DNA from: Balneola sp. EhC07
GTDB lineage: Bacteria; Bacteroidota; Rhodothermia; Balneolales; Balneolaceae
NCBI RefSeq assembly: GCF_001650905.1
Contig: NZ_LXYG01000018.1
Location: 62,001 to 126,000 of the forward strand
Direction of reading: 5' to 3'
DNA: 64,000 bases
In this document: positions 1 through 64,000 of the stretch, piece by piece
How the letters are laid out: every line of letters begins with the position of its first letter
Numbering within the stretch: the first letter of the stretch is position 1
Program-made: the position numbers and the translations under genes
Notes under the pieces: generated by a model
Database searches by the model: none
Told to the model about the DNA's origin: nothing
What the model saw: only the letters and a program-made list of their open reading frames with translations

Positions 1-2220
1 GGACACTGTGTTAGCAAAATACACAGGACGTAACCAGTTATTGCTTTCAAGTATTTCAAGAATTAATCTATCCTGAATTTGAAGATATCTGATGTCATTT
101 CCTTCCTGATCTTTGCCATAATATCTTCCCGCAAGTCTCCAGCTAACTACATCATCCAATGAGTCAACTGGGATTTCGTAATCAGTACCTGATTGTAAGA
201 TAGGAACTTCACTACCTGCAACACCTATAGCTTCTTTGTAATCAGTGTCTTCCGAAAATGCCCTTCTCAGCAGTTCTTTATCCACAGGGATGGTTATATC
301 CTGTGGTAGCCATCGGGAAATGCCTGAAGTAATTTGTTCAACTTCATCATCTGTTAAATCGATTGGGAGAGGAGCGGACTCATGTGACCACTGGTCTCTT
401 AACTGCTTGATGTACCAATCTGTATTTAAAAGACTCAAACAAACAATACGAACGTCTGTTCTAACGCCTTCCACTTCCTGAGCATACCAAAGAGGGAAGG
501 TATCGTTATCACCGTTGGTGAATACCAATGCATTGGGCGCTAAGGAGTTCAAAAGGTTTTTAGCGTAATCAGGAGCAACGTAGCGGTCACTTCTGTCATG
601 GTCATCCCAGTTCTGATATCCCATCCAAACAGGGGATGCCAGCAAGCACAATCCGATTACAGCATATGCCGCCATTGAATTTTCTTTGATAAAGGACTTG
701 ATCAGATCAACCAATCCGGTTACACCAATTCCAATCCAAATTGAAAATGCAAAAAAGGAACCGACATAGGCATAATCTCGCTCCCTGGGTTGATAGGGTG
801 GCTGATTTAGATAGAAAATTACTGCCAGCCCCGTTACCACAAACAAGGAGAGTACGGCAAAAGCCCGTTTCTTATCCGTGGAAAAGTGATATATGAGTCC
901 AAATAGTCCAAGCAGAAAAGGAATGTAGAAGTAGGAGTTACTTGCTTTATTACTCGGATATTTCGGAGCTGAAAAACCGGATTGCCAACCGGTGTCCTGT
1001 ATATCTGAAGCCCGGCCTATAAAATTCCAGTTAAAATATCTTACATACATGTGCACGACCTGGTAATTCCAGAAGAAATCCCAGTCGCTGTCATATCTCC
1101 CATAATATTCAATATGACGAGGATCTTGGGAGTGACGTCGTGGAAAAAGCTCTTCATTTTCAGTTCCACGCGTTATTTGTCCGGTGGCGTCGTCATAATT
1201 ATTTCCTTTCAGGATAGGTGTATCACCATATTGATCTCTGTTCAGGTACTTTACAAAAGCTTCCACAGTTTCAGGATCATTCTCATCAATGGGAGGATCA
1301 GCAATAGATCGGATCATAATTACGGAGTAGGAAGAGAAACCCATCAAGATCATAGCGTAACTGATGATCGCAATATTTGCCAGGCGATATTTCTTTTTAT
1401 GGGTATACCAAACTCCCCAGGCTACCGCAAGCATTATTAAAAAGATGAATACGAGAGGATTGATCAGACCATAAGTGGCGCCTCCAACTTTGGACGACCA
1501 GTCCGGTATCCATTTTATAGTAGCGGGATAAATCACAAAAAAGGAGGTAACTGCCAAGATTCCCATTATGCCAAACGACATATAAGTGAAATCTTTCTTC
1601 TTGAAATAAATAATGAGAGCTACAAAGAAGAGTGCAAGCAAATTCAACAGGTGAACTCCAATGGCTAATCCAAACATATATGCGATCAAAACAAGCCACT
1701 TTTCGTTATAAGGGTCCTCATGACGTTCCGACCATTTTAATGCGAGCCAGACTACAATTGCCGTAAAGAACATCGAAAGTGCGTACACTTCTGCTTCCAC
1801 AGCGTTAAACCAGAATGTATCTGATACTGCAAATGTTAGCGCGCCAACTAAAGCTCCACCGTACATTCCAATTTTGTCCATCAGACTGAATTCTGAGACA
1901 TCACCTTTCCATTCTCTTACCAATCGAACAATGATCAGATATAGGAGCATGATAGTTAGTGCAGATGCAAGAGCACTGATGAAGTTTATGCTCACAGCAA
2001 CATATTCTGTAGGCATAAACATGGAGAAAATTCTACCAAGAATAGAGTAAAAGGGAGCTCCCGGAGGATGGTTTACCTGCAATCCGTGCGCAACAGCAAT
2101 GAATTCGCCTGCATCCCAAAAACTGGCAGTGGGTGCAAGTGTAAGGCAGTAAATGATTAACGAAGTAAAGAAAGTGAATAAAGCGAGGTACTTATTGGTT
2201 GTTTTATGATCTGAAAACAT
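1..2220 (-). CDS. DUF2723 family multi-pass membrane protein (3' end beyond window)
   Basis: The reading frame is open from an ATG at 2218-2220 to the left window edge (740 codons), so the C-terminus is missing. The start reads MFSDHKTTNKYLALFTFF, followed by the family hallmark SFWDAGEFIAVAHGLQVNHP and PPGAPFY. Many hydrophobic segments follow, as expected of DUF2723 membrane proteins, which resemble protein O-mannosyltransferases (GT-C fold). The last readable stretch contains NNWLRPVYFANTVS, typical of the periplasmic part of this family. The acidic residues of FWDAGEF would correspond to the GT-C catalytic loop. Family role is a presumed lipid-linked sugar transferase or surface glycosylation enzyme; the acceptor is unknown. 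It diverges from the transporter at 2399. Family assignment is secure, function is inferred. Confidence 0.9.
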   Translation of the reverse strand, partial: MFSDHKTTNKYLALFTFFTSLIIYCLTLAPTASFWDAGEFIAVAHGLQVNHPPGAPFYSILGRIFSMFMPTEYVAVSINFISALASALTIMLLYLIIVRLVREWKGDVSEFSLMDKIGMYGGALVGALTFAVSDTFWFNAVEAEVYALSMFFTAIVVWLALKWSERHEDPYNEKWLVLIAYMFGLAIGVHLLNLLALFFVALIIYFKKKDFTYMSFGIMGILAVTSFFVIYPATIKWIPDWSSKVGGATYGLINPLVFIFLIMLAVAWGVWYTHKKKYRLANIAIISYAMILMGFSSYSVIMIRSIADPPIDENDPETVEAFVKYLNRDQYGDTPILKGNNYDDATGQITRGTENEELFPRRHSQDPRHIEYYGRYDSDWDFFWNYQVVHMYVRYFNWNFIGRASDIQDTGWQSGFSAPKYPSNKASNSYFYIPFLLGLFGLIYHFSTDKKRAFAVLSLFVVTGLAVIFYLNQPPYQPRERDYAYVGSFFAFSIWIGIGVTGLVDLIKSFIKENSMAAYAVIGLCLLASPVWMGYQNWDDHDRSDRYVAPDYAKNLLNSLAPNALVFTNGDNDTFPLWYAQEVEGVRTDVRIVCLSLLNTDWYIKQLRDQWSHESAPLPIDLTDDEVEQITSGISRWLPQDITIPVDKELLRRAFSEDTDYKEAIGVAGSEVPILQSGTDYEIPVDSLDDVVSWRLAGRYYGKDQEGNDIRYLQIQDRLILEILESNNWLRPVYFANTVS

Positions 2221-2398
2221 CGAAAATTTTCTTAAGAAATTGTTTTTTGGATAGTCGTTTATTACCGTTATGCTTGGCTTGCAATTATAGGCATAGCCTT
2301 GTTCTATTCAAAATATAGAAACCACGAAGATAATAATCTTCAGGTGAAGAAACGGCTACTTTAAACATGTATTTTTTCAATTAACATTATTTTTTAAA

Positions 2399-3895
2399 AT
2401 GAGCGAACCGAAACAAGTTTTTTCCTCCAAATTAGGCATGATTCTGAGTGTTCTTGGAATTGCTGTCGGTACAGGTAATATCTGGCGATTCCCTAGAATA
2501 GCAGCACAAAACGGAGGGGAAGATGGTGCAGGTGCTTTCTTGATAGCCTGGGCTATTTTCTTATTCATGTGGTCCATTCCTTTAATTATTGCAGAATATG
2601 GAATAGGTAGACACAGTCGGAAAAGTGTAGTTCAGTCTTTTGCTGATCTAATCGGTGAGAAAAAAGGATGGATGGGTGGCTTCATAGGTTTCGTTGCCAC
2701 GGCAATTATGTTCTATTACAGCGTGGTAGCAGGATGGTGTTTGTATTACTTATCACAAGCTTTGTTTGCACCTCTTCCTGAAACTGCAGATCAGGCATTG
2801 GGAATCTGGAATAACTTTCAGGCTTCTAACTGGCCGATCCTGACTCATGCAACGGTGATGCTATTAGGTGGCTATATTGTTCTGAAAGGGATAAAATCCA
2901 TAGAGAAGGTCAATAAATTCCTAATTCCCTCACTTTTGGTGGTATTGGTGATCTCGTTGGTAAAAGCTCTAACTATTGAGGGAAGCGGAGCTGGTATTTC
3001 ATATTTATTTACTCCTGATTGGAGTGATTTGAAAAATCCCAATTTATGGTTGGAAGCTTTAACCCAAAATGCCTGGGATACCGGAGCAGCATGGGGATTG
3101 ATACTGACATATGCTACTTACATGAGAAAGCAGGATAATGTAACGGTCAGTGCTTTTCAGACCGGAATTGGAAACAATATGGTTTCCATTGTTTCTGCTA
3201 TAATCATTTTCTCTACCGTGTTTGGTACGCTTGGTGCAACGATGTCTAATGCAGAAATTCTTGATGTAATGAAAACTTCAGGTCCGGCTTCAACCGGTTT
3301 AACTTTCATCTGGATGCCAAGATTGTTTGCGACCATGAGTGGAGGAGGAATTTTCTCTATTCTATTTTTCTTAGGATTGACTTTCGCCGCTTTCAGTTCT
3401 TTGATATCTATGATCGAGTTGGCAACTAAGGTATTTGTGAACACAGGAATAAAAAGAAAGAAAGCTACCATGGTAATTTGTGTGGCTGGTTTTGCATTCG
3501 GTATCCCTTCCGCGATGAATCTGAGCTTCTTTGCCAATCAGGATTTTGTATGGGGAGTAGGACTGATGGTTTCCGGTGCTTTTATTAGTTATGCCGTTAT
3601 CAAATATGGTGTACATAAATTCAGAAGCGAATTGGTTAATACTGACCCAGAAGGAGTGCAACTCGGAAGATGGTGGGAGATAATTCTGAAATATATTGTC
3701 CCGGTTGAAGTCATTACACTACTTGGATGGTGGATGTTCTTAAGTGCAACCGAGTACGCACCTGACAGCTGGTACAATCCGCTAAGCGCATTTTCTGTAG
3801 CTACAGTACTTGTTCAGTGGGCAATTGCCTTTGGACTGGTGAAGTTCTTTAATAAGAAATTGGTCAGAAATAATTCAAAGGCTGACCAGGATTAG
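2399..3895 (+). CDS. Neurotransmitter:sodium symporter (NSS/SNF) family transporter
   Basis: A 498-residue protein with about 12 membrane helices. The N-terminal helix carries AVGTGNIWRFPR (about residues 22-33), the NSS signature that forms the Na+ and substrate site in LeuT-type transporters. The next part, GGEDGAGAFLIAW, corresponds to the loop and helix 2 of the same fold. Bacterial members import amino acids or related small organic solutes with sodium; the substrate cannot be read from sequence. The start ATG at 2399 lies just before MSEPKQVFSSKLGMIL, a short cytosolic tail as in other bacterial NSS proteins. It is a single-gene unit, divergent from the DUF2723 gene. A 13-bp inverted repeat follows the stop codon and may end transcription. 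Confidence 0.93.
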   Translation: MSEPKQVFSSKLGMILSVLGIAVGTGNIWRFPRIAAQNGGEDGAGAFLIAWAIFLFMWSIPLIIAEYGIGRHSRKSVVQSFADLIGEKKGWMGGFIGFVATAIMFYYSVVAGWCLYYLSQALFAPLPETADQALGIWNNFQASNWPILTHATVMLLGGYIVLKGIKSIEKVNKFLIPSLLVVLVISLVKALTIEGSGAGISYLFTPDWSDLKNPNLWLEALTQNAWDTGAAWGLILTYATYMRKQDNVTVSAFQTGIGNNMVSIVSAIIIFSTVFGTLGATMSNAEILDVMKTSGPASTGLTFIWMPRLFATMSGGGIFSILFFLGLTFAAFSSLISMIELATKVFVNTGIKRKKATMVICVAGFAFGIPSAMNLSFFANQDFVWGVGLMVSGAFISYAVIKYGVHKFRSELVNTDPEGVQLGRWWEIILKYIVPVEVITLLGWWMFLSATEYAPDSWYNPLSAFSVATVLVQWAIAFGLVKFFNKKLVRNNSKADQD

Positions 3896-3908
3896 AAATG
3901 ATCTTCAT

Positions 3909-3946
3909 GATTAACAGGATTTCTATCGAAAAAAATCCTGTTAATC
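3909..3946. repeat. 13-bp perfect inverted repeat after the NSS gene
   Basis: GATTAACAGGATT at 3909-3921 is repeated as its exact reverse complement at 3934-3946 with a 12-base loop. There is no strong T-run after it, so it is a weak terminator at best. The words ATTAACAGGAT and AATCCTGTTAATC resemble short intergenic repeats that I recall from other Bacteroidota genomes, so it may be a dispersed repeat. Confidence 0.55.
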
Positions 3947-3984
3947 TACAATTTTGAGAATCCTGATTTGCTTGTTTCTCCATC

Positions 3985-4081
3985 CCAAGCTCCTGCTTAG
4001 GATTAAACGGAGGAGCTCCTGCTCCAAAATCTCCTTGAATCAAATCTGTTGATTTCTCCCTCCGGTCGAAATGACAAAAGG
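3985..4081. repeat. Intergenic repeat-like debris
   Basis: AGCTCCTGCT occurs at 3989-3998 and again at 4014-4023. It is followed at about 4053-4081 by a stretch containing CTCCGGTCGAAATGACAAA, a word I recall as frequent between genes in Bacteroidota. No coding frame is apparent. This could be the wreck of a dispersed repeat or mobile sequence. Confidence 0.4.
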
Positions 4082-4112
4082 ATTGTTAGCTTTGTAGGTA
4101 GAAAAAGTCCGC

Positions 4113-4316
4113 TTACCTAGAGAGTTTGAAATTACCTTTGCCGGCTTTTATTTCCTTCAGACACTCAACACACAGACAATCTTCAAATTTACTATTGATA
4201 AGTTTTCTGTCTTTTTCAGTGAGTGTTACCGTTGAGCACTGACATTCTGAAATTGAATTCGCTTTACATTCAAAGCCTTTCTTACATCTAGGGCAGTATT
4301 TATTGGTTTTTGTCAT
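4113..4316 (-). CDS. Small cysteine-rich (CWC-type) putative zinc-binding protein
   Basis: A 67-residue protein with CPRCKKGFEC near the N-terminus, then CQCS and a C-terminal CLCVECLKEI. The spacing of cysteine pairs matches the cysteine-rich CWC family, which is presumed to bind zinc. Members are small cytosolic proteins of unknown role, often standing alone between larger genes, as here. The start ATG at 4314-4316 precedes MTKTNKYCPRCKK, and no upstream extension is needed. It is convergent with the NSS gene and divergent from the small lipoprotein gene at 4370. Function is unknown; the zinc-ribbon-like reading is from the motif only. Confidence 0.7.
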   Translation of the reverse strand: MTKTNKYCPRCKKGFECKANSISECQCSTVTLTEKDRKLINSKFEDCLCVECLKEIKAGKGNFKLSR

Positions 4317-4369
4317 AATTAACTAAATTAGACAGAAGTTAATGAATTCGAAATCTACCATAGCAACAA

Positions 4370-4843
4370 ATGAATAAACAACTGTATAGAATATCTGTTT
4401 TTTTAGTATTTCTCGTAATAAACTGTAACAATGATAGAGTTTTTATTAATTCATTCAATGAAGATCAAACAATTACAATTCTAACTCAAGATACTATACG
4501 ATATGTAATTAACGGAGAGCATAAGTCTATCCCTGATACTAATTATATAAAGTATAAAATTTCTTCCAGAAGATTTGCGGATGAATTTGGTGTTTGTTGG
4601 GATAAGGATGGTTATAAATGGAAAGTCGTAAATGAGGCGTTAGAGATTGTTGATAATAGACTAAATTCAAATTTATATTTTTTAAAAATTAATCACGATC
4701 TTGATTCAAGAAATATACCAACTATGATAAATTATATGGAGAATGATTGTATTAGATTTACAATCGAAGATAACATAGGTGTACGCCTAGGTATTCTTAA
4801 ATCCTATCATGTAGTTGCTGAAAATGGCAAATATATAAACTAG
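4370..4843 (+). CDS. Hypothetical small lipoprotein
   Basis: A 157-residue protein whose first 20 residues form a signal sequence ending in VFLVINCNND. The cysteine at about residue 19 could be lipidated, although the residue before it (Asn) is unusual for a lipobox. The remainder is a soluble domain with IDNRLNSNLYFL and DCIRFTIEDNIGVRLG, for which I recognise no family. The gene is even more AT-rich than its neighbours, stands alone, and sits between repeat debris and a 250-base stretch with no gene, so it may be a recent acquisition. It is likely a real gene because of its signal peptide and open frame, but function is unknown. Confidence 0.55.
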   Translation: MNKQLYRISVFLVFLVINCNNDRVFINSFNEDQTITILTQDTIRYVINGEHKSIPDTNYIKYKISSRRFADEFGVCWDKDGYKWKVVNEALEIVDNRLNSNLYFLKINHDLDSRNIPTMINYMENDCIRFTIEDNIGVRLGILKSYHVVAENGKYIN

Positions 4844-5032
4844 CCAAAGTATTTAGAGTATTCTCTCCCCATTTTTTGTTAAAAATAAGATTTGTTAGTA
4901 AACAAGAGCATTGGTGTTACTCATCAGTAGTAAATCAATTTTGTGGAGAAAAGGTAGTTGATTTTTCGTTCCTAGAAGGTTAATAATTTGAGCATAAGTT
5001 TGAGAAATAGTCAATGTTCTCACCGAATGATA

Positions 5033-5066
5033 AACAAACAAAAAAGGCCTCCAAACGGAAGCCTTT
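5033..5066 (-). terminator. Rho-independent terminator after the TPR membrane protein gene
   Basis: Ten-base arms at 5043-5052 and 5057-5066 pair with one G-U wobble around a 4-base loop. On the minus strand they are followed by a T-rich run (A-rich at 5031-5042 on the plus strand). It lies about 30 bases beyond the stop codon of the minus-strand gene that ends at 5096. Confidence 0.85.
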
Positions 5067-5095
5067 GATAAAAATAAATAAGATCTGAAACTGAA

Positions 5096-5779
5096 TTAGT
5101 TAGCAGCCAGTGTTCCTTGAAGTTTTCTGCTGTTGGTAGCTTCAGGGCTGTCCGGATATTCTTCAATGATGGTAGAAGTAATACTGCTTACTTTTTCCAT
5201 ATTGCCAAGTTCCTTGTAAACATTAGCAGCTTTCAAAAGATTGAACGGGGTAGTGGAATCGTTTTTATCCCAGTTTGCAGCTTCTTCATACTTCTTAGCT
5301 GCTTTTTCAAGGCTTCCGTTTAGCTTCAGAAGCGTTGCATGGAAAGATACAGACCCAACACCCATAATTCCTTTTGGATGCTTGTATTCCTGAATGTAGC
5401 CTAAAGCTTCTTCGTAATTATCCATTTTGAAATAAGAAACTGAAGCGTAATAAGCTGCAAGGTTTCCGGCATTTGTTCCTGAATAATCGTTAGCAATTGC
5501 AATGAAACCATAAGAAAGCGTGTACTCATCTCCGTTGAGAGCAGTTTGGTAATCACTTGCAGAATAACTTTGCTCTGCTGCTGCTAAATAGTTTTGTGCT
5601 TCCTGTTCTTGACCTTCAGCATAAAATCTATATCCAATCAATACTCCGATAACAACTATAACAGTTACCGTTAATGACAGAATCATAGTTCTGTTTGCAT
5701 TAAAGAAGGATACCGTTTGTACATATTTGTCTAACAACGGATCGTGTTCTAACTCTTCTTTAGTAAATTTCTTCGTCAT
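5096..5779 (-). CDS. Tetratricopeptide-type single-pass membrane protein (YfgM-like architecture)
   Basis: A 227-residue protein with a short cytosolic N-terminus, one membrane helix at about residues 32-52 (MILSLTVTVIVVIGVLIGY), then a helical repeat domain. TPR-like helices are visible in YYASVSYFKMDNYEEALGYI and KAANVYKELGNMEKVSSI. This matches the YfgM/TPR_21 layout (N-terminal anchor plus periplasmic repeats), a family tied to envelope protein folding through the Sec machinery in E. coli; that role is only transferred by analogy. It is the last gene before a strong terminator and follows lolD with a 69-base gap, so it may have its own promoter. Confidence 0.75.
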   Translation of the reverse strand: MTKKFTKEELEHDPLLDKYVQTVSFFNANRTMILSLTVTVIVVIGVLIGYRFYAEGQEQEAQNYLAAAEQSYSASDYQTALNGDEYTLSYGFIAIANDYSGTNAGNLAAYYASVSYFKMDNYEEALGYIQEYKHPKGIMGVGSVSFHATLLKLNGSLEKAAKKYEEAANWDKNDSTTPFNLLKAANVYKELGNMEKVSSITSTIIEEYPDSPEATNSRKLQGTLAAN

Positions 5780-5848
5780 GTTTTTTTAATTAAGTATGAT
5801 TTTGATAGGGGGCAAAAATAAGGCTTTTAGCGGTCAACCGAAATTGAT

Positions 5849-6529
5849 TTAATCAATTGTTCCATTTTTTATTTCCAGGATAGTGTCAGAACGTTCCGCA
5901 ATATTTTTTTCGTGGGTAATTAACAGCACAGAAACACCGTCTCTGTCTCTTAATTCAAACAAAAGATCCAGAATGATCTGTGTGTTGGCATCGTCTAAAT
6001 TTCCGGTGGGTTCATCAGCAAGAATAAGTTCCGGATTGTTCATCAAAGCTCTTGCCATGGAAACACGTTGCTGTTCACCACCCGAAAGTTGAGTAGGGCG
6101 ATGGAACCTTCGGTCTGCAATACTGAACCGCTTCATAAGTTCCAGTGCTCTGTCAGAAGCTTCTTTCATCGGTACTCCGGATATCAGAGCGGGCATAGCT
6201 ATATTTTCAATGGCTGTAAATTCAGGCAACAAATGATGGAACTGAAATACAAAGCCAATATTTTTATTTCTGAACTCTGCTAATTTATCAGAATTCATAA
6301 GGCTGATATCTTTATCACCCCAAAGCACCGAACCTTTGTTGGGTTTATCAAGTCCGCCCAGAATATGAAGTAAGGTACTTTTACCACTACCACTTGAGCC
6401 AACAATAGAAGTGATGGTTCCTTTTTGAACTTCCAGATTAACATTTTCGAGTACTTCTAAAGGCGGGCCGCCGTTATCATCATCGTAGCTTTTATAAATC
6501 CCTTCAGCTTTTAATAATAATTCTGACAT
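5849..6529 (-). CDS. lolD: LolD-like ABC transporter ATP-binding subunit
   Basis: A 226-residue ATPase with Walker A GSSGSGKST at residues 44-52, signature LSGGEQQ at 148-154 and Walker B LILADEPT at 168-175, followed by GNLDD and an H-loop ITHE. Length and sequence fit the LolD/MacB-type family. LolD drives release of lipoproteins from the inner membrane with LolC/E; that membrane partner is not next door, so a MacB-type or FtsE-like role is not excluded. The start codon overlaps the stop of ymdB (TGATG), showing translational coupling at the end of the phe operon. A perfect 17-base AT-rich palindrome spans the stop codon (5842-5858). Confidence 0.88.
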   Translation of the reverse strand: MSELLLKAEGIYKSYDDDNGGPPLEVLENVNLEVQKGTITSIVGSSGSGKSTLLHILGGLDKPNKGSVLWGDKDISLMNSDKLAEFRNKNIGFVFQFHHLLPEFTAIENIAMPALISGVPMKEASDRALELMKRFSIADRRFHRPTQLSGGEQQRVSMARALMNNPELILADEPTGNLDDANTQIILDLLFELRDRDGVSVLLITHEKNIAERSDTILEIKNGTID

Positions 6530-7344
6530 CAGCTTTCCTTGCTAGAATAAAATTCAGGATAAGTAACCTGTTCGATATGAACGCATTTGCCTGTTTCAGT
6601 ATCCACTTTAGCAAATACTCCGCATAAATGATTATCACCTTCTGCTGCGCGATATTTTTGGTGAACTCCGGTAGTAAATCGTTTTATTGCGACTTTTTTG
6701 TCCATTCCGATGGATGAATTAAAAGAACCTGTCATTCCAGCATCGGTTTGATAACCTAATCCCTGTGGAAATATTCTGGCATCACCGGTTGGGATATGAG
6801 TATGCGTTCCAACCATTACCGAAGCTCTGCCATCAATATGCCAGCCCATGGAGATCTTTTCTGCGGTTGCTTCCGCATGCATATCCACAAAAATGATATT
6901 CGTTTCTTCTTTTATTTTGGAAAGAGCCCAATCAGCGGCAGAAAAAGGATCGTCAATAGCTTTCATAAACGTACGTCCTTGTAAATTCAATACACCGATC
7001 TTATAAGAAGTACCCGGGATTTCATACACTCCAAAACCGGAGCCGGCATTTCCCTTGGGATAGTTAAGAGGGCGCAGGATAGTGTTATTTTCCCGCATGT
7101 ACGGAAACACTTTCCATTTGTCGAAAGAATGATCGCCACCGGTAATTACATGGACTCCAAGATTATGAAGAGACTTGATGATAGATTCGTTGATTCCATG
7201 ACCTTCATGTGAATTTTCACCGTTAGCGATCACAAAATCAGCCTCATATTTCTTAATAAGACTTGGAAGTACCGTTTCTGTTAATTGTAATCCTGGAGAG
7301 CCAACGATGTCTCCGACAAACAAAATGCTGACAGTTTCAGCCAA
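6529..7344 (-). CDS. ymdB: YmdB-type metallophosphoesterase (TIGR00282 family)
   Basis: A 271-residue protein that begins with LFVGDIVGSPG and contains NGENSHEG, GGDHSFDKW, VDMHAEATAEK and GTHTHIPT. These are the metal-ligand motifs of the dinuclear metal phosphoesterase family typified by B. subtilis YmdB, a 2',3'-cyclic-nucleotide phosphodiesterase. Residues D, E, N and the paired H of THTH are all present, so it should be active. In many Bacteroidota this gene lies downstream of zapA and rny; here rny is absent from the group. It is separated from zapA by 15 bases and overlaps lolD. Its physiological substrate here is unknown. Confidence 0.92.
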   Translation of the reverse strand: MAETVSILFVGDIVGSPGLQLTETVLPSLIKKYEADFVIANGENSHEGHGINESIIKSLHNLGVHVITGGDHSFDKWKVFPYMRENNTILRPLNYPKGNAGSGFGVYEIPGTSYKIGVLNLQGRTFMKAIDDPFSAADWALSKIKEETNIIFVDMHAEATAEKISMGWHIDGRASVMVGTHTHIPTGDARIFPQGLGYQTDAGMTGSFNSSIGMDKKVAIKRFTTGVHQKYRAAEGDNHLCGVFAKVDTETGKCVHIEQVTYPEFYSSKES

Positions 7345-7359
7345 TGTATTTTTCCTTTT

Positions 7360-7656
7360 TTATTCTTCTTTGATCTGAAGGAGAAGCTTTTCTAAGCTTT
7401 TATTAACTCTCTCCATGGTATGGTGTTCGTTCTTTTCTAATTCGGAAGAGTTGTTTCTGGCTTCAAAAAGTTCTTCTGCAATACTAAGAGCTGCAAGTGA
7501 CATCACCGTAGATTCCGGTTGTTTTACAAGCTGTTCGCGATAGGTTTTGAATCGTTCGTCTACATAATTGCAGATCCTGATCATGTTTTCTTCTTCGCTG
7601 TCCTCAACTTTCAGCGGATATTGCTTTCCGAGAATAGTGACTTTTATTGATTTCAT
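7360..7656 (-). CDS. zapA: Cell division protein ZapA
   Basis: A 98-residue protein with the ZapA N-terminal fold (SIKVTILGKQYPLKV, then IRICNYVDERF) followed by a helical tail for dimer and tetramer formation. LAALSIAEELFEA matches the conserved ZapA segment. ZapA binds and bundles FtsZ filaments at the division site. The start at 7656 overlaps the end of the coiled-coil gene by 4 bases, so the two are translationally coupled and probably act together. Confidence 0.9.
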   Translation of the reverse strand: MKSIKVTILGKQYPLKVEDSEEENMIRICNYVDERFKTYREQLVKQPESTVMSLAALSIAEELFEARNNSSELEKNEHHTMERVNKSLEKLLLQIKEE

Positions 7657-7907
7657 GATTCAGAACCCAAATGATTATCAATTTTTTGGACAAGTCCCTG
7701 AATGTGCTGACGCATTGCCAATCTTTCAGACTCATTTATAGCAGAGAAAATATCTGTTTGTTTGTCTCTTGCTTCAGTCAATTTTGTTTGAAGCTTGGAA
7801 TTGTCTCGCTTCAGTTCTTTAATTTCATTCTTTAATTCTGAAATCTCTTCATTGATTTCACCCAGAAGTTCACGAAATCGTTCAGTCTGTTTTGCAACCT
7901 TATTCAT
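7653..7907 (-). CDS. Small coiled-coil protein coupled to ZapA
   Basis: An 84-residue protein that is almost entirely a predicted coiled coil (INEEISELKNEIKELKRD, then KLQTKLTEARDK), ending with a short polar tail. It has no recognised catalytic motif. It lies 10 bases after pheT and overlaps zapA by 4 bases. ZapB in E. coli is also a short coiled coil that partners ZapA, so a ZapB-like role is a reasonable inference from size, structure and coupling, but I see no sequence identity to prove it. It is a real gene because of its operon position and tight spacing. Confidence 0.75.
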   Translation of the reverse strand: MNKVAKQTERFRELLGEINEEISELKNEIKELKRDNSKLQTKLTEARDKQTDIFSAINESERLAMRQHIQGLVQKIDNHLGSES

Positions 7908-7917
7908 TGCTTATAAC

Positions 7918-10320
7918 CTAAGATCTAAGTTTAGCAGAGAATTGCTTCTCCAGTGATTTAACCACGCGCTGAATAATAGGTTCTACTTCTTTGATATTCA
8001 AGGTTTTGTTGGGATCAATGAAATTTAGTCTGAAGGCAATACTTTTATTTCCTTCTCCAATTGATTCGCCTTCAAAAACATCAAATATATCAATGTTTTT
8101 TAATGTGTTACCTGCATTAGACTTTATGGAGTTCATAAGATCTCCTGTAGAAACTTCCTGTTCCACGATCACTGCAAAGTCGAATTCGAAGGCAGGGAAT
8201 TTGGGAATTGGTGTGAACGATTTAGCTTTGTGCTTGGCAAGAGCTTCGGAAATTTTATCCAGACTGAATTCAGCAACATAAGTTTGGTGCTCAATATCAT
8301 ACACATCCAGTAAAGTCTGAGCAACAGTGGAGACCTTTCCAAGTTCTATTTTTTTGAAGCTATAGGTAAGCGAGTTCTCATCGATTGCTTTGATCTTGAT
8401 ACTTCCTGCCAAACCTAACTTTGTGAAGAACGCATTAACTTCGGATTTAAGATCAAATATGGAAAATGGCGTAGCTTTTCCTGTCCAGTGTTCTGAGTTT
8501 TTCAATCCTGAAAGACCAAACAATAAATGGGTTTGCTCATTGATGCCATCATGATATGTAGCATCTTCGCTTTGTACAAACACATTACCAACTTCAAAAA
8601 ACCGAATAGTTTCTGCTTTCCTGTTAAAGTTATAAGAAGCAGACTTCAGAAATCCATGCATCAAAGAAGGACGCATCGTACTCATATCCTTATTCAATGG
8701 ATTTAATGTCTCGATCATTTGCTCTTCAGAAACAAAATTGAGCGCTTCTTTTTGGGAGATGAGGGAGTTGCTGTAAATTTCTTTAAATCCTAACTGAACG
8801 CCAACGTCTCTGGTTTTGGAAAGTAAAAGCTCCCAGTCAGTTAAAGGTTCAGTGGATACAAAGATCCCCTGATTCTTTGACCCGATCTTGTTGTAATCAA
8901 ATAATCTTCCAACTTCTTCAATCAGATCAACTTCACGTTCCAGGTCGGGACGGAAAGTTGGTATTTCAAAAGTAATGGTATCTTCATCTTTTGAAACTAC
9001 ATCAAGTTCAAGACCATTTACGATTTGGATGATCTCTTCAACAGACAGATCAGTACCTAACAATCTGTTCACATAGCTTTTTCTTAAAGTAAGTTGATGC
9101 GTTTCCGTTTTTACAAGGTGAATATCCGTGATACCGGCTTCTGCTTCACCGCCACAAACTTCAATGATAAGATCTGCAGTTCTTTGAGCAGCAATGGCTT
9201 GTAAATTTGGATCAATTCCTCTCTCAAATCTATAAGAAGCATCGGTTTGCAGAGTTTGTTGCTTAGATGTCTTTCGGATACTACCCGGATCGAAATAAGC
9301 GCTTTCGATCAAAATGTTTGTGGTAGAATCACTTACTTCGGAATGCAACCCGCCCATAACTCCGGCAATTGCCACAGGACCATTACCATCACAAATAAAC
9401 AGTGTTCCCGGTTCACATTTTCTTTTAATGTGATCAAGAGTTTCAAACTCAATTTCTTTATCGAATTCTTTAACGATGATCTTTCCGTCATTCAGATTAT
9501 CGAAATCAAAAGCGTGGAGCGGTTGTCCAAGTTCGTACATCACGTAATTAGTGATATCTACCACATTATTAACGGGGCGAAGTCCTATCGCTGTTAATTT
9601 ATCCTGCAACCATTTTGGTGAATCCTCAATCGTTACATTTTTGACAAGCTTGCCGACGTATCTGTGGCATTTATCACTTTCAACTTCAATGGAATAATCT
9701 GCATGAGCTGAAGATTCAGGAACTTTAACAGCAGGTTTAACCAACTCAAGATCTAAAGCTGCAGCAATATCACGGGCTACTCCAAGATGACAAGTTGCAT
9801 CCGGTCTGTTAGGAGTAATGGCAATTTCAATGATCGTATCTTGATACAGATCGAAGATGTCACTTATAGGAGTTCCTGTTTCCAGTGATGGATCTAAAAC
9901 CATAATTCCATCGTGATCCGTACCGAGTCCAAGCTCGTCTTCAGCGCAAATCATTCCGTGAGATTCTTCGCCACGGAGTTTTGCTTTTCTAAGAGTTAAA
10001 AAGCTTCCATCATCCAGTTTGATAGGTAGGGTAGAGCCAACAGTTGCTACAGGCACTTTTTGCCCTTCAGCTACATTGTCTGCTCCGCAAACGATCTGAA
10101 CTTTCTCGTCTCCAAGGTCAACGGTACAAACCTTTAATCTGTCTGCATTAGGATGTGCTTTTGTTTCAAGAACTTCACCAACGATCACGCCTTCCAGTGT
10201 ACTACCAAACTCTTCAATTTCTTCGACCTCTAAACCGATCAAAGTAAGTTTATCAGCGAGTTCTTCAGGACTCAGATCCAGATCAATAAATTCTTGTAGC
10301 CAGTTATATGAAATTTTCAT
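7918..10320 (-). CDS. pheT: Phenylalanine--tRNA ligase beta subunit
   Basis: An 800-residue protein with the expected order: N-terminal MKISYNWLQEFIDLDL, the tRNA-binding (EMAP-like) domain with HPNADRLKVCTVDLG and QIVCGADN, the B3/B4 editing domain (AITPNRPDATCHLGVARDIAAAL), the B5 domain and the C-terminal FDX-ACB domain (FPAFEFDFAVIVE). Length is normal for PheT. With PheS it forms the alpha2-beta2 enzyme that charges tRNA-Phe. It starts 20 bases after pheS, in the same operon. The next gene encodes the coiled-coil ZapA partner, an arrangement common in this phylum. Confidence 0.98.
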   Translation of the reverse strand: MKISYNWLQEFIDLDLSPEELADKLTLIGLEVEEIEEFGSTLEGVIVGEVLETKAHPNADRLKVCTVDLGDEKVQIVCGADNVAEGQKVPVATVGSTLPIKLDDGSFLTLRKAKLRGEESHGMICAEDELGLGTDHDGIMVLDPSLETGTPISDIFDLYQDTIIEIAITPNRPDATCHLGVARDIAAALDLELVKPAVKVPESSAHADYSIEVESDKCHRYVGKLVKNVTIEDSPKWLQDKLTAIGLRPVNNVVDITNYVMYELGQPLHAFDFDNLNDGKIIVKEFDKEIEFETLDHIKRKCEPGTLFICDGNGPVAIAGVMGGLHSEVSDSTTNILIESAYFDPGSIRKTSKQQTLQTDASYRFERGIDPNLQAIAAQRTADLIIEVCGGEAEAGITDIHLVKTETHQLTLRKSYVNRLLGTDLSVEEIIQIVNGLELDVVSKDEDTITFEIPTFRPDLEREVDLIEEVGRLFDYNKIGSKNQGIFVSTEPLTDWELLLSKTRDVGVQLGFKEIYSNSLISQKEALNFVSEEQMIETLNPLNKDMSTMRPSLMHGFLKSASYNFNRKAETIRFFEVGNVFVQSEDATYHDGINEQTHLLFGLSGLKNSEHWTGKATPFSIFDLKSEVNAFFTKLGLAGSIKIKAIDENSLTYSFKKIELGKVSTVAQTLLDVYDIEHQTYVAEFSLDKISEALAKHKAKSFTPIPKFPAFEFDFAVIVEQEVSTGDLMNSIKSNAGNTLKNIDIFDVFEGESIGEGNKSIAFRLNFIDPNKTLNIKEVEPIIQRVVKSLEKQFSAKLRS

Positions 10321-10340
10321 TTATAACGTATTGAGATCTT

Positions 10341-11348
10341 TTAATTAAACTGTTCTAAAAAGCGAATATCATTCTCGTAGAATGAGCGAATGTCGTCAAT
10401 TCCATGCTTTAAAATAGCGATTCGTTCAACACCCATTCCCCATGCAAATCCGGTATATTTTTCAGGATCGACTCCTGCCGCTTTAAATACATTGGGATCA
10501 ACCATTCCGGAGCCTAAAATTTCCAACCACTTTCCTTTTTCTTTTGATCCCCACCAGATATCCATTTCTAAACTTGGTTCTGTGAAAGGGAAGAAGCCCG
10601 GACGTAATCTGTATTTCACATCATTACCGTACATCAATTTAGCAAAAGTGATCAATGTATCTTTCAGATCAGCTACGCTTACATTCTCATCAACATAAAG
10701 AGCTTCAACCTGATGGAACAGGAAATAAGACTTAGGGCTTACAGCTTCGTTTCGGTACACTCTTCCGGGCATGATAGCACGAATTGGTGGCTTTTGTTTT
10801 TCCATCAATCTGATCTGTACGGGAGAAGTATGAGTTCTCAAAACAAGATCGTCTACTTTCGGATCATCGCTCTTTCTTACAAAAAAAGTATCCTGTTCAT
10901 CTCTTGCAGGATGATTAGGAGGGAAGTTCAGAGCGGTGAAGTTATGGAAATCATCTTCGATCTCAGGTCCATGAGAGATCGCAAAACCTAATCGGTAAAA
11001 GATACTCTTCATCTCTTCCAGTGTTTGGGTAAGAGGATGCAAAGAACCAACAGGAGAGAGAGGAGCTGTTAAAGTAATATCGTCTATAGCTGATCTTTCT
11101 GCAGTGGCTGAAGAAGCAAATGAGGATTGTAGCTCATCGAAACGATCCTGAGCCAAATTCTTGAGATCATTCATGGACTTTCCAAAGGCAGCTTTATCTT
11201 CCTTAGCTACCTGACCAATCATTTTAAACATAGATTGTATCTTACCATTCTTGGAAAGGAACTCGAGGCGGAAATTTTCAAGCTCATCGGAGTTTGAAAC
11301 CGGGAAAGATTCTATTTCTTTTTTTAATGCTTCTACTTTATCGAGCAT
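10341..11348 (-). CDS. pheS: Phenylalanine--tRNA ligase alpha subunit
   Basis: A 335-residue class II synthetase subunit with N-terminal coiled-coil arm and catalytic core. Motif 2 is visible as RVYRNEAVSPKSYFLFHQVEALYVDE, and motif 3 as GFAWGMGVERIAILKHGIDD. HPLTQTLEEMKSIFYRLGF lies just before the core. It catalyses Phe-tRNA synthesis with PheT. It follows rplT after a gap of 94 bases that holds a strong hairpin with a T-run only about 35 bases before the start codon, so expression is probably controlled by readthrough or by a promoter overlapping the hairpin. The order thrS-infC-rpmI-rplT-pheS-pheT matches that of E. coli. Confidence 0.98.
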   Translation of the reverse strand: MLDKVEALKKEIESFPVSNSDELENFRLEFLSKNGKIQSMFKMIGQVAKEDKAAFGKSMNDLKNLAQDRFDELQSSFASSATAERSAIDDITLTAPLSPVGSLHPLTQTLEEMKSIFYRLGFAISHGPEIEDDFHNFTALNFPPNHPARDEQDTFFVRKSDDPKVDDLVLRTHTSPVQIRLMEKQKPPIRAIMPGRVYRNEAVSPKSYFLFHQVEALYVDENVSVADLKDTLITFAKLMYGNDVKYRLRPGFFPFTEPSLEMDIWWGSKEKGKWLEILGSGMVDPNVFKAAGVDPEKYTGFAWGMGVERIAILKHGIDDIRSFYENDIRFLEQFN

Positions 11349-11383
11349 GTTTTTTGATTTAACTAAGTAATCTGTGGTTAAAA

Positions 11384-11427
11384 TAAAAAAACCGGTAAAC
11401 CTAATTGAACAGATTTACCGGCTTTAA
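11384..11427 (-). terminator. Hairpin with T-run between rplT and pheS
   Basis: Arms at 11388-11399 and 11414-11425 form a 12-bp stem with one G-U pair and a 14-base loop; the core is CCGGTAAA/TTTACCGG. On the minus strand the hairpin is followed by seven T residues. It ends the infC-rpmI-rplT message or acts as an attenuator for pheST. Confidence 0.85.
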
Positions 11428-11442
11428 ATAGCAAGATAGCAA

Positions 11443-11790
11443 TTAAGCTGTAGCTTCCTTCACAATGGCAGCAAACGTATCGGCGTCGTGAACCGCTAAA
11501 TCTGCAAGTACCTTACGGTTGATCTGCATATCCTTTTCTTTCATCGCGTGGATGAGCTTAGAATAAGAGATTCCGTTGATTCTTGCAGCAGCATTGATTC
11601 GAACGATCCATAATCTACGGAATGTACGTTTACGATTTTTGCGATCACGGTATTGGTACTGAAGACCTTTTTCAACCGCATTTTTCGCAATCGTATATAC
11701 ATTCTTTCGTTTGCCCCAGTAACCTTTCGCTTGAGATATAATCTTTCTGCGACGGCGACGGGAAGCCACTAAATTTGATGAACGTGGCAT
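11443..11790 (-). CDS. rplT: 50S ribosomal protein bL20
   Basis: A 115-residue basic protein that starts [18 protein letters not shown] and contains [23 protein letters not shown] and [25 protein letters not shown], all standard for L20. It binds 23S rRNA early in 50S assembly. It lies 19 bases after rpmI, as in most bacteria. The last gene of the infC-rpmI-rplT group, it is followed by the hairpin at 11384-11427. Confidence 0.98.
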
Positions 11791-11809
11791 TTTTGTCTAG
11801 ATTTTAGGA

Positions 11810-12010
11810 TTAAAATTTATAAGGGATAAGCTCTTTTACTTTTGGAGCATCTGCATCTGTAACGATAGTAGATTCGCCGAGCTTTCTCTTGGTTTTACTG
11901 CTTTTCTTAGTAAGAATGTGGCGCTTAAAAGCTTTCTTACGTTTAATTTTACCGGAACCGGTAACCTTAAATCGCTTTTTAGCTCCACTGTTACTTTTCA
12001 TTTTTGGCAT
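11810..12010 (-). CDS. rpmI: 50S ribosomal protein bL35
   Basis: A 66-residue protein with the L35 signature [20 protein letters not shown] followed by [17 protein letters not shown]. Size and sequence are typical. It lies between infC and rplT in the usual order, with an 81-base gap after infC. Confidence 0.98.
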
Positions 12011-12091
12011 TGTGTGTATACCTGCTTTGTGAAAATTATAAAGACTTCAAAGATAGGTAGAAATCATCGTGTAATCAACGATTATAACAGT

Positions 12092-12625
12092 TTATTTTGG
12101 AGTGATCATCATTATCATTCGACGACCTTCCATATTCGGTTTTGTCTCAATCTTTGCGATGTCTTCAAGGCTTTTAGCGAGCTGTAAAAGAAGCAATTCA
12201 CCCTTTTCTGTATAAAGCATATCACGCCCACGAAACTGAACGGTAGCTTTTACTTTGTCGCCGCTCTCTAAAAATTCTCTGGCATGACGAGTTTTAAACT
12301 CAAGGTCATGATCGTCTGTGTTTGGTCTGAAGCGAAGCTCTTTAACATTTACAGTATGCTGCTTTTTCTTAGCTTCTTTTTCTTTCTTCTTTTTTTCATA
12401 CATGTACTTGCCGTAGTCAATGATCTTACAAACGGGTGGGTTTGCATCAGGTGCAATCTCAACCAGATCCAGGTTGTATTGTTCGGCAATCTGTAACGCT
12501 CGTTCAGATGTAGTAATTTCATGTCCGCCATCAGGTTTAATTACCCGGACTTGTGCGGCTCTTACGTCTTCATTGATTCTGGTTTTGTCAGCAGGTTCTG
12601 GTCTGCCAAATGATCTTCTTGCGAT
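12092..12625 (-). CDS. infC: Translation initiation factor IF-3, probable ATC start
   Basis: The IF-3 C-domain is clear (VNVKELRFRPNTDDHDLEFK, FLESGDKVKATVQFRGRD). Translating upstream of the internal Met (12403) in the same frame gives the whole N-domain: RRSFGRPEPADKTRINEDV, then GHEITTSERALQIAEQYNLDLVE and PPVCKIIDYGKY. The frame stays open to a TGA at 12653-12655, and no ATG, GTG or TTG occurs at the expected start. The best start is ATC at 12623-12625, with AAGAGG six bases upstream; ATA at 12629-12631 is the alternative. A rare start codon in infC is known from E. coli (AUU) and gives autoregulation by IF-3. The ATC start gives 177 residues, and thrS ends 20 bases upstream. Confidence 0.9.
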   Translation of the reverse strand: MARRSFGRPEPADKTRINEDVRAAQVRVIKPDGGHEITTSERALQIAEQYNLDLVEIAPDANPPVCKIIDYGKYMYEKKKKEKEAKKKQHTVNVKELRFRPNTDDHDLEFKTRHAREFLESGDKVKATVQFRGRDMLYTEKGELLLLQLAKSLEDIAKIETKPNMEGRRMIMMITPK

Positions 12626-12645
12626 ATTTATCCTCTTATGTTTTG

Positions 12646-14589
12646 TTAATCTTCAGGTAATGATTTTTTTTCAATCTCATTTTCAACAGTTGAAAGAAAA
12701 TCAGAAAATTTGAAAGTTCCAATATCTCCTTTGCGATGTCTACGAACAGAAACCGTGCCAGCTTCTTGTTCTTTGGCTCCAACGATCAGCATATACGGCA
12801 CTTTGTCAGTTTCCGCATCTCTGATCTTGCCACCAATTTGTTCGCTTCGCTCGTCAAGTGTTACCCGAACTCCAATCTTCTTAAATGCATCAACGCATTT
12901 TTTAGCATAATCATTCTGATCATCTGATATCGGAAGTACACGAACTTGTTCCGGAGAAAGCCAAAGCGGGAAGTTTCCGGCAAAATGCTCGATCAATATA
13001 CTGGTGAATCTTTCCATGGAACCGAAAGGTGCTCTGTGAATAATAACCGGTCGGTGTTTTTCATTATCTGATCCTACATAAGTAAGATCAAAACGTTCCG
13101 GCATTACATAATCGACCTGAACAGTTCCCAACTGCCATTTTCTACCGATGGCATCCCGAATTATAAAATCAATCTTAGGTCCATAAAAACTAGCTTCGCC
13201 CGGAGCAATAGTATAGTCCAGATTCATTTCGTCAGCTACTTCCTTGATCTCTTTTTGAGCGCGTTCCCATAATTCAATATCTCCACCGTATTTTTCCTCA
13301 TTGTCATCACGGAAGGAGAGGCGAATATCAACAGGCATTCCAAATGTGTCAAATACAAAGTTTGTCAGGTCAATTGTGTGCTTGATCTCCTGTTTCAACT
13401 GTTCCTGCATACAATAAATATGAGCATCATCCTGTGTAAAACCACGTACTCTTGAAAGTCCGCTTAATTCACCGGATTGTTCATAACGATAAACAGTTCC
13501 GAATTCTGCCAAACGTAATGGCAGATCACGATAACTTCTCATATCATTAGAATAGATCCTGTGGTGATGAGGGCAATTCATAGGTTTCAGCATGTATTCT
13601 TCATCATCAACCTGAATCGGATCGTATTGTGAGTCGGAATAGTAGGGGTAGTGTCCGGAAGTTTTGTACAACTCAATATTTCCAATATGAGGAGTGATCA
13701 CTTCTTGATAGCCGCGTTCGAATTGTTCGTCTCTCAGGAAAGACTCTAATGTTCTTCTGAGTCTTGTTCCTTTAGGTAACCAAATAGGAAGGCCACTGCC
13801 CACCATTTTGTCGATCATGTAAATACCTAGTTCTTTACCAAGCTTTCTATGATCTCTTTTTTTGGCTTCTTCCACCATCTCAAGGTGTTCTGTAAGCATT
13901 TTCTGCTTAGGGAAAGAGATGCCGTAAATACGTGTGAGTTGTTTACTGTTATTATCTCCACGCCAATATGCACCTGCTAAACTTGTAAGCTTGATCGCCT
14001 TAACAATTCCTGTGTTTGGTACATGAGGTCCACGGCAAAGATCTGTAAAATTGCCTTGAGTATAGAATGTGATCGACCCGTCTTCTAAACCTTCGATCAG
14101 ATCAACTTTATACTCATTTCCATTATCTTTATAGAAAGAAAGGGCATCTGCTTTGGAAATATCTTTTCGCTCAAAGTTGTTTTTATTTCGGGCTACTTCA
14201 AGAAATTTCTGTTCGATTTTTCCGAGATCTTCCTGAGAAATATTTTTTTCACCGAAATCGATATCATAGTAAAAACCAGTTTCGATAGGAGGGCCTATAC
14301 CAAATTTTGCTTCCGGATAAAGTTCCTGAACAGCTTCTGCTAAAATATGAGCAGATGAGTGCCAGAATGTATATTTGCCATCTTCGCTATCCCAGGTATT
14401 GATCGCTATTGTGGCGTCTTCATTTATTGGCCGATCCAGATCAATGATGTCCCCGTTAACAGTGATACTTAGTGCAACTCTTGCTAATCCTGATGAAATT
14501 GATTCCGCAACCTCAAGCCCTGTAGTTCCCTTTTTATATTCTCGTTCGGAGCCGTCGGGTAAGGTGATAGTAATATTTTGTTCTGACAT
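12646..14589 (-). CDS. thrS: Threonine--tRNA ligase
   Basis: A 647-residue class II synthetase with all usual parts: N-terminal TGS domain (ITITLPDGSEREYKKGTTG), the editing domain with the zinc-type HSSAHILAEAVQELYP motif, catalytic core with MNCPHHHRIY and FGTVYRYEQSGELSGLSRVRG, and the anticodon-binding C-domain (VRVLPISDDQNDYAKK). It charges tRNA-Thr and edits Ser-tRNA-Thr. It is the first gene of the translation block, divergent from the histidine kinase at 14748 across a 158-base gap that must hold both promoters. Confidence 0.98.
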   Translation of the reverse strand: MSEQNITITLPDGSEREYKKGTTGLEVAESISSGLARVALSITVNGDIIDLDRPINEDATIAINTWDSEDGKYTFWHSSAHILAEAVQELYPEAKFGIGPPIETGFYYDIDFGEKNISQEDLGKIEQKFLEVARNKNNFERKDISKADALSFYKDNGNEYKVDLIEGLEDGSITFYTQGNFTDLCRGPHVPNTGIVKAIKLTSLAGAYWRGDNNSKQLTRIYGISFPKQKMLTEHLEMVEEAKKRDHRKLGKELGIYMIDKMVGSGLPIWLPKGTRLRRTLESFLRDEQFERGYQEVITPHIGNIELYKTSGHYPYYSDSQYDPIQVDDEEYMLKPMNCPHHHRIYSNDMRSYRDLPLRLAEFGTVYRYEQSGELSGLSRVRGFTQDDAHIYCMQEQLKQEIKHTIDLTNFVFDTFGMPVDIRLSFRDDNEEKYGGDIELWERAQKEIKEVADEMNLDYTIAPGEASFYGPKIDFIIRDAIGRKWQLGTVQVDYVMPERFDLTYVGSDNEKHRPVIIHRAPFGSMERFTSILIEHFAGNFPLWLSPEQVRVLPISDDQNDYAKKCVDAFKKIGVRVTLDERSEQIGGKIRDAETDKVPYMLIVGAKEQEAGTVSVRRHRKGDIGTFKFSDFLSTVENEIEKKSLPED

Positions 14590-14747
14590 TAATTAGTTAA
14601 TTGAAAAAAGCTTTTTTATGATGCCCAAAGATATGAATAATAATTTTTGGTACATACTTAATTTAAGATTATTAAAGTTTTGTTGGATAAATTAAAGTTT
14701 AAACTGCATATTCTCGCTGCAAAATAGAAGGACATTCTGGGACAAAT

Positions 14748-16829
14748 ATGACATTTTTCGATTCGCAACTAATGTTTGTGTGCGATCAACTTAATTTGAA
14801 GATATTGGATGCTAATGAGGCTGTTATATCCAAACTTCAATACTCTAAAAAGGAACTAATAGGCAAATCGCTGTCTACTTTAGGGAAGAATATTGATTTG
14901 AGTCAGGAAGAATTTGTTGATCTGGGATTACCCTTTATCGAAACCTGGAAGATCTTTTCGAAATCAAAAGATGAATTTTTCGTTCAGTTTTCATCACATC
15001 TTATAAATTATAAGGGCATTCCTTCCAAAGTTGTAATTGCTCATGATGTAACAAACGTCTTTAAGAAGAAAGCATCCTCAAAAAAAGCAGTTTCACTGCC
15101 TATTGGGTTTCAGGATTTTCCATTAGCAGAGATAGAGTGGGATTTGAATCATAAAATATTGAGATGGTCGAAAAGGGCGGAGTTACTTTTCGGGTATTCT
15201 CATTCTGATGTAAATAAAAATCCTTTTTTGATCGAAGATCTGATAAAAGAATCTGATTTCAATAAGATCACACAAGCCAATAGAGACGCACTTGAAGAAC
15301 TAAGCCCTACAAAGATACTAACTCTTAGAACCGAGACTAAAAGTGGTGAATACATAGAATGTGAATGGTATAATTCCTATTTATTTGATAACAAAGGACA
15401 CATCACTTCTATCTATTCTGTGATTAAAGATATTACAGAAGAAACGCTTGCAAGGGAAAAATCAAGACAGTTGATGACCAGTTTTATGGATCTGTATAAT
15501 TCAATTACAGATGCGATCTATTTATTAAATCCACTGGGAGTGATCGTAGATGTTAATGCCGGTTTAACAAAAACCTTTGGATATGAAAAAGAAGAGGTAA
15601 TCGGGCAACAAATAAAATTTCTGTCCGCATCAGGCAAATACGATGATGACTTGATAACCGATTATTTAAAAAGAGCCAAAGACGGGGAATCAATAAGCTA
15701 TGAAGGATGGGGTGAGAAGAAGAATGGCGAAGTTTTTCCTACTGAAGTATTGATGAATTCCGGTTCTTATTTGGATGAAGATGTTATAATTGTAGTGGAA
15801 AGGGACGTTTCAGAAAGATTGCTTTCTCATCAGGAATTGAAACATCGAGAAAGCATGTTTAGTAATCTTTTCCATTCAAGTCCGATAGGAATTGCTCAAT
15901 TAGACCGACATCAGGAAATTGAAAGTGTAAATCAAAGCTTTGAGGAAATTTTCGGGTACACACAAAAGGAAGTAAAGGGTTTGGAGCTTGATAAGTTAAT
16001 TGTACCTGAAGATGAATATCAGGATGCTCTTGAACTTTCCACAAGTGAAATTGCCAAAGTGTATAGCGGGAAAAGAAGAACAAAATCCGGCAATATAATT
16101 GACGTTATTGTTTGTGCTGTCCCTGTAATTGTAGATGGAAGAATTATTTCAATGTATGGTATCTACGTTGATATAACTGAACGCAAAAGAGCAGAGGAAA
16201 AGCTGAAATCTAATTTAAGGGAAAAAGAAGTATTACTTGCTGAGATCCATCACAGGGTTAAGAATAATCTTGCCGTAATTACAGGGTTGTTAGAGTTACA
16301 GGCTTTAAATTCAGAAAACGAAGACGCACATAAAGTGCTTAAAGATAGTCAAATGAGAGTGAACTCTATTGCTTTGGTTCACGAACTGTTATATCAAAGC
16401 GATGATTTTTCACAGGTAGACATTCCCAATTATCTGAAAGATCTAACAAGAGTGATCTCAAATTCATTAGAAAGAAGAGCCATACCTGTAAATATCGAAT
16501 TTGATCTGGATCAGATTGAGCTGGAAATTACACAAGCTATTCCTTGCGGATTAATTTTAAATGAAATACTTACAAATAGTTACAAGCATGCTTTTGCAGG
16601 GCGGAAGAAAGGTGAAATTTTTATTTCTTTTAAGAATTTTGAAGATAAAATAGTTTACAAGGTAAGAGATAATGGGGTTGGTTTGCCTGAAGAGAATGAA
16701 GAAGACAAGCAATCGCTTGGTATGACATTAGTCAAAACTCTGGGAAGACAATTAAATGCTGAAACGAATATCTATTCTGATAATGGGGCTTCATTTGAAT
16801 TTAGGTTTGAAAAAAAAGGAAATCTTTAG
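14748..16829 (+). CDS. Orphan multi-PAS sensor histidine kinase (HisKA_2 type)
   Basis: A 693-residue cytosolic kinase with no signal peptide or membrane helix. It has about four PAS domains (roughly residues 5-95, 118-235, 245-365, 372-488), the last three each with GY or FGY-type PAS cores (LLFGYSHSDV, TFGYEKEEVIG, IFGYTQKEVKG). The dimerisation box EIHHRVKNNLAVITGLLELQ places the phosphoaccepting histidine at 501/502, typical of HisKA_2/HWE-like kinases. The ATPase domain shows NEILTNSYKHAF (N box), VRDNGVGLPE and LGMTLVKTLGRQL. No response regulator is adjacent, so the partner is elsewhere. It lies next to the polysaccharide locus but has no direct link to it. The signal, probably cytosolic redox or ligand, is unknown. 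Confidence 0.92.
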   Translation: MTFFDSQLMFVCDQLNLKILDANEAVISKLQYSKKELIGKSLSTLGKNIDLSQEEFVDLGLPFIETWKIFSKSKDEFFVQFSSHLINYKGIPSKVVIAHDVTNVFKKKASSKKAVSLPIGFQDFPLAEIEWDLNHKILRWSKRAELLFGYSHSDVNKNPFLIEDLIKESDFNKITQANRDALEELSPTKILTLRTETKSGEYIECEWYNSYLFDNKGHITSIYSVIKDITEETLAREKSRQLMTSFMDLYNSITDAIYLLNPLGVIVDVNAGLTKTFGYEKEEVIGQQIKFLSASGKYDDDLITDYLKRAKDGESISYEGWGEKKNGEVFPTEVLMNSGSYLDEDVIIVVERDVSERLLSHQELKHRESMFSNLFHSSPIGIAQLDRHQEIESVNQSFEEIFGYTQKEVKGLELDKLIVPEDEYQDALELSTSEIAKVYSGKRRTKSGNIIDVIVCAVPVIVDGRIISMYGIYVDITERKRAEEKLKSNLREKEVLLAEIHHRVKNNLAVITGLLELQALNSENEDAHKVLKDSQMRVNSIALVHELLYQSDDFSQVDIPNYLKDLTRVISNSLERRAIPVNIEFDLDQIELEITQAIPCGLILNEILTNSYKHAFAGRKKGEIFISFKNFEDKIVYKVRDNGVGLPEENEEDKQSLGMTLVKTLGRQLNAETNIYSDNGASFEFRFEKKGNL

Positions 16830-16926
16830 GTATTAATGTTGTTTCAAGCTCTTGAAATTCAGGTTTTCTCCAGTTAAACATGTTTTTACACGTCAAAAGC
16901 TAAAAAAAATGAAAACAAATATTGCA

Positions 16927-16952
16927 TATATAAAGTATACCTAGCATATTAA
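16927..16952 (+). promoter_or_regulatory. Candidate operator of the polysaccharide locus, receptor promoter
   Basis: TATACCTA at 16936-16943 is exactly shared with two other intergenic sites (39529-39536 and 47137-47144). The flanking 8-mers TATATAAA and CATATTAA sit at the same 9-base phase as the repeats at those sites, though they are weaker here. It lies about 75 bases upstream of the receptor start. The link to the GntR/LacI-type regulator at 38344 is inferred. Confidence 0.45.
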
Positions 16953-17018
16953 GCATGTCATATGGAAGCGCTTTTGTTTTCCATACTTTGGATAATTTAA
17001 GATCTAATTAAGGATTGA

Positions 17019-19862
17019 ATGGCTGGGATAAAATTTTTGATTAATAGTAATAGTAGGATAAAAGCTCTTTTAGTTTTTATATGCTGCTTTCTTTTTCCCT
17101 CTCAAATAAGTTTAGCTCAGAATACAGGTGGTTTGTATGGGACTATTAAAGACTCAACAAGCAGTGAGGTAATATTCGGGGCAAATATTTTTATTCTAGA
17201 TCTTTTAAAAGGAACGGCTACTGGAGAGAATGGAAGCTACGAAATAAATAATATTCCTACCGGGAGATATCAAATTCGGTTATCTTACATCGGTTATATT
17301 CAAAAAGTTATTACCGTTGAGATAGAGCCGAATACAAGAAAAGAATTAAACATAAAACTTCAACCGGAAATTTATGAGGGTGAAGAAATAACCGTTCTTG
17401 CTCAAGCTGCTGGTCAAGTTGCAGCAATAAAGCAACAAATCGAATCTAATACTATTGTCAATGTTGTTTCTAAGGAAAGGCTTGGTGAACTGCCGGATCA
17501 AAATGCGGCAGAGTCTGTAGCAAGATTGCCAGGGGTTTCTGTTCAGCGTGATGCCGGCGAAGCTTCTAAAGTAGTAGTAAGAGGACTGTCGCCAAGGTTT
17601 AATTCTATAACTGTGAACGGGATAAAATTACCGGGCTCAGGTGATGACAGATCTGTAGACTTAAGTTTGGTACCTTCTGAGGTTCTCGGTGGGATCGAAG
17701 TTTTTAAGGCATTAACACCGGATAAGGATGGTGATGCAGTTGGTGGGACAGTTAACTTATTAGTAAGAAAAGCACCGAATGATTTTAGAGGTTCTGTTAG
17801 TGCTGAGACAGGGTACAACGATTTAAGAAACGAATTCGGGCAATATAAATTTAGTCTAAATCTTAGTGACCGTTTTTTAGATGATAAACTTGGAGTTTTG
17901 GTATCCGGAAATATCCAACGTACGAATAGATCTTCTGAATTATTCGATAATAACTTACTGGTAAACCAAGCAGATTCCTCGCTAAGAACCGAAAACCTTA
18001 ATTTAGCTGATACACGTGAAACGAGAGATAAGTATGGATTCAGTGCCAGTTTAGACTATAAATTGGACGAAAATAACGAAATCTTTTTTTCATCCTTGCT
18101 TGGCAGAACTGATAGAGATGAACAGAGATATAGAAAAAGATATAGAGTTGGTAATACCAGGACAGAGTATGACTTACAGGATAGAAACCGTTTTGAATCC
18201 GTTTATTCAAACTCACTAAGTGGACGGCATAATTGGGATTTTATTGAAGTTGATTGGCAATCATCTTACTCAAATAGTTTAAGCAAAACCCCTTATTCTA
18301 ATTATTCAAGATTTATAGAAATAGGTGCCTTCAGAAATGGACTTGACGATACGAATGCTGATAGTATAGTAGCTGCTGCCAATAATGATCTAGATGAAAC
18401 CTATTTCCAATATGGTACTTTCAATACTTCAAGAAGAACTGAGGGAGATTTCACTGCGGCACTGAATACTCAAATAAATTTTAATATCACCAATAATATT
18501 GATGGTTATTTAAAATTTGGTGGCAAGTATAGAGATAAAAACAAGTTTGTAGATCAAAATGAAAACAGAACAGATTTTGAGGTTGTAAGTCAAATTGGTC
18601 AAGATAACCCTGATGACTTTGAGCTATACAATAGCACTCATATTGCTATTAGTAATTTTATCAATTCGAATTACAACACTCCGTCAATAAGTGGAAGATA
18701 TCAGATTAGCCCGGGATTAGATGCAAATGCATTGGGGGACTTTTATGATCGTTTCTCAAATTATTATGAGAGAAACAGAGTTACAGACCTTCGGGATTAT
18801 GAAGCAGGTGAAAGTATAACTGCTTTTTATGGAATGATGGAGTTCAATTTTGGACAGAGAGTTACTCTTTTGCCGGGGCTCAGGTACGAATACACTGAAA
18901 ATTATTATGACGGAAAATTTGGGAATCTAAATGGAAATCTGGGGCAAGGCGGTGTGATCTCAGATACAACAGGGGGGCAAAGTTATGGCGAGCTACTTCC
19001 TCAAGTGCATTTAAAAGTAAATATTCTTGAAGGTGTTGATCTAAGGTTAGCTTATACGGAAAGTATTTCCAGACCAAACTACGATAACTTAGTTCCATTT
19101 CAGAATGTGAATGATCCTGAACAAACTCTAAGCAGAGGTAACCCTGATCTGAAACACACTAGCGCAGTAAATTATGATGTGTTCCTTTCTTTTTATAAAA
19201 ATAGTATAGGCTACTTATCTGTGGGGTTGTTTTATAAAGAACTTGAAAATATAGATTATATAAGGACAACTAGATTACAAGAAGGAGAATTCTCAGGTTA
19301 CGAATTAACCTCTCCTGTAAACGCTGAAGGTACATCAACGGTAAAAGGTATTGAGATAGATTTTCAAACTGATTTCAGGTTTCTACCAAAGCCGTTAAAC
19401 GGGTTAATTTTATCTACAAATATAGCTTTTATCAAATCTGAAACTTTCTTTCCTGTATTCAAAATTGGACCAAGAAGCCCGGACCCACCATTCAGACCTA
19501 CAATAATCGATACAGTAAGGTCTGGGAAATTACCGGGACAGCCTGATGTAACAGCATCGTTCACTTTAGGATATGAAATAGGTCTATTCTCAGCCAGAGC
19601 ATCATTAGCGTATCAACAAGATATTTTGAATGAGATCGCCTCTACATCTTTAGGGGACGGACTTTCTGAAGGTTTTAGTTTTTGGGATTTTAGGTTAAAC
19701 CAATCTTTTAAGAGTGCTCCAAATTTGACCTTTTTCTTTAACGTAAACAACATCTTAAGTGAAAACGAACAAGATTTTATTGGTTCTGGTGATATATCAA
19801 AGAAATCGAGGGATTTTAGTTACGGACTCACTGCAAGCACAGGTATAAAAGTAAAATTTTAA
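17019..19862 (+). CDS. TonB-dependent outer-membrane receptor for oligosaccharide
   Basis: A 947-residue protein with a signal peptide (to about residue 34, FPSQISLAQ), a CarboxypepD_reg-like domain (YGTIKDSTSSEVIFGANIFI, about 38-115), a plug domain carrying LPDQNAAESVARLPGVSVQR and VVVRGLSPRFNSITVNG, and a long beta-barrel ending in GIKVKF, with the terminal Phe expected for barrel assembly. The plug motif is that of the TonB-Xanth-Caul subfamily rather than SusC. It should import oligosaccharides across the outer membrane with TonB energy. No SusD follows it; the next gene is a sorted beta-helix protein. It heads the 21-kb plus-strand catabolic arm, behind the candidate operator at 16927. 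Confidence 0.92.
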   Translation: MAGIKFLINSNSRIKALLVFICCFLFPSQISLAQNTGGLYGTIKDSTSSEVIFGANIFILDLLKGTATGENGSYEINNIPTGRYQIRLSYIGYIQKVITVEIEPNTRKELNIKLQPEIYEGEEITVLAQAAGQVAAIKQQIESNTIVNVVSKERLGELPDQNAAESVARLPGVSVQRDAGEASKVVVRGLSPRFNSITVNGIKLPGSGDDRSVDLSLVPSEVLGGIEVFKALTPDKDGDAVGGTVNLLVRKAPNDFRGSVSAETGYNDLRNEFGQYKFSLNLSDRFLDDKLGVLVSGNIQRTNRSSELFDNNLLVNQADSSLRTENLNLADTRETRDKYGFSASLDYKLDENNEIFFSSLLGRTDRDEQRYRKRYRVGNTRTEYDLQDRNRFESVYSNSLSGRHNWDFIEVDWQSSYSNSLSKTPYSNYSRFIEIGAFRNGLDDTNADSIVAAANNDLDETYFQYGTFNTSRRTEGDFTAALNTQINFNITNNIDGYLKFGGKYRDKNKFVDQNENRTDFEVVSQIGQDNPDDFELYNSTHIAISNFINSNYNTPSISGRYQISPGLDANALGDFYDRFSNYYERNRVTDLRDYEAGESITAFYGMMEFNFGQRVTLLPGLRYEYTENYYDGKFGNLNGNLGQGGVISDTTGGQSYGELLPQVHLKVNILEGVDLRLAYTESISRPNYDNLVPFQNVNDPEQTLSRGNPDLKHTSAVNYDVFLSFYKNSIGYLSVGLFYKELENIDYIRTTRLQEGEFSGYELTSPVNAEGTSTVKGIEIDFQTDFRFLPKPLNGLILSTNIAFIKSETFFPVFKIGPRSPDPPFRPTIIDTVRSGKLPGQPDVTASFTLGYEIGLFSARASLAYQQDILNEIASTSLGDGLSEGFSFWDFRLNQSFKSAPNLTFFFNVNNILSENEQDFIGSGDISKKSRDFSYGLTASTGIKVKF

Positions 19863-19917
19863 CAACAATCATTAGTTCATTTACTAGTGATTAAATATCA
19901 ATAACAAAGGAGTAAAC

Positions 19918-21474
19918 ATGAAATCTATGATAGATACTACAACAGTATTGAGAAAGGTGGTTATGTACGTTTGCACTATGTTTTTATTAGTATTTGTTAC
20001 TAATATTAATGTATTTGCTCAACGTACCGTCACTGTTGAACAGGGAGTGGGAACACTTAATGAAGCGATAACTAGTGATACTACAGCTACAGGAGCGAGG
20101 GTTGATTCGAACACCGTTTATGTACTATCCAGTGGAGGTACTTATTTATTGGATGGAAGTATTGAGCACAGAGGATACCACTTAACCATTGTAGCTGAAG
20201 ATGGTGCTACAGAGCGTCCTAAATTAATACCTGCCGTTGATGATGGAGGAGCATCTGACAGACCGTTCAGACCTAGAGGGGATTTAACTTTGAAAGGGCT
20301 TTACATTACTAATGAAGACGAACTTGGAGGAATTAATACAAGGATTATTAGAATTAGTGAAAACGAAGTGACTATCAGTATAGATGATTGTCATTTGGAT
20401 AAAGATGGACAAGCCGGATTCAGAGTTGATGGTGATAATGTTAATATTTTTCTAACAAATTCGATCTTAAGCAATATTGGTTCTACAAGTAGTCCAGATA
20501 ATGGACGTGGAGTAGATGATAGAGGTAATCCAATCGATACATTATGGTTCGAAAATAATACTTTCTATAATCTTACAAGTCAGGTACTGCGAGATGGCGG
20601 AGGTACTATATCTTATGCTTACATAAATCAAAATACAGCAGTAAATATTGGAAAGAATACTGCTTTTGAATTTGGACCAACCGTTAATGGTGTTTTTACA
20701 AACAACATGGTTTATAATGCTTCTTTCTTTGGTAATAACACAAATGGTGATGAGCAAATTACAGTCATTGGTTTAGATTCATTAACTACAGAGGAAACAT
20801 CAGAATTTGGTGCTCAATCGTTCTTGCTAAATAATAATAACTTTTATACTTCAACTGATGTCGTTGACGCATATCCTGATTCTGTAGAAGCCGCAGATAC
20901 ATACAATGCTACAGCTCTTGCTTACGTAACAGAACAAGGTAGTGCTTCAACAAATCTCAACGAAGAAATTACATTTACGACAGGTACTGCAAGTCCTGCA
21001 AATGTAGTTACGCAGTTTTGGAGCAATGCTGAAACACCTGATGAATTTCCAACAAGTGGCGAACCATTCGACTTTGGATATGTAAGTACTGCAGCCTCAT
21101 TTACCGGTGGTGACGATGGTCAGCAAATAGGATCATTAATATGGCATGGTGGAATTACGATCAGTAACGAAGAAGATCTTATTAAAGACACTCCGAATTC
21201 GTTTGTTCTTAAAGGGAATTATCCGAATCCGTTTAACCCAACAACCAATATATCTTTTGATCTGGAATCACCATCCACTGTATCCATAGAGGTCTTTAGT
21301 ATTATTGGGCAAAAAGTGATGACAATTCCTGCTCAAAGAATGAGTGCTGGTGCTAATCAAAGTATAATGCTTGATGCATCAGGACTTTCTTCCGGAATGT
21401 ATATTTACAGAGTGAAGGCAGTTACAGCCAACAATACCTTTGTAAATACATCCAGAATGACACTCATTAAATAA
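19918..21474 (+). CDS. Secreted beta-helix protein with type IX-like C-terminal sorting domain
   Basis: A 518-residue exported protein with a signal peptide ending near VTNINVFAQ. The middle part has many short parallel-beta-helix-like turns (LTLKGLYITNEDE, VNIFLTNSILSNIG, DTLWFENNTFYNL), a fold shared by polysaccharide lyases such as PL6 and by glycan-binding proteins. I see no catalytic triad to assign. The last 80 residues start with GNYPNPFNPTTNISF and end GMYIYRVKAVTANNT, the type A sorting domain used for secretion and surface anchoring. A strong ribosome site (AAAGGAG) lies before the ATG. Between the receptor and the depolymerase candidate, it may take the place of SusD as surface binder or be a surface lyase; neither is proven. 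Confidence 0.8.
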   Translation: MKSMIDTTTVLRKVVMYVCTMFLLVFVTNINVFAQRTVTVEQGVGTLNEAITSDTTATGARVDSNTVYVLSSGGTYLLDGSIEHRGYHLTIVAEDGATERPKLIPAVDDGGASDRPFRPRGDLTLKGLYITNEDELGGINTRIIRISENEVTISIDDCHLDKDGQAGFRVDGDNVNIFLTNSILSNIGSTSSPDNGRGVDDRGNPIDTLWFENNTFYNLTSQVLRDGGGTISYAYINQNTAVNIGKNTAFEFGPTVNGVFTNNMVYNASFFGNNTNGDEQITVIGLDSLTTEETSEFGAQSFLLNNNNFYTSTDVVDAYPDSVEAADTYNATALAYVTEQGSASTNLNEEITFTTGTASPANVVTQFWSNAETPDEFPTSGEPFDFGYVSTAASFTGGDDGQQIGSLIWHGGITISNEEDLIKDTPNSFVLKGNYPNPFNPTTNISFDLESPSTVSIEVFSIIGQKVMTIPAQRMSAGANQSIMLDASGLSSGMYIYRVKAVTANNTFVNTSRMTLIK

Positions 21475-21501
21475 ACTATAGGCTATCTATTATTTGATAT
21501 G

Positions 21502-21531
21502 GGAAAGCTTGTGATAAAGCTTTCCTCTTTT
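21502..21531 (+). terminator. Intercistronic hairpin with T-run within the catabolic arm
   Basis: GGAAAGCTT at 21502-21510 pairs perfectly with AAGCTTTCC at 21517-21525 across a 6-base loop, followed by TCTTTT. It lies 27 bases after the beta-helix gene and 11 bases before the next ATG. It would let receptor and beta-helix protein be made in excess over the downstream enzymes. Confidence 0.8.
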
Positions 21532-21542
21532 AATCTGATTAA

Positions 21543-24080
21543 ATGAAACTATTCAATTTTCTATTACTAGGAATCTTCTTATTAAGCTGCTCGAAACCGG
21601 TACAAAGTCCTATTGAGTTTGGATCTCAACCGTACTTTTTTGATGTTGGTGGAAGTGATTCCAATTTAAAACATTCCACAATTCTTATTACACCGGAGTT
21701 TGGGTACAGCTCTGAAAAGGGATATGGTTTTAAAGAGTCAGATCTTTCAAAATTCTATCACAAAGCTACTGAAAAGTCACGAGACGAGTTTTTAATTGAT
21801 GGAGTAGTTGGAAATAAACTTACATTTAAAGCAGATATACCTGAGGGGAAATGGTGGTTAACGATCTGGTTCGAACCAGGTATGGAAGATTCTATAACAA
21901 CTCAGCTTTACATCAATGATGTTAAAAATGAATTAAACCTACAGCCTTTTTCTTCTTCCGCTGAACCAAGAGAAACCATCCAAAAGATGTATCGTGTTAT
22001 CCAGCGTAACATTGAAGTCAAAAATGATTTTTCTTTTACGCTTAAAGGTGTGGAAGATAAAGTACGACTTCTTGGTTTTTCACTTATCCCTGCTAAAGAA
22101 GAACCTTCCAACAATGCTCAGGAAGATGCTTTTGATGAAATTCAAAACATAGGAGATTTTAGGAATACCAAAAAAGTAGATGGTTTACTTTCAATACTTG
22201 AAGATCTAAAATCTAACCCTGACAATCTAAATTTCTCTTCATATTGGATTCAGCAACTTAGTATTCTTAAAGAAGCGGAAAAATATTTTTACTATCGCGG
22301 TTGGAGTTGGGCTACAGATAAAACAGGGATGGGTTTATTTGATCATATTCCACAATCGATAGTGCTTTATGATGCATTACTGAGTTTTGATGAAGCAAAA
22401 AAACAACCACTATACAGTAAAGCTCTTTGGTACAGAGCAAGACTTTTATACTGGTTGTGGTTAGAGGGAGCAGGACCAAAAGAAGAGTTGGCAGGGAAAA
22501 GAGATCTTGCTGAAATGTTTGATCTGTTTCCTGACAATGAAATCGTGCAAATGTATAACCGTGTGAAGCTTGATCAAGCTGATGAGTTTGATACGGTGCC
22601 AAACAGATCAGCAACTCCGGAATGGGCTTCAGTTCAATGGGAACTTACTAATCGATTAAAAGATATTGTAGACTGGTGGGTTTACGAACAACAGGATGAC
22701 AATGGGGAATTCGGTGGTAAATTTGGTGATGATGTAGAAATTTTGAGATGGTGGTCTCCTCTGATTCTTTCCGGAGATGAAACTACTTATTTAGGTTGGA
22801 AACGATTAGCAGATGGTGTCTGGAATAGTTCAAAGGTGAAAAATGGATATGCAAAGAATCCAAGTGATGTAGAACATTCTTCAGAATTTATTTCAGATAC
22901 AGCACCTTTAATGGTTTTCTATACTGATGATGAAGAGTATACAAATCGATTAAAGTATTCTTCAGATTACTTCCAAAATCTATGGACTGGATTTAATGAT
23001 AATGGTGACAGGTTTTTTAAATCGGCATGGTTTAGTTCATCAGAAATTGAAACTGAAAGCCCCAAGAACAGAGATGTTTCCTACAACGCCAGAGCAACTA
23101 AAGCAGTCCGCTATTATAATTGGAAGAAAAAAGACGAAGATACCAGAAAGGCTCTTATAGAATGGGCTGATGCATGGGTTGATATTTCAAAAAGCACTGA
23201 AAAGTCTAAACCATTTGGCATAATTCCTCCTTCAGTTGAGTTTCCAACTGGAAAAATTAATGGGGATGAACCAACTTGGTATATAGCTAACATGTACTGG
23301 GATTATTTCAATTGGAGTGGAAGCACGGCAATTCTAGATCAACTTTTGTATACATGGACTTTTACAGCAGATGATAAATATCTGGAGCCAATATTGCTCC
23401 ATCTCGAGTTAGTTAAAAAATTCAAAGGGGATTTAAATTCAAAGAAAAATCCTTTTCAAAAAGGCTCTGAGGGTTGGGCAGCTTATATCATTGGGAATTC
23501 TTCTTCTTTTTGGAATGTAGTTGAAAACTGGCGCTTACTTACTTCAAATTCATCCTACGATACTCTGTTAACAGAACATGGTTCTGATTTTATTAAATAC
23601 AGAATAACGGGACAAGAGCAATACTTGATTAATGCAATGCAACCGTACCTTGAAACGGTAAGATATAATAAACCAATGTTGACTAGTGAGGTAATCCATA
23701 CGGATCGGGTGTTTATTAAGGAGCCAAGAGTTAGAGAGGCAGGCATTCTTCAAGGTATGATAACAGGGTATGGAGCTAATGAAAGTGCATCTCCTTACAT
23801 AGCTGTTAGCTGGGAGAAATCTAGCCGAGATTTAACCTTTCTGGTGACTGATAGTGATTCAACAAAACTGGATGTGGATTTATATTCATTTTCTGATCAA
23901 GAAGTTGAAACTACTATGAGAATTTGGCAACTCAAGCAGGGAAAGTACACGCTCGAGACTTTAATTGATGGTAAAAAGGAATCAGAGATAATAGAAGTTT
24001 TTCAACCTGGGGAAAGAGTTGAACTTAAAGTGCCATCTCATGAATTAATGACAATTAAATTAACTCCATTAAGCAAATAA
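21543..24080 (+). CDS. Large exported lipoprotein, candidate polysaccharide lyase or glycosidase of unrecognised family
   Basis: An 845-residue protein with a lipoprotein signal (LLGIFLLSCSKP, Cys about 16). Residues about 25-185 look like a beta-sandwich carbohydrate-associated domain (FDVGGSDSN, YGFKESDLSKF, GKWWLTIWF). Residues about 215-700 are rich in helix and aromatics, like an (alpha/alpha) toroid: YYRGWSWATDKTGMGLFDH, YEQQDDNGEFGGKFGDDVEI, WWSPLILSGDETTYLGW. The C-terminal 150 residues are again beta. The cluster of acids in DDNGEFGGKFGDD could be catalytic. I do not recognise the family with certainty; it is not an obvious PL8 or PL12. First of the enzyme genes after an intercistronic hairpin and 1 base before the NRAMP-like gene, it is the best candidate for the main depolymerase. 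Confidence 0.7.
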   Translation: MKLFNFLLLGIFLLSCSKPVQSPIEFGSQPYFFDVGGSDSNLKHSTILITPEFGYSSEKGYGFKESDLSKFYHKATEKSRDEFLIDGVVGNKLTFKADIPEGKWWLTIWFEPGMEDSITTQLYINDVKNELNLQPFSSSAEPRETIQKMYRVIQRNIEVKNDFSFTLKGVEDKVRLLGFSLIPAKEEPSNNAQEDAFDEIQNIGDFRNTKKVDGLLSILEDLKSNPDNLNFSSYWIQQLSILKEAEKYFYYRGWSWATDKTGMGLFDHIPQSIVLYDALLSFDEAKKQPLYSKALWYRARLLYWLWLEGAGPKEELAGKRDLAEMFDLFPDNEIVQMYNRVKLDQADEFDTVPNRSATPEWASVQWELTNRLKDIVDWWVYEQQDDNGEFGGKFGDDVEILRWWSPLILSGDETTYLGWKRLADGVWNSSKVKNGYAKNPSDVEHSSEFISDTAPLMVFYTDDEEYTNRLKYSSDYFQNLWTGFNDNGDRFFKSAWFSSSEIETESPKNRDVSYNARATKAVRYYNWKKKDEDTRKALIEWADAWVDISKSTEKSKPFGIIPPSVEFPTGKINGDEPTWYIANMYWDYFNWSGSTAILDQLLYTWTFTADDKYLEPILLHLELVKKFKGDLNSKKNPFQKGSEGWAAYIIGNSSSFWNVVENWRLLTSNSSYDTLLTEHGSDFIKYRITGQEQYLINAMQPYLETVRYNKPMLTSEVIHTDRVFIKEPRVREAGILQGMITGYGANESASPYIAVSWEKSSRDLTFLVTDSDSTKLDVDLYSFSDQEVETTMRIWQLKQGKYTLETLIDGKKESEIIEVFQPGERVELKVPSHELMTIKLTPLSK

Positions 24081-24081
24081 T

Positions 24082-25335
24082 ATGGCAAACTCCGATTCAA
24101 TTGGTCTATTTAAAAAATTTCAGCTTTTTATTATTTCGATAGGTCCCGGATTATTTATCATTGGATATAATATTGGAACCGGGAGCGTTACTTCAATGGC
24201 TTCAACAGGTGCTGAATATGGAATGGCACTTACAATCCCTTTGATAATATCGTGCATCTGTACATATATACTTATTGTTGTTTTTGGTAAATACACCATA
24301 GTAACCGGTGATACTGTTATCCATAGTTATAAGAAACACTTCGGAAAAGCAGTTGGACTTTTTGTTTTAATAGCATTGATTTTTACAGAAGCAGTGGGAA
24401 GTGTTGGTGTTATGGCGATCGTTACTCAGGTTACCCAAGAATGGACACGACCACTTACAGCTTCCGGAAATGGCATTGATCCGATTTATTCTACTATTGG
24501 ATTTGGGGCTTTACTTTACACATTACTTTGGAACGGTAAACAAAAGTTTTTTGAAAAGGTGTTGGCAATCTTTGTTGGAATAATGGGGCTAAGTTTTATT
24601 GTTACAATGTTTATGGTAATACCTGATCCTTCTCAGGTACTAACCGGAATTGTCTCGGGAATGCCAAATGAGTCTGGGGCTTTTTTGCTCGTGGCAAGTA
24701 TGGTTGGTACGACGATGGGCGCTGTTATTTATGTTGTAAGATCTGTCCTTATAAAAGGTAAAGGCTGGAATCTGGAGCATTTGAAATATGAAAAAAGAGA
24801 TGCGAAAGTTTCTGCTATTATAATGTTTGTATTGAGTATTTCAGTAATGGCGGCAGCAGCAGGTACGATGTATCAGGAAGGTATTAAAGTTGATAACGCG
24901 ATAGACATGGTAAAACTTCTTGAACCTTTTGCAGGTCGATTTGCGATTTCGATTTTTGTAGGTGGAATATTAGCCGCAGGTTTGTCATCTCTATTCCCTC
25001 ATATAATGCTGGCACCCATGTTGTTAGCCGATTATAAAGGCGAAAACCCGGATTTTACATCCACTACAAACCGATTAATATCACTAGGAATTATACTGTT
25101 AAGTTTTCTGGTGCCCATCTTAGGTGGAAGACCTGTATTCATTATGATTATTTCTCAGGTATTTATTGCTGTTATCACACCTGTAGTTATTCTATTGATG
25201 CTAATTCTTATGAATAGGGAAGAGTTGGTAGGCAAACACAAGTTATCTAAAATGAAGAATATCCTTGTTTCCTTAATACTGATTTTTTCATTGGTAATGG
25301 CTGTGTTTGGCATCATTGGAATATTTGGAATCTAA
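24082..25335 (+). CDS. NRAMP-fold transporter lacking the metal-binding motifs
   Basis: A 417-residue protein with 10-11 membrane helices of NRAMP type. It starts its first helix with IGPGLFIIGYNIGTGSV and continues TSMASTGAEYGMALTIPL, matching GPG...QAGAKYG of real NRAMP proteins. However the metal-binding DPGN of helix 1 is replaced by IGTG (about residues 31-34), and the MPH of helix 6 by MGA (MVGTTMGAVIYV, about 207-218). A manganese or iron carrier is therefore unlikely. It sits 1 base after the lipoprotein and upstream of the glucuronidase, so transport of a sugar, uronate or other organic product is inferred. NRAMP-like genes in sugar loci are often annotated as metal transporters by homology alone. 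Confidence 0.85.
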   Translation: MANSDSIGLFKKFQLFIISIGPGLFIIGYNIGTGSVTSMASTGAEYGMALTIPLIISCICTYILIVVFGKYTIVTGDTVIHSYKKHFGKAVGLFVLIALIFTEAVGSVGVMAIVTQVTQEWTRPLTASGNGIDPIYSTIGFGALLYTLLWNGKQKFFEKVLAIFVGIMGLSFIVTMFMVIPDPSQVLTGIVSGMPNESGAFLLVASMVGTTMGAVIYVVRSVLIKGKGWNLEHLKYEKRDAKVSAIIMFVLSISVMAAAAGTMYQEGIKVDNAIDMVKLLEPFAGRFAISIFVGGILAAGLSSLFPHIMLAPMLLADYKGENPDFTSTTNRLISLGIILLSFLVPILGGRPVFIMIISQVFIAVITPVVILLMLILMNREELVGKHKLSKMKNILVSLILIFSLVMAVFGIIGIFGI

Positions 25336-25358
25336 ATAGAAAATTTTAAGAAATACGA

Positions 25359-27212
25359 ATGTTATACCCCCAACAAAATAATTATAGAACAGTATTTGAT
25401 TTATCAGGTTTCTGGAAAATAAAAGCAGATCCACAAAACTTAGGGCATGACGAAAAATGGTACTCTTCAAATCTTGAAGGTGATACGCATACGATTGCAA
25501 TTCCGGGATCCTGGAATGAGCAATTGGAGGAACAGGGGCTTAAGAATTATGTTGGAAAAGCTTGGCATGAAACTACTTTTAGAATTCCACAGGCTATTCA
25601 AAAAGATCACAAAATTTGGCTGAGAATTGGTGCTGCTGATCATAAAGCTGAAGTATGGCTAAATGGTGAAAATGTTGGCAGTCATTTTGGTGGATATATG
25701 CCTTTTGGGGTAGATTTGACTGAATCTTTAAATAAATCCGGTGAAGTTAATCATCTTGTAGTTTGTGTTGATAGCTCACTAAGTATGCATTCATTGCCTC
25801 AAGGAGTAGATCCGGAGTCAGATTTATATAACACAAAAAATTATGACAGAAGGCATTTATTCCCTGCAACAAGGTTTGACTTTTTCCCTTACGGAGGCTT
25901 AACACGATCAGTAAATATTATAGCAGTACAAGAAAATCATATAACAGACATTGATGTTAATGCTAGTTTAGATGGTTCTATTGAAGTACAAGTTTCTGCT
26001 ACCTCTGATTCTTTGAAAAAACAAATAAGAATTTTAGATGAAGAAGGAAGAGAGGTTGGAAAAAGTGAAAGCTCATCCTCTGAAAATTTTGAACTCAAAA
26101 TTGACAAAGTAAATCCATGGTCTCCTTCGTCTCCATATTTATATACTGCTCAGGTGTCATTATTAAACGGTGATACAATTGTAGATCAATATGAGGAAGA
26201 GTTCGGAATTCGTGAGATTCATATAAAAGGCGGTAAAATTTATCTCAATAATGAAGAATTATTCTTAAGCGGTTTCGGTAAACACGAAGAATACCCAATA
26301 ATAGGTAGGGGACAGTTCCGTCCCGGATATATTCGTGATCATGAGCTGATGCGTTGGATCGGAGCAAATTCGTATAGAACCAGCCACTATCCTTACGATG
26401 AAGAAATGATGAGATTAGGCGATCGCTTAGGGTTCTTAATAATTGATGAAGTTCCTGCTGTAAGTTTAGGGTTTTGGTCTAACGATTTTGAAGATCTCAA
26501 TCCACTTTTAGTGAATCATAAAAAAGCTATTAAAGAGCTCATTGATAGAGACAAAAACCATCCAAGTGTCATTTCCTGGTCGATCACAAATGAGCCAAAT
26601 CTATGGGCAGAAGAGTTTTATCAAAATGAAGCAAGCGAAAAATACTTCCGGGAAATCTATGATTTTACGAAATCACTAGATAGCACCAGACCGGTTATGT
26701 CCATCTCTATGGCTGCATTTAAAGAAGATGATGTAGTAAATGATTCGTGCGATATAATTGGTATGAATCGATACTATGGTTGGTACACTAAACCTGTTGA
26801 TCTAGACCAAGCTGCTACTGATTTGGGAAGAGAATTAGAAGCTACATTTAAAAAACATGGCAAGCCGATAATGATCACAGAATTTGGCGCTGATACTGTA
26901 GAGGGGCTACATGCTACAACTGCTCAAATGTTTACTGAAGAATTTCAAACAGCATTTATCTTTAAATATCTCGAAGTGATGGAAAAATACGATTTTGTAT
27001 TTGGAGCACATGTATGGAATTTTGCGGATTTCTTAACTCCTCAACATTTCCGCCGAGTTGTCCTCAACAAAAAGGGAGTGTTTACCCGAGACAGGTTACC
27101 AAAAAGTGTAGCCTTTAAACTCAGAGAACATTGGAATAAATTCGAAAAAATTCATCCAACACATCGTCCGGAATCTCCTAAAGAGGGATTTTTAGTTAAG
27201 GATATTCATTAA
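25359..27212 (+). CDS. uidA: GH2 beta-glucuronidase (UidA-like)
   Basis: A 617-residue GH2 enzyme with the sugar-binding, immunoglobulin-like and TIM-barrel domains in order. LSGGFGKHEE-type GFGKHEEYPIIGRGQF and ELMRWIGANSYRTSHYPYDEEM closely match the E. coli beta-glucuronidase core. The acid/base is Glu412 in SITNEPN and the nucleophile Glu508 in ITEFGAD. No signal peptide is seen at MLYPQQNNYRTVF, so it works inside the cell or periplasm on imported oligosaccharides. It should remove non-reducing-end beta-D-glucuronic acid, which fits the uronate pathway at 39-49 kb. It sits in the operon 23 bases after the NRAMP-like gene and 13 bases before the next. Galacturonidase activity in this subfamily cannot be excluded. 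Confidence 0.92.
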   Translation: MLYPQQNNYRTVFDLSGFWKIKADPQNLGHDEKWYSSNLEGDTHTIAIPGSWNEQLEEQGLKNYVGKAWHETTFRIPQAIQKDHKIWLRIGAADHKAEVWLNGENVGSHFGGYMPFGVDLTESLNKSGEVNHLVVCVDSSLSMHSLPQGVDPESDLYNTKNYDRRHLFPATRFDFFPYGGLTRSVNIIAVQENHITDIDVNASLDGSIEVQVSATSDSLKKQIRILDEEGREVGKSESSSSENFELKIDKVNPWSPSSPYLYTAQVSLLNGDTIVDQYEEEFGIREIHIKGGKIYLNNEELFLSGFGKHEEYPIIGRGQFRPGYIRDHELMRWIGANSYRTSHYPYDEEMMRLGDRLGFLIIDEVPAVSLGFWSNDFEDLNPLLVNHKKAIKELIDRDKNHPSVISWSITNEPNLWAEEFYQNEASEKYFREIYDFTKSLDSTRPVMSISMAAFKEDDVVNDSCDIIGMNRYYGWYTKPVDLDQAATDLGRELEATFKKHGKPIMITEFGADTVEGLHATTAQMFTEEFQTAFIFKYLEVMEKYDFVFGAHVWNFADFLTPQHFRRVVLNKKGVFTRDRLPKSVAFKLREHWNKFEKIHPTHRPESPKEGFLVKDIH

Positions 27213-27225
27213 TAGTTAGAAATAA

Positions 27226-28023
27226 ATGAGCACAGAAAGATTAAAAATTTGGCACGTTGGTAATTGGTGTATTCATATAGGTCAAACGTATGTGGAATCT
27301 CCGTTTGAAGCTCCCAGCAAGGACGTAGAAGTGTTGAACTATGCAAAGCCACTAATTGATGCCCTAAGAAAAATTCCAACTTCAGAAGTGATCACACAAC
27401 CTTCTTGGGAAATGTATCGCATGTCGCCAAACGAGTTTGAGGAAAAATTGGAATGGGCTGATATCATTATATTCGCTGATGTTGAAACAAAGTGCTTAAT
27501 GCTCCATCCTGATTTTTTTAATCGGGCTAAATGGAACAACGAATATATCACATTTCCAGACCGCTTTGATCTACTCAAAAATTGGGTTGAAGAAGGAGGC
27601 CATTTTCATATGAACGGTGGGTGGTTGAGTTTTTCGGGAGAATTAGGGAAAGGAGGTTGGGGCAGATCCCGATTCAAAAATGTTCTGCCTGTAGATTGTT
27701 TACAACATGATGACCTGATAGAATCTACATCGAGCTATAAAGTACGCTGTAATGATCATGAGCATAAATCTATGAAGGGCATAAACTGGGAAAGTGTGCC
27801 GCCTATCCTGGGGTTTAATGAAACAAGCATCAAAGAATCAGCCAAGGCCATTGTTGAAATAGAACATATGGGCAGATGGTATCCACTTTTAGCAGAGCAT
27901 AAATTCGGCAACGGAAGAGTAACTTGTTGGATGACAGGGGCTAGTCCGCATTGGGGAATAAATTTTATGAAGTGGGATTTTTACCAACAATTTTGGCATC
28001 AACTATTTAAGCCGGAACTATGA
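27226..28023 (+). CDS. GATase1-like (putative glutamine amidotransferase fold) protein without catalytic Cys
   Basis: A 265-residue cytosolic protein that resembles the GATase1_like family (PF07090): WADIIIFADVETKCLMLHPDFF, then EEGGHFHMNGGWLSFSG and GWGRSRFKNVLPVDCL. At the place of the nucleophile elbow the sequence is NGGWLSFSG, with no cysteine, so amidotransferase activity is unlikely. C-terminal VTCWMTGASPHWG is also typical of this family. The family is often found in sugar-use loci, with unknown role; the ThuA-like fold might act on keto-sugars or bind them. It overlaps the symporter start by 4 bases, suggesting co-translation. Confidence 0.75.
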   Translation: MSTERLKIWHVGNWCIHIGQTYVESPFEAPSKDVEVLNYAKPLIDALRKIPTSEVITQPSWEMYRMSPNEFEEKLEWADIIIFADVETKCLMLHPDFFNRAKWNNEYITFPDRFDLLKNWVEEGGHFHMNGGWLSFSGELGKGGWGRSRFKNVLPVDCLQHDDLIESTSSYKVRCNDHEHKSMKGINWESVPPILGFNETSIKESAKAIVEIEHMGRWYPLLAEHKFGNGRVTCWMTGASPHWGINFMKWDFYQQFWHQLFKPEL

Positions 28024-29513
28024 ATTTTTCTCCTGTTGATTGGATTATAATGATCGTGTATCTCAGTATCACGGTTTATATTGGCATTTGGGTTAAGAGA
28101 TATGTTCAAAACCTAAGTGGTTATATCGTAGCTGGCAGAAAGATAAAAGCTTCTTTAGGGATCGCTACATTTACAGCAACTGAGTTAGGAACAGTTACAT
28201 TCGTTTATTTTGGTGAGTTAGGCTATGTGACAGGATTTTCTTGTTTTATAATCGGGATACTAGCACTCATAGCATATACAACCGTTGGAAGAACCGGGTT
28301 TATTATTGAAAAACTGCGCGAATATGGAATGATGACCATTCCTCAGTTTTATGAACTCAGATACAATAAAAATGTACGTGTCGTAGGCGGGCTCATTTTG
28401 TTTATTGGCGGTGTGCTGAATATGGGAATATTCCTGAAGTTTGATGGAATATTTCTTTCTGAAGTGATGGGATTCGGACCTCAGGCTCTTGGGTTTATCA
28501 TGACCTTTATGCTGATCATCGTGATGAGCTATACCATTTTAGGAGGAATGTTTTCAGTTGTAATTACTGATTTTATGCAATATGTAGTGCTTTCCTTCGC
28601 AATGCTTGCAACTACAATCATTGTATTATTAAAAGTAGATATTGGTTTGATATCTACTGCAGTTACTTCAGGATTCGGAGAATCCGGTATAAATCCGATT
28701 GTGAATCCACGATTTGGTTGGAGTTTCATCATCTGGATATTAATAACAAATATAGCCGCCGCTGCACTTTGGCAACCAGGTACTTCTAAAGCATTGTCAT
28801 CAGAAAGCCCGGAAGTAGCAAAAAAAGTATTCTGGGTTACAGGTCTTACTTTTGCCGGAAGAGCAATGATACCAATGTTTTGGGGGGTTGCCGCTTTCGC
28901 ATATTTTGGTGCCGGAGAAAATTCAACGGCAGCTATGCCAATGTTATTAGGCGAGCTACTACCGGTTGGCCTTTTAGGATTGCTGGTAGCAGGATTACTC
29001 GCAGCTTCCATGTCAACTTATAGTTCCTATGTTTTAGCATGGAGTTCTGTTCTAACATTAGATGTTATTTCTGTTTTTAAGAAAGGCGGCTATTCTGAAA
29101 AAACTACCATTAGAATAACTCAGATCATTTCAGGTTTGATAGGCTTTTTTCTACTCATTTTTGGTTTATGGTACCAAATTCCTGAAACAGCATTTCAATA
29201 CATATTCATAACCGGAACCATGTATACAGCCGGGGCGCTTGGAACAGTTACAGCCGGACTGTACTGGAAAAAAGCCAATAATATTGGTGCAATGTGTGCT
29301 TTGATTTTGGGAGCTGTAGTTCCGGCAGGTTTTCTGATCCTGGAAAATTATTCTGAACTTCTTCCGGGTTGGATGTCATTTGTAACGGATGTAAACGTTG
29401 CAGGATTTCTGAGTTTTATCCTGGCAGCACTTGGAATGATCGTAGGCTCTTTATTAACTCAAAGGTCTAACCCGGCAGTTATCATAAATCAAGAGGAGGC
29501 AAGATATGACTGA
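28020..29513 (+). CDS. Sodium:solute symporter (SSS family)
   Basis: A 497-residue protein with about 13 membrane helices. It starts VDWIIMIVYLSITVYIGIWV, followed by GYIVAGRKIKASLGIATFTATELGTVTF, the usual first helices of the SSS family. The substrate is not predictable from sequence; the operon context (GH2, GH20, NagB) points to a mono- or disaccharide, uronate or amino sugar. Its start overlaps the previous gene's stop. The 3' end overlaps a 47-residue membrane microprotein gene, which may be its accessory subunit. Confidence 0.9.
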   Translation: MNFSPVDWIIMIVYLSITVYIGIWVKRYVQNLSGYIVAGRKIKASLGIATFTATELGTVTFVYFGELGYVTGFSCFIIGILALIAYTTVGRTGFIIEKLREYGMMTIPQFYELRYNKNVRVVGGLILFIGGVLNMGIFLKFDGIFLSEVMGFGPQALGFIMTFMLIIVMSYTILGGMFSVVITDFMQYVVLSFAMLATTIIVLLKVDIGLISTAVTSGFGESGINPIVNPRFGWSFIIWILITNIAAAALWQPGTSKALSSESPEVAKKVFWVTGLTFAGRAMIPMFWGVAAFAYFGAGENSTAAMPMLLGELLPVGLLGLLVAGLLAASMSTYSSYVLAWSSVLTLDVISVFKKGGYSEKTTIRITQIISGLIGFFLLIFGLWYQIPETAFQYIFITGTMYTAGALGTVTAGLYWKKANNIGAMCALILGAVVPAGFLILENYSELLPGWMSFVTDVNVAGFLSFILAALGMIVGSLLTQRSNPAVIINQEEARYD

Positions 29514-29649
29514 TGGAATATTAATATGGATGATCTTATTCGGAATTTTTGCATTTATTTTTTTCAGCATTGCAGCTGTTGTTGCAGTAAAAGGAGTATC
29601 AGATATCAAAGAAATTATGAATGATCCGGAGCTGAATAATCATGATTGA
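29506..29649 (+). CDS. 47-residue single-pass membrane microprotein overlapping the symporter
   Basis: A small frame starts at ATG 29506 with AGGAGG seven bases upstream. It encodes MTDGILIWMILFGIFAFIFF, then SIAAVVAVKGVSDIKEIMN and DPELNNHD. It overlaps the symporter's last codons by 8 bases and the next gene's start by 8 bases, so all three are translationally coupled. It has one membrane helix (residues 6-28) and a short charged C-terminus. Several sodium symporters have short membrane partners (for example the DUF4212/YhdT type), so an accessory subunit of the symporter is likely. Size, strong ribosome site and overlaps support a real gene; the function is inferred. Confidence 0.75.
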   Translation: MTDGILIWMILFGIFAFIFFSIAAVVAVKGVSDIKEIMNDPELNNHD

Positions 29650-30541
29650 TCCCAGAATAACTTGTTGCTATTTATATACTATAAGTAAATATGGTTACCC
29701 GCCTGCTGCTGAGGATACTCTGAAATATCTGGATGAGTATAAAAGTTTGGGTTTTCAATCGGTGGAGTTAGAGGGAATCAGAAAAGATCATCTGGAAAAA
29801 GTATATAAGATTCGTAATCAGATTGCAGTTCGAATAAAGGAACTTAAGCTGGAAGTCCCATATTTCTGCATTGTTTTGCCGGGATTATCTTCAGCAGATG
29901 CGAATGAGCGTAAAGAAAATCTTGAGCTATTTAGAAAAGGATGTGAAATAGCCCACTTACTCGGATCAAAAGGAGTGCTCGATAATGCTCCGCTGCCTCC
30001 ATACCAGTTTCCGGATGATATACCTGTTGTACGGCATTATCACGAGGATGTAATTCTATCAGCTAAATTTCCGAAGGATCTAAACTGGAAAAATTATTGG
30101 GATCAAATGGTTGAGACATACCGTGAAGCTTGTGACATAGCTTCAGAATACAATTTAACGTATCAAATGCATCCTGCACTTGGTGTTCTATCTGCTACTA
30201 CAGACGCTTTTTTATATTTTCATGATGCGGTTGGAAGGGATAATCTTCGATTTAATTTTGATACAGCCAATCAGTATTTCTTGAAAGATAATCTGCAACT
30301 GTCTCTTCGAAGACTGGCAGATTATATCGACTACATCCATATTTCTGATAACGGTGGAAATAGAGTAGAACATTTAGCTATTGGTGATGGAGTTATCAGA
30401 TGGGAGGATTTCTTTGAGACTCTGGATCTGATAAACTTTAAAGGTCATTTTGGCATTGATATCGGAGGTTCAGAATCTGTAGTTGAAGATCTGGATGCAG
30501 CTTATAAAAACGCTGCAAAATTTTTAGAAAATAAAATCTAG
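29642..30541 (+). CDS. Sugar phosphate isomerase/epimerase-like TIM-barrel protein
   Basis: A 299-residue protein of the AP-endonuclease-2-like TIM-barrel family. FQSVELEGIRKDH, YQMHPALGVLSATTD, NFDTANQY and DYIHISDNGGNRVEHLAIGDGVIRWEDFF fit the metal ligands of a sugar isomerase or epimerase (E, H/D, D, H). The family includes hydroxypyruvate isomerase, IolE/IolI and xylose isomerase-like enzymes that act on keto and inosose sugars. Its precise substrate is unknown; from context a hexuronate, hexosamine or derived keto-sugar is likely. It has no signal peptide. It begins 8 bases inside the microprotein gene and ends 4 bases before the GH20 gene. Confidence 0.8.
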   Translation: MIDPRITCCYLYTISKYGYPPAAEDTLKYLDEYKSLGFQSVELEGIRKDHLEKVYKIRNQIAVRIKELKLEVPYFCIVLPGLSSADANERKENLELFRKGCEIAHLLGSKGVLDNAPLPPYQFPDDIPVVRHYHEDVILSAKFPKDLNWKNYWDQMVETYREACDIASEYNLTYQMHPALGVLSATTDAFLYFHDAVGRDNLRFNFDTANQYFLKDNLQLSLRRLADYIDYIHISDNGGNRVEHLAIGDGVIRWEDFFETLDLINFKGHFGIDIGGSESVVEDLDAAYKNAAKFLENKI

Positions 30542-30545
30542 AGCT

Positions 30546-33110
30546 ATGAAAAAAACAGGACTTTATATCACCTTAGTTTTATTTCTTTCGATGTTGATGC
30601 AGAATACTTTTGCTCAGCAAAAATTAACGCTAGTTCCTAATCCTCGAGAAATTTCATTTAAAACAGGTTCTTTTGAGCTCAACGAGGAGATATCCATTCA
30701 AGTATTTGTTAATGATAGAGAGGAAGAATTATTTCTCATTGAACAAATTCAAAAAGAGTTTTCACAGAGTCTGGGTTTCAATTTGAAGGGTCACAAAACT
30801 AACAGACAAATCATAGTTGGAGTAAAGGGAGCAGACAAAGAATTCGATAAAATCCTCAATCGTTTTAGTTATTCATCCTATAATAAACTCGGGAAGGAAG
30901 GGTACAGATTAGTTGTTACCACAGATTTGATATTAATTGCCGCAAACTCGGAGAAAGGGACCTTCTATGGCGTTCAAACTTTAAAGCAATTGATAAGAAC
31001 AGAGCGTTTGAAAAATGAAATACCTGCCCTGGAAATTATAGATTGGCCTGATCTCGAGATCAGAGGGATGATGGACGATATAAGCCGTGGACCTGTTCCA
31101 ACTAAGGAATATATGTATCAACAGATTGAACGAATGGCTGAGATGAAAGTGAACATGCTTACTTATTATACACAAGATGTAGTGAAGACAGAAAGCCATC
31201 CTGCTTTTGCACCTCCGGGAGGAGCTTTGGATATAAAGGAGTGGTCAGAATTAGCCGAATATGCAAAAAAATATCACATAGATCTTGTAGGAAATTTTCA
31301 GTCATTTGGACACTTTGATCAAATTTTAAAGCATCCCGAATATGCACATCTGGGTGAAAGTGGAATGTTGTTATCTCCGGCGTTCGAAGAGAGTTATGAG
31401 CTACTGGAGGATATCTATACTGAAATGATTCCTGCATTCCATTCTGATTATTTTCATATCAACTCAGATGAAACCTTTGATCTTGGATCAGGAGCATCAA
31501 AAGCCATGGTTGATAGTTTAGGAGAATCTGTGGTTTACGCAAATCATATCAAGAGAATTCATAAAATTATAACAAAATTAGGCAAGAAAGTAATGATGTG
31601 GGGCGATATCGCTTTAGATCATCCTGAAATTTTGGACATGTTGCCTAAAGACATAATTCTCATTACTTGGGGTTATGATATTTTTGATGATTATGCTCCT
31701 CGGATAACCCCTTTTAAAGAAGCAGGTTTCACTCAGCTTGTTTCTACCGGAATCTTAAACTCTTTTAGTACAATACCTGATTTTAATATTGCTTTAGGGA
31801 ATATTGGCGGATTTATGGCTGAATCAAAAAAACAGGAAGTATGGGGCATGTTAAACACGGTTTGGGATGATGGAGGCTTCGCACTCTTTTCAAAGGATTG
31901 GTACGGAGTGGCATATGCTGCTGATCAAAGTTGGAACAGTGCCCCAAATGACGAATCATATGATACAAGATTTAATCGCGCAGTATATGGAAGTACAAAT
32001 AATGCATTATCTGAAGCAATTCTGAAGCTAAATGAGTTAGCCGGTTTAAAATCTACAGAGAAAATGAACGAAGACATTCTTTGGGATTCAGTGATTCCTG
32101 AAAAAGGAAATCAGGTACTTATAAATATTGAGGATTGGGCAAAGGTGCAGAGTATAGTTGAAGAAGCGCAGAGTATTTTACAAACATATGACGCTCACAT
32201 TTATTCAAGTGATGTTAAATACATACAGCATACTATCGATTTGTATAAGTTTTTAGCAAAAAGCAGACCCGCTGTTGTTGAAGCTTCAAGTTTGTATTCA
32301 AAGGCTTTTGAAGAGCAGAGCAATAAAATTGAAGCCAGAAAAAATCTTGTTGAAGCTTTTTCCTTGATCAAGGAATCCTATGATGATCTGGTCACTCTGA
32401 AATTAGACTATGAAAACGTTTGGGTGATCGAAAACAGAGTATATGCACTAGACCGAATTACTTCAAAGTTCGATGAACAACTCAAAGCATTTCAGAGTGT
32501 TAAAGATTTGTTGTTATCAACGATCTATGATTTTGATAAAGGTCAATTTCTGCCTGCTGCTTCTGAATTGAGAATGGACATCAAAGAGTCTAAAGGATGG
32601 TATTTTCAGGGTTGGCTGATGTGTGAAGCATTTCCAAATCTGAATGGCTTTGCTGATCCCAAGACTGATCATTTAGCTGATATGAACGGCATTGAAAGAA
32701 CTTTCCCAAATGTGACTGAGGAGTTTTATTTCAATGGAGATAAGTATCGGTGGAGAAGAGTAAACACGCCTTACTTTGCAAAAGTTGATCTGGGTGAAAT
32801 CCACGAAGAAAATAAGAATGTAGTTGGTTATGCTTTTGCCCACATAGATATTGAAGAAGATCGTGAAGTTAGAGCTTTGGTGGGGAGTAGTGATGGAGTA
32901 GAAGTTTTCTTGAACGGAAAACAGGTTCATCAAAACTATACGGAAAGAGACTTTAAGCTAGATGAAGATGAATTGATACTACCTTTGAAAAAGGGAAGAA
33001 ATCATTTGATGATTCGGGTAACAAATAAGGATGGAGAATGGGCTTTTAGTTTTCAATTGCCTGATTCTGAGATGAGAAGCTATAAAAATAGATATAAGAT
33101 CATAGAATGA
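30546..33110 (+). CDS. GH20 beta-N-acetylhexosaminidase, exported
   Basis: An 854-residue protein with a signal peptide (QNTFAQQ, about residue 24). Residues about 30-160 form the GH20b-type N-domain (LVPNPREISFKTGSFELN, TFYGVQTLKQLI). The catalytic barrel follows, IDWPDLEIRGMMDDISRG. The catalytic pair is Asp308-Glu309 in HINSDETFDLG, with the Glu as acid/base and the Asp positioning the substrate acetamido group. The C-terminal 350 residues contain long helical stretches and a beta-sandwich (EVRALVGSSDGVEVFLNGK). It should release terminal beta-GlcNAc or GalNAc. This activity, next to the GH2 glucuronidase, NagB and uronyl hydrolase, is the main argument for a polymer of alternating hexosamine and uronate. 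Confidence 0.9.
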   Translation: MKKTGLYITLVLFLSMLMQNTFAQQKLTLVPNPREISFKTGSFELNEEISIQVFVNDREEELFLIEQIQKEFSQSLGFNLKGHKTNRQIIVGVKGADKEFDKILNRFSYSSYNKLGKEGYRLVVTTDLILIAANSEKGTFYGVQTLKQLIRTERLKNEIPALEIIDWPDLEIRGMMDDISRGPVPTKEYMYQQIERMAEMKVNMLTYYTQDVVKTESHPAFAPPGGALDIKEWSELAEYAKKYHIDLVGNFQSFGHFDQILKHPEYAHLGESGMLLSPAFEESYELLEDIYTEMIPAFHSDYFHINSDETFDLGSGASKAMVDSLGESVVYANHIKRIHKIITKLGKKVMMWGDIALDHPEILDMLPKDIILITWGYDIFDDYAPRITPFKEAGFTQLVSTGILNSFSTIPDFNIALGNIGGFMAESKKQEVWGMLNTVWDDGGFALFSKDWYGVAYAADQSWNSAPNDESYDTRFNRAVYGSTNNALSEAILKLNELAGLKSTEKMNEDILWDSVIPEKGNQVLINIEDWAKVQSIVEEAQSILQTYDAHIYSSDVKYIQHTIDLYKFLAKSRPAVVEASSLYSKAFEEQSNKIEARKNLVEAFSLIKESYDDLVTLKLDYENVWVIENRVYALDRITSKFDEQLKAFQSVKDLLLSTIYDFDKGQFLPAASELRMDIKESKGWYFQGWLMCEAFPNLNGFADPKTDHLADMNGIERTFPNVTEEFYFNGDKYRWRRVNTPYFAKVDLGEIHEENKNVVGYAFAHIDIEEDREVRALVGSSDGVEVFLNGKQVHQNYTERDFKLDEDELILPLKKGRNHLMIRVTNKDGEWAFSFQLPDSEMRSYKNRYKIIE

Positions 33111-33871
33111 TGCTAACACACAAAGAATACAAAGCAGAGGATCTGAAAGTATCTGTTTATAAAAACAGGAATGAACTCGGTATAGCAGCAGCTTTTTATG
33201 TAGCAAGTAAGATTAATACTGTTTTGAAAAAGAAAGATGAAGTTCGAATGATTTTTGCCGCAGCTGCATCACAAAGAGAATTCCATCAGGAATTATTAAA
33301 AATAGATGATATACAATGGGAGAGAGTGGTTGCATTTCAAATGGACGAATATCACACTTTGCCACAATCTGCACCACAAAGGTTTGGTAATTTTTTAAAA
33401 GAATCCTTGTATGACCATAAAAATTTCAAAGCTGTCCATTATCTGAGTTCGGATTTACTGGAATACGAAGAATTAATTAAAGAAGCGCCAATTGATATTG
33501 TTTGTATGGGGATCGGGGAAAATGGGCATCTTGCTTTTAACGATCCTCCGGTAGCTGATTTTAACGATAGCAAGATTTTGAAAGAGGTTGAGTTAGATAA
33601 TATTTGCCGTCAGCAGCAAGTAAATGATGGTGAATTTGAAAATATTCAAGCAGTTCCTGAAAAAGCAGTTACTCTTACTATTCCTACATTACTTAATGCA
33701 GAATATCTTTCTGTGGTAGTTCCGGGTTTTTCAAAAGCTAAAGCCGTAGAAAAAACTCTTTTTGATCCTATAGAGACAAATTGTCCGTCAACCATTTTAA
33801 GAAAACAGATAAACTCACATCTGTTTTTGGATGCAGATTCCAGTAGAAACGTAATCAATAAATTATTATGA
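33107..33871 (+). CDS. nagB: Glucosamine-6-phosphate deaminase/isomerase (NagB-like)
   Basis: A 254-residue protein with MDEYHTLPQSAPQRFGNFL and GIGENGHLAFNDP (residues 135-146), the NagB active-site motifs, and AVTLTIPTLLNAEYLSVVVPG. NagB turns glucosamine-6-phosphate into fructose-6-phosphate and ammonia. A related galactosamine-6-phosphate isomerase function is possible. The start overlaps the GH20 stop by 4 bases and its end overlaps the PhyH gene, so translation is coupled throughout. No GlcNAc kinase or NagA deacetylase is in the window, so those steps must be encoded elsewhere. Confidence 0.85.
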   Translation: MMLTHKEYKAEDLKVSVYKNRNELGIAAAFYVASKINTVLKKKDEVRMIFAAAASQREFHQELLKIDDIQWERVVAFQMDEYHTLPQSAPQRFGNFLKESLYDHKNFKAVHYLSSDLLEYEELIKEAPIDIVCMGIGENGHLAFNDPPVADFNDSKILKEVELDNICRQQQVNDGEFENIQAVPEKAVTLTIPTLLNAEYLSVVVPGFSKAKAVEKTLFDPIETNCPSTILRKQINSHLFLDADSSRNVINKLL

Positions 33872-34695
33872 ATGATAGCATAGACTTACTAAACGAAGAG
33901 TATTCGATTACTGATTCGGATATAAATTTTTATAAAAAAAACGGTTTTATTAAGCTTAAAAATGTACTTGATAAAGCTACTCTTGATTATTTTAATAATG
34001 AGATTACGAAAGTAGTTACTGAGCAAAATCCTTTATTAAAAAAGCCTATTGAAGAAAGAAATACATTTGAACAGGCTTTTATTCAAATCGGAAATCTTTG
34101 GAAGACAAATGCGATAATTAAAGAGTTGGTACTTAGTAAAAGATTAGGAAAAATAGCCTCAGACTTAATGCAGGTTGATGGAGTAAGACTTTATCATGAT
34201 CAGGCTTTATATAAAGAACCGAGTAAGAAGATCAAAAACATAACTCCATGGCATGCCGATCAATTTTATTGGCCTTTGGATACCGAAAACACAATAACTG
34301 CATGGATTCCTTTACAAAAAACAACTCCGGATATGGGACCTTTAGCTTTTAGTATGGAAAGCCATAAGCATGATTTCGGAAGGTCACTGGAAATTAGTGA
34401 CGAAAGTGAAGCTAAAATTCAAAAATCACTTTCTGAGGCTAATTTAGAGTTAGTGGACGAAGGATTCGATATTGGTGAAATAAGTTTTCATGGCGGTTGG
34501 ACATTTCACAGAGCAAGTGCAAATACCTCAGATAAAGTACGGGCTGTAATGACCGTAATTTATATGGAGGATGGAGTTAAGGTGAGTGAGTTTACGAATA
34601 GTGCTCATCCCTTGGACAGAGATGCTTTTTTACCCGGATTAAACCCCGGAGATGCAGCCGCTACTGATCTGAACCCTTTGATTTTCAAACGATAA
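33868..34695 (+). CDS. Phytanoyl-CoA dioxygenase (PhyH) family Fe(II)/2-oxoglutarate oxygenase
   Basis: A 275-residue protein with the iron triad visible: WHADQFYWPLD gives His and Asp, and FHGGWTFHRASANTSDKVRAVM gives the distal His and the 2-oxoglutarate Arg. LYHDQALYKEPSK, ITAWIPLQKTTPDMGPLAF and the overall length fit PhyH enzymes that hydroxylate or cleave small molecules. It overlaps nagB by 4 bases and lies 18 bases before the uronyl hydrolase, so it belongs to the catabolic operon. An oxygen-dependent step for a modified sugar, for example removing a methyl or other group, is a possible role, but the substrate is unknown. Confidence 0.85.
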   Translation: MNDSIDLLNEEYSITDSDINFYKKNGFIKLKNVLDKATLDYFNNEITKVVTEQNPLLKKPIEERNTFEQAFIQIGNLWKTNAIIKELVLSKRLGKIASDLMQVDGVRLYHDQALYKEPSKKIKNITPWHADQFYWPLDTENTITAWIPLQKTTPDMGPLAFSMESHKHDFGRSLEISDESEAKIQKSLSEANLELVDEGFDIGEISFHGGWTFHRASANTSDKVRAVMTVIYMEDGVKVSEFTNSAHPLDRDAFLPGLNPGDAAATDLNPLIFKR

Positions 34696-34713
34696 AAAAA
34701 ATATTATAGATTT

Positions 34714-36498
34714 ATGAGTTCCACTTTAAAGTTTCTAGTTGTACTTCAATTGATATTTATGGGGATTTCTTGCCAGGATGTGAAGCAAGAAAAAATGACA
34801 CCTCAAAAGTATGCAGAACACGTTTCTGAAATTATTGTAAATGGAACAGATTTTCGATTTGAACCTGCACTTCAGGAATTTGAGCAGGATGGAGTTTATT
34901 TATTTGATTTTCCTTCCTCAGAAAAAGGAACATATATAGCAAGGTCTGTTATCGAAGTTGAAAAATCTGAAGACAATGATTTTAGTTTATTTCTGGCTGC
35001 CAACCAACAAGCCGGAGAACTCGAAATAATTGTTGATGGCAAATCAGTGTATAAGAATTCAAGATCTGAAGATGAATTTCTTAATCATGTGGATTACGGA
35101 TTGTTTGAATTCCATAATAAGGTGCCTTTAACGGTTGAAGATGGAGTGCATCAACTTATTATAAAATTCGAACCGAAAAATGCAGGAAATAACAGAGTTC
35201 AAATTAGCTTTATCCGTTCTGATAACGCACTCTCATATCCCGGACTTAAATTACGTTCTCCTTCAGAGGATGAAGATTTAGAACATTTCGGATATTGGTG
35301 GATTGGACCTTTACCAAACAATGGAAATTATACTGAACTTACTGACATCAATAAAACAGCTGATGAATTGGTAACTCAGGAAATAAAAGGCAAAAATGGG
35401 TCCACGATTCGTTGGGATATTCCAAAGCTTCATTTAGTTAAAAGTCTTCCGGGATGGCTTACGTATCAAAATTGGCATTATTCAGGAGGAACTTTTCTGG
35501 ATGCAATGGAGCAGGTTGGGGATCAGTTTTCAGATCTTGATTACAGTAATTATATCGAGCAACATCGTAATTTTCTTGCCGATAATATTGATGAAATTGA
35601 GTCCATGAGAAATGATTATGGATTAATTGAAGGACCTTTTGGGCATTATTTCAGAGCATCACTGTTAGATGATATGGGTATGCAAACAGTTCCTTATGCG
35701 AACAAACTCATAGCCTCGAATCCGGATAATCGAGATCCTGATAGCTTCGAATATAAGCTTACAAATCGTGTGGTTGATCATATAATGAACAAAGCGTCCA
35801 GACTTTCTGATGGAACTTTTGCTCGATTTACACCGGATACTATGTCTGTATGGGCAGATGATCTATTTATGGGATCTATCGTTCTTTTAAAAATGACAGA
35901 GCTCACCGGTGATGAAAAATATCTGAACGAGGTCATAAAACAGGTTATTCAGTTCGATAATTATCTATTAAATGAAGAAGACAATCTTTACTGGCATGGA
36001 TACTTTTCAAAAACAGATGAATATTCATCAACGAAATGGGGCAGAGCTAATGGCTGGACCATGATGACTAAAACTGAGCTATTAAAAGTATTACCTGAAG
36101 AGCATCCAAAAAGAGCGGAAATACTTAATATTTTCAAACGTCATGCTGAAGGATTAAAAGCTGTTCAATCACAAGATGGAAGATGGCATCAAGTACTTGA
36201 TGATCCGGAATCTTATTTGGAAACTTCAGCAACAGCAATGTTTGTAAGAGCTTTTGCCGCCGGAATAAACGAAGGTTGGTTATCTAAGGATGAATTCGAA
36301 GAATCAACAATTCAAGGTTGGAACTCACTTACTAAGCAAATGGATGAAAATGGTGATATTATCGGAATAGTCAGAGGAACTCCGATCATGTTTTCTGACG
36401 AAGAATATCAAAATTGGGGAACTCGTAAAAACGATCCCAGAGGATTAGGAGCACTACTTTACGCAGCAATTGAAATGGATAGATTATTAACGAAATAA
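34714..36498 (+). CDS. GH105/GH88-type unsaturated uronyl hydrolase, lipoprotein
   Basis: A 594-residue protein with a lipoprotein signal (LIFMGISCQD). Residues about 30-185 are a beta-rich N-domain, and the (alpha/alpha)6 toroid follows. TMSVWADDLFMGSIVLLKM (Asp382/383) and TKWGRANGWTMMTKTELLK (WGRANGW at 442-448) match the GH105/GH88 core; the catalytic aspartate is likely among the conserved D residues of VWADD. It should hydrolyse the 4,5-unsaturated uronic acid left at the non-reducing end by a polysaccharide lyase. The product spontaneously opens and is fed to KduI/KduD, which are encoded at 41-43 kb. Its presence implies that a lyase, perhaps the lipoprotein at 21543 or the beta-helix protein, makes the first cut. 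Confidence 0.88.
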   Translation: MSSTLKFLVVLQLIFMGISCQDVKQEKMTPQKYAEHVSEIIVNGTDFRFEPALQEFEQDGVYLFDFPSSEKGTYIARSVIEVEKSEDNDFSLFLAANQQAGELEIIVDGKSVYKNSRSEDEFLNHVDYGLFEFHNKVPLTVEDGVHQLIIKFEPKNAGNNRVQISFIRSDNALSYPGLKLRSPSEDEDLEHFGYWWIGPLPNNGNYTELTDINKTADELVTQEIKGKNGSTIRWDIPKLHLVKSLPGWLTYQNWHYSGGTFLDAMEQVGDQFSDLDYSNYIEQHRNFLADNIDEIESMRNDYGLIEGPFGHYFRASLLDDMGMQTVPYANKLIASNPDNRDPDSFEYKLTNRVVDHIMNKASRLSDGTFARFTPDTMSVWADDLFMGSIVLLKMTELTGDEKYLNEVIKQVIQFDNYLLNEEDNLYWHGYFSKTDEYSSTKWGRANGWTMMTKTELLKVLPEEHPKRAEILNIFKRHAEGLKAVQSQDGRWHQVLDDPESYLETSATAMFVRAFAAGINEGWLSKDEFEESTIQGWNSLTKQMDENGDIIGIVRGTPIMFSDEEYQNWGTRKNDPRGLGALLYAAIEMDRLLTK

Positions 36499-36557
36499 GA
36501 AGACTTCTCTTTTTGTTATCACTATCGTTATGACTGATTACAAGTTAATTTAACAAT

Positions 36558-38297
36558 ATGGATGGTTACTTTTTAGGTTTAAATACTCTTGACTGGTTGG
36601 TAATAGCTGCCTACATCATTTTGATTACGGCAATCGGTCTTTGGGCAAACCGGAGTGTAAAGTCTACCGGTGATTATTTTATGGGAGGACGTAAGTTTGG
36701 AAAACTTCTCATGATTGCACAAGCCTTTGGTGCAGGTACAAGAACAGATCAGGCTGTAGCAGTAATTGGAGCTTCTTCGCAGATTGGTTTGGCGGGAATT
36801 TGGTATCAATGGCTGTATTTGTTTTCAACACCATTCTTTTGGCTCATCGCACCTATTTACAGAAGATTAAGATATATAACAATTGGTGATTTTTTTGAGC
36901 AACGTTATGGAACAGGAATGGGCGCTGCCTATGCATTCGTAGGATTGCTTTGGTTTGCTGTTAACATCGGTGTGGTACTAAAAGGAACGGGAGTCACAAT
37001 TGAAGCTATTACAGGAGGAATAATTTCAACGGAAGCAGCTGTTATTGGAATGATGTTGTTTTTCGTAGTCTACGGAGCTTTGGGAGGGTTGGTAGCTGCT
37101 GCAACAACACAATTAATTCAGGGATTTTTTATTCTATTGCTTTCTTTTCTTTTGATTCCTTTTGCATTGGATTACGTTGGCGGACTTCAAGCCGTACACG
37201 AAGCATTGCCTGATGACTGGTTTAATCTGATAGCTAATGAAGAGGTTACACTGTTTTTTATTGTTATGGCGGTGTTAAATGGATTGATTGGAGTGGTCGT
37301 ACAACCTCATCATATGGCTATAAACGGTTCCGGTAAAACCGAAATAAGTTGCAGGTCGGGATGGACGTACGGAGTGTTTATAAAGCGTTTTGCTACTTTA
37401 GGATGGGCATTTACAGGAATATTTATTGCTGTAGTTTTTCCTCAAATTATGGAAGCTGATTCATCTGAACGAGAATTAGCATTTGGTTTAGCAATTGTAG
37501 AATTATTACCAAATGGATTTATAGGTTTGATGATAGCTGCAATGGTCGCCGCTGTTGTTTCTGCTTGTAATAATTTTATGGTCAATGGCTCAGCTTTATT
37601 CACAAGAAATTTTTATCGTAGATTCTTAAACTCTGATGCTGATGAAGATCATTATCTGAAAGTAGCCAGAATTAGTTCATTTTTTGTGGTTGCAGCCGGA
37701 GTTGCAATAGCACTTTATATACCATCTGTAGTTGAAGGTTTGTTCTTGATTTGGAAAATAATGGCTTTTCTTGGGATTGCTTTCTGGATGGCTATTTTTT
37801 GGAAAAAGGCGAACAGATATGGTGCTTGGTCCTCAATGATAATTACAGCAATTTTGTCGTTCACAACAGATGCCTTGGGTTGGAGTTTTCCAGAGCAAGT
37901 TGCATTATACTTACCAATAGGTTTTGCAACCATGGTTACAGTTAGCTATTTCACAAAAGAAGAAGATAAAGCCATTATAAACCGGTTCTATTCTTTGCTG
38001 AATACTCCGGTTGGCCAAGAACACAGACTTGAAGAGGCGGGTATTTCTGCAGCTGATTTCGAGATACCAAATTCAAAACAACGTGAAGAAGAAAGGGAAA
38101 CTACTAACATCCCACCATTACTAAATAACAAACCGGCATTGGAAACAGGAGAGGGGCTGATGCTTGTAGATCTATTTAGATTAAAAGAGACATTTAGCTT
38201 TAAAAATTACAAAGTAGATTTGAAAGGCTTCGGAATTTCCTGGGCAATTGTATCGGGGTATCTGGTTCTTGCATGGATCTTAAGCACCGTAGTCTGA
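36558..38297 (+). CDS. Second sodium:solute symporter (SSS family)
   Basis: A 579-residue protein with about 13-14 membrane helices. LNTLDWLVIAAYIILITAIG starts the first helix, then GDYFMGGRKFGKLLMIAQAFGAGTRTDQAV, the SSS motif region. It is about 80 residues longer than the symporter at 28020, with an extra acidic linker and a final membrane helix at the C-terminus. It probably carries a second product of the pathway (an amino sugar, uronate or disaccharide). It closes the plus-strand arm; the regulator gene at 38344 is convergent with it, 46 bases away. There is no accessory microprotein here. Confidence 0.9.
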   Translation: MDGYFLGLNTLDWLVIAAYIILITAIGLWANRSVKSTGDYFMGGRKFGKLLMIAQAFGAGTRTDQAVAVIGASSQIGLAGIWYQWLYLFSTPFFWLIAPIYRRLRYITIGDFFEQRYGTGMGAAYAFVGLLWFAVNIGVVLKGTGVTIEAITGGIISTEAAVIGMMLFFVVYGALGGLVAAATTQLIQGFFILLLSFLLIPFALDYVGGLQAVHEALPDDWFNLIANEEVTLFFIVMAVLNGLIGVVVQPHHMAINGSGKTEISCRSGWTYGVFIKRFATLGWAFTGIFIAVVFPQIMEADSSERELAFGLAIVELLPNGFIGLMIAAMVAAVVSACNNFMVNGSALFTRNFYRRFLNSDADEDHYLKVARISSFFVVAAGVAIALYIPSVVEGLFLIWKIMAFLGIAFWMAIFWKKANRYGAWSSMIITAILSFTTDALGWSFPEQVALYLPIGFATMVTVSYFTKEEDKAIINRFYSLLNTPVGQEHRLEEAGISAADFEIPNSKQREEERETTNIPPLLNNKPALETGEGLMLVDLFRLKETFSFKNYKVDLKGFGISWAIVSGYLVLAWILSTVV

Positions 38298-38343
38298 ATA
38301 ATCGAATTCAATAAAACTAAGCAAACCACAAGCACGTCTAATA

Positions 38344-39492
38344 TCAGCCAGTGCCAGTGGTTGATAAATGATCAGTATTATTTGAATCTGAATTGGATTT
38401 AGCCCCACAAGATTCTCTTACAATTAAATGTGGCTGTAAAATACTTCTAACTTCGGGCGTTTTCCCTTCAATTATTTCTAATAGCTTATCTATTGCTACA
38501 GTGCCAATTTTTTCAATGGGTTGATGAATAGTTGTTAGAGGAACGTTTGCATATTTAGCTTGATCGATATCATCAAACCCAACAATTGCAATATCATCTG
38601 GAACAGTATAACCAAGTTCCTGAATTCGTTTGATGAAACCGAGGGCCGAATAGTCATTATACACAAAGAAAGCTTCAGGTTTATCCTCTAAGGCATCAAA
38701 TGTGTCACCTAATTTATAACCAATTTTGTATCCATCGGTTACTTTTTCAGAAGCAAATTGTAGTGTGAAATTAGCATTAAACTCTAACCCTGCATTTTTT
38801 AAAGCTTCTTTATATCCCTGAAAACGAAGCTCACCAAGAGAGTTATTGGTAGGGCTGTTTATATAGCCAATTTTTTTGTATCCCAATTCAATGAGGTGTT
38901 GTGTTCCCATTTCAGCACCACCTTTATGATCTGCTCCAACATGCCAGATGTCATCATCAGCTACGTAAGACACCATCACATATGGGAATCCTTCTTCATG
39001 CAAGTCCCTTATAATTTGAGGAGCGTGAGGTTCTTTTCTTAAAGTTGCTATAATCATTCCCTTAACGCCTATATTTTTGAAATGATTTATCTGACCTTCT
39101 TCTTTTTTTATTTGGCTTGAGCTGTTAGAAAGTAGAATATTATATCCTTTGGAATATGCTGTTTCTTCAACCATATGAGCTATAAGAGAAAAAAATGGAT
39201 TTTTTAGATCCTGTAACACCAACCCAATGGAATCATGACGGGAAATATTGGATTTACTGACCCTTTTGGCTACAAATGTTCCTTTCCCAACTCTGCTATA
39301 CAAGTACCCATCATCTATCAGAGTGGATAAAGCACTTTTGATCGTAATTAAGCTTACATCATATTCAGTTGCCAATTCTTTGTGGGAACTAAGCTGTTCA
39401 CCCACAGCAAGACTTCCTTTTGCTATCTTATCCTTAATATCCTGAATGATTTGAATGTATAAAGGAGTTGAATCTTGAAAATTTATCGGCAT
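38344..39492 (-). CDS. GntR-HTH/LacI-type sensor transcriptional regulator of the locus
   Basis: A regulator with an N-terminal winged-helix GntR domain (residues about 1-76: PLYIQIIQDIKDKIAKG, HKELATEYDVSLITIKSAL, GTFVAKR) and a LacI/RbsB-type sugar-binding domain (IGLVLQDLKNPFFSLIAHM, KKIGYINSPTNNS, IAIVGFDDIDQAKYANVPLTTIHQP), the AraR layout. I chose ATG at 39490-39492 (MPINFQDSTPLYIQI, 382 residues) because the upstream extension lies in the candidate operator and GntR domains start close to PLYIQ. It should sense an intermediate such as a uronate or keto-sugar. TATACCTA repeats lie 37 bases before its start and before the receptor and dctP/SDR genes, so autoregulation and control of the whole locus are inferred. 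Confidence 0.9.
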   Translation of the reverse strand: MPINFQDSTPLYIQIIQDIKDKIAKGSLAVGEQLSSHKELATEYDVSLITIKSALSTLIDDGYLYSRVGKGTFVAKRVSKSNISRHDSIGLVLQDLKNPFFSLIAHMVEETAYSKGYNILLSNSSSQIKKEEGQINHFKNIGVKGMIIATLRKEPHAPQIIRDLHEEGFPYVMVSYVADDDIWHVGADHKGGAEMGTQHLIELGYKKIGYINSPTNNSLGELRFQGYKEALKNAGLEFNANFTLQFASEKVTDGYKIGYKLGDTFDALEDKPEAFFVYNDYSALGFIKRIQELGYTVPDDIAIVGFDDIDQAKYANVPLTTIHQPIEKIGTVAIDKLLEIIEGKTPEVRSILQPHLIVRESCGAKSNSDSNNTDHLSTTGTG

Positions 39493-39519
39493 CGCAAAGC
39501 AATTTCTTAAAATTAAATA

Positions 39520-39545
39520 CATACCCAATATACCTAATAATCCTA
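39520..39545 (-). promoter_or_regulatory. Candidate operator upstream of the regulator (autoregulation)
   Basis: Three imperfect 8-mers on the plus strand at a 9-base period: CATACCCA (39520-39527), TATACCTA (39529-39536) and TAATCCTA (39538-39545). The middle one equals those at 16936 and 47137. It lies in the 144-base gap between kdgK and the regulator. Confidence 0.5.
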
Positions 39546-39636
39546 ATTTTTACTAATTAATGGACTTGGAAATATTGGTTATTTAATCTTATTGAAATTA
39601 AAGAAAATAAGCTTCTTAGCTGATAACTTTCGTTGT

Positions 39637-40671
39637 CTATCTTTCCACTCGACCACTGCCGCCACTGGTCATTAGTTTTTCAACTTCATTTGCGCTAACG
39701 AGATTAAAATCTCCGGGTATAGTTTGCTTCAAACATGAGGCTGCAACTGCAAACTCTAATGCTTCTTTTGTATTATTCTTACTGAGTAGACCATAAATAA
39801 GTCCACTTGCAAAAGAGTCACCACCTCCAACTCTGTCCACAAGCTGAATATCGTACTGTGAAGATCTGTGAGGATCCATGCAGTCTTTATTATCATGTAG
39901 AATAGCACTCCAACCATTTTTTGAAGCGGAATGACTTTCTCTTAACGTAATTGCCACTGTATCAAAATCGTATTTCGATTTCAATTTTTTAGCTAGTTCA
40001 TAATATCCTTTTTCGTCCAGTTCTGCTGTTTCTACATCAGTTCCATCAGCTTTTAATCCAAGGCTTTTATCAGCGTCTTCTTCATTCGCTATACAAACAT
40101 CAACGTATTCCATTAATGGGTTCATAACATACTGGGCCTCTTTGGTTGTCCAAAGTTTGCTTCTGAAATTAAGATCACAGCTAACAGTAACTCCCGCATT
40201 TTTTGCTGCTTTACAAGCTGATAAAACATTACTCTGTGCCAGCTTTCCCAGAGCAGGAGTAATTCCTGTCCAATGAAACCAGTCCTTGTTTTCAAAAACC
40301 TTATTCCAATTTACTTCTTCATTCTCCATTAACATTACAGCTGAATTTGCTCGGTCATAGATTACTTTTGAAGGTCGTTGACTAGCTCCCGTTTCTAAAA
40401 AATAAATTCCAAGTCGATCACCACCACGAACGATGTACTCCGTACTAACACCAAATTTTCTAAGTTGATTAACTGCAGATTGCCCTATTTCATGATTAGG
40501 TATTTTAGAAACAAAGTGGCATTGTAAACCATAGTTGCTTAATGCTACAGCCACGTTAGCTTCCCCACCACCATAATTAATATCAAGAGTTTGAGATTGA
40601 ACAAATCGTGAAAATCCGGGAGTGGATAATCTCAACATGATTTCTCCAAATGTGACAACTTGTTTTGACAT
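39637..40671 (-). CDS. kdgK: 2-keto-3-deoxygluconate kinase (PfkB family)
   Basis: A 344-residue PfkB-type sugar kinase that starts MSKQVVTFGEIMLRLSTPG, contains NYGGGEANVAVALSNYG and HWTGITPALG, and ends its active site with RVGGGDSFASGLIYGLL, where the Asp is the catalytic base. In the KDG branch it phosphorylates 2-keto-3-deoxygluconate to KDPG, which the adjacent aldolase splits. The stop is close to a candidate operator and the regulator follows in the same direction. It lies 4 bases after the eda gene, so both are co-transcribed. Sugar kinases of this family are close in sequence, but the neighbour genes make the KDG assignment firm. Confidence 0.88.
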   Translation of the reverse strand: MSKQVVTFGEIMLRLSTPGFSRFVQSQTLDINYGGGEANVAVALSNYGLQCHFVSKIPNHEIGQSAVNQLRKFGVSTEYIVRGGDRLGIYFLETGASQRPSKVIYDRANSAVMLMENEEVNWNKVFENKDWFHWTGITPALGKLAQSNVLSACKAAKNAGVTVSCDLNFRSKLWTTKEAQYVMNPLMEYVDVCIANEEDADKSLGLKADGTDVETAELDEKGYYELAKKLKSKYDFDTVAITLRESHSASKNGWSAILHDNKDCMDPHRSSQYDIQLVDRVGGGDSFASGLIYGLLSKNNTKEALEFAVAASCLKQTIPGDFNLVSANEVEKLMTSGGSGRVER

Positions 40672-40675
40672 GATC

Positions 40676-41323
40676 TTAATTTTTTGCCTGATGAATGCTA
40701 TCCATCAGTATTTTTGCATTTTCAGTTAGTTTTGAGAAGTTTTTTTCTTCAATAGCTTTTTTATCCATCAATGAACTTCCAACACCTACAGCGAAGGCAC
40801 CATGTTTGATCCATTCTCCTGCGTTGGTTAAAGAAACTCCACCGGTGGGTATCAAATTCAGATGGGGAAGAGGTGCTTTAACCCCTTTAAAAAACTTCAT
40901 TCCTAAACTATCAGCAGGAAATACTTTTATTACTTCAGCACCTGCTTCGTATGCGGTTTGAATTTCTGTCGGAGTAAAACATCCTGGGATTGTCGGAATT
41001 CCTGATTTCTTGGTAAACGAAATAATTTCCGGTTTAAAAACAGGGCATACTACATACTCTGCACCACTATCAATTGCTTGTTTTGCCTGATTGATATTTG
41101 TGACCGATCCTACTCCTGTAAGCACATCTTTACCGAATGAAGTACTGACCTTGTGGATCACTTCAAAAGTATTGGGGGTAGATAAAGTTATTTCAATTGC
41201 TGAGACACCACCTTTTAAAAGTGCTTCTGTTAAAGGCAAAGCGTCTTCAGGATCAGAAAGACGAACCACAGCTAATGCAGCTCGTTTTTCAATTTCAAGT
41301 ATAGTTGGTGATAGATTAATCAT
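40676..41323 (-). CDS. eda: KDPG/KHG aldolase
   Basis: A 215-residue class I aldolase with ALAVVRLSDPEDALPLTEALLKGG, IEITLSTPNTFEVI, VLTGVGSVTNINQAKQAIDSGAEYVVCPVF and IPTGGVSLTNAGEWIKHGA. The Schiff-base Lys follows CPVF (VCPVFKPEII), and the catalytic Glu is in the IEITL strand. It splits KDPG to pyruvate and glyceraldehyde-3-phosphate, the last step of the uronate branch. It is 4 bases from kdgK and 7 bases from the isomerase gene upstream. Confidence 0.95.
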   Translation of the reverse strand: MINLSPTILEIEKRAALAVVRLSDPEDALPLTEALLKGGVSAIEITLSTPNTFEVIHKVSTSFGKDVLTGVGSVTNINQAKQAIDSGAEYVVCPVFKPEIISFTKKSGIPTIPGCFTPTEIQTAYEAGAEVIKVFPADSLGMKFFKGVKAPLPHLNLIPTGGVSLTNAGEWIKHGAFAVGVGSSLMDKKAIEEKNFSKLTENAKILMDSIHQAKN

Positions 41324-41330
41324 CAGCTAA

Positions 41331-42269
41331 TTACCATTCATTATCATATCCGGGACGATTTAAAACCTCAGACCAATCTCTGCGTCCTTCTGTAAATGAG
41401 GCCAGACACCAAGTAAACATAAATTCAATTGCGGGAGGAGCAATTGTATCATGATAACCATGAGTAACATTAAGCGCTTCCTCATCAAAAACATGAGTAT
41501 AAATACCAACATCTTCACCTGGACGTGAACAATTTTGAAGTACATATCCGGTATCGTCAGGAATCGTTGACCTAACACGGAAATGGTAAATTTCTTCTTT
41601 AGCATCTGCTCCAAATCCTGAAGGTCCATCAGGTCCGTGGAAGTGTGGAGGATAGCTGCCTACAGCTCCGGGTTGTTTCATAAAAGTATCTCCGAAAAGA
41701 AGCCTGCACGCTTGAACATTTGCTCCATCCACTAGTTTAAAAACGGTTCTTACACTCATTGGTCGCTTTGAACCTACTGTTGCGGCAAGTTCAGTTTTTT
41801 CTAATTCTTTGTGCTTTATATATTGGATAGGGTAGGAGGTATTACAATCAATAGCTTTAAACTCACTAACATCTGTGTAAGCATCTGATGTGACTTCCGC
41901 CGTTTTGTTAATTCCAATATAGACTACATCTCCTGTATCTAACTTTTTAGACTCCCCATCTATCGAAACCGTTGCAGCTCCCCGATTTACATAAAGTATA
42001 ACTTCTTCATTAGAAGTTTTTACTATCTGAGGGGCATAACCTTCCTTGTTGGGATCAAGAACAATACGAGCTAATCGTAGGAATTTAAATGTGGAGTTTT
42101 CACTAGTTATAATTGACTCTCTTTTATTTAAGACAGGAAGGGCATCAAAAGTTTCTACTATTCTAACTTCATCAGATTTCGGGATCTGAACTTTAGAATC
42201 ACTTCTTCTTTCATTTGGTGATTTCGATTCTCCTGTTCTGTTTGGTCCTATAATTTGTGGATCAACCAT
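41331..42269 (-). CDS. KduI/IolB-family cupin isomerase
   Basis: A 312-residue bicupin protein. The second cupin contains SVRTVFKLVDGANVQACRLL, GAVGSYPPHFHGPDGPSG, KEEIYHFRVRS and THGYHDTIAPPAIEFMFTWCL, giving the His-X-His, Glu and His metal ligands. The pattern RTVF.., SYPPHFH and GYH resembles IolB (5-deoxyglucuronate isomerase) more than E. coli KduI, although the family is shared. In this operon, beside kduD, it most likely does the KduI step, turning 5-keto-4-deoxyuronate into 2,5-diketo-3-deoxygluconate. The N-terminal 35 residues are a polar extension. The exact substrate is an inference. Confidence 0.8.
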   Translation of the reverse strand: MVDPQIIGPNRTGESKSPNERRSDSKVQIPKSDEVRIVETFDALPVLNKRESIITSENSTFKFLRLARIVLDPNKEGYAPQIVKTSNEEVILYVNRGAATVSIDGESKKLDTGDVVYIGINKTAEVTSDAYTDVSEFKAIDCNTSYPIQYIKHKELEKTELAATVGSKRPMSVRTVFKLVDGANVQACRLLFGDTFMKQPGAVGSYPPHFHGPDGPSGFGADAKEEIYHFRVRSTIPDDTGYVLQNCSRPGEDVGIYTHVFDEEALNVTHGYHDTIAPPAIEFMFTWCLASFTEGRRDWSEVLNRPGYDNEW

Positions 42270-42305
42270 TGGTATTATTTATTTTGAATTCAAATTAAAT
42301 GTGTG

Positions 42306-43073
42306 TTATCGAGCCATCCAGCCACCATCTACCGTAAGCAAATGACCATTAATATAATTACTCGCCTGTGAAGCCAGAAAAACTACGGCTCCACCAAGGT
42401 CGGATGGCATTCCCCATTTCTCAGAGGGTATTCTTTCAGTTATCTGTTTATTACGATCAGAATTATCCTGCAGAGCTTGAGTATTATCTGTTCGGAAATA
42501 ACCCGGAGCAATTGCGTTTACATTTACTCCATCTTTTGCCCATTCATTGGCTAGGGCTTTTGTTAGTCCTGCAATTCCGTGTTTACTCGAAGTATAGGCA
42601 GGAACAGTAATTCCTCCTGAATAAGAAAGCAGGGAGGCTGTATTAATAATTTTACCGCCACCGTTTTCTATCATTTTTGTACCAAAAGCCTGACATAATT
42701 GAAAAACAGCAGAAAGATTAACCTGAAGAACCATGTCCCATTCATCAAGTGGATATTTTGTAGCAGGGTGACGCGTGATAGTTCCGGCATTATTGACTAA
42801 GATGTCTACGTTCCCAGAAATCTCGGTAACCTTTTCTATAAAATTATTTATCTCATTTCTGTTACTAAGATCTGCCGGTATTTGATCGGCCATTCCTCCA
42901 TTGGCCTTGATGATAGAAATAGTTTCATCACAACCATTTGGCGATGAACTAGAACAGATAACATGGGCACCGGCTTCTGCCAAAGCAACTGCCATACCCT
43001 GTCCTAAACCACGGCTAGCTCCGGTTACTAAAGCAGTTTTATTTTTCAGTGAAAATTGATCTAGAATACTCAT
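42306..43073 (-). CDS. kduD: 2-deoxy-D-gluconate 3-dehydrogenase/KduD
   Basis: A 255-residue short-chain dehydrogenase with NAD-binding TGASRGLGQG, NNAG, catalytic YTSSK (Tyr and Lys) and the KduD-typical VNLSAVFQLCQAFGTKM and VNAIAPGYFRTDNTQAL. The C-terminus ends NGHLLTVDGGWMAR. It reduces 2,5-diketo-3-deoxygluconate to KDG. It lies between the isomerase gene (36 bases) and the DUF4861 gene (2 bases), so the operon is compact. Confidence 0.93.
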   Translation of the reverse strand: MSILDQFSLKNKTALVTGASRGLGQGMAVALAEAGAHVICSSSSPNGCDETISIIKANGGMADQIPADLSNRNEINNFIEKVTEISGNVDILVNNAGTITRHPATKYPLDEWDMVLQVNLSAVFQLCQAFGTKMIENGGGKIINTASLLSYSGGITVPAYTSSKHGIAGLTKALANEWAKDGVNVNAIAPGYFRTDNTQALQDNSDRNKQITERIPSEKWGMPSDLGGAVVFLASQASNYINGHLLTVDGGWMAR

Positions 43074-43075
43074 GA

Positions 43076-44287
43076 TTATTTTTTTGTGACTTTAAGAGGT
43101 GATTGCCATTGTTTGGCAATCTGATTTATATAGGCTTCAAAATCAGTTCCGGCTTCAATTCTAACGCTTTCAGGCTCAAGTTCCCAAGCTGCTAAAAAGC
43201 GATAAGAAATATTTGATTCGACATTTTCCATGCTAAATACATAGGTTTCCTGTAATTCACCTTGATATCTAGGATTTAGTTTTTGGGGAATAATTATACC
43301 CATTCCTAATGTTTCGTCCAGATCGGTTTGCTTGCCCCAAGTGTAAGCGTATGAATAAGTATCTTTATTCTGAGTTACAATTTCCTGAATAGCAGGATGC
43401 ATAACTAAACCTGTTGCAAACTCAACATCTTCTAAATCTGTATCTAATCTTAGTTCTGTATACCTGTGATTTGCATGAATTTCCAATTCAAGACTCACAT
43501 CTGTTTCCTGACTGTCAATTTTCCATTCCGGATATGAAATCTCAAGAATAGATCTTAACGGACCATCAGATATGATCTTCATTGATTTCGTGCCCGTTTC
43601 TTCAATCGCATAAAATTTATTGCTTTCAAAAAGGGCAGGGGTTCCAATTCCGAGAGAAGAACTTACTTTAAGAACATCTGCTCCCCAAGCTCTTCTTTCA
43701 TGATAAGTTTCTGAAATATCATTAAGAGCCAGTTTAGTTGTGCTTTTGCCAAAAATGTCAATTCGATTACGATCATCAAAATACAAACGATAACCTATCA
43801 AATTAGACTCCCATCCGGGGCCTTCCAGAAATACTAATCCGTTATCCTGCTTAAAATCAAAAGTCTCAGTGTATTGTTGTACAGACTGAAAATCACTACT
43901 TACCTGCATATTTTCAGGGTCTTTTTTATCTCGGACTTTAATAGTGATGTCAGTATTGAATGCAAATTCAGGCTTATTCTGTGTGTCATGAACTGAAATA
44001 TTAGCTGAAGAATTAGCATCCAAACTTAATTGGAAAAAAAGGGTTTCAGGCTCACCATCCTGATCCAGATCATCTAATTGATATGGAATCTCAGTTCCAT
44101 TTTGATCTACAAGAACAAAGCTTGTGGGAAAGTCGTCTATACTATATGGAATTGTAACAGAACTATATTCAGTACTGAAATCGTTAAGGTTTTCAATCAG
44201 AAATTCCGAATAATTAGTTTTTGTACACGCTAAAAAAGGTGTAATTAACATCATTGAAAAGAAAAATGATTTATTGAAAAATAGCAT
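43076..44287 (-). CDS. DUF4861 family lipoprotein
   Basis: A 403-residue exported lipoprotein (MLITPFLACTKTN) with WESNLIGYRLYFDDRNRIDIFGK, YHERRAWGADVLKVSSSLGIG and GLVMHPAIQ, which I associate with DUF4861. The family is common in loci for uronate-containing polysaccharides of Bacteroidota, but its role is not known; it is likely a periplasmic sugar-binding or lyase-like protein. It lies 2 bases from kduD and 15 bases from dctM, which binds it to the uronate operon. Candidate functions include a lyase or a binding partner of the TRAP system, neither visible in the sequence. Confidence 0.78.
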   Translation of the reverse strand: MLFFNKSFFFSMMLITPFLACTKTNYSEFLIENLNDFSTEYSSVTIPYSIDDFPTSFVLVDQNGTEIPYQLDDLDQDGEPETLFFQLSLDANSSANISVHDTQNKPEFAFNTDITIKVRDKKDPENMQVSSDFQSVQQYTETFDFKQDNGLVFLEGPGWESNLIGYRLYFDDRNRIDIFGKSTTKLALNDISETYHERRAWGADVLKVSSSLGIGTPALFESNKFYAIEETGTKSMKIISDGPLRSILEISYPEWKIDSQETDVSLELEIHANHRYTELRLDTDLEDVEFATGLVMHPAIQEIVTQNKDTYSYAYTWGKQTDLDETLGMGIIIPQKLNPRYQGELQETYVFSMENVESNISYRFLAAWELEPESVRIEAGTDFEAYINQIAKQWQSPLKVTKK

Positions 44288-44302
44288 AATTAATATGTTT
44301 GA

Positions 44303-45598
44303 TTAAAAACCGAATAGTCTGGGTAAAAACAGACTTATCTCAGGTACAAATGTGATTAGTAGTAAACTTATAAGCATTACTATAAAAAGAGGTAGCATTG
44401 GTTTGATCACCTTTGTTATGGGAACATCAGCTACGGAGCAACCCACAAATAAAACCGTTCCAACGGGAGGTGTACATAAACCTACAGTTAGGTTAAATAC
44501 TATGATGATTCCAAAATGAACGGGATCAATACCAAGTTCTAAAGCAACAGGTAAAAAAATTGGAGTAAAAATAAGGATGGCGGGAGTGATATCGATAAAC
44601 GCTCCAATAAAAAGAAGAATTAAATTCATGATCAATAAAATAGCGACGCCACTTTCTACCATAGAAAGCAATCCTTCTGATATAGCTTGTGGTATATTTT
44701 CAAAAGAAAGCACCCAAGACATAGCTACAGATGTAGCAATTAACAGCATTACAATCGCTGTTGTTTTAGCTGAGTCTAGTAAGATATCCGGGATCTTCTT
44801 TATCGTAATTTCTCTGTAGATAAATGAGAGAACTAAGGCATAAAGAACAGCTACAGCTGCAGCTTCAGTGGCTGTAAAAATCCCGCCAATTATTCCTCCT
44901 ATTACTACAAAAATTAAAAAAAGACTTGGTATAGCATCAAAAAAGCGGAAAAAGGCAGTTTTAAGAGGTACTCTAACTGCTACTTTATACTTTTTCCGGA
45001 ATGCGATATATCCAGATGTAAGCATGAGTCCCAAACCAACTATTATTCCCGGTAAATAGCCTGCTAAAAAAAGTGCTGCAATCGATACTCCGCCACTTGC
45101 CAAAGAATAGACGATAAGTACGTTACTGGGTGGGATCAGTAAGCCCGTTGTAGATGAAGTTATATTTACGGCAGCGCCAAATTCAGGGTCATAACCTTCT
45201 TCTTTCATTTGAGGATCCATAATCCCGCCAATGGCTGATGCGGCCGCTACCGCTGAACCTGAGATCGCTCCAAAAAGCATTGCTGATATGACATTAACAT
45301 AAGCTAAACCACCTGGTAACATTCCGACCAAAACTTTTGCAAAATCAATGAGCTTCTTAGCGATACCGCCCTGATTCATTAATTGCCCGGCAAGAATAAA
45401 GAAAGGAATAGCCAGAAGCGTAAAGCTGTCAAGTCCGGTCGCCATACGCTGAGCCAATGTTGTAATTGCAGGAAGAGAATCAACGCTAAGCAAAATTGTA
45501 GCTAATGTTGCCACTCCAATACTAAATGCAATTGGAACCCTGATTGAAAGAAGTAGCACAAAAATCAAAATAAGAATCAATATACTTTCAAATCCCAT
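44303..45598 (-). CDS. dctM: TRAP transporter large permease (DctM)
   Basis: A 431-residue protein with about 12 membrane helices, including LRMATGLDSFTLLAIPFFILAGQLMN-type text (GLDSFTLLAIPFFILAGQLM), AMLFGAISGSAVAAASAIGG and PIFLPVALELGIDPVHFGII, all standard for DctM. It is the channel subunit of a tripartite solute carrier driven by sodium. Its start overlaps the dctQ stop by one base, with dctP next. The substrate, from operon context, is probably a uronate or the unsaturated keto-acid. Confidence 0.96.
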   Translation of the reverse strand: MGFESILILILIFVLLLSIRVPIAFSIGVATLATILLSVDSLPAITTLAQRMATGLDSFTLLAIPFFILAGQLMNQGGIAKKLIDFAKVLVGMLPGGLAYVNVISAMLFGAISGSAVAAASAIGGIMDPQMKEEGYDPEFGAAVNITSSTTGLLIPPSNVLIVYSLASGGVSIAALFLAGYLPGIIVGLGLMLTSGYIAFRKKYKVAVRVPLKTAFFRFFDAIPSLFLIFVVIGGIIGGIFTATEAAAVAVLYALVLSFIYREITIKKIPDILLDSAKTTAIVMLLIATSVAMSWVLSFENIPQAISEGLLSMVESGVAILLIMNLILLFIGAFIDITPAILIFTPIFLPVALELGIDPVHFGIIIVFNLTVGLCTPPVGTVLFVGCSVADVPITKVIKPMLPLFIVMLISLLLITFVPEISLFLPRLFGF

Positions 45599-46119
45599 TA
45601 TTGATTCTCCTTTTTATCTAATGAGTATGAAGAATGCTTGATTACCTGTATTCTTCTTGTATTATCAATCAAAAAGTGGATACAGTAAAGAATCATTATA
45701 AAGCCACTAATTGGAAGAACCGAATAGACATAACCCAATGGGATATTCAGTGCAGCAGAAGTTTGTTCTAAAAAGAGGGTAACGAAAACTAATCTGGATC
45801 CGCCAATAATAAGCACACTAATCACAAAAATTAGTATTACAACCTGAGCTAAAGAATCAATAATCAATGATTGCTTTTGACTAAGTTTGTGGGATAGAAG
45901 GTCAATAGATAAATGAAGTCTTTTACCGAGCATGTAAGCGCCACCTAATAAACTTACCCAGATCAAAAGAAATCGCGCAAGTTCATCAGTAAATGAACTT
46001 GGGTTAGATAAAATAAACCTGCTAAAAATTTGCCAAAGAACATCAACAACAAGTACTCCCATTATAGTTATGAGAATAATTTCCAGAATTCGATTTAGTG
46101 TATGTATCAACCTATTCAT
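45598..46119 (-). CDS. dctQ: TRAP transporter small permease (DctQ)
   Basis: A 173-residue protein with four membrane helices and the family motif TDELARFLLIWVSLLGGAYML. It begins MNRLIHTLNRILEIILITIMG. It holds dctM and dctP together in the inner membrane. The start overlaps the dctP stop by one base and its end overlaps dctM by one base. Confidence 0.95.
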   Translation of the reverse strand: MNRLIHTLNRILEIILITIMGVLVVDVLWQIFSRFILSNPSSFTDELARFLLIWVSLLGGAYMLGKRLHLSIDLLSHKLSQKQSLIIDSLAQVVILIFVISVLIIGGSRLVFVTLFLEQTSAALNIPLGYVYSVLPISGFIMILYCIHFLIDNTRRIQVIKHSSYSLDKKENQ

Positions 46120-47102
46120 TAACCTTCCACCTTTTGTATTCTGTCTATTAAGTCCTTTTTTAATGGATCTTGCTTATAAGTTTCATATAAGTCTTTAACT
46201 TTTTCCTGGAATTGATACTTCTCAGGATATATAATTTCAACTCCGGCTTCTTTAACTTTTTCTAGGGCAACTGTACTAGCTTTTTTCCATAGTTCTTTCT
46301 GGTATTCAGCGGATTCTGATGCAGCATTTTGCAACCATTCTTTTTCTTTACTAGATAATGAATTCCATATATGAGTACTTATGATTAGTACATCAGGTAC
46401 AGCTGTATGTTCGTCAATGGTATAGTATTTACTGACCTCATAATGTCTGGAAGTATAGAAACTGGGAGGATTATTCTCAGCTCCATCAACAACTCCTTGC
46501 TGCAATGCAGTATAAAGTTCACCAAAAGAAATAGGGGTTGGAGATCCGCCTAAAGACCGAACCATGGACATGGCAGTCTGACTTTCCATGACCCTGATCT
46601 TTTGTCCTTCAAGATCTGATGGGGAATAAATAGGTTTATCTTTTGTATAGAAACTTCGGCTACCTGCATCATAGAAGCATAGCCCTTGAAACCAAAATCT
46701 TGTTCCATCATTTAAAATTTCACTTCCTATTTCACCTTCTAATACATTAAAACGGTGTTGTTCACTGTTAAAGATAAACGGGATACTCAAAACGCTGTAG
46801 GATGGCGCAAAATTTTCTAACACACTAGCGGAAACTTTAGTGATGCCAACGCTACCAATTTGTAACAATTCAACTAACTCGCGTTCCGTGCCTAACTGTT
46901 GACTAGGGTAGATCTTAATTTTCATCTGTCCTTTAGAGTTCTTTTCCAGAAGTTCACTCATGTAAACCATACTCTTATGAACCGGATGGGATACATCAAG
47001 ACCGTGACCCAGCTTAATTACTTTAACATCACTAGCGGTATTGCACGCCACAGACGTGAGTAACAGACCAAAAAAAAGGATACCTTTATAAAGGGTTTTC
47101 AT
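46119..47102 (-). CDS. dctP: TRAP transporter solute-binding lipoprotein (DctP)
   Basis: A 327-residue binding protein with a lipoprotein signal (FFGLLLTSVACNTAS). Characteristic segments include IKLGHGLDVSHPVHKSMVYM, YPSQQLGTERELVELLQIGSVG and IRVMESQTAMSMVRSLGGSPTPISFGELYTALQQGVVDGAENNP; the latter holds the Arg that binds a carboxylate in this family, so the ligand should be an acid sugar. I chose ATG at 47100-47102; a TTG 18 bases upstream would only lengthen the signal peptide. It heads the minus-strand arm behind the divergent promoter with the operator at 47128. Confidence 0.93.
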   Translation of the reverse strand: MKTLYKGILFFGLLLTSVACNTASDVKVIKLGHGLDVSHPVHKSMVYMSELLEKNSKGQMKIKIYPSQQLGTERELVELLQIGSVGITKVSASVLENFAPSYSVLSIPFIFNSEQHRFNVLEGEIGSEILNDGTRFWFQGLCFYDAGSRSFYTKDKPIYSPSDLEGQKIRVMESQTAMSMVRSLGGSPTPISFGELYTALQQGVVDGAENNPPSFYTSRHYEVSKYYTIDEHTAVPDVLIISTHIWNSLSSKEKEWLQNAASESAEYQKELWKKASTVALEKVKEAGVEIIYPEKYQFQEKVKDLYETYKQDPLKKDLIDRIQKVEG

Positions 47103-47127
47103 CGATAGTTTTTGAAACAAAATTATA

Positions 47128-47153
47128 TATACTTATTATACCTAATATGCTTT
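47128..47153. promoter_or_regulatory. Candidate operator in the dctP / SDR divergent promoter
   Basis: Three imperfect 8-mers at a 9-base period: TATACTTA (47128-47135), TATACCTA (47137-47144) and TATGCTTT (47146-47153). It lies 26 bases before the dctP start and 74 bases before the SDR start, able to serve both directions. The middle 8-mer equals those upstream of the receptor and the regulator. Confidence 0.5.
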
Positions 47154-47226
47154 TATAGAGCAAGCTAAATAGTAGAGTAATTTGCTGAATTACAGAAATT
47201 TCTATTAAACAAATGTAAAAAGTATT

Positions 47227-48033
47227 ATGAGTCGCTTTAAGAATAAAGTAGTAATTGTAACAGGAGGCGGAGGTTCGCTTGGTGGAAGCATAGCTGAAAA
47301 ATTTGTTGAAGAGGGCGCAAAAGTTGTGCTTTTGGGAAGGACATTATCCTCACTTGAAGAACAGGCTGAAAAAATAGATCCTGTGGGAGAATCTGTTTTG
47401 TGCATTAGCACAAATGTTTTGGATGAGAACGAGCTTATAGATGCCAAAAATAAGATTTTAGATTCCTTTGGGGATATCGATATCCTGGTTAATGCTGCAG
47501 GTGGAAATCGAAAAGGAGCCACTATCAATCCTGAGCAAACCTTTTTTGATCTGTCAGTAAAAGATTTTGAAGGAGTAACACAATTGAATTTAATGGGGAC
47601 TTTGTTGCCTTGTTACATCTTCGGAAAAGTTTTCGCTGATAAGAAAGAGGGAGTGATTCTAAATCTTTCATCGATGGCAGCAGATAGGGTTATAACCAGA
47701 GTAATGGGATATTCTGCATCGAAAGCGGCAGCCGAAAATTTTACTAAATCTCTGGCAATTGAAATGGCTTTAAAATTTGGAGAAGGAATCCGTGTTAATG
47801 CTATTGCTCCCGGGTTTTTTATTGGAGAACAGAACCGTTTTCTACTGTTAAATGAAGATGGCTCATATACGGAAAGAGGAGAGACTATTATTGCAAATAC
47901 CCCAATGAAAAGATTTGGTGAAAAGAACGAAGTTGCCGGCCCGGCACTTTTTCTTTGCAGTGATGAAGCTAAGTTTATTACAGGCACCGTGCTACCTATT
48001 GATGGTGGTTTTAGTGCATTTAGCGGAGTTTGA
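47227..48033 (+). CDS. SDR-type D-mannonate oxidoreductase (fructuronate reductase)
   Basis: A 268-residue short-chain dehydrogenase with TGGGGSLGGSIAEKF, LVNAAGGNRKGAT, catalytic YSASKAAAENFTKSLAIEMA and VNAIAPGFFIGEQNR, ending LPIDGGFSAFSGV. GGNRKGAT and GFFIGEQNR are typical of the SDR enzymes that replace UxuB, converting D-fructuronate to D-mannonate. The next gene, uxuA, lies 1 base away, so both steps are co-expressed. It diverges from dctP. UxaC, which makes fructuronate from glucuronate, is not in the window. Confidence 0.85.
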   Translation: MSRFKNKVVIVTGGGGSLGGSIAEKFVEEGAKVVLLGRTLSSLEEQAEKIDPVGESVLCISTNVLDENELIDAKNKILDSFGDIDILVNAAGGNRKGATINPEQTFFDLSVKDFEGVTQLNLMGTLLPCYIFGKVFADKKEGVILNLSSMAADRVITRVMGYSASKAAAENFTKSLAIEMALKFGEGIRVNAIAPGFFIGEQNRFLLLNEDGSYTERGETIIANTPMKRFGEKNEVAGPALFLCSDEAKFITGTVLPIDGGFSAFSGV

Positions 48034-48034
48034 G

Positions 48035-49240
48035 ATGTCAATGATTCAGTCTTGGAGATGGTACGGTCCAAATGATGATGTTACACTTTCAGATATTGAA
48101 CAGGCCGGAGCTTATGGAGTAGTGCATGCATTACATCATATTCCTGTGGGGCAAGTGTGGACAGTTTTAGAAATTGAAGAACGTCAAAAATTTATCGAAT
48201 GGGATGCTTCAAAGGGTGTACCCAGAAACTTAAAATGGATTGTTGTTGAAAGCTTGAATGTTCATGAGAGCATAAAAAAGGGTTTAGCTGACAGAGACGA
48301 GTTGATAGATAATTATAAGGAATCGCTTAGAAATTTAGCTGCTTGTGGTATACAGGTTGTGTGTTACAACTTTATGCCGGTACTCGATTGGACAAGAACC
48401 GATTTGAATTTTAATTATAAAGATGGATCTAAGGCACTTAGATTTGATTCTGTTGCTCTGGCAGCTTTTGACATATTCATTTTGAAAAGGCAGGGTGCTG
48501 TAGATGATTACGATTCGGACATAAAAGAAAAAGCTAAATTATACTTTAAGAAGCTTTCTGCTAAAGAATGTGATACACTTGCCAAAAACATACTTCAGGG
48601 GGTACCCGGCAGCGGGTCAGTTTTGACTTTGGATGAGTTTAGAAGTTATTTGAAATTGTATGAAGGAATCACAAAAGAAAAGCTTAGAGAAAACCTAAAG
48701 TACTTTCTTCAACAAATAATTCCTGTTGCTCAAGAACTTAATATAAAGTTGTGTTGTCATCCTGATGATCCACCGCATTCTATTTTTGGGCTTCCCAGAA
48801 TTGTTTCAACCGAGGAAGATCTGAATTATTTAGTTGAATCGGTAAAAAGCCCTTCAAACGGGATTACGTTTTGTACCGGCTCACTGGGACCAAATCCGGA
48901 GAATGATTTACCAGGAATTGTAAATCGTCTGGGTGAGTATATTCATTTCGTCCATTTAAGAAATATTCAGAGAGAAGAATCAGGAAGCTTTCACGAAGCT
49001 GATCATTTGGATGGAAGTGTAGATATGTATAAAGTAATGAGAGCACTTGTTAAGGAATGCGATAAAAGAAAAGAAAATGGCAGGAGCGATTATCGAATAC
49101 CATTTCGCCCTGATCATGGTCATCAAATGCTTGACGACCTTAACAAAAAAATAAAATTTCACGGATATTCAGCTATCGGCAGGCTTAGGGGATTAGCTGA
49201 ACTAAGAGGTTTAGAAGAGGGCATTCGCCGAAACAACTAG
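48035..49240 (+). CDS. uxuA: Mannonate dehydratase
   Basis: A 401-residue UxuA with the family start SWRWYGPNDDVTLSDIEQAGA and later CCHPDDPPHSIFGLPRIVST, GITFCTGSLGPNP, HLRNIQREESGSFHEADHLDG and DYRIPFRPDHGHQMLDD. It dehydrates D-mannonate to KDG, joining the glucuronate branch to the KdgK/Eda pathway. I start it at ATG 48035 (after GGAG), 1 base after the SDR stop; a longer frame runs back into the SDR gene but is not credible. It ends the uronate section. Confidence 0.96.
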   Translation: MSMIQSWRWYGPNDDVTLSDIEQAGAYGVVHALHHIPVGQVWTVLEIEERQKFIEWDASKGVPRNLKWIVVESLNVHESIKKGLADRDELIDNYKESLRNLAACGIQVVCYNFMPVLDWTRTDLNFNYKDGSKALRFDSVALAAFDIFILKRQGAVDDYDSDIKEKAKLYFKKLSAKECDTLAKNILQGVPGSGSVLTLDEFRSYLKLYEGITKEKLRENLKYFLQQIIPVAQELNIKLCCHPDDPPHSIFGLPRIVSTEEDLNYLVESVKSPSNGITFCTGSLGPNPENDLPGIVNRLGEYIHFVHLRNIQREESGSFHEADHLDGSVDMYKVMRALVKECDKRKENGRSDYRIPFRPDHGHQMLDDLNKKIKFHGYSAIGRLRGLAELRGLEEGIRRNN

Positions 49241-49493
49241 ATCCGTACCTGCTTCCGTTATCCTTGATAACTTTATTTAAGAGCACTATGGAAAGCTGAT
49301 TGTCTCATGAATAGGCAATCTGCTAGATAGCATTCCTTATATGAATATTTTTTCTGATATCATTCAGTATTTAAATTTTAACTGAATTGATTTTGATTAC
49401 AGGTTCAGTAAAAAATAGTTGTAATAAAACTGTTTTACTTTAGTCTGATTTTAGCTTTCTTTCGGTGATAAATTTTAATCCAATGATTATAAA

Positions 49494-51047
49494 GTGAATA
49501 CAGAGACAGCAAAGCAAAATAAATCCTTTTTTAATCGCTTTTTGGACGGCATAGAGTACGCAGGAAATAAATTACCGGATCCGGCTATTTTATTTCTATT
49601 ACTTCTGGCAATGGTTTGGGTGCTGTCACTGATTCTTTCTCCGTTTGATTTTGCAGAAATTGATCCGAGAACAGGGCAAAACATTGAGATCATTAATTTA
49701 TTAACAGGTTCTCAGTTGGCTGCTTTTCTGGCTAGCATGGTGAACACCTTTGTAACATTTGCTCCATTGGGAATTGTACTGGTTGCAATGTTAGGGGTTG
49801 GGGTTGCTGAACATTCAGGATATATAAATACAGCTATTAAATATGTACTTAGTTTTACCCCAAAGGCGCTTTTAACTCCTGTTTTGATCTTAGTTGCTAT
49901 TGTAAGTCATACAGCCACAGATGCGGGATATGTGCTTGTTATTCCACTTGGAGGTGTGATTTTTTATGCCGCAGGCAGGCATCCTGTAGCCGGTATTGCA
50001 GCCGCTTTCGCAGGTGTTTCAGGAGGGTTCAGTGCTAATTTTATCCCGTCAGGCATTGATCCATTACTTCAGAGTTTTACGCAATCAGCCGCACAGATCA
50101 TTAATCCTGATATGCTGATTAACCCTTTAAATAATTGGTTTTTTACGAGTGCATCCAGTGTGTTAATTGTTCTTATCGGTTGGTATATCACTGATAAAAT
50201 AGTTGAACCGAGATTGAAAGATGTAGAACTCGATGACGATATTGACTTGGAAGGCGCTGATGAACTGGGAAATATTTCAGCTACTGAAAAGAGATCTTTT
50301 TGGATTGCTACAAGTGTAATGGTTATTGGTTTAATAGGATTGTTTTTCTGGGTTTATCCAGAAAACTCATCAATGAGAGCGCCAGATGGAGAAATAACAG
50401 ATTTTCAAGCTCCTCTAATGCAATCTATTGTACCGCTCATTTTCTTACTGTTTTGGGTTCCCGGAATTCTATATGGATACCTTTCCGGAGGATATTCAAA
50501 AACTAAGGATATCATTGATGGTATGAGTAAGTCGATGGGAGATATGGCTTACTATATTGTGATGGCATTTTTCTGTGCATTGTTTATCGATGCGTTTGCC
50601 AAATCGAATATCGGAGTCTTGATCGCTTTAAAAGGGGCAGGTTATCTTCAGGCTTTAGATCTTCCGGGGCAAGTAACTATTGTTGGAATTATATTTCTTA
50701 CAGCTTTTGTAAACCTGATGGTAGGTTCTGCCTCTGCCAAATGGGCGTTGATCAGTCCGATCTTTGTTCCAATGTTAATGGGACTTGGGATTTCACCTGA
50801 TCTGACACAAGCGGCTTACAGAGTTGGTGATTCTGTTTCAAATATTATTACTCCGTTGATGCCTTATTTCCCACTCGTTGTGGTATTTTGCCAGCGCTAT
50901 GTTAAGAAAACAGGAATTGGAACACTGGTTTCTGTAATGTTACCATATTCAATTGTATTTCTGATCTCATGGACCATATTCTTACTGATATACTGGTACC
51001 TTGGAATTCCACTAGGACTACAAGCTGCTTATGAGTATGTGATGTAG
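49494..51047 (+). CDS. AbgT family transporter (p-aminobenzoyl-glutamate type)
   Basis: A 517-residue protein with about 12 membrane helices. It starts (GTG, no ATG nearby) NTETAKQNKSFFNRFLDGIE and has HTATDAGYVLVIPLGGVIFYAAGRHP, GVSGGFSANFIPSGIDPL and LVGSASAKWALISPIFVPM as in AbgT. The family exports or imports p-aminobenzoyl-glutamate and related folate or sulfa compounds. It stands alone after a 253-base gap containing no visible gene, and no operator motif lies upstream, so it is probably not part of the polysaccharide locus. Substrate is unknown. Confidence 0.92.
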   Translation: MNTETAKQNKSFFNRFLDGIEYAGNKLPDPAILFLLLLAMVWVLSLILSPFDFAEIDPRTGQNIEIINLLTGSQLAAFLASMVNTFVTFAPLGIVLVAMLGVGVAEHSGYINTAIKYVLSFTPKALLTPVLILVAIVSHTATDAGYVLVIPLGGVIFYAAGRHPVAGIAAAFAGVSGGFSANFIPSGIDPLLQSFTQSAAQIINPDMLINPLNNWFFTSASSVLIVLIGWYITDKIVEPRLKDVELDDDIDLEGADELGNISATEKRSFWIATSVMVIGLIGLFFWVYPENSSMRAPDGEITDFQAPLMQSIVPLIFLLFWVPGILYGYLSGGYSKTKDIIDGMSKSMGDMAYYIVMAFFCALFIDAFAKSNIGVLIALKGAGYLQALDLPGQVTIVGIIFLTAFVNLMVGSASAKWALISPIFVPMLMGLGISPDLTQAAYRVGDSVSNIITPLMPYFPLVVVFCQRYVKKTGIGTLVSVMLPYSIVFLISWTIFLLIYWYLGIPLGLQAAYEYVM

Positions 51048-51057
51048 GTTCTTTTAA

Positions 51058-51098
51058 GGGAAAAGGGAAAAGGGAAAAGGGAAAAGGGAAAAGGGAAA
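51058..51098. repeat. Heptanucleotide tandem repeat (AAAAGGG)x5
   Basis: GGG followed by five perfect AAAAGGG units (51061-51095) and a trailing AAA. It lies 10 bases after the AbgT gene in a gap with no ORF I can support. A 7-base unit is not a multiple of three, so slippage would be a plausible source of length variation between strains. Confidence 0.95.
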
Positions 51099-51119
51099 GT
51101 GTGCGTCCTGTTGGATTCA
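51099..51119 (-). repeat. tRNA-3'-end-like fragment
   Basis: The 9-mer GTGCGTCCT, followed four bases later by GATTC and AA, matches the last 20 bases of tRNA-Val (53508-53528) in the same orientation, with four changed bases in between and one missing. The rest of the tRNA is absent. It may be a remnant of an old integration site or a chance similarity. Confidence 0.4.
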
Positions 51120-51285
51120 ATTTATAGGAAGTAATCCTGAAAAGGTTCAAACGGAATAAATTGCCTAACCTTCAACGATGGCTTGCTAAGAGCTGTCAAG
51201 ATATCAATGCCTCGGGTTGTAAAACAAGAAAACCAAACAGAGGACTGAACTCACCATTCAGAATGCCACATTCAAAATTTCTCTA

Positions 51286-53448
51286 TTATTTAATCAATAT
51301 CATTTTTCGAGTAGTACTACCATCAGGGGTGTTTAAACGATAGAAATACATGCCACTTGCAAACTGGGTTGCATTCCAAGTTACAGAATGAGAACCTTTC
51401 GATTTAAGAGAATTAATCAAAGTTGTTACTTTTTGTCCTGTAGAATTGTAAATAGAAAGAGTTACATGACTAGAGTTAGCAAGAGTGTAATTAATATTGG
51501 TAGTTGGATTAAAAGGATTTGGATAGTTTTGTTTGAGTGAAAATTCATCTACAGTAACTATACTTTCATCAGAAATTGATGTTGCTTCAGATCCCATAAA
51601 ACTCATGATACGATTCATTACTTCTTTTCTTACCGAATCTGGATAAATGGTTTCGAATGGAAAACCGAGATAAACAACTTTTCCTGGAATATTTCCATCA
51701 TCAAACATTCCTTTAAACTGAATTGCAGCTACTTGTTGAGAACTAACACTTGAATAAATTAGAGATGCATCACTATCATTGGTGGGTGTTAAAACATCAG
51801 GATATTGCACATTATAACTTCCATTTGTGCCATTATCGAAAGTGATAGAGGAAATTCCGTCAAAAATTGAGCCTGCAGTGGGTTCAGTGGTATAAAAGGT
51901 TGCAGTTTGATTATTTGGAGCGTCTAACTGATACTTAGCCTTTAAATAATTATGGAAAAATGCTTTGTCGTTAGTACTACCACGGTTATCCAAATCCCAT
52001 GCAATTTCAGCTCCAGAAACAAATAATGAGCCACCATTCTGCAAGAACGATTTCACCTTAGTTTGTTCTGTATCATTAAACGTTTCGTCAGCGGTACTTT
52101 CTGTACCTAAAATCCAGAGAACAATATCATAATCCTCTAAGGAAAGCTGGTCATCAATTATTGCATCATTACTAGCAGCGTCGAACGAATATTCATTATC
52201 GTGAAGCGCTTGACCATGTTCTTTTATAAAATCAAACGTGTTTCCAGAAGTATTTCGATCGAACCCATTAATTACCAATATATTATTTTGCAACTGATTT
52301 GGGACAACAGCTAAAACTTCAGAATAATCGCTTTCTTCAGTTTCTGAAATCGCCTGAATTTTCAGATAAGTAACAGTATTAGGCTCTAACCCTGAAATTT
52401 CAAATGAATTTGTGGTAAATGTCTCGAATTCAGAAAAAAAAACTCCATTCAAACTTAAAAATACTCTGTATGAATTCACTTCAGGATTTTCTTTTATAAT
52501 CACCTGAGCTGTTGTTGAATCGCTAGATATAACACTGATGTTCTTCGGAGGGGGAAGTTCAGAATCACCGGCTAATGGATAATATGGTTTTCTGATTGAG
52601 CCTTCGTCACTGAATAGCGATGCCATTTCGACATCAGTTAAAACTTCAGTTATGAGAAGTGATTGATTATTTATGACCACACTATCTCGGACTAATCTAA
52701 TTCCATGGCTGTAGTCCGCATAAGTTTCTCCATGACCCGCATACACTGGCTGAATAGGAGTTCCACTTAAATAATGCCATCCATAAATAACTACTCGGTT
52801 ACTTGAATTACCATAAATACGATTTGAAATGATTACATCTTTTTTGTGTCCGGCAACGAGCGCGCCAAGTGGTTCTTCAGAAAGCTGTTCTGCGCGTTGA
52901 GCTTTCACGGTGATGTTATGATCCCACATAACCGGAATAGTGGTCATTTCTGAGCTTGCTGCAATCGGAGAAGGCGATAATTTAGCTGTGGCTTCACTCC
53001 AAATTTGATCAACCATTTGTTTGGTTGGAAGAGTGAAAGATAAACTATCAGCAAGTTTTTGAGCTAAAATGGGTGTCATTGGCATTAAAAAATAATTGCT
53101 ATCAGAACCAACAGCCATGTAATCGGGAGTAACGAAATAAGTTACATTGTAAACCGAATCATTTATAGTTTTAGAAATTGAAATAGGAACTAACTCGCGT
53201 AGAAAGTCGGGTACATTTCCAGCAATAATCTGATTATAAATTTCTGCTTCTCTGTTTTCAAGTGATAGATTTTCGATCTGATTTTTAAATTCACTACCTG
53301 AAATGGCTTGAGCTGAACGAGCAGGAAGAGGAAGTGTTTGAGCAAGAAGAATTTCAGAAGTTCCTAATAAAAGGAGAGAGAGAAATACTAGCTTCTGAAG
53401 GTTGAAAATGTTTTTGGATATAGCCCGTAGCTTTGAATATGAGTTCAT
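51286..53448 (-). CDS. Secreted fibronectin-type-III protein with C-terminal sorting domain
   Basis: A 720-residue protein with a signal peptide (LLLGTSEILLAQ). The N-terminal 250 residues (YFVTPDYMAVGSDSNYFLMP, SNRVVIYGWHYLSGTPIQPVY, GETYADYSHGIRL) resemble Bacteroidota secreted proteins sometimes annotated as xanthan lyase, without certainty. A fibronectin III domain (NPEVNSYRVFLSLNGVFFSE) and a Rossmann-like domain (ILVINGFDRNTSGNTFDF, YDIVLWILGTESTADE) follow. The last 80 residues start KQNYPNPFNPTTNIN and end MYFYRLNTPDGSTTRKMIL, the type A sorting domain. It should be exported and anchored or released at the cell surface. It lies between the tRNA-like fragment and tRNA-Val. Activity is unknown. 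Confidence 0.72.
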   Translation of the reverse strand: MNSYSKLRAISKNIFNLQKLVFLSLLLLGTSEILLAQTLPLPARSAQAISGSEFKNQIENLSLENREAEIYNQIIAGNVPDFLRELVPISISKTINDSVYNVTYFVTPDYMAVGSDSNYFLMPMTPILAQKLADSLSFTLPTKQMVDQIWSEATAKLSPSPIAASSEMTTIPVMWDHNITVKAQRAEQLSEEPLGALVAGHKKDVIISNRIYGNSSNRVVIYGWHYLSGTPIQPVYAGHGETYADYSHGIRLVRDSVVINNQSLLITEVLTDVEMASLFSDEGSIRKPYYPLAGDSELPPPKNISVISSDSTTAQVIIKENPEVNSYRVFLSLNGVFFSEFETFTTNSFEISGLEPNTVTYLKIQAISETEESDYSEVLAVVPNQLQNNILVINGFDRNTSGNTFDFIKEHGQALHDNEYSFDAASNDAIIDDQLSLEDYDIVLWILGTESTADETFNDTEQTKVKSFLQNGGSLFVSGAEIAWDLDNRGSTNDKAFFHNYLKAKYQLDAPNNQTATFYTTEPTAGSIFDGISSITFDNGTNGSYNVQYPDVLTPTNDSDASLIYSSVSSQQVAAIQFKGMFDDGNIPGKVVYLGFPFETIYPDSVRKEVMNRIMSFMGSEATSISDESIVTVDEFSLKQNYPNPFNPTTNINYTLANSSHVTLSIYNSTGQKVTTLINSLKSKGSHSVTWNATQFASGMYFYRLNTPDGSTTRKMILIK

Positions 53449-53508
53449 CGAAGTAAATAAATTTAGGATGCTTAGGAGGTCATAAGATATGCAAAGGAAA
53501 GGATAATG

Positions 53509-53582
53509 TGCGTCCTACTAGATTCGAACTAGTGACCTCTGCAATGTCAATGCAACGCTCTAACCAACTGAGCTAAGGACGC
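53509..53582 (-). tRNA. tRNA-Val (GAC anticodon)
   Basis: A complete cloverleaf on the minus strand: 7-bp acceptor GCGTCCT/AGGACGC, D arm with GCTCAGTTGGTTAGAGC, a 5-bp anticodon stem with the loop TTGACAT (anticodon GAC), and a T arm with GTTCGAATC. The discriminator is A, and CCA is not encoded. Confidence 0.97.
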
Positions 53583-53671
53583 TTTTGAAAGCGAACAAAT
53601 ATAATGAGATTTATGCTTTAGGTAAAAGTTAGTTTTCGTATCTTTACAGCTCATTAAAATTGTTATTTGGC

Positions 53672-54133
53672 ATGATCAACCGCAGACACGTTCGGGAAAC
53701 TGTACTTCAGGCACTTTACGCACTCAAACAGAGTGGCGATTCAGTTCAATATATAACTGATTCTGTTATAAAAGATGCACTTGGAACCGAAAAAGAAGCT
53801 AGACGTTTCGCAGAAAAACTCTTTTTCAGAACTTTAGAAAATGAACCTGAATTAGATGAGGTGATCATTAAGCATATCAAAAACTGGGAAATTCAACGAT
53901 TGGCATTAATAGATCGCCTGATACTGAAAATGGCCTTGTGTGAATTTCTTTATTTCGATGAAATCCCTACTAAAGTAACTATTAATGAAGCTATCGAGAT
54001 CGCAAAAAAATTCTCGACAGGAAAGTCCGGTCGTTTTGTGAATGGAATTTTAGATGCTTCATTAGAAGACCTGTCAGATTCTGACAGAATTAATAAGAAG
54101 GGCAGGGGCTTAATCGATCATACTGTCAAATAA
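53672..54133 (+). CDS. nusB: Transcription antitermination factor NusB
   Basis: A 153-residue helical protein starting MINRRHVRETVLQALYALKQ and containing WEIQRLALIDRLILKMALCEFLYFDEIPTKVTINEAIEIAKKFS and the final KSGRFVNGILD, all typical of NusB. It binds boxA RNA with NusE to prevent early termination on rRNA operons. I use the ATG at 53672; a TTG four codons earlier has no support. It lies 38 bases before ychF, likely in the same message. Confidence 0.96.
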   Translation: MINRRHVRETVLQALYALKQSGDSVQYITDSVIKDALGTEKEARRFAEKLFFRTLENEPELDEVIIKHIKNWEIQRLALIDRLILKMALCEFLYFDEIPTKVTINEAIEIAKKFSTGKSGRFVNGILDASLEDLSDSDRINKKGRGLIDHTVK

Positions 54134-54170
54134 CCCTTCGATCAAGATCTAACTTACACAAGTAAATACT

Positions 54171-55265
54171 ATGAGTTTAAAATGTGGCATAGTTGGTTTG
54201 CCAAATGTTGGAAAATCAACGCTTTTTAATGCACTAAGTAATGCAGGGGCTGAGTCCGCTAATTTTCCGTTTTGTACAATCGATCCAAACGTAGGGTTAG
54301 TTCCTGTACCGGATGACAGATTAGCTAAACTTGCTGATCTGGCTAGCTCTGCAAATGTAATTCCTACCACTATTGAGTTTGTTGATATAGCGGGTTTGGT
54401 AAAAGGAGCTTCTGAAGGAAAAGGAAAAGGAAATGCATTTCTGTCTCATATTCGGGAAGTGGATCTGATAATTCATGTTGTTCGTTGTTTTGATGACGAT
54501 GACATTATTCATGTAGAAGGCGGGATTGATCCGGATAGGGATGTCACCATTATTGAAGAGGAACTCATTCTTAAAGACCTTGAAAGCATTGAAAAAAGAG
54601 TTGAGAATCTAAAGAAGCAATCCAAAAGCGGAGACAAAGCTATGAAAGCTCAGCTTGAAGTTGCAGAACGTCTCAGGGAACACTTAGAAAATGGTAAATC
54701 AGCACGCTTGTTCGAAGTAACTCCGGAAGAAAAAGTAGCATATAATGATCTGATGCTGCTTTCAAGTAAACAAGTGCTATATGCATGCAATGTTTCAGAA
54801 ACTGATCTGGATAGCGGAAACGAATATGTAGATACTGTGAAGTCTATTGCTGCAAAGCACGACGATGAGATCGTTATGTTCTGTGCTAAAATTGAAGCAG
54901 AGATCGCAGAATTAGATCCTGATGAAAAGGAAATGTTTCTTGAAGAACTTGGATTAAAAAGTGCCGGTTTAGACCGTTTAATAAATTCTGCATATAAAGA
55001 ACTTGGATTAATAACCTATTTCACTGTCGGACCAAAGGAAGCAAGAGCCTGGACGATTAAGAAAGGAACAAAAGCTCCACAAGCCGCCGGTGTTATTCAC
55101 ACAGATTTTGAAAGGGGTTTTATCAGGGCAGAGACCATTTCATATGATGATTATGAAAAATATGAAACCGAGAAAGCTGCTAAAGAAGCAGGTAGAATGA
55201 GACAGGAAGGCAAGGAATATGTGGTTAGTGACGGAGATGTAATGTTATTTAGATTTAATGTTTAG
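54171..55265 (+). CDS. ychF: YchF/OLA1-type ATPase
   Basis: A 364-residue protein with G1 GLPNVGKSTLFNALSN, a G3-like DIAGLVKGASEGKGKGNAFLSHIREVD, the coiled coil in the middle (about 130-200) and the C-terminal TGS domain (FFTVGPKEARAWTIKKG-type YFTVGPKEARAWTIKK). It binds ATP and associates with ribosomes; a role in translation and stress response is known in other bacteria. The full length is normal. It is followed by the tandem lipoprotein genes after a 43-base gap. Confidence 0.97.
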   Translation: MSLKCGIVGLPNVGKSTLFNALSNAGAESANFPFCTIDPNVGLVPVPDDRLAKLADLASSANVIPTTIEFVDIAGLVKGASEGKGKGNAFLSHIREVDLIIHVVRCFDDDDIIHVEGGIDPDRDVTIIEEELILKDLESIEKRVENLKKQSKSGDKAMKAQLEVAERLREHLENGKSARLFEVTPEEKVAYNDLMLLSSKQVLYACNVSETDLDSGNEYVDTVKSIAAKHDDEIVMFCAKIEAEIAELDPDEKEMFLEELGLKSAGLDRLINSAYKELGLITYFTVGPKEARAWTIKKGTKAPQAAGVIHTDFERGFIRAETISYDDYEKYETEKAAKEAGRMRQEGKEYVVSDGDVMLFRFNV

Positions 55266-55308
55266 AAACCATATAAACATTATTTTCAGAATGAATTAAT
55301 ATCAATAC

Positions 55309-56325
55309 ATGGCAAAAACGCTTAGCTATTTACTTTTACTTTTTTTGATCGTTAGTTGCGAGCCAACCAAGGACGATACAATCATAATTGATCTTGGAAA
55401 GGTCTTTGTATCCAGTAATACACAATCCAGGATCGGTATATTTAACTTTTCTGATCTCGATAATAAAGTTCTCATTCAATATGAAACTACTACTGATGAT
55501 GCTGAAGGAATATATTATGATAATACCAGAGATATTGTGTACCAGGCAGATAGAGAAAATAACAGGATTAATGCCTATAACAGATTGTCTACAAATGAAG
55601 CAAGCTCAGGTATACTGCCTAGTGCAATAAGCACTTCAGATTTTAGTAATTCAAGAGGACTCACATCGGACAAAAATATTGCTATTGTTGCACAGGATGC
55701 CTCTGAGGAAAACGGGCAACAGAATGCTCTACTTATGTATGACATAAGCGCTAATGAGATTATTCTTAGAAATCAATTTACTGTTGATTTTGCATTATGG
55801 GATATCCAATTAGTAGGTAATACACTTTACGCTGTTCAAGATGGAACAGATAGTTTAGCTGTGTTTAATAATTTTTTGGCAAACTCGGATGGGCAAGTTG
55901 CTCCGGATTTTAAGATAAGGATTGAGGGAATTGTCAGAACTCATGGTTTATACTATTCGCTCACGGAAGATCTGATGGTTATGACTGATATTGGGGATCC
56001 GGCTTCCGGAATCAGAGATGGTCAAATTGTATTAATAGAAGACTTTAATCTGAAACTCTCAGCAGCACTTCAAGAACCGGAAAAGACCATTTCAAGTACT
56101 GACATGCTCTTTATTAATGGAGCAAACACAACTCTTCAAAATCCGGTTGATGTAGTATATCATTCCACAGCGAATAGAATCATAGTTGCTGAAAGAGCTA
56201 CAAATGGAGGTATGCTTCTAGCATTTGAATACCCGGAACAAGTTGATAACTCAAATATATTTGATTCAACTCCTTCTTATTCGGTTAGTTATGATGGGAT
56301 TTCAAATCTTTATATAAATCAATAA
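55309..56325 (+). CDS. Lipoprotein, beta-propeller-like, paralogue 1
   Basis: A 338-residue lipoprotein (LLLFLIVSCEPTKDD) followed by repeats of beta-strand and turn: KVFVSSNTQSRIGIFNFSDL, DTRDIVYQADRENNRINAYN-type, FALWDIQLVGNTLYAVQDG, GIVRTHGLYYSLTEDLMVMTDIG and NPVDVVYHSTANRIIVAERA. This resembles NHL-like or other six-bladed beta-propellers that bind ligands. No catalytic motif is evident. The next gene is a paralogue with the same blade pattern. Function is unknown; a surface or periplasmic binding protein is the best guess. Confidence 0.72.
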   Translation: MAKTLSYLLLLFLIVSCEPTKDDTIIIDLGKVFVSSNTQSRIGIFNFSDLDNKVLIQYETTTDDAEGIYYDNTRDIVYQADRENNRINAYNRLSTNEASSGILPSAISTSDFSNSRGLTSDKNIAIVAQDASEENGQQNALLMYDISANEIILRNQFTVDFALWDIQLVGNTLYAVQDGTDSLAVFNNFLANSDGQVAPDFKIRIEGIVRTHGLYYSLTEDLMVMTDIGDPASGIRDGQIVLIEDFNLKLSAALQEPEKTISSTDMLFINGANTTLQNPVDVVYHSTANRIIVAERATNGGMLLAFEYPEQVDNSNIFDSTPSYSVSYDGISNLYINQ

Positions 56326-56395
56326 GATAAAAAATCTAAAATTTCTTTTAATACGTATATTAAAAAAGATTAATAAACCAAAAAATCAGGACACT

Positions 56396-57400
56396 ATGAA
56401 AACTAATAAACTAAAAACTTTAATCATTTTAGTCCTAGGAATCTCATTCCTTTCATGTGGAAGTGGGGATGATGACGGAGATATAACTACAGAGTTTGGA
56501 GCTGTATTTGTATCAAGTAACACAACTCCGGTGGTTGGTATATATGATTTCTCATCGTCAACAGTAAGTTCTATACAGTTTGGATTGAGTTCTACAGATT
56601 CTGATGGCATTATATATAGTTCTGTCTCAGATGAATTGTATATGGCTTCAAGAACTAATAACAGAGTTGAAGTATATACCAATTTAAAAGAAACAGAAGC
56701 ATCATTAAATCTTAATCTGGCTTTTAGCAGTAGTCAGGATTTTGCAAACGCTAGAAAATTGGCTTCCTCAGGAAGTAAAGTTGTAGTTTCACAAGATGCC
56801 TCTGATGCAAACAATCAAACTAACGCTTTTTATGTATATGAAGTAGGAGATAATGCAGCTACTTTATCAAATACATATACTACTGATATTCATCTTTGGG
56901 ACATTCAATTTTCGGGAAATAGTTTATATGCCATTCAGGATAATTCAGACACTCTTGCTGTGTATAATAATTTTCTCAGTAATTCAGATGGTTTAGTATC
57001 ACCAAGTATGAAAGTGCAGATTGAAGGAATTGTTCGGACTCATGCATTATACTATTCAGCTTCTGCAGATATAATGTTCTTAAGTGATATCGGTGATGCA
57101 ACTAGCGACAGTGATGGAGCTATACATGTAATAAATAATTTTAGTACTAAGTTTAACGCTGCAGGTAACAACGGAACGATTTCATCATCTGATCAAATCG
57201 TTATTGAAGGTAGTGATACTGAATTAGGTAACCCTGTTGGATTGGCTTACGATTCTGATAACCAAAAGATCTATGTAGCAGAAAGAGCTGTTGATGAAGG
57301 AAAGCTTCTTGAATTTGATCTTCCTTCAACAAATGGAAATCCTTCTCCAACGTTCTCTCAAAACTTTGCCGGAGCTGCAGCTGTTTATTTAGCTAACTAA
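56396..57400 (+). CDS. Lipoprotein, beta-propeller-like, paralogue 2
   Basis: A 334-residue lipoprotein (LVLGISFLSCGSGDDDG) that mirrors the previous gene: AVFVSSNTTPVVGIYDFSSS, IYSSVSDELYMASRTNNRVEVY, IHLWDIQFSGNSLYAIQDN, GIVRTHALYYSASADIMFLSDIG and NPVGLAYDSDNQKIYVAERA. The gene pair is a tandem duplication with 70 bases between, and is most similar in the repeat cores. A strong terminator follows. The function is unknown, most likely the same as the neighbour with a different ligand or stage of expression. Confidence 0.75.
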   Translation: MKTNKLKTLIILVLGISFLSCGSGDDDGDITTEFGAVFVSSNTTPVVGIYDFSSSTVSSIQFGLSSTDSDGIIYSSVSDELYMASRTNNRVEVYTNLKETEASLNLNLAFSSSQDFANARKLASSGSKVVVSQDASDANNQTNAFYVYEVGDNAATLSNTYTTDIHLWDIQFSGNSLYAIQDNSDTLAVYNNFLSNSDGLVSPSMKVQIEGIVRTHALYYSASADIMFLSDIGDATSDSDGAIHVINNFSTKFNAAGNNGTISSSDQIVIEGSDTELGNPVGLAYDSDNQKIYVAERAVDEGKLLEFDLPSTNGNPSPTFSQNFAGAAAVYLAN

Positions 57401-57431
57401 CATATAGCACAATAATAAATTGTTTTGTAAT

Positions 57432-57463
57432 AAAGGGGGTGCTTCAAAGCGTCCCTTTTTTTT
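57432..57463 (+). terminator. Rho-independent terminator after the tandem lipoproteins
   Basis: Arms GGGGTGCT (57436-57443) and AGCGTCCC (57448-57455) pair with two G-U wobbles around a TCAA loop, followed by eight T residues. It separates the plus-strand lipoprotein genes from the convergent minus-strand barrel protein. Confidence 0.88.
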
Positions 57464-57465
57464 GT

Positions 57466-58716
57466 TTAAAAAAAGGAGGACAACTGAATTCTTAAGGCAT
57501 ATTCAGAAAGATCAAAATCTCTCTGATCTGAAAAAGAAGCTTTCAGTAATACGTTTGGAGCTAATTTATAGCCAAAAACAGCTGTCAGTCTTGATACATC
57601 TTCATCCCAATTTCTGAAAATAAATTCAGGTTCATCATCAGGTTGGTTTTCGTCATAATTGGGGTTATCAAATGCGACATCATCCAAAAAGGCAAGATGT
57701 TCAGCTCGCAAAGCAATGTAGCTTCCGGTAACACCGGGTAGTTCGTATTTGAAATCAATATTCCCTGAAATATTACTGAGATCATAATCACATAAATTAC
57801 CGCCACAACTTTCATCAAACTGGTTAGATATAAATCCGGTGGTTTTCCATTTTGAGTAAATGATCTCACCAATTATTTCAAAGTAAGTAAAAGCTATCTT
57901 TGTGTCGGTACCAAGTAGCAACTGATAGTATTTTTGAAAGCTTTCGTCGGTTCTTACAGAATTATTGAGAGGATCAGCTTGCATGAAATTTCCAAAACTG
58001 AAAGAAAGCCCTTGCTCCCAAAAAATTGAGGTTCTGTAAAACAGTCTTGATGTTAAAGCCAGATTCGGCAGGGTAGAGCGGTCACGAATAGTCATTGGTG
58101 TGCCGTTCGTAATTGCAGCATCCAGAAACATTTTATCCTTTTTGATCTCCCATGATGCGCCAATACCATTTGTATATCCCGCAAAATAGAGAGTAGGAAG
58201 CCCCACATCACCTTCTTCGTATTCAGCATTTGTATTATTACCGGCCTCAGGCCAAAATCCTCTGATATCCGAAATGTTAGTAAAGTAACTGTATGCCAAA
58301 GGATGTTGAACAAAAACTCTGTCAGTAGACAACTGTCTTTTTGTATAAAACCCGAATGGAGATATAAATCTACCAACTCTGATCACATATGGATTGTCAG
58401 GGTTATCCCAAGTCAGACTCGCTAGTGAAATTCGAGGTGGATTAAGTTTTCCGCTTCCCCATGTATCTAATTGGATTCTGCTTTCAAAGAAAATGTGGTC
58501 ATTAATGGGAGCGAAAAGAAAAGCATTCAGTTGTGTTACAGAGAAATTATGGTTTTGAAACTTCTTGGGAATCCCATTACCAATAAATCTTGAATCTTCT
58601 CCACCACCTGATAACTCCAGATCTAAAGCTCCATTCAATTGAACCTGAGCGAAATTTGGTACAGATAAAATGAAGAGTAAAAAAAATGTACCAATAAAGA
58701 TTTTCATTGAATTCAT
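57466..58716 (-). CDS. Outer-membrane beta-barrel (porin-like) protein
   Basis: A 416-residue protein with a signal peptide (LSVPNFAQVQL). The mature part alternates strands and turns, such as FFESRIQLDTWGSGKL, YVIRVGRFISPFGFYTKRQLSTDR, FFEIIGEIIYSK-type and YALRIQLSSFF, and ends in Phe as expected for assembly by the BAM complex. It resembles channels found beside respiratory and copper proteins, but the ligand is not known. It lies 36 bases after the cyclase gene and is likely co-transcribed with the cyclase and the blue copper protein. Confidence 0.78.
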   Translation of the reverse strand: MNSMKIFIGTFFLLFILSVPNFAQVQLNGALDLELSGGGEDSRFIGNGIPKKFQNHNFSVTQLNAFLFAPINDHIFFESRIQLDTWGSGKLNPPRISLASLTWDNPDNPYVIRVGRFISPFGFYTKRQLSTDRVFVQHPLAYSYFTNISDIRGFWPEAGNNTNAEYEEGDVGLPTLYFAGYTNGIGASWEIKKDKMFLDAAITNGTPMTIRDRSTLPNLALTSRLFYRTSIFWEQGLSFSFGNFMQADPLNNSVRTDESFQKYYQLLLGTDTKIAFTYFEIIGEIIYSKWKTTGFISNQFDESCGGNLCDYDLSNISGNIDFKYELPGVTGSYIALRAEHLAFLDDVAFDNPNYDENQPDDEPEFIFRNWDEDVSRLTAVFGYKLAPNVLLKASFSDQRDFDLSEYALRIQLSSFF

Positions 58717-58752
58717 ATCAGAAAAGTTTTGGTCTAAAATTTTAGTAAAAAA

Positions 58753-60462
58753 CTATAGTGGGTGTTGTTGTAAATGATAAAGAACCTCTGAAACTTCAAT
58801 GGAATCTTTAAATCCTTTTAATTCCTGAGTTCCGATGCCTCTAAAACTAAGCCCCTCTATTTCATGGCTATATTGGCTTATTAACTCTTTTGGAATTAAA
58901 ATTTGGCCGTCTTTAGCAGCGGAACATAAGCGGGCACATAAGTTTACTTCAGAGCCAATTACAGTATAATCCATACGTTCCTTGGCTCCCATATTCCCAA
59001 GAATCACTTTTCCATAATTTATGCCTATTCCTATCCCATCAAAGAACTCGTTGAGCTCGTTATCGGATTTAAAATCTTTTTGAATTTCAATCGCTGCATT
59101 AATTGCTGCTTTTAATGAATCCACACCTGCAAACAATGCAATCAAAGAATCTCCGACATACTTATCAATTGACCCTTTATGTAAAAGTACAGTATCAGCT
59201 TGTTTTCCAAGGGTTTTATTCAGTTTTTCTAGAAATTCCTCAGGAGTTGAAGTTGAAATTTTAGATGTAGAGCCTCTTATGTCAGTAAAAAGAATTGCTA
59301 GTTCCTGGAAGGAAGCTTTTTCGTCCAGATCTACGGTTTGTTTTTCCTGGATCATTTTTAAAGTGTGATCACCTACGTATTTAGTGAGTGCGAAACGTTC
59401 ACGTAATCCCTGTATCATCTCATTAAACGTTTTTGTAAGAATACCTACTTCATCGTGAGAATTTGATTGTACTTCAACATCCAAATCACCTTCTCTTACT
59501 TTAAGCATCGCTTTAGTTAGCCTTTGAATTGGACCGGAAAAAGCTCCAGCAATGATGAATGCAATAGGAACAATAACCAGAAAACTAGAAGCTGCAATCA
59601 ATAGAATATTTTGTTGAATGGTACCTAAAATTTGGAATTGTACATCAACCGGAACATAAGCGAGATAGTATGCTCTTTCTTCAGTTCCTAACGGACTAAT
59701 AAATGCGAGCACTTCCTTATCATTCAAGTTTGCTCTAAAAGGGGTGCTTATTTCTAAATTTGTGGTAAGAGAATCAACTAACTCTTTTTTTGAATTAACA
59801 AATAGGCTGTAGATAGTCATGTTCTCGTTCACATTGGAATAAGCAATTGGGTTTTCATCCAAAAACATGATCACATCAAGTGGTGTATTTTGCTTGAGCA
59901 AACGGGCTTCAGAATCCTGAAATTTAGTACCCAATGTTGTTGTTCCAATAATTGTATTTCCGGCGTAAATGGGAATAGTTACGATCTGGAATAGCTCCCC
60001 ATCCACAGCCCATAGTCTAGGCCATTCAATATTTAAAGGGGGTTCAATTCCATTTAGTGCATTTTGAACACTTCTACGGGATGAGATATTTGAACCAGCT
60101 CGTTCTTGATTATTCAGCCATGCGAGAACTTCACCATCATTATTTGTCACTACAAAAAGATCTGTTTTAATGAACAGAGCAAATTCATTAACTGTAAAAT
60201 TAACTGAAGCAGGATCATTCAGTTCAACATTAGCTTTATATGTTGAATTTTCACTTATAAGATAAGATGATTCAACTAAGCGGTCGTACTGAAGAGTTTG
60301 CTGTTGTTTAAAGAATCCCTGGAGTTGGCTAAAATCCAGGACTATATCTTCATTCAGTGTTTTGGAAAACGTGTTGTTAACAGCAGTTAAAACTGTGACA
60401 AGTACGATCAGTGTTAAACCGATCAGAAGAATGATTAATTTGGTGCTTATTCTTAAACTCAA
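58753..60462 (-). CDS. Class III adenylate/guanylate cyclase with sensor and HAMP domains
   Basis: A 569-residue membrane protein: N-terminal helix (ISTKLIILLIGLTLIVLVTV), an extracytoplasmic double-CACHE-like sensor (about residues 40-285, with NNDGEVLAWLNNQERAGSN), a second helix, a HAMP (GPIQRLTKAMLKVREGDLDVEV) and the catalytic domain from about residue 370. FTDIRGST gives the first metal Asp, DKYVGDSLIALF the second, and VIGSEVNLCARLCSAAK the transition-state Asn and Arg. All are present, so it should make cAMP or cGMP. The extracellular input suggests it senses a small periplasmic ligand. It sits 2 bases after the blue-copper gene. Confidence 0.9.
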   Translation of the reverse strand: MSLRISTKLIILLIGLTLIVLVTVLTAVNNTFSKTLNEDIVLDFSQLQGFFKQQQTLQYDRLVESSYLISENSTYKANVELNDPASVNFTVNEFALFIKTDLFVVTNNDGEVLAWLNNQERAGSNISSRRSVQNALNGIEPPLNIEWPRLWAVDGELFQIVTIPIYAGNTIIGTTTLGTKFQDSEARLLKQNTPLDVIMFLDENPIAYSNVNENMTIYSLFVNSKKELVDSLTTNLEISTPFRANLNDKEVLAFISPLGTEERAYYLAYVPVDVQFQILGTIQQNILLIAASSFLVIVPIAFIIAGAFSGPIQRLTKAMLKVREGDLDVEVQSNSHDEVGILTKTFNEMIQGLRERFALTKYVGDHTLKMIQEKQTVDLDEKASFQELAILFTDIRGSTSKISTSTPEEFLEKLNKTLGKQADTVLLHKGSIDKYVGDSLIALFAGVDSLKAAINAAIEIQKDFKSDNELNEFFDGIGIGINYGKVILGNMGAKERMDYTVIGSEVNLCARLCSAAKDGQILIPKELISQYSHEIEGLSFRGIGTQELKGFKDSIEVSEVLYHLQQHPL

Positions 60463-60464
60463 GA

Positions 60465-61223
60465 TCAGTTAGCTAAGTTGAAATTTGTTTCAGTGGAATT
60501 ATCAGACTGTATTGAGATTGTTTTGGAAATAATATCAAAAGAAGGATTATATACTCTGATTTCATAATCTCCTTCAGGTAAATCAGATAGTTCGTAAGTG
60601 CCATCTTCACTTAACCTTGTGAAATATGGAGTGTCCAAACTCAATATTGTTGCCTTCATTTGTGAATGAATGTCACAAAAAAGAGTAATAGGTCCAATTC
60701 CGGTTACTTTCCATTTGGGTGCCTCGATCTGCTTGGAATAAACATAACCTGTTGGTCTGCGCCCTATATCGAATTTAGAACCAGGTGTGAGCGAAAATAC
60801 ATTATGGAAAAAGGGGTCATTATTAACAAATTGTACAATGGTACCAACTGTTACCGGTGTTACATTAGGGAAAAAAGTAGCATCTTTTTGACCAATTATT
60901 ACCGGTTCTCCGCTCATATCATCGGGAACTGAATATGACAATGGATGAGCACTTATAATTGTATTTTTATATTTAGAATCTTCTTCGGTATTTGAATCCG
61001 ATGATGAAGCTGATGTCGAAGTTCCTCTGCTCCGATAACTGGATCCACGAAATTGCCTTCTTCCTGTAGCTTGTTGTGGAACTGTAACAGTGCCGGTTAC
61101 TGTACCGGTAATATTATCAATTGTATGAGTGAAAGAAATATTTGTATTAGGTTCATCTGTTTTAATAGGTGAAAAACCTGTAATACATAAAACCACCGAA
61201 AAAGCTAGTATATATTTTCCCAT
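60465..61223 (-). CDS. Cupredoxin-like blue-copper protein with carboxypeptidase-type domain
   Basis: A 252-residue exported protein (signal to about residue 21). After a Gly/Ser/Arg-rich linker (RRQFRGSSYRSRGTS), the copper fold carries FVNNDPFFHNVFSLTPGSKF and GPITLFCDIHSQMKATI. The ligands are therefore His140, Cys183, His186 and Met189, a complete type 1 copper site. The C-terminal 50 residues form a carboxypeptidase-regulatory-like beta sandwich (GTYELSDLPEGDYEIRVYNPS). It may carry electrons in the periplasm. It heads the cyclase and barrel protein genes, so the three may form one signalling and transport unit. Confidence 0.85.
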   Translation of the reverse strand: MGKYILAFSVVLCITGFSPIKTDEPNTNISFTHTIDNITGTVTGTVTVPQQATGRRQFRGSSYRSRGTSTSASSSDSNTEEDSKYKNTIISAHPLSYSVPDDMSGEPVIIGQKDATFFPNVTPVTVGTIVQFVNNDPFFHNVFSLTPGSKFDIGRRPTGYVYSKQIEAPKWKVTGIGPITLFCDIHSQMKATILSLDTPYFTRLSEDGTYELSDLPEGDYEIRVYNPSFDIISKTISIQSDNSTETNFNLAN

Positions 61224-61294
61224 TTTTTATATCTGAATACGTAAACTATTAAGCTCAGGATTGGTAAGTAATATAGTAAATCAGGGCAGCTTTT

Positions 61295-61855
61295 CTAAAG
61301 CTTCTGTAACCTGATTTGGGTAGTATCGGCTGGAACCAAATAGGGATCAACAGTATCATAAACAACCCAGGCATCTCTGAATAAGCGTTTAACAAGTTTT
61401 GAGAATTCGAAGGCTTTATCCCTGTCATGAAAATCACCCACATGTACTCTGTAGTAAGGTGTTTTGAAGAAAGTATAAGTTTCGGCCTGGTAACCAACAA
61501 TAGTAGTGTCTGACCAAGCTCTGAATCTGGAAGCAACTGTATCAGCTTCAAATACATCCTGCCCGGAATACACTTGTATCCGATAACCTTTGGTAAGGTC
61601 TACTTCAACTTCTTTTTCTTTTTTTATCCGAGCAAACTCTTCCGGTATATCATTACTATTCGAAGAATAGGTATCTGATAAACGGCTTAAAAGTGTAGAG
61701 GAGCTTTCAGAATTGTCAAAAGAGTTTGTTGCCTGTTCCGTATTTTCGTCGCTACTATCTTCTTCCTCAAAAATTGTTTGCTGGGAAGATGAACAAGCCA
61801 GAAAAAGGGCAAAGCTTGACAAAAGAATTAATGCTATTTTTGAAAAATATGTCAT
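61295..61855 (-). CDS. SPOR domain lipoprotein
   Basis: A 186-residue protein with a lipoprotein signal (SSFALFLACSSSQQ), an acidic linker and a C-terminal SPOR domain (KGYRIQVYSGQDVFEADTVASRF, PYYRVHVGDFHDRDKAFEFSK). SPOR domains bind denuded peptidoglycan at division sites. I start it at ATG 61855 (MTYFSKIALI); a longer version upstream lies inside the ALDH gene. Its start overlaps the ALDH stop (TAATG), so it is translationally coupled to it, an odd pairing. The role is probably cell envelope or division. Confidence 0.85.
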   Translation of the reverse strand: MTYFSKIALILLSSFALFLACSSSQQTIFEEEDSSDENTEQATNSFDNSESSSTLLSRLSDTYSSNSNDIPEEFARIKKEKEVEVDLTKGYRIQVYSGQDVFEADTVASRFRAWSDTTIVGYQAETYTFFKTPYYRVHVGDFHDRDKAFEFSKLVKRLFRDAWVVYDTVDPYLVPADTTQIRLQKL

Positions 61856-62721
61856 TAAAATCCAACGGGATGCCAAGTTGTTTTAGTCTCTTGAAAATCA
61901 ACGACAAAATATGGGCTGGCTGAATCTGCTTCGTACCAATCAGTAATATTTTTCTTCACTACTCTTTTGATGTTATTGGACGATAGTTCATCAATTTTAA
62001 CCTTGGTTTCTTTATCCAGTTTATCGGTATAAAGAATGGAATTAACATCCATATGTGAGCTGAAATGCTCAACTAACTCAGATCGTATTCCGGTAAGTAT
62101 ATTCACAACACCGCCCGGAACATCAGAAGAGTTTAATACTTCAGCAAAACTTATTGAAGGAAGAGGGTATTGTTCCGAAGCGTGAACTATACAAGTATTT
62201 CCTCCGGCTATAATTGGGGCAATTACTGACACTAAGCCTAATAAAGGACTGTTTTCCGGAGCCAAAACAGAGACAACTCCTGTTGGTTCCAGAATACTAA
62301 AATTAAAATGAGCACTTGCTACCGGATTTACAGAACCGAAAACCTGTTGGTATTTATCAGTCCAGCCGGCATAATAGATCAGTCTATCGATCGATGCGTT
62401 AATATCAGCATTCGCTTCTTCTTTTGTAAAACCGATTTGTCCCAGTTCTTTTACAAACTGATCTCTCCGGTTCTCCATCATTTCACCGATTCTGTAGAGA
62501 ATCTGACCTTTGTTGTATGATGTTCTTGAACTCCATCCTTTAAAAGCAGCACGAGCAGCTAAAACGGCATCTCTGAAATCTTTTCGAGTGCATCGGCATG
62601 CATTAGCTAAAAAGTCACCTTCGCTGTCAAATACTTTATAATAATGCCCTGATTCGCTACGTGGAAAAGATCCACCCACATAGGTTTTGTATGTTTTTTG
62701 AACTTCTATTCTATCACTCAT
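61855..62721 (-). CDS. Truncated aldehyde dehydrogenase-like protein without catalytic domain
   Basis: A 288-residue protein with the N-terminal NAD-binding half of an aldehyde dehydrogenase: YVGGSFPRSESGHYYKV, FRDAVLAARAAFKGWSSRTSYNKGQIL, YYAGWTDKYQQVFG and VSVLAPENSPLLGLVSVIAPIIAGGNTC. It stops before the catalytic Cys and Glu region, and has a short unrelated C-terminal tail (NNIKRVVKKNITDWYEAD). The full-length ALDH next door (62731) has its own N-terminal half, so this is a duplicated half-gene rather than one gene cut in two. Similar pairs are known in other bacteria, suggesting a regulatory or structural partner of the active enzyme. Confidence 0.8.
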   Translation of the reverse strand: MSDRIEVQKTYKTYVGGSFPRSESGHYYKVFDSEGDFLANACRCTRKDFRDAVLAARAAFKGWSSRTSYNKGQILYRIGEMMENRRDQFVKELGQIGFTKEEANADINASIDRLIYYAGWTDKYQQVFGSVNPVASAHFNFSILEPTGVVSVLAPENSPLLGLVSVIAPIIAGGNTCIVHASEQYPLPSISFAEVLNSSDVPGGVVNILTGIRSELVEHFSSHMDVNSILYTDKLDKETKVKIDELSSNNIKRVVKKNITDWYEADSASPYFVVDFQETKTTWHPVGF

Positions 62722-62730
62722 AATAATTCC

Positions 62731-64000
62731 TTATTTCAAATTCAGGTAAGCAGATAATCCATGTAATCCACCTTCGCGACCAACACCACTTTCTTTATAA
62801 CCACCAAAAGGAGAGGTAGGATCAAATTTGTTGTATGTATTTGCCCAAACAACTCCGGATCTTAAAGCACTACCCACTTTAAAGATTTTTGAACCCTTGT
62901 CAGTCCATACTCCGCCGGCTAAACCAAAAGGTGTATTATTTGCTTTCTCAATGGCTTCATCAGCAGTACGGAACGATTGAACAGTGAGAACCGGACCGAA
63001 TATTTCTTCCTGAACCACTCGGTTTGATTGAGACACATTGGTAAATAAAGTAGGGCGGATAAAATAACCGTTTTCAGGAACAGAACATTTACTCTGATAA
63101 ACTTCAGCACCTTCTTCCACACCTAGCTCCAGATAACTGTTTACTCGGTCAAATTGCTCTTTGGAGTTGATAGCGCCAATGTCTGTGTTTTTATCCAGAG
63201 GATCACCAACTATTAAAGTTTCCAATCTGTCTTTCAATTTCATGATCACTTTATCAGCTATGTTTTCCTGAACTAATAATCGTGAACCGGCACAGCAAAC
63301 ATGTCCCTGATTAAAATAGATGGCATTAATAATTCCTTCCACAGCCTGATCGATCGGGGCATCTTCAAATAAAATTAAAGCTCCTTTACCACCAAGTTCC
63401 AACGTGTATTTCTTGTCGGTTCCTGCAAGTGATTTTTGAATGATCTTTCCAACATTAGTAGATCCTGTAAACGCTATTTTATCAATATCTTTGTGGTTTA
63501 CAATTTCAGCACCGGTTTGACCTGCTCCCGTTACTATATTAACCACTCCGTCAGGTAAGCCCGCATCTTTAACGAGTTCAGCAAACATCATAGCAGTGAG
63601 TGAAGTGGTTTCAGCAGGTTTAAGCACTACTGTATTTCCACAAGCAAGGGCAGGGGCTATTTTCCATGATAACATCAACAAAGGGAAATTCCATGGAATG
63701 ATCTGTCCGCAAACGCCAAGTGCCTCAGGTTTTTTTCCGGGGAAAGCATATTCAAGTTTATCCGCCCATCCTGCATAGTAGAAGAAATAAGCAGCGGCTA
63801 GAGGAATATCCACATCTCTGGATTCACGAATTGGTTTACCGCCATCAATCGATTCAGCTATCGCAAATTCTCTGGCTCTTTCCTGCAGCATTCGGGCAAT
63901 TCTGTAGATGTATTTTCCACGAGAACTCGGGTTCAAGTCAGACCATTCGCCTTTGAAAGCTTTTCGTGCTGCTTTAACAGCTTTGTCTACATCTTTTTGA
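62731..64000 (-). CDS. Aldehyde dehydrogenase (5' end beyond window)
   Basis: The reading frame continues past the right edge (...DVDKAVKAARKAFKGEWSDL before NPSSRGKYIYR), so the N-terminus is missing. The visible part has the NAD fold (QIIPWNFPLLMLSWKIAPALACGNTVVLKPAE), ITFTG-type KIAFTGSTNVGKII, the general-base Glu in TLELGGKGALILFEDA and the catalytic Cys in FNQGHVCCAGSRLLV, then EEIFGPVLTV and FGGYKESGVGREGG. It is an active NAD(P)-dependent ALDH. It lies 9 bases upstream of the truncated homologue, probably in one operon. Substrate is unknown. Confidence 0.93.
   Translation of the reverse strand, partial: QKDVDKAVKAARKAFKGEWSDLNPSSRGKYIYRIARMLQERAREFAIAESIDGGKPIRESRDVDIPLAAAYFFYYAGWADKLEYAFPGKKPEALGVCGQIIPWNFPLLMLSWKIAPALACGNTVVLKPAETTSLTAMMFAELVKDAGLPDGVVNIVTGAGQTGAEIVNHKDIDKIAFTGSTNVGKIIQKSLAGTDKKYTLELGGKGALILFEDAPIDQAVEGIINAIYFNQGHVCCAGSRLLVQENIADKVIMKLKDRLETLIVGDPLDKNTDIGAINSKEQFDRVNSYLELGVEEGAEVYQSKCSVPENGYFIRPTLFTNVSQSNRVVQEEIFGPVLTVQSFRTADEAIEKANNTPFGLAGGVWTDKGSKIFKVGSALRSGVVWANTYNKFDPTSPFGGYKESGVGREGGLHGLSAYLNLK

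Follow-up and report, generated by a model that had tools for sequence, protein, structure and literature searches.

An 845-residue lipoprotein of Balneola sp. EhC07, designated P0001, is a candidate depolymerase of a new family, as judged from its open reading frame, its orthologs and the lack of a family match. It is encoded at positions 21543..24080 (+ strand) of the 64,000-nucleotide stretch of contig NZ_LXYG01000018.1 that we analyzed (hereafter, the window). We see an even chance that P0001 represents a new toroid family of carbohydrate-active enzymes (CAZymes), most likely a lyase that cuts an unsulfated polymer of glucuronic acid (GlcA) and N-acetylhexosamine (HexNAc). The exported lipoprotein would consist of a galactose-binding-like N-domain, a core folded as an (alpha/alpha)-toroid and, C-terminally, a beta domain, and would cleave a hyaluronan- or chondroitin-like GlcA/HexNAc polymer by beta-elimination at the uronic acid. 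The 4,5-unsaturated oligosaccharides produced would be opened by the neighbouring GH88, and the unsaturated uronate would then be catabolised by KduI, KduD, KdgK and KDPG aldolase; GH2 and GH20 would trim saturated ends, and NagB would take the amino sugar. If this is true, P0001 defines a lyase family that targets glucuronic-acid/amino-sugar polymers and is invisible to Pfam-based annotation, and explains how substrates are degraded by Balneolales clusters that possess GH88 but no annotated lyase.

Identification of P0001 and its relatives

The reading frame of P0001 is intact and starts with ATG, and its product begins with a signal peptide and the lipobox L-L-S-C16 (21543..21590, + strand); in the alignment, the Balneolales relatives have a Cys at about the same place as Cys16. 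Orthologs from six other Balneolales genomes (L002, L003, L004, L013, L014 and L027) are 55–63% identical to P0001 and keep its full length, and P0001 is thus a real gene and not a chance frame. The initial annotation, which had described the product as an 845-residue lipoprotein, was correct in this respect.

Relatives with 29–40% identity are spread over two other groups of the phylum: f25 (G066, G243, G484 and G487; 34–40%, with the G487 relative split in two pieces) and f24 (G780 and G798; 29%). A member from G480 is also 29% identical. The most remote relatives are the LamG/CARDB proteins (18–19% identical), one of which is encoded on an Asticcacaulis plasmid; an hhalign comparison of the P0001 family with this group gave 100% probability and 1.8e-41 over 541 columns. 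No further relatives usable for AlphaFold2 (AF2) were found in the viral contigs scanned. The large LamG/CARDB proteins (L028, L029, L031, L032, L034 and L055:10096-13821), of which G594 has several paralogs, share the invariant E/D/D/D/H/E site of P0001 but have no assigned function, and the present analysis brings to attention the larger unannotated superfamily to which they belong.

P0001 had no match in Pfam and nothing above or near the cut-off in NCBIfam, and its body had no meaningful match in the PDB by phmmer or profile searches. An NCBIfam match to GrpE (E 0.046) and a PDB match to a VEGFA binder (E 0.63) were dismissed as chance. None of these databases gave a confident match to a non-catalytic family or to one with fixed activity, the kind of match that the initial annotation had regarded as contrary to its proposal. 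Our literature searches, which largely did not reach subscription papers, found no description of the family. The family is unnamed in Pfam, NCBIfam and the PDB, and an existing CAZy family (for example GH154, PL29, PL30 or PL37) may cover P0001, since the PDB search says nothing on CAZy families that lack a solved structure.

Gene cluster and predicted pathway

On the + strand of the window, P0001 is preceded by genes for a TonB-dependent receptor (17019..19862; TIGR01782, 419.6 bits, cut-off 310) and a secreted protein with a T9SS sorting domain and a beta-helix-like sequence (19918..21474), which is probably a surface glycan-binding component. A hairpin with a short T-rich tail lies between the beta-helix gene and P0001 (21501-21526, + strand); it is possibly an attenuator that splits the receptor genes from the enzyme genes, with such matches occurring regionally near chance level. 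Downstream of P0001, the same strand encodes an Nramp-family protein (24082..25335; PF01566), a UidA-type GH2 beta-glucuronidase (25359..27212; NF007538, 609 bits, cut-off 544), a xylose-isomerase-like TIM barrel that serves as a cluster marker by co-occurrence (29642..30541; PF01261), a GH20 beta-N-acetylhexosaminidase (30546..33110; PF00728 and PF02838), a NagB-like glucosamine-6-phosphate deaminase (33107..33871; PF01182) and a GH88/GH105 unsaturated uronyl hydrolase (34714..36498; PF07470, E 6.8e-72). GATase1-like, SSF (twice) and PhyH proteins are also encoded in the cluster. The divergent arm encodes a GntR/LacI-type regulator, DUF4861, a TRAP transporter subunit and the enzymes of unsaturated uronate catabolism, namely KdgK, KDPG aldolase, KduI and KduD (39637..43073, - strand; Pfam). 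P0001 is the first of the enzyme genes in the window, as had been noted initially; at the locus of its relative L005, a GH2 gene lies ahead.

The presence of UidA-type GH2, GH20, NagB, GH88 and the Kdu genes, together with the absence of any sulfatase motif from the neighbourhoods scanned, points to an unsulfated polymer of beta-linked GlcA and HexNAc, similar to hyaluronan or unsulfated chondroitin, as the substrate of the cluster. GH88, KduI and KduD process unsaturated uronate, which is generated by lyases. The initial annotation had argued that the GH105/88 hydrolase requires a lyase and that none could be named at the locus. Both points stand: the cluster needs a source of unsaturated uronate, and Pfam identified no known lyase at the locus, nor did profile searches of the host genome detect PF07940, PF05426 or PF14592. 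A search of the host genome for PF02278 (PL8) was also silent, as was its positive control, and is therefore uninformative. The sole PF07940 match among the Balneolales carriers of P0001, found in G115, lies ~80 kb off the cluster beside a glycosyltransferase-like gene; it probably serves polysaccharide biosynthesis and was rejected as a candidate. Because the pathway demands a lyase and no other Balneolales candidate fits, elimination is likelier than hydrolysis for P0001.

The Nramp-like gene is kept directly 3' of P0001 in Balneolales and occurs in the f25 clusters too. In its product, DPGN and MPH, which we take to be the metal-site motifs of TM1 and TM6 of Nramp, are replaced by NIGTG and GAV, respectively; Mn2+ is thus probably not its substrate, which may instead be a sugar or a sugar acid. 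This loss of the metal-site motifs also led us to drop the idea of a metal-supply role for the gene.

Two further protein families recur in these clusters. An AGE/GH88-like toroid protein of ~415 aa (L037:4259-5503, L074:17006-18292, L076:14335-15582 and L089:9683-10948), with weak matches to GH88, GH127, C5-epimerase and PL10, is part of the HexNAc module in groups f25, f24 and f32, even where P0001 is absent. An unnamed family of ~600-640 aa with no Pfam match (L036:18100-19899, L084:2716-4626, L088:17905-19755 and L087:14381-16273) is possibly another toroid enzyme.

Co-occurrence of P0001 and GH88

The isomerase of the P0001 cluster provided an independent probe for such clusters. In a sample of 385 genomes, it detected only the eight P0001 carriers plus G179 and G272, and wider sampling added G780, G798, G407 and G517. 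GH88 and NagB were present within the cluster in all 12 P0001 carriers with an adequate contig (G000, G161, G003, G020, G115, G203, G066, G243, G484, G487, G798 and G780); G541, G480 and G510, with short contigs, are outside this count. In G798, the stop codon of GH88 overlaps the start of the P0001-family gene as ATGA. The HexNAc module is also present in G179 and G272, which lack P0001, GH88, KduI and KduD in the ~40 kb read. The resulting counts (12/0/1/2) correspond to a one-sided chance of ~0.03 (3/105), a value to be read with the relatedness, and hence the non-independence, of the genomes in mind.

This tight co-occurrence favours P0001 as the lyase in a supportive, not decisive, manner. 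The same co-occurrence with GH88 would be expected of a partner hydrolase, and G407 has GH88 without P0001, both of which count against the lyase reading. In G407, a DUF1565/beta-helix protein (L084:16745-18493) is encoded directly ahead of the Nramp-like gene and is possibly a replacement lyase. Several f25 clusters, including that of G407, also contain a PL22-like gene that could supply unsaturated uronate, so that P0001 need not be the sole source there.

Many lyases are found among beta-helix proteins, and the beta-helix-like protein encoded at 19918-21474 has its own export signal; this protein could be a PL6- or PL9-like lyase to which P0001 is accessory. We regard this explanation as very unlikely. 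The protein had no lyase match in PDB profile or Pfam searches, and its occurrence is not linked to that of GH88: G179 has the protein but no GH88, and it was not detected in G243, G798 or G780, whose clusters contain GH88. In addition, a relative (31% identical over 368 aa) is encoded at an alginate-lyase locus, in keeping with a general role at the surface. For the protein itself, AF2 produced a model whose confidence (pLDDT 30.1) is too low to give a fold.

Domain organization

The AF2 model of P0001, made from an alignment of two sequences, has a pLDDT of 36.6 and is usable for secondary structure only. It displays strands at residues 48-183, helices at 191-708 and strands at 764-842, which at that level matches the beta/helical/beta layout read from the sequence in the initial annotation. 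The N-terminal beta domain (residues 24-183; 21612..22091, + strand) appears galactose-binding-like and of the AGA-YXIM/CE12 type, as indicated by hhalign with the CE12 N-domain (91.5%, 8.8e-7) and by a profile search that matched yxiM 2o14 (E 0.017). One family member had a weak Pfam match to the AGA-YXIM domain (E 0.12), and the CE12-type protein L018 matches PF21254.

The helical region comprises an extra segment, assigned from secondary structure alone (residues 191-321; 22113..22505, + strand), and a core (residues 322-710; 22506..23672, + strand), after which the C-terminal beta domain, also delimited by secondary structure, starts near HTDRV (residues 711-845; 23673..24077, + strand). 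The alignment with the remote LamG/CARDB group begins at about residue 322, which suggests a core of ~390 residues followed by the C-terminal beta domain.

We scored a profile covering residues 330-715 against 13 local families and against reversed decoys of each. Five toroid or presumed-toroid families ranked at the top, namely the AGE-like (p 0.0006), GH88 (p 0.003), unnamed 600-aa (p 0.006), heparinase-type (p 0.058) and alginate-lyase-type (p 0.076) families, above eight non-toroid controls and all decoys, which had p values of ~0.2 or higher. Most of the similarity comes from a single helical hairpin (TGDxxYL), so that the matches support the fold class only; for the same reason, the GH88 match was discarded as a guide to the active site. 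The helical core is probably an (alpha/alpha)-toroid, as judged from this weak profile signal and the low-confidence model. The toroid proposed for the middle of the protein in the initial annotation accordingly gained a weak signal but no confident structural model.

Conserved residues and predicted active site

Conservation was assessed in 19 sequences, which include 14 members of the family proper and proteins of the remote LamG-type group. The invariant columns include E308, Q384, G388, E389, G391, G392, D396, D397, D442, H445, E448, S494, D721 and R722, and E389, D396, D397, D442, H445 and E448 are unchanged even in the relatives with 18% identity. Most of these residues fall in two motifs on the + strand, GEFGGKFGDD (residues 388-397; 22704..22733; G388, E389, G391, G392, D396 and D397 invariant) and DVEHSSE (residues 442-448; 22866..22886; D442, H445 and E448 invariant). 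In the acid cluster DDNGEFGGKFGDD, which had been described as conserved, the second half (E389, G391, G392, D396 and D397) is indeed kept throughout as GE(F/L/I)GG(K/G)xxDD, but its first two Asp residues, D385 and D386, vary. The family proper has additional invariant residues: K393, E399, R402, E444, D452, R490, K493, D511, R517, K556 and Y588. Six of them are basic (K393, R402, R490, K493, R517 and K556), and most of the six are lost in the remote group. H445 is the sole His that is invariant in the 19 sequences.

Taken together, we predict an active site around E389, D396/D397, D442, H445, E448 and Y588, with K393, R402, R490, K493, R517 and K556 lining the pocket. More tentatively, P0001 may found a lyase family, present in Balneolales and in bacteria of the same phylum, that acts on an unsulfated glycosaminoglycan-like polymer with a site unlike that of any known toroid lyase. 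In such a site, H445 in the toroid would be flanked by carboxylates and basic residues, possibly forming a metal site.

The abundance of carboxylates in the site, as in hydrolases, counts against the lyase reading, and a carboxylate-rich site without canonical lyase residues keeps a hydrolase plausible. P0001 could be an (alpha/alpha)6-barrel glycoside hydrolase with two carboxylates (e.g., E389 and D442 or E448) that acts on the same polysaccharide to release a glucuronosyl, hexosaminyl or unsaturated uronyl unit, with another protein as the lyase; we consider this possible but rather unlikely. Apart from one His, the charged residues that are invariant in the 19 sequences are mainly carboxylates, and the beta/toroid/beta layout is also known from GH65/GH94/GH15-type hydrolases. 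The strongest profile signals came from GH88 and AGE/GH88-like proteins and not from alginate-lyase or heparinase profiles, although these are short signals that stem from a helical hairpin of a generic kind. Moreover, a hydrolase would leave the cluster without the lyase that GH88, KduI and KduD need, and the anticipated exo steps are already accounted for by GH2, GH20 and GH88.

It is hardly probable that P0001 is non-catalytic, functioning in surface glycan binding, or epimerase-like, catalysing C5-epimerisation of a uronic acid. In favour of such a role, the N-terminal domain of this lipoprotein is of a binding type, and PL33-type lyases and DS-epimerase have a common fold (PMC11848413). 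A set of charged motifs that stays invariant down to 18% identity would be unusual for a mere binding protein, and the weak Pfam match to C5-epimerase (E 0.036) was found in only one of the 19 members.

Comparison with known systems

In the toroid, known lyases of this kind employ a neutralising Asn (or an equivalent residue) and a Tyr, to which most families add a catalytic His of the C-terminal beta domain, such as H444 in PL33 and H401 in PL35 (PMC12088678, PMC11848413). P0001 resembles the PL33, PL12, PL15, PL17, PL21 and PL35 lyases in its predicted plan, with a beta domain after a helical toroid, and in the kind of substrate expected, and differs from them in sequence and site. Pfam, PDB phmmer and profile searches gave no match to toroid lyases (PL8/12/15/17/21/33/35), and hhalign comparisons with local alginate-lyase and heparinase-type sets were below significance. 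As for the Asn/Tyr pair, Y588 is invariant in the P0001 family and no Asn is, with both N515 and N509 varying. No His is conserved in the C-terminal beta domain among the 19 sequences; H719, at the start of this domain, is replaced by F in L021, L087 and L089 and by W in the LamG group. Without the C-terminal-domain His, and with no invariant Asn, P0001 cannot be placed among the known PL12/15/17/33/35-type lyases. The proposal of a new depolymerase in the initial annotation is partly supported, by the acidic motif, the lack of a known family, the weak toroid signal, the need of the cluster for unsaturated uronate and the co-occurrence with GH88, but the conserved site is unlike those of known toroid lyases.

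GH88/GH105 proteins are encoded in the same cluster as P0001 and have weak profile similarity to it in the toroid hairpin (p 2.6e-4 and 3.1e-3). The aligned part spans 64-99 columns and includes no catalytic motif common to P0001, and none of the 19 members matched PF07470 at E values up to 10. The N-terminal beta domain of P0001 has profile similarity to that of AGA-YXIM_GBD (PF21254)/CE12 esterases; P0001 itself gave no match to the Pfam model and has no esterase domain.

The LamG/CARDB proteins (e.g., WP_226746311.1 from Asticcacaulis; L023, L028 and L031) differ from P0001 in that K393, R402, R517, E444 and D452 are lost, some have LamG and CARDB domains, and neither GH88 nor Kdu genes are prominent in the contexts seen. 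They nevertheless have a homologous core and C-terminal beta domain, in which E389, D396, D397, D442, H445 and E448 of P0001 are invariant.
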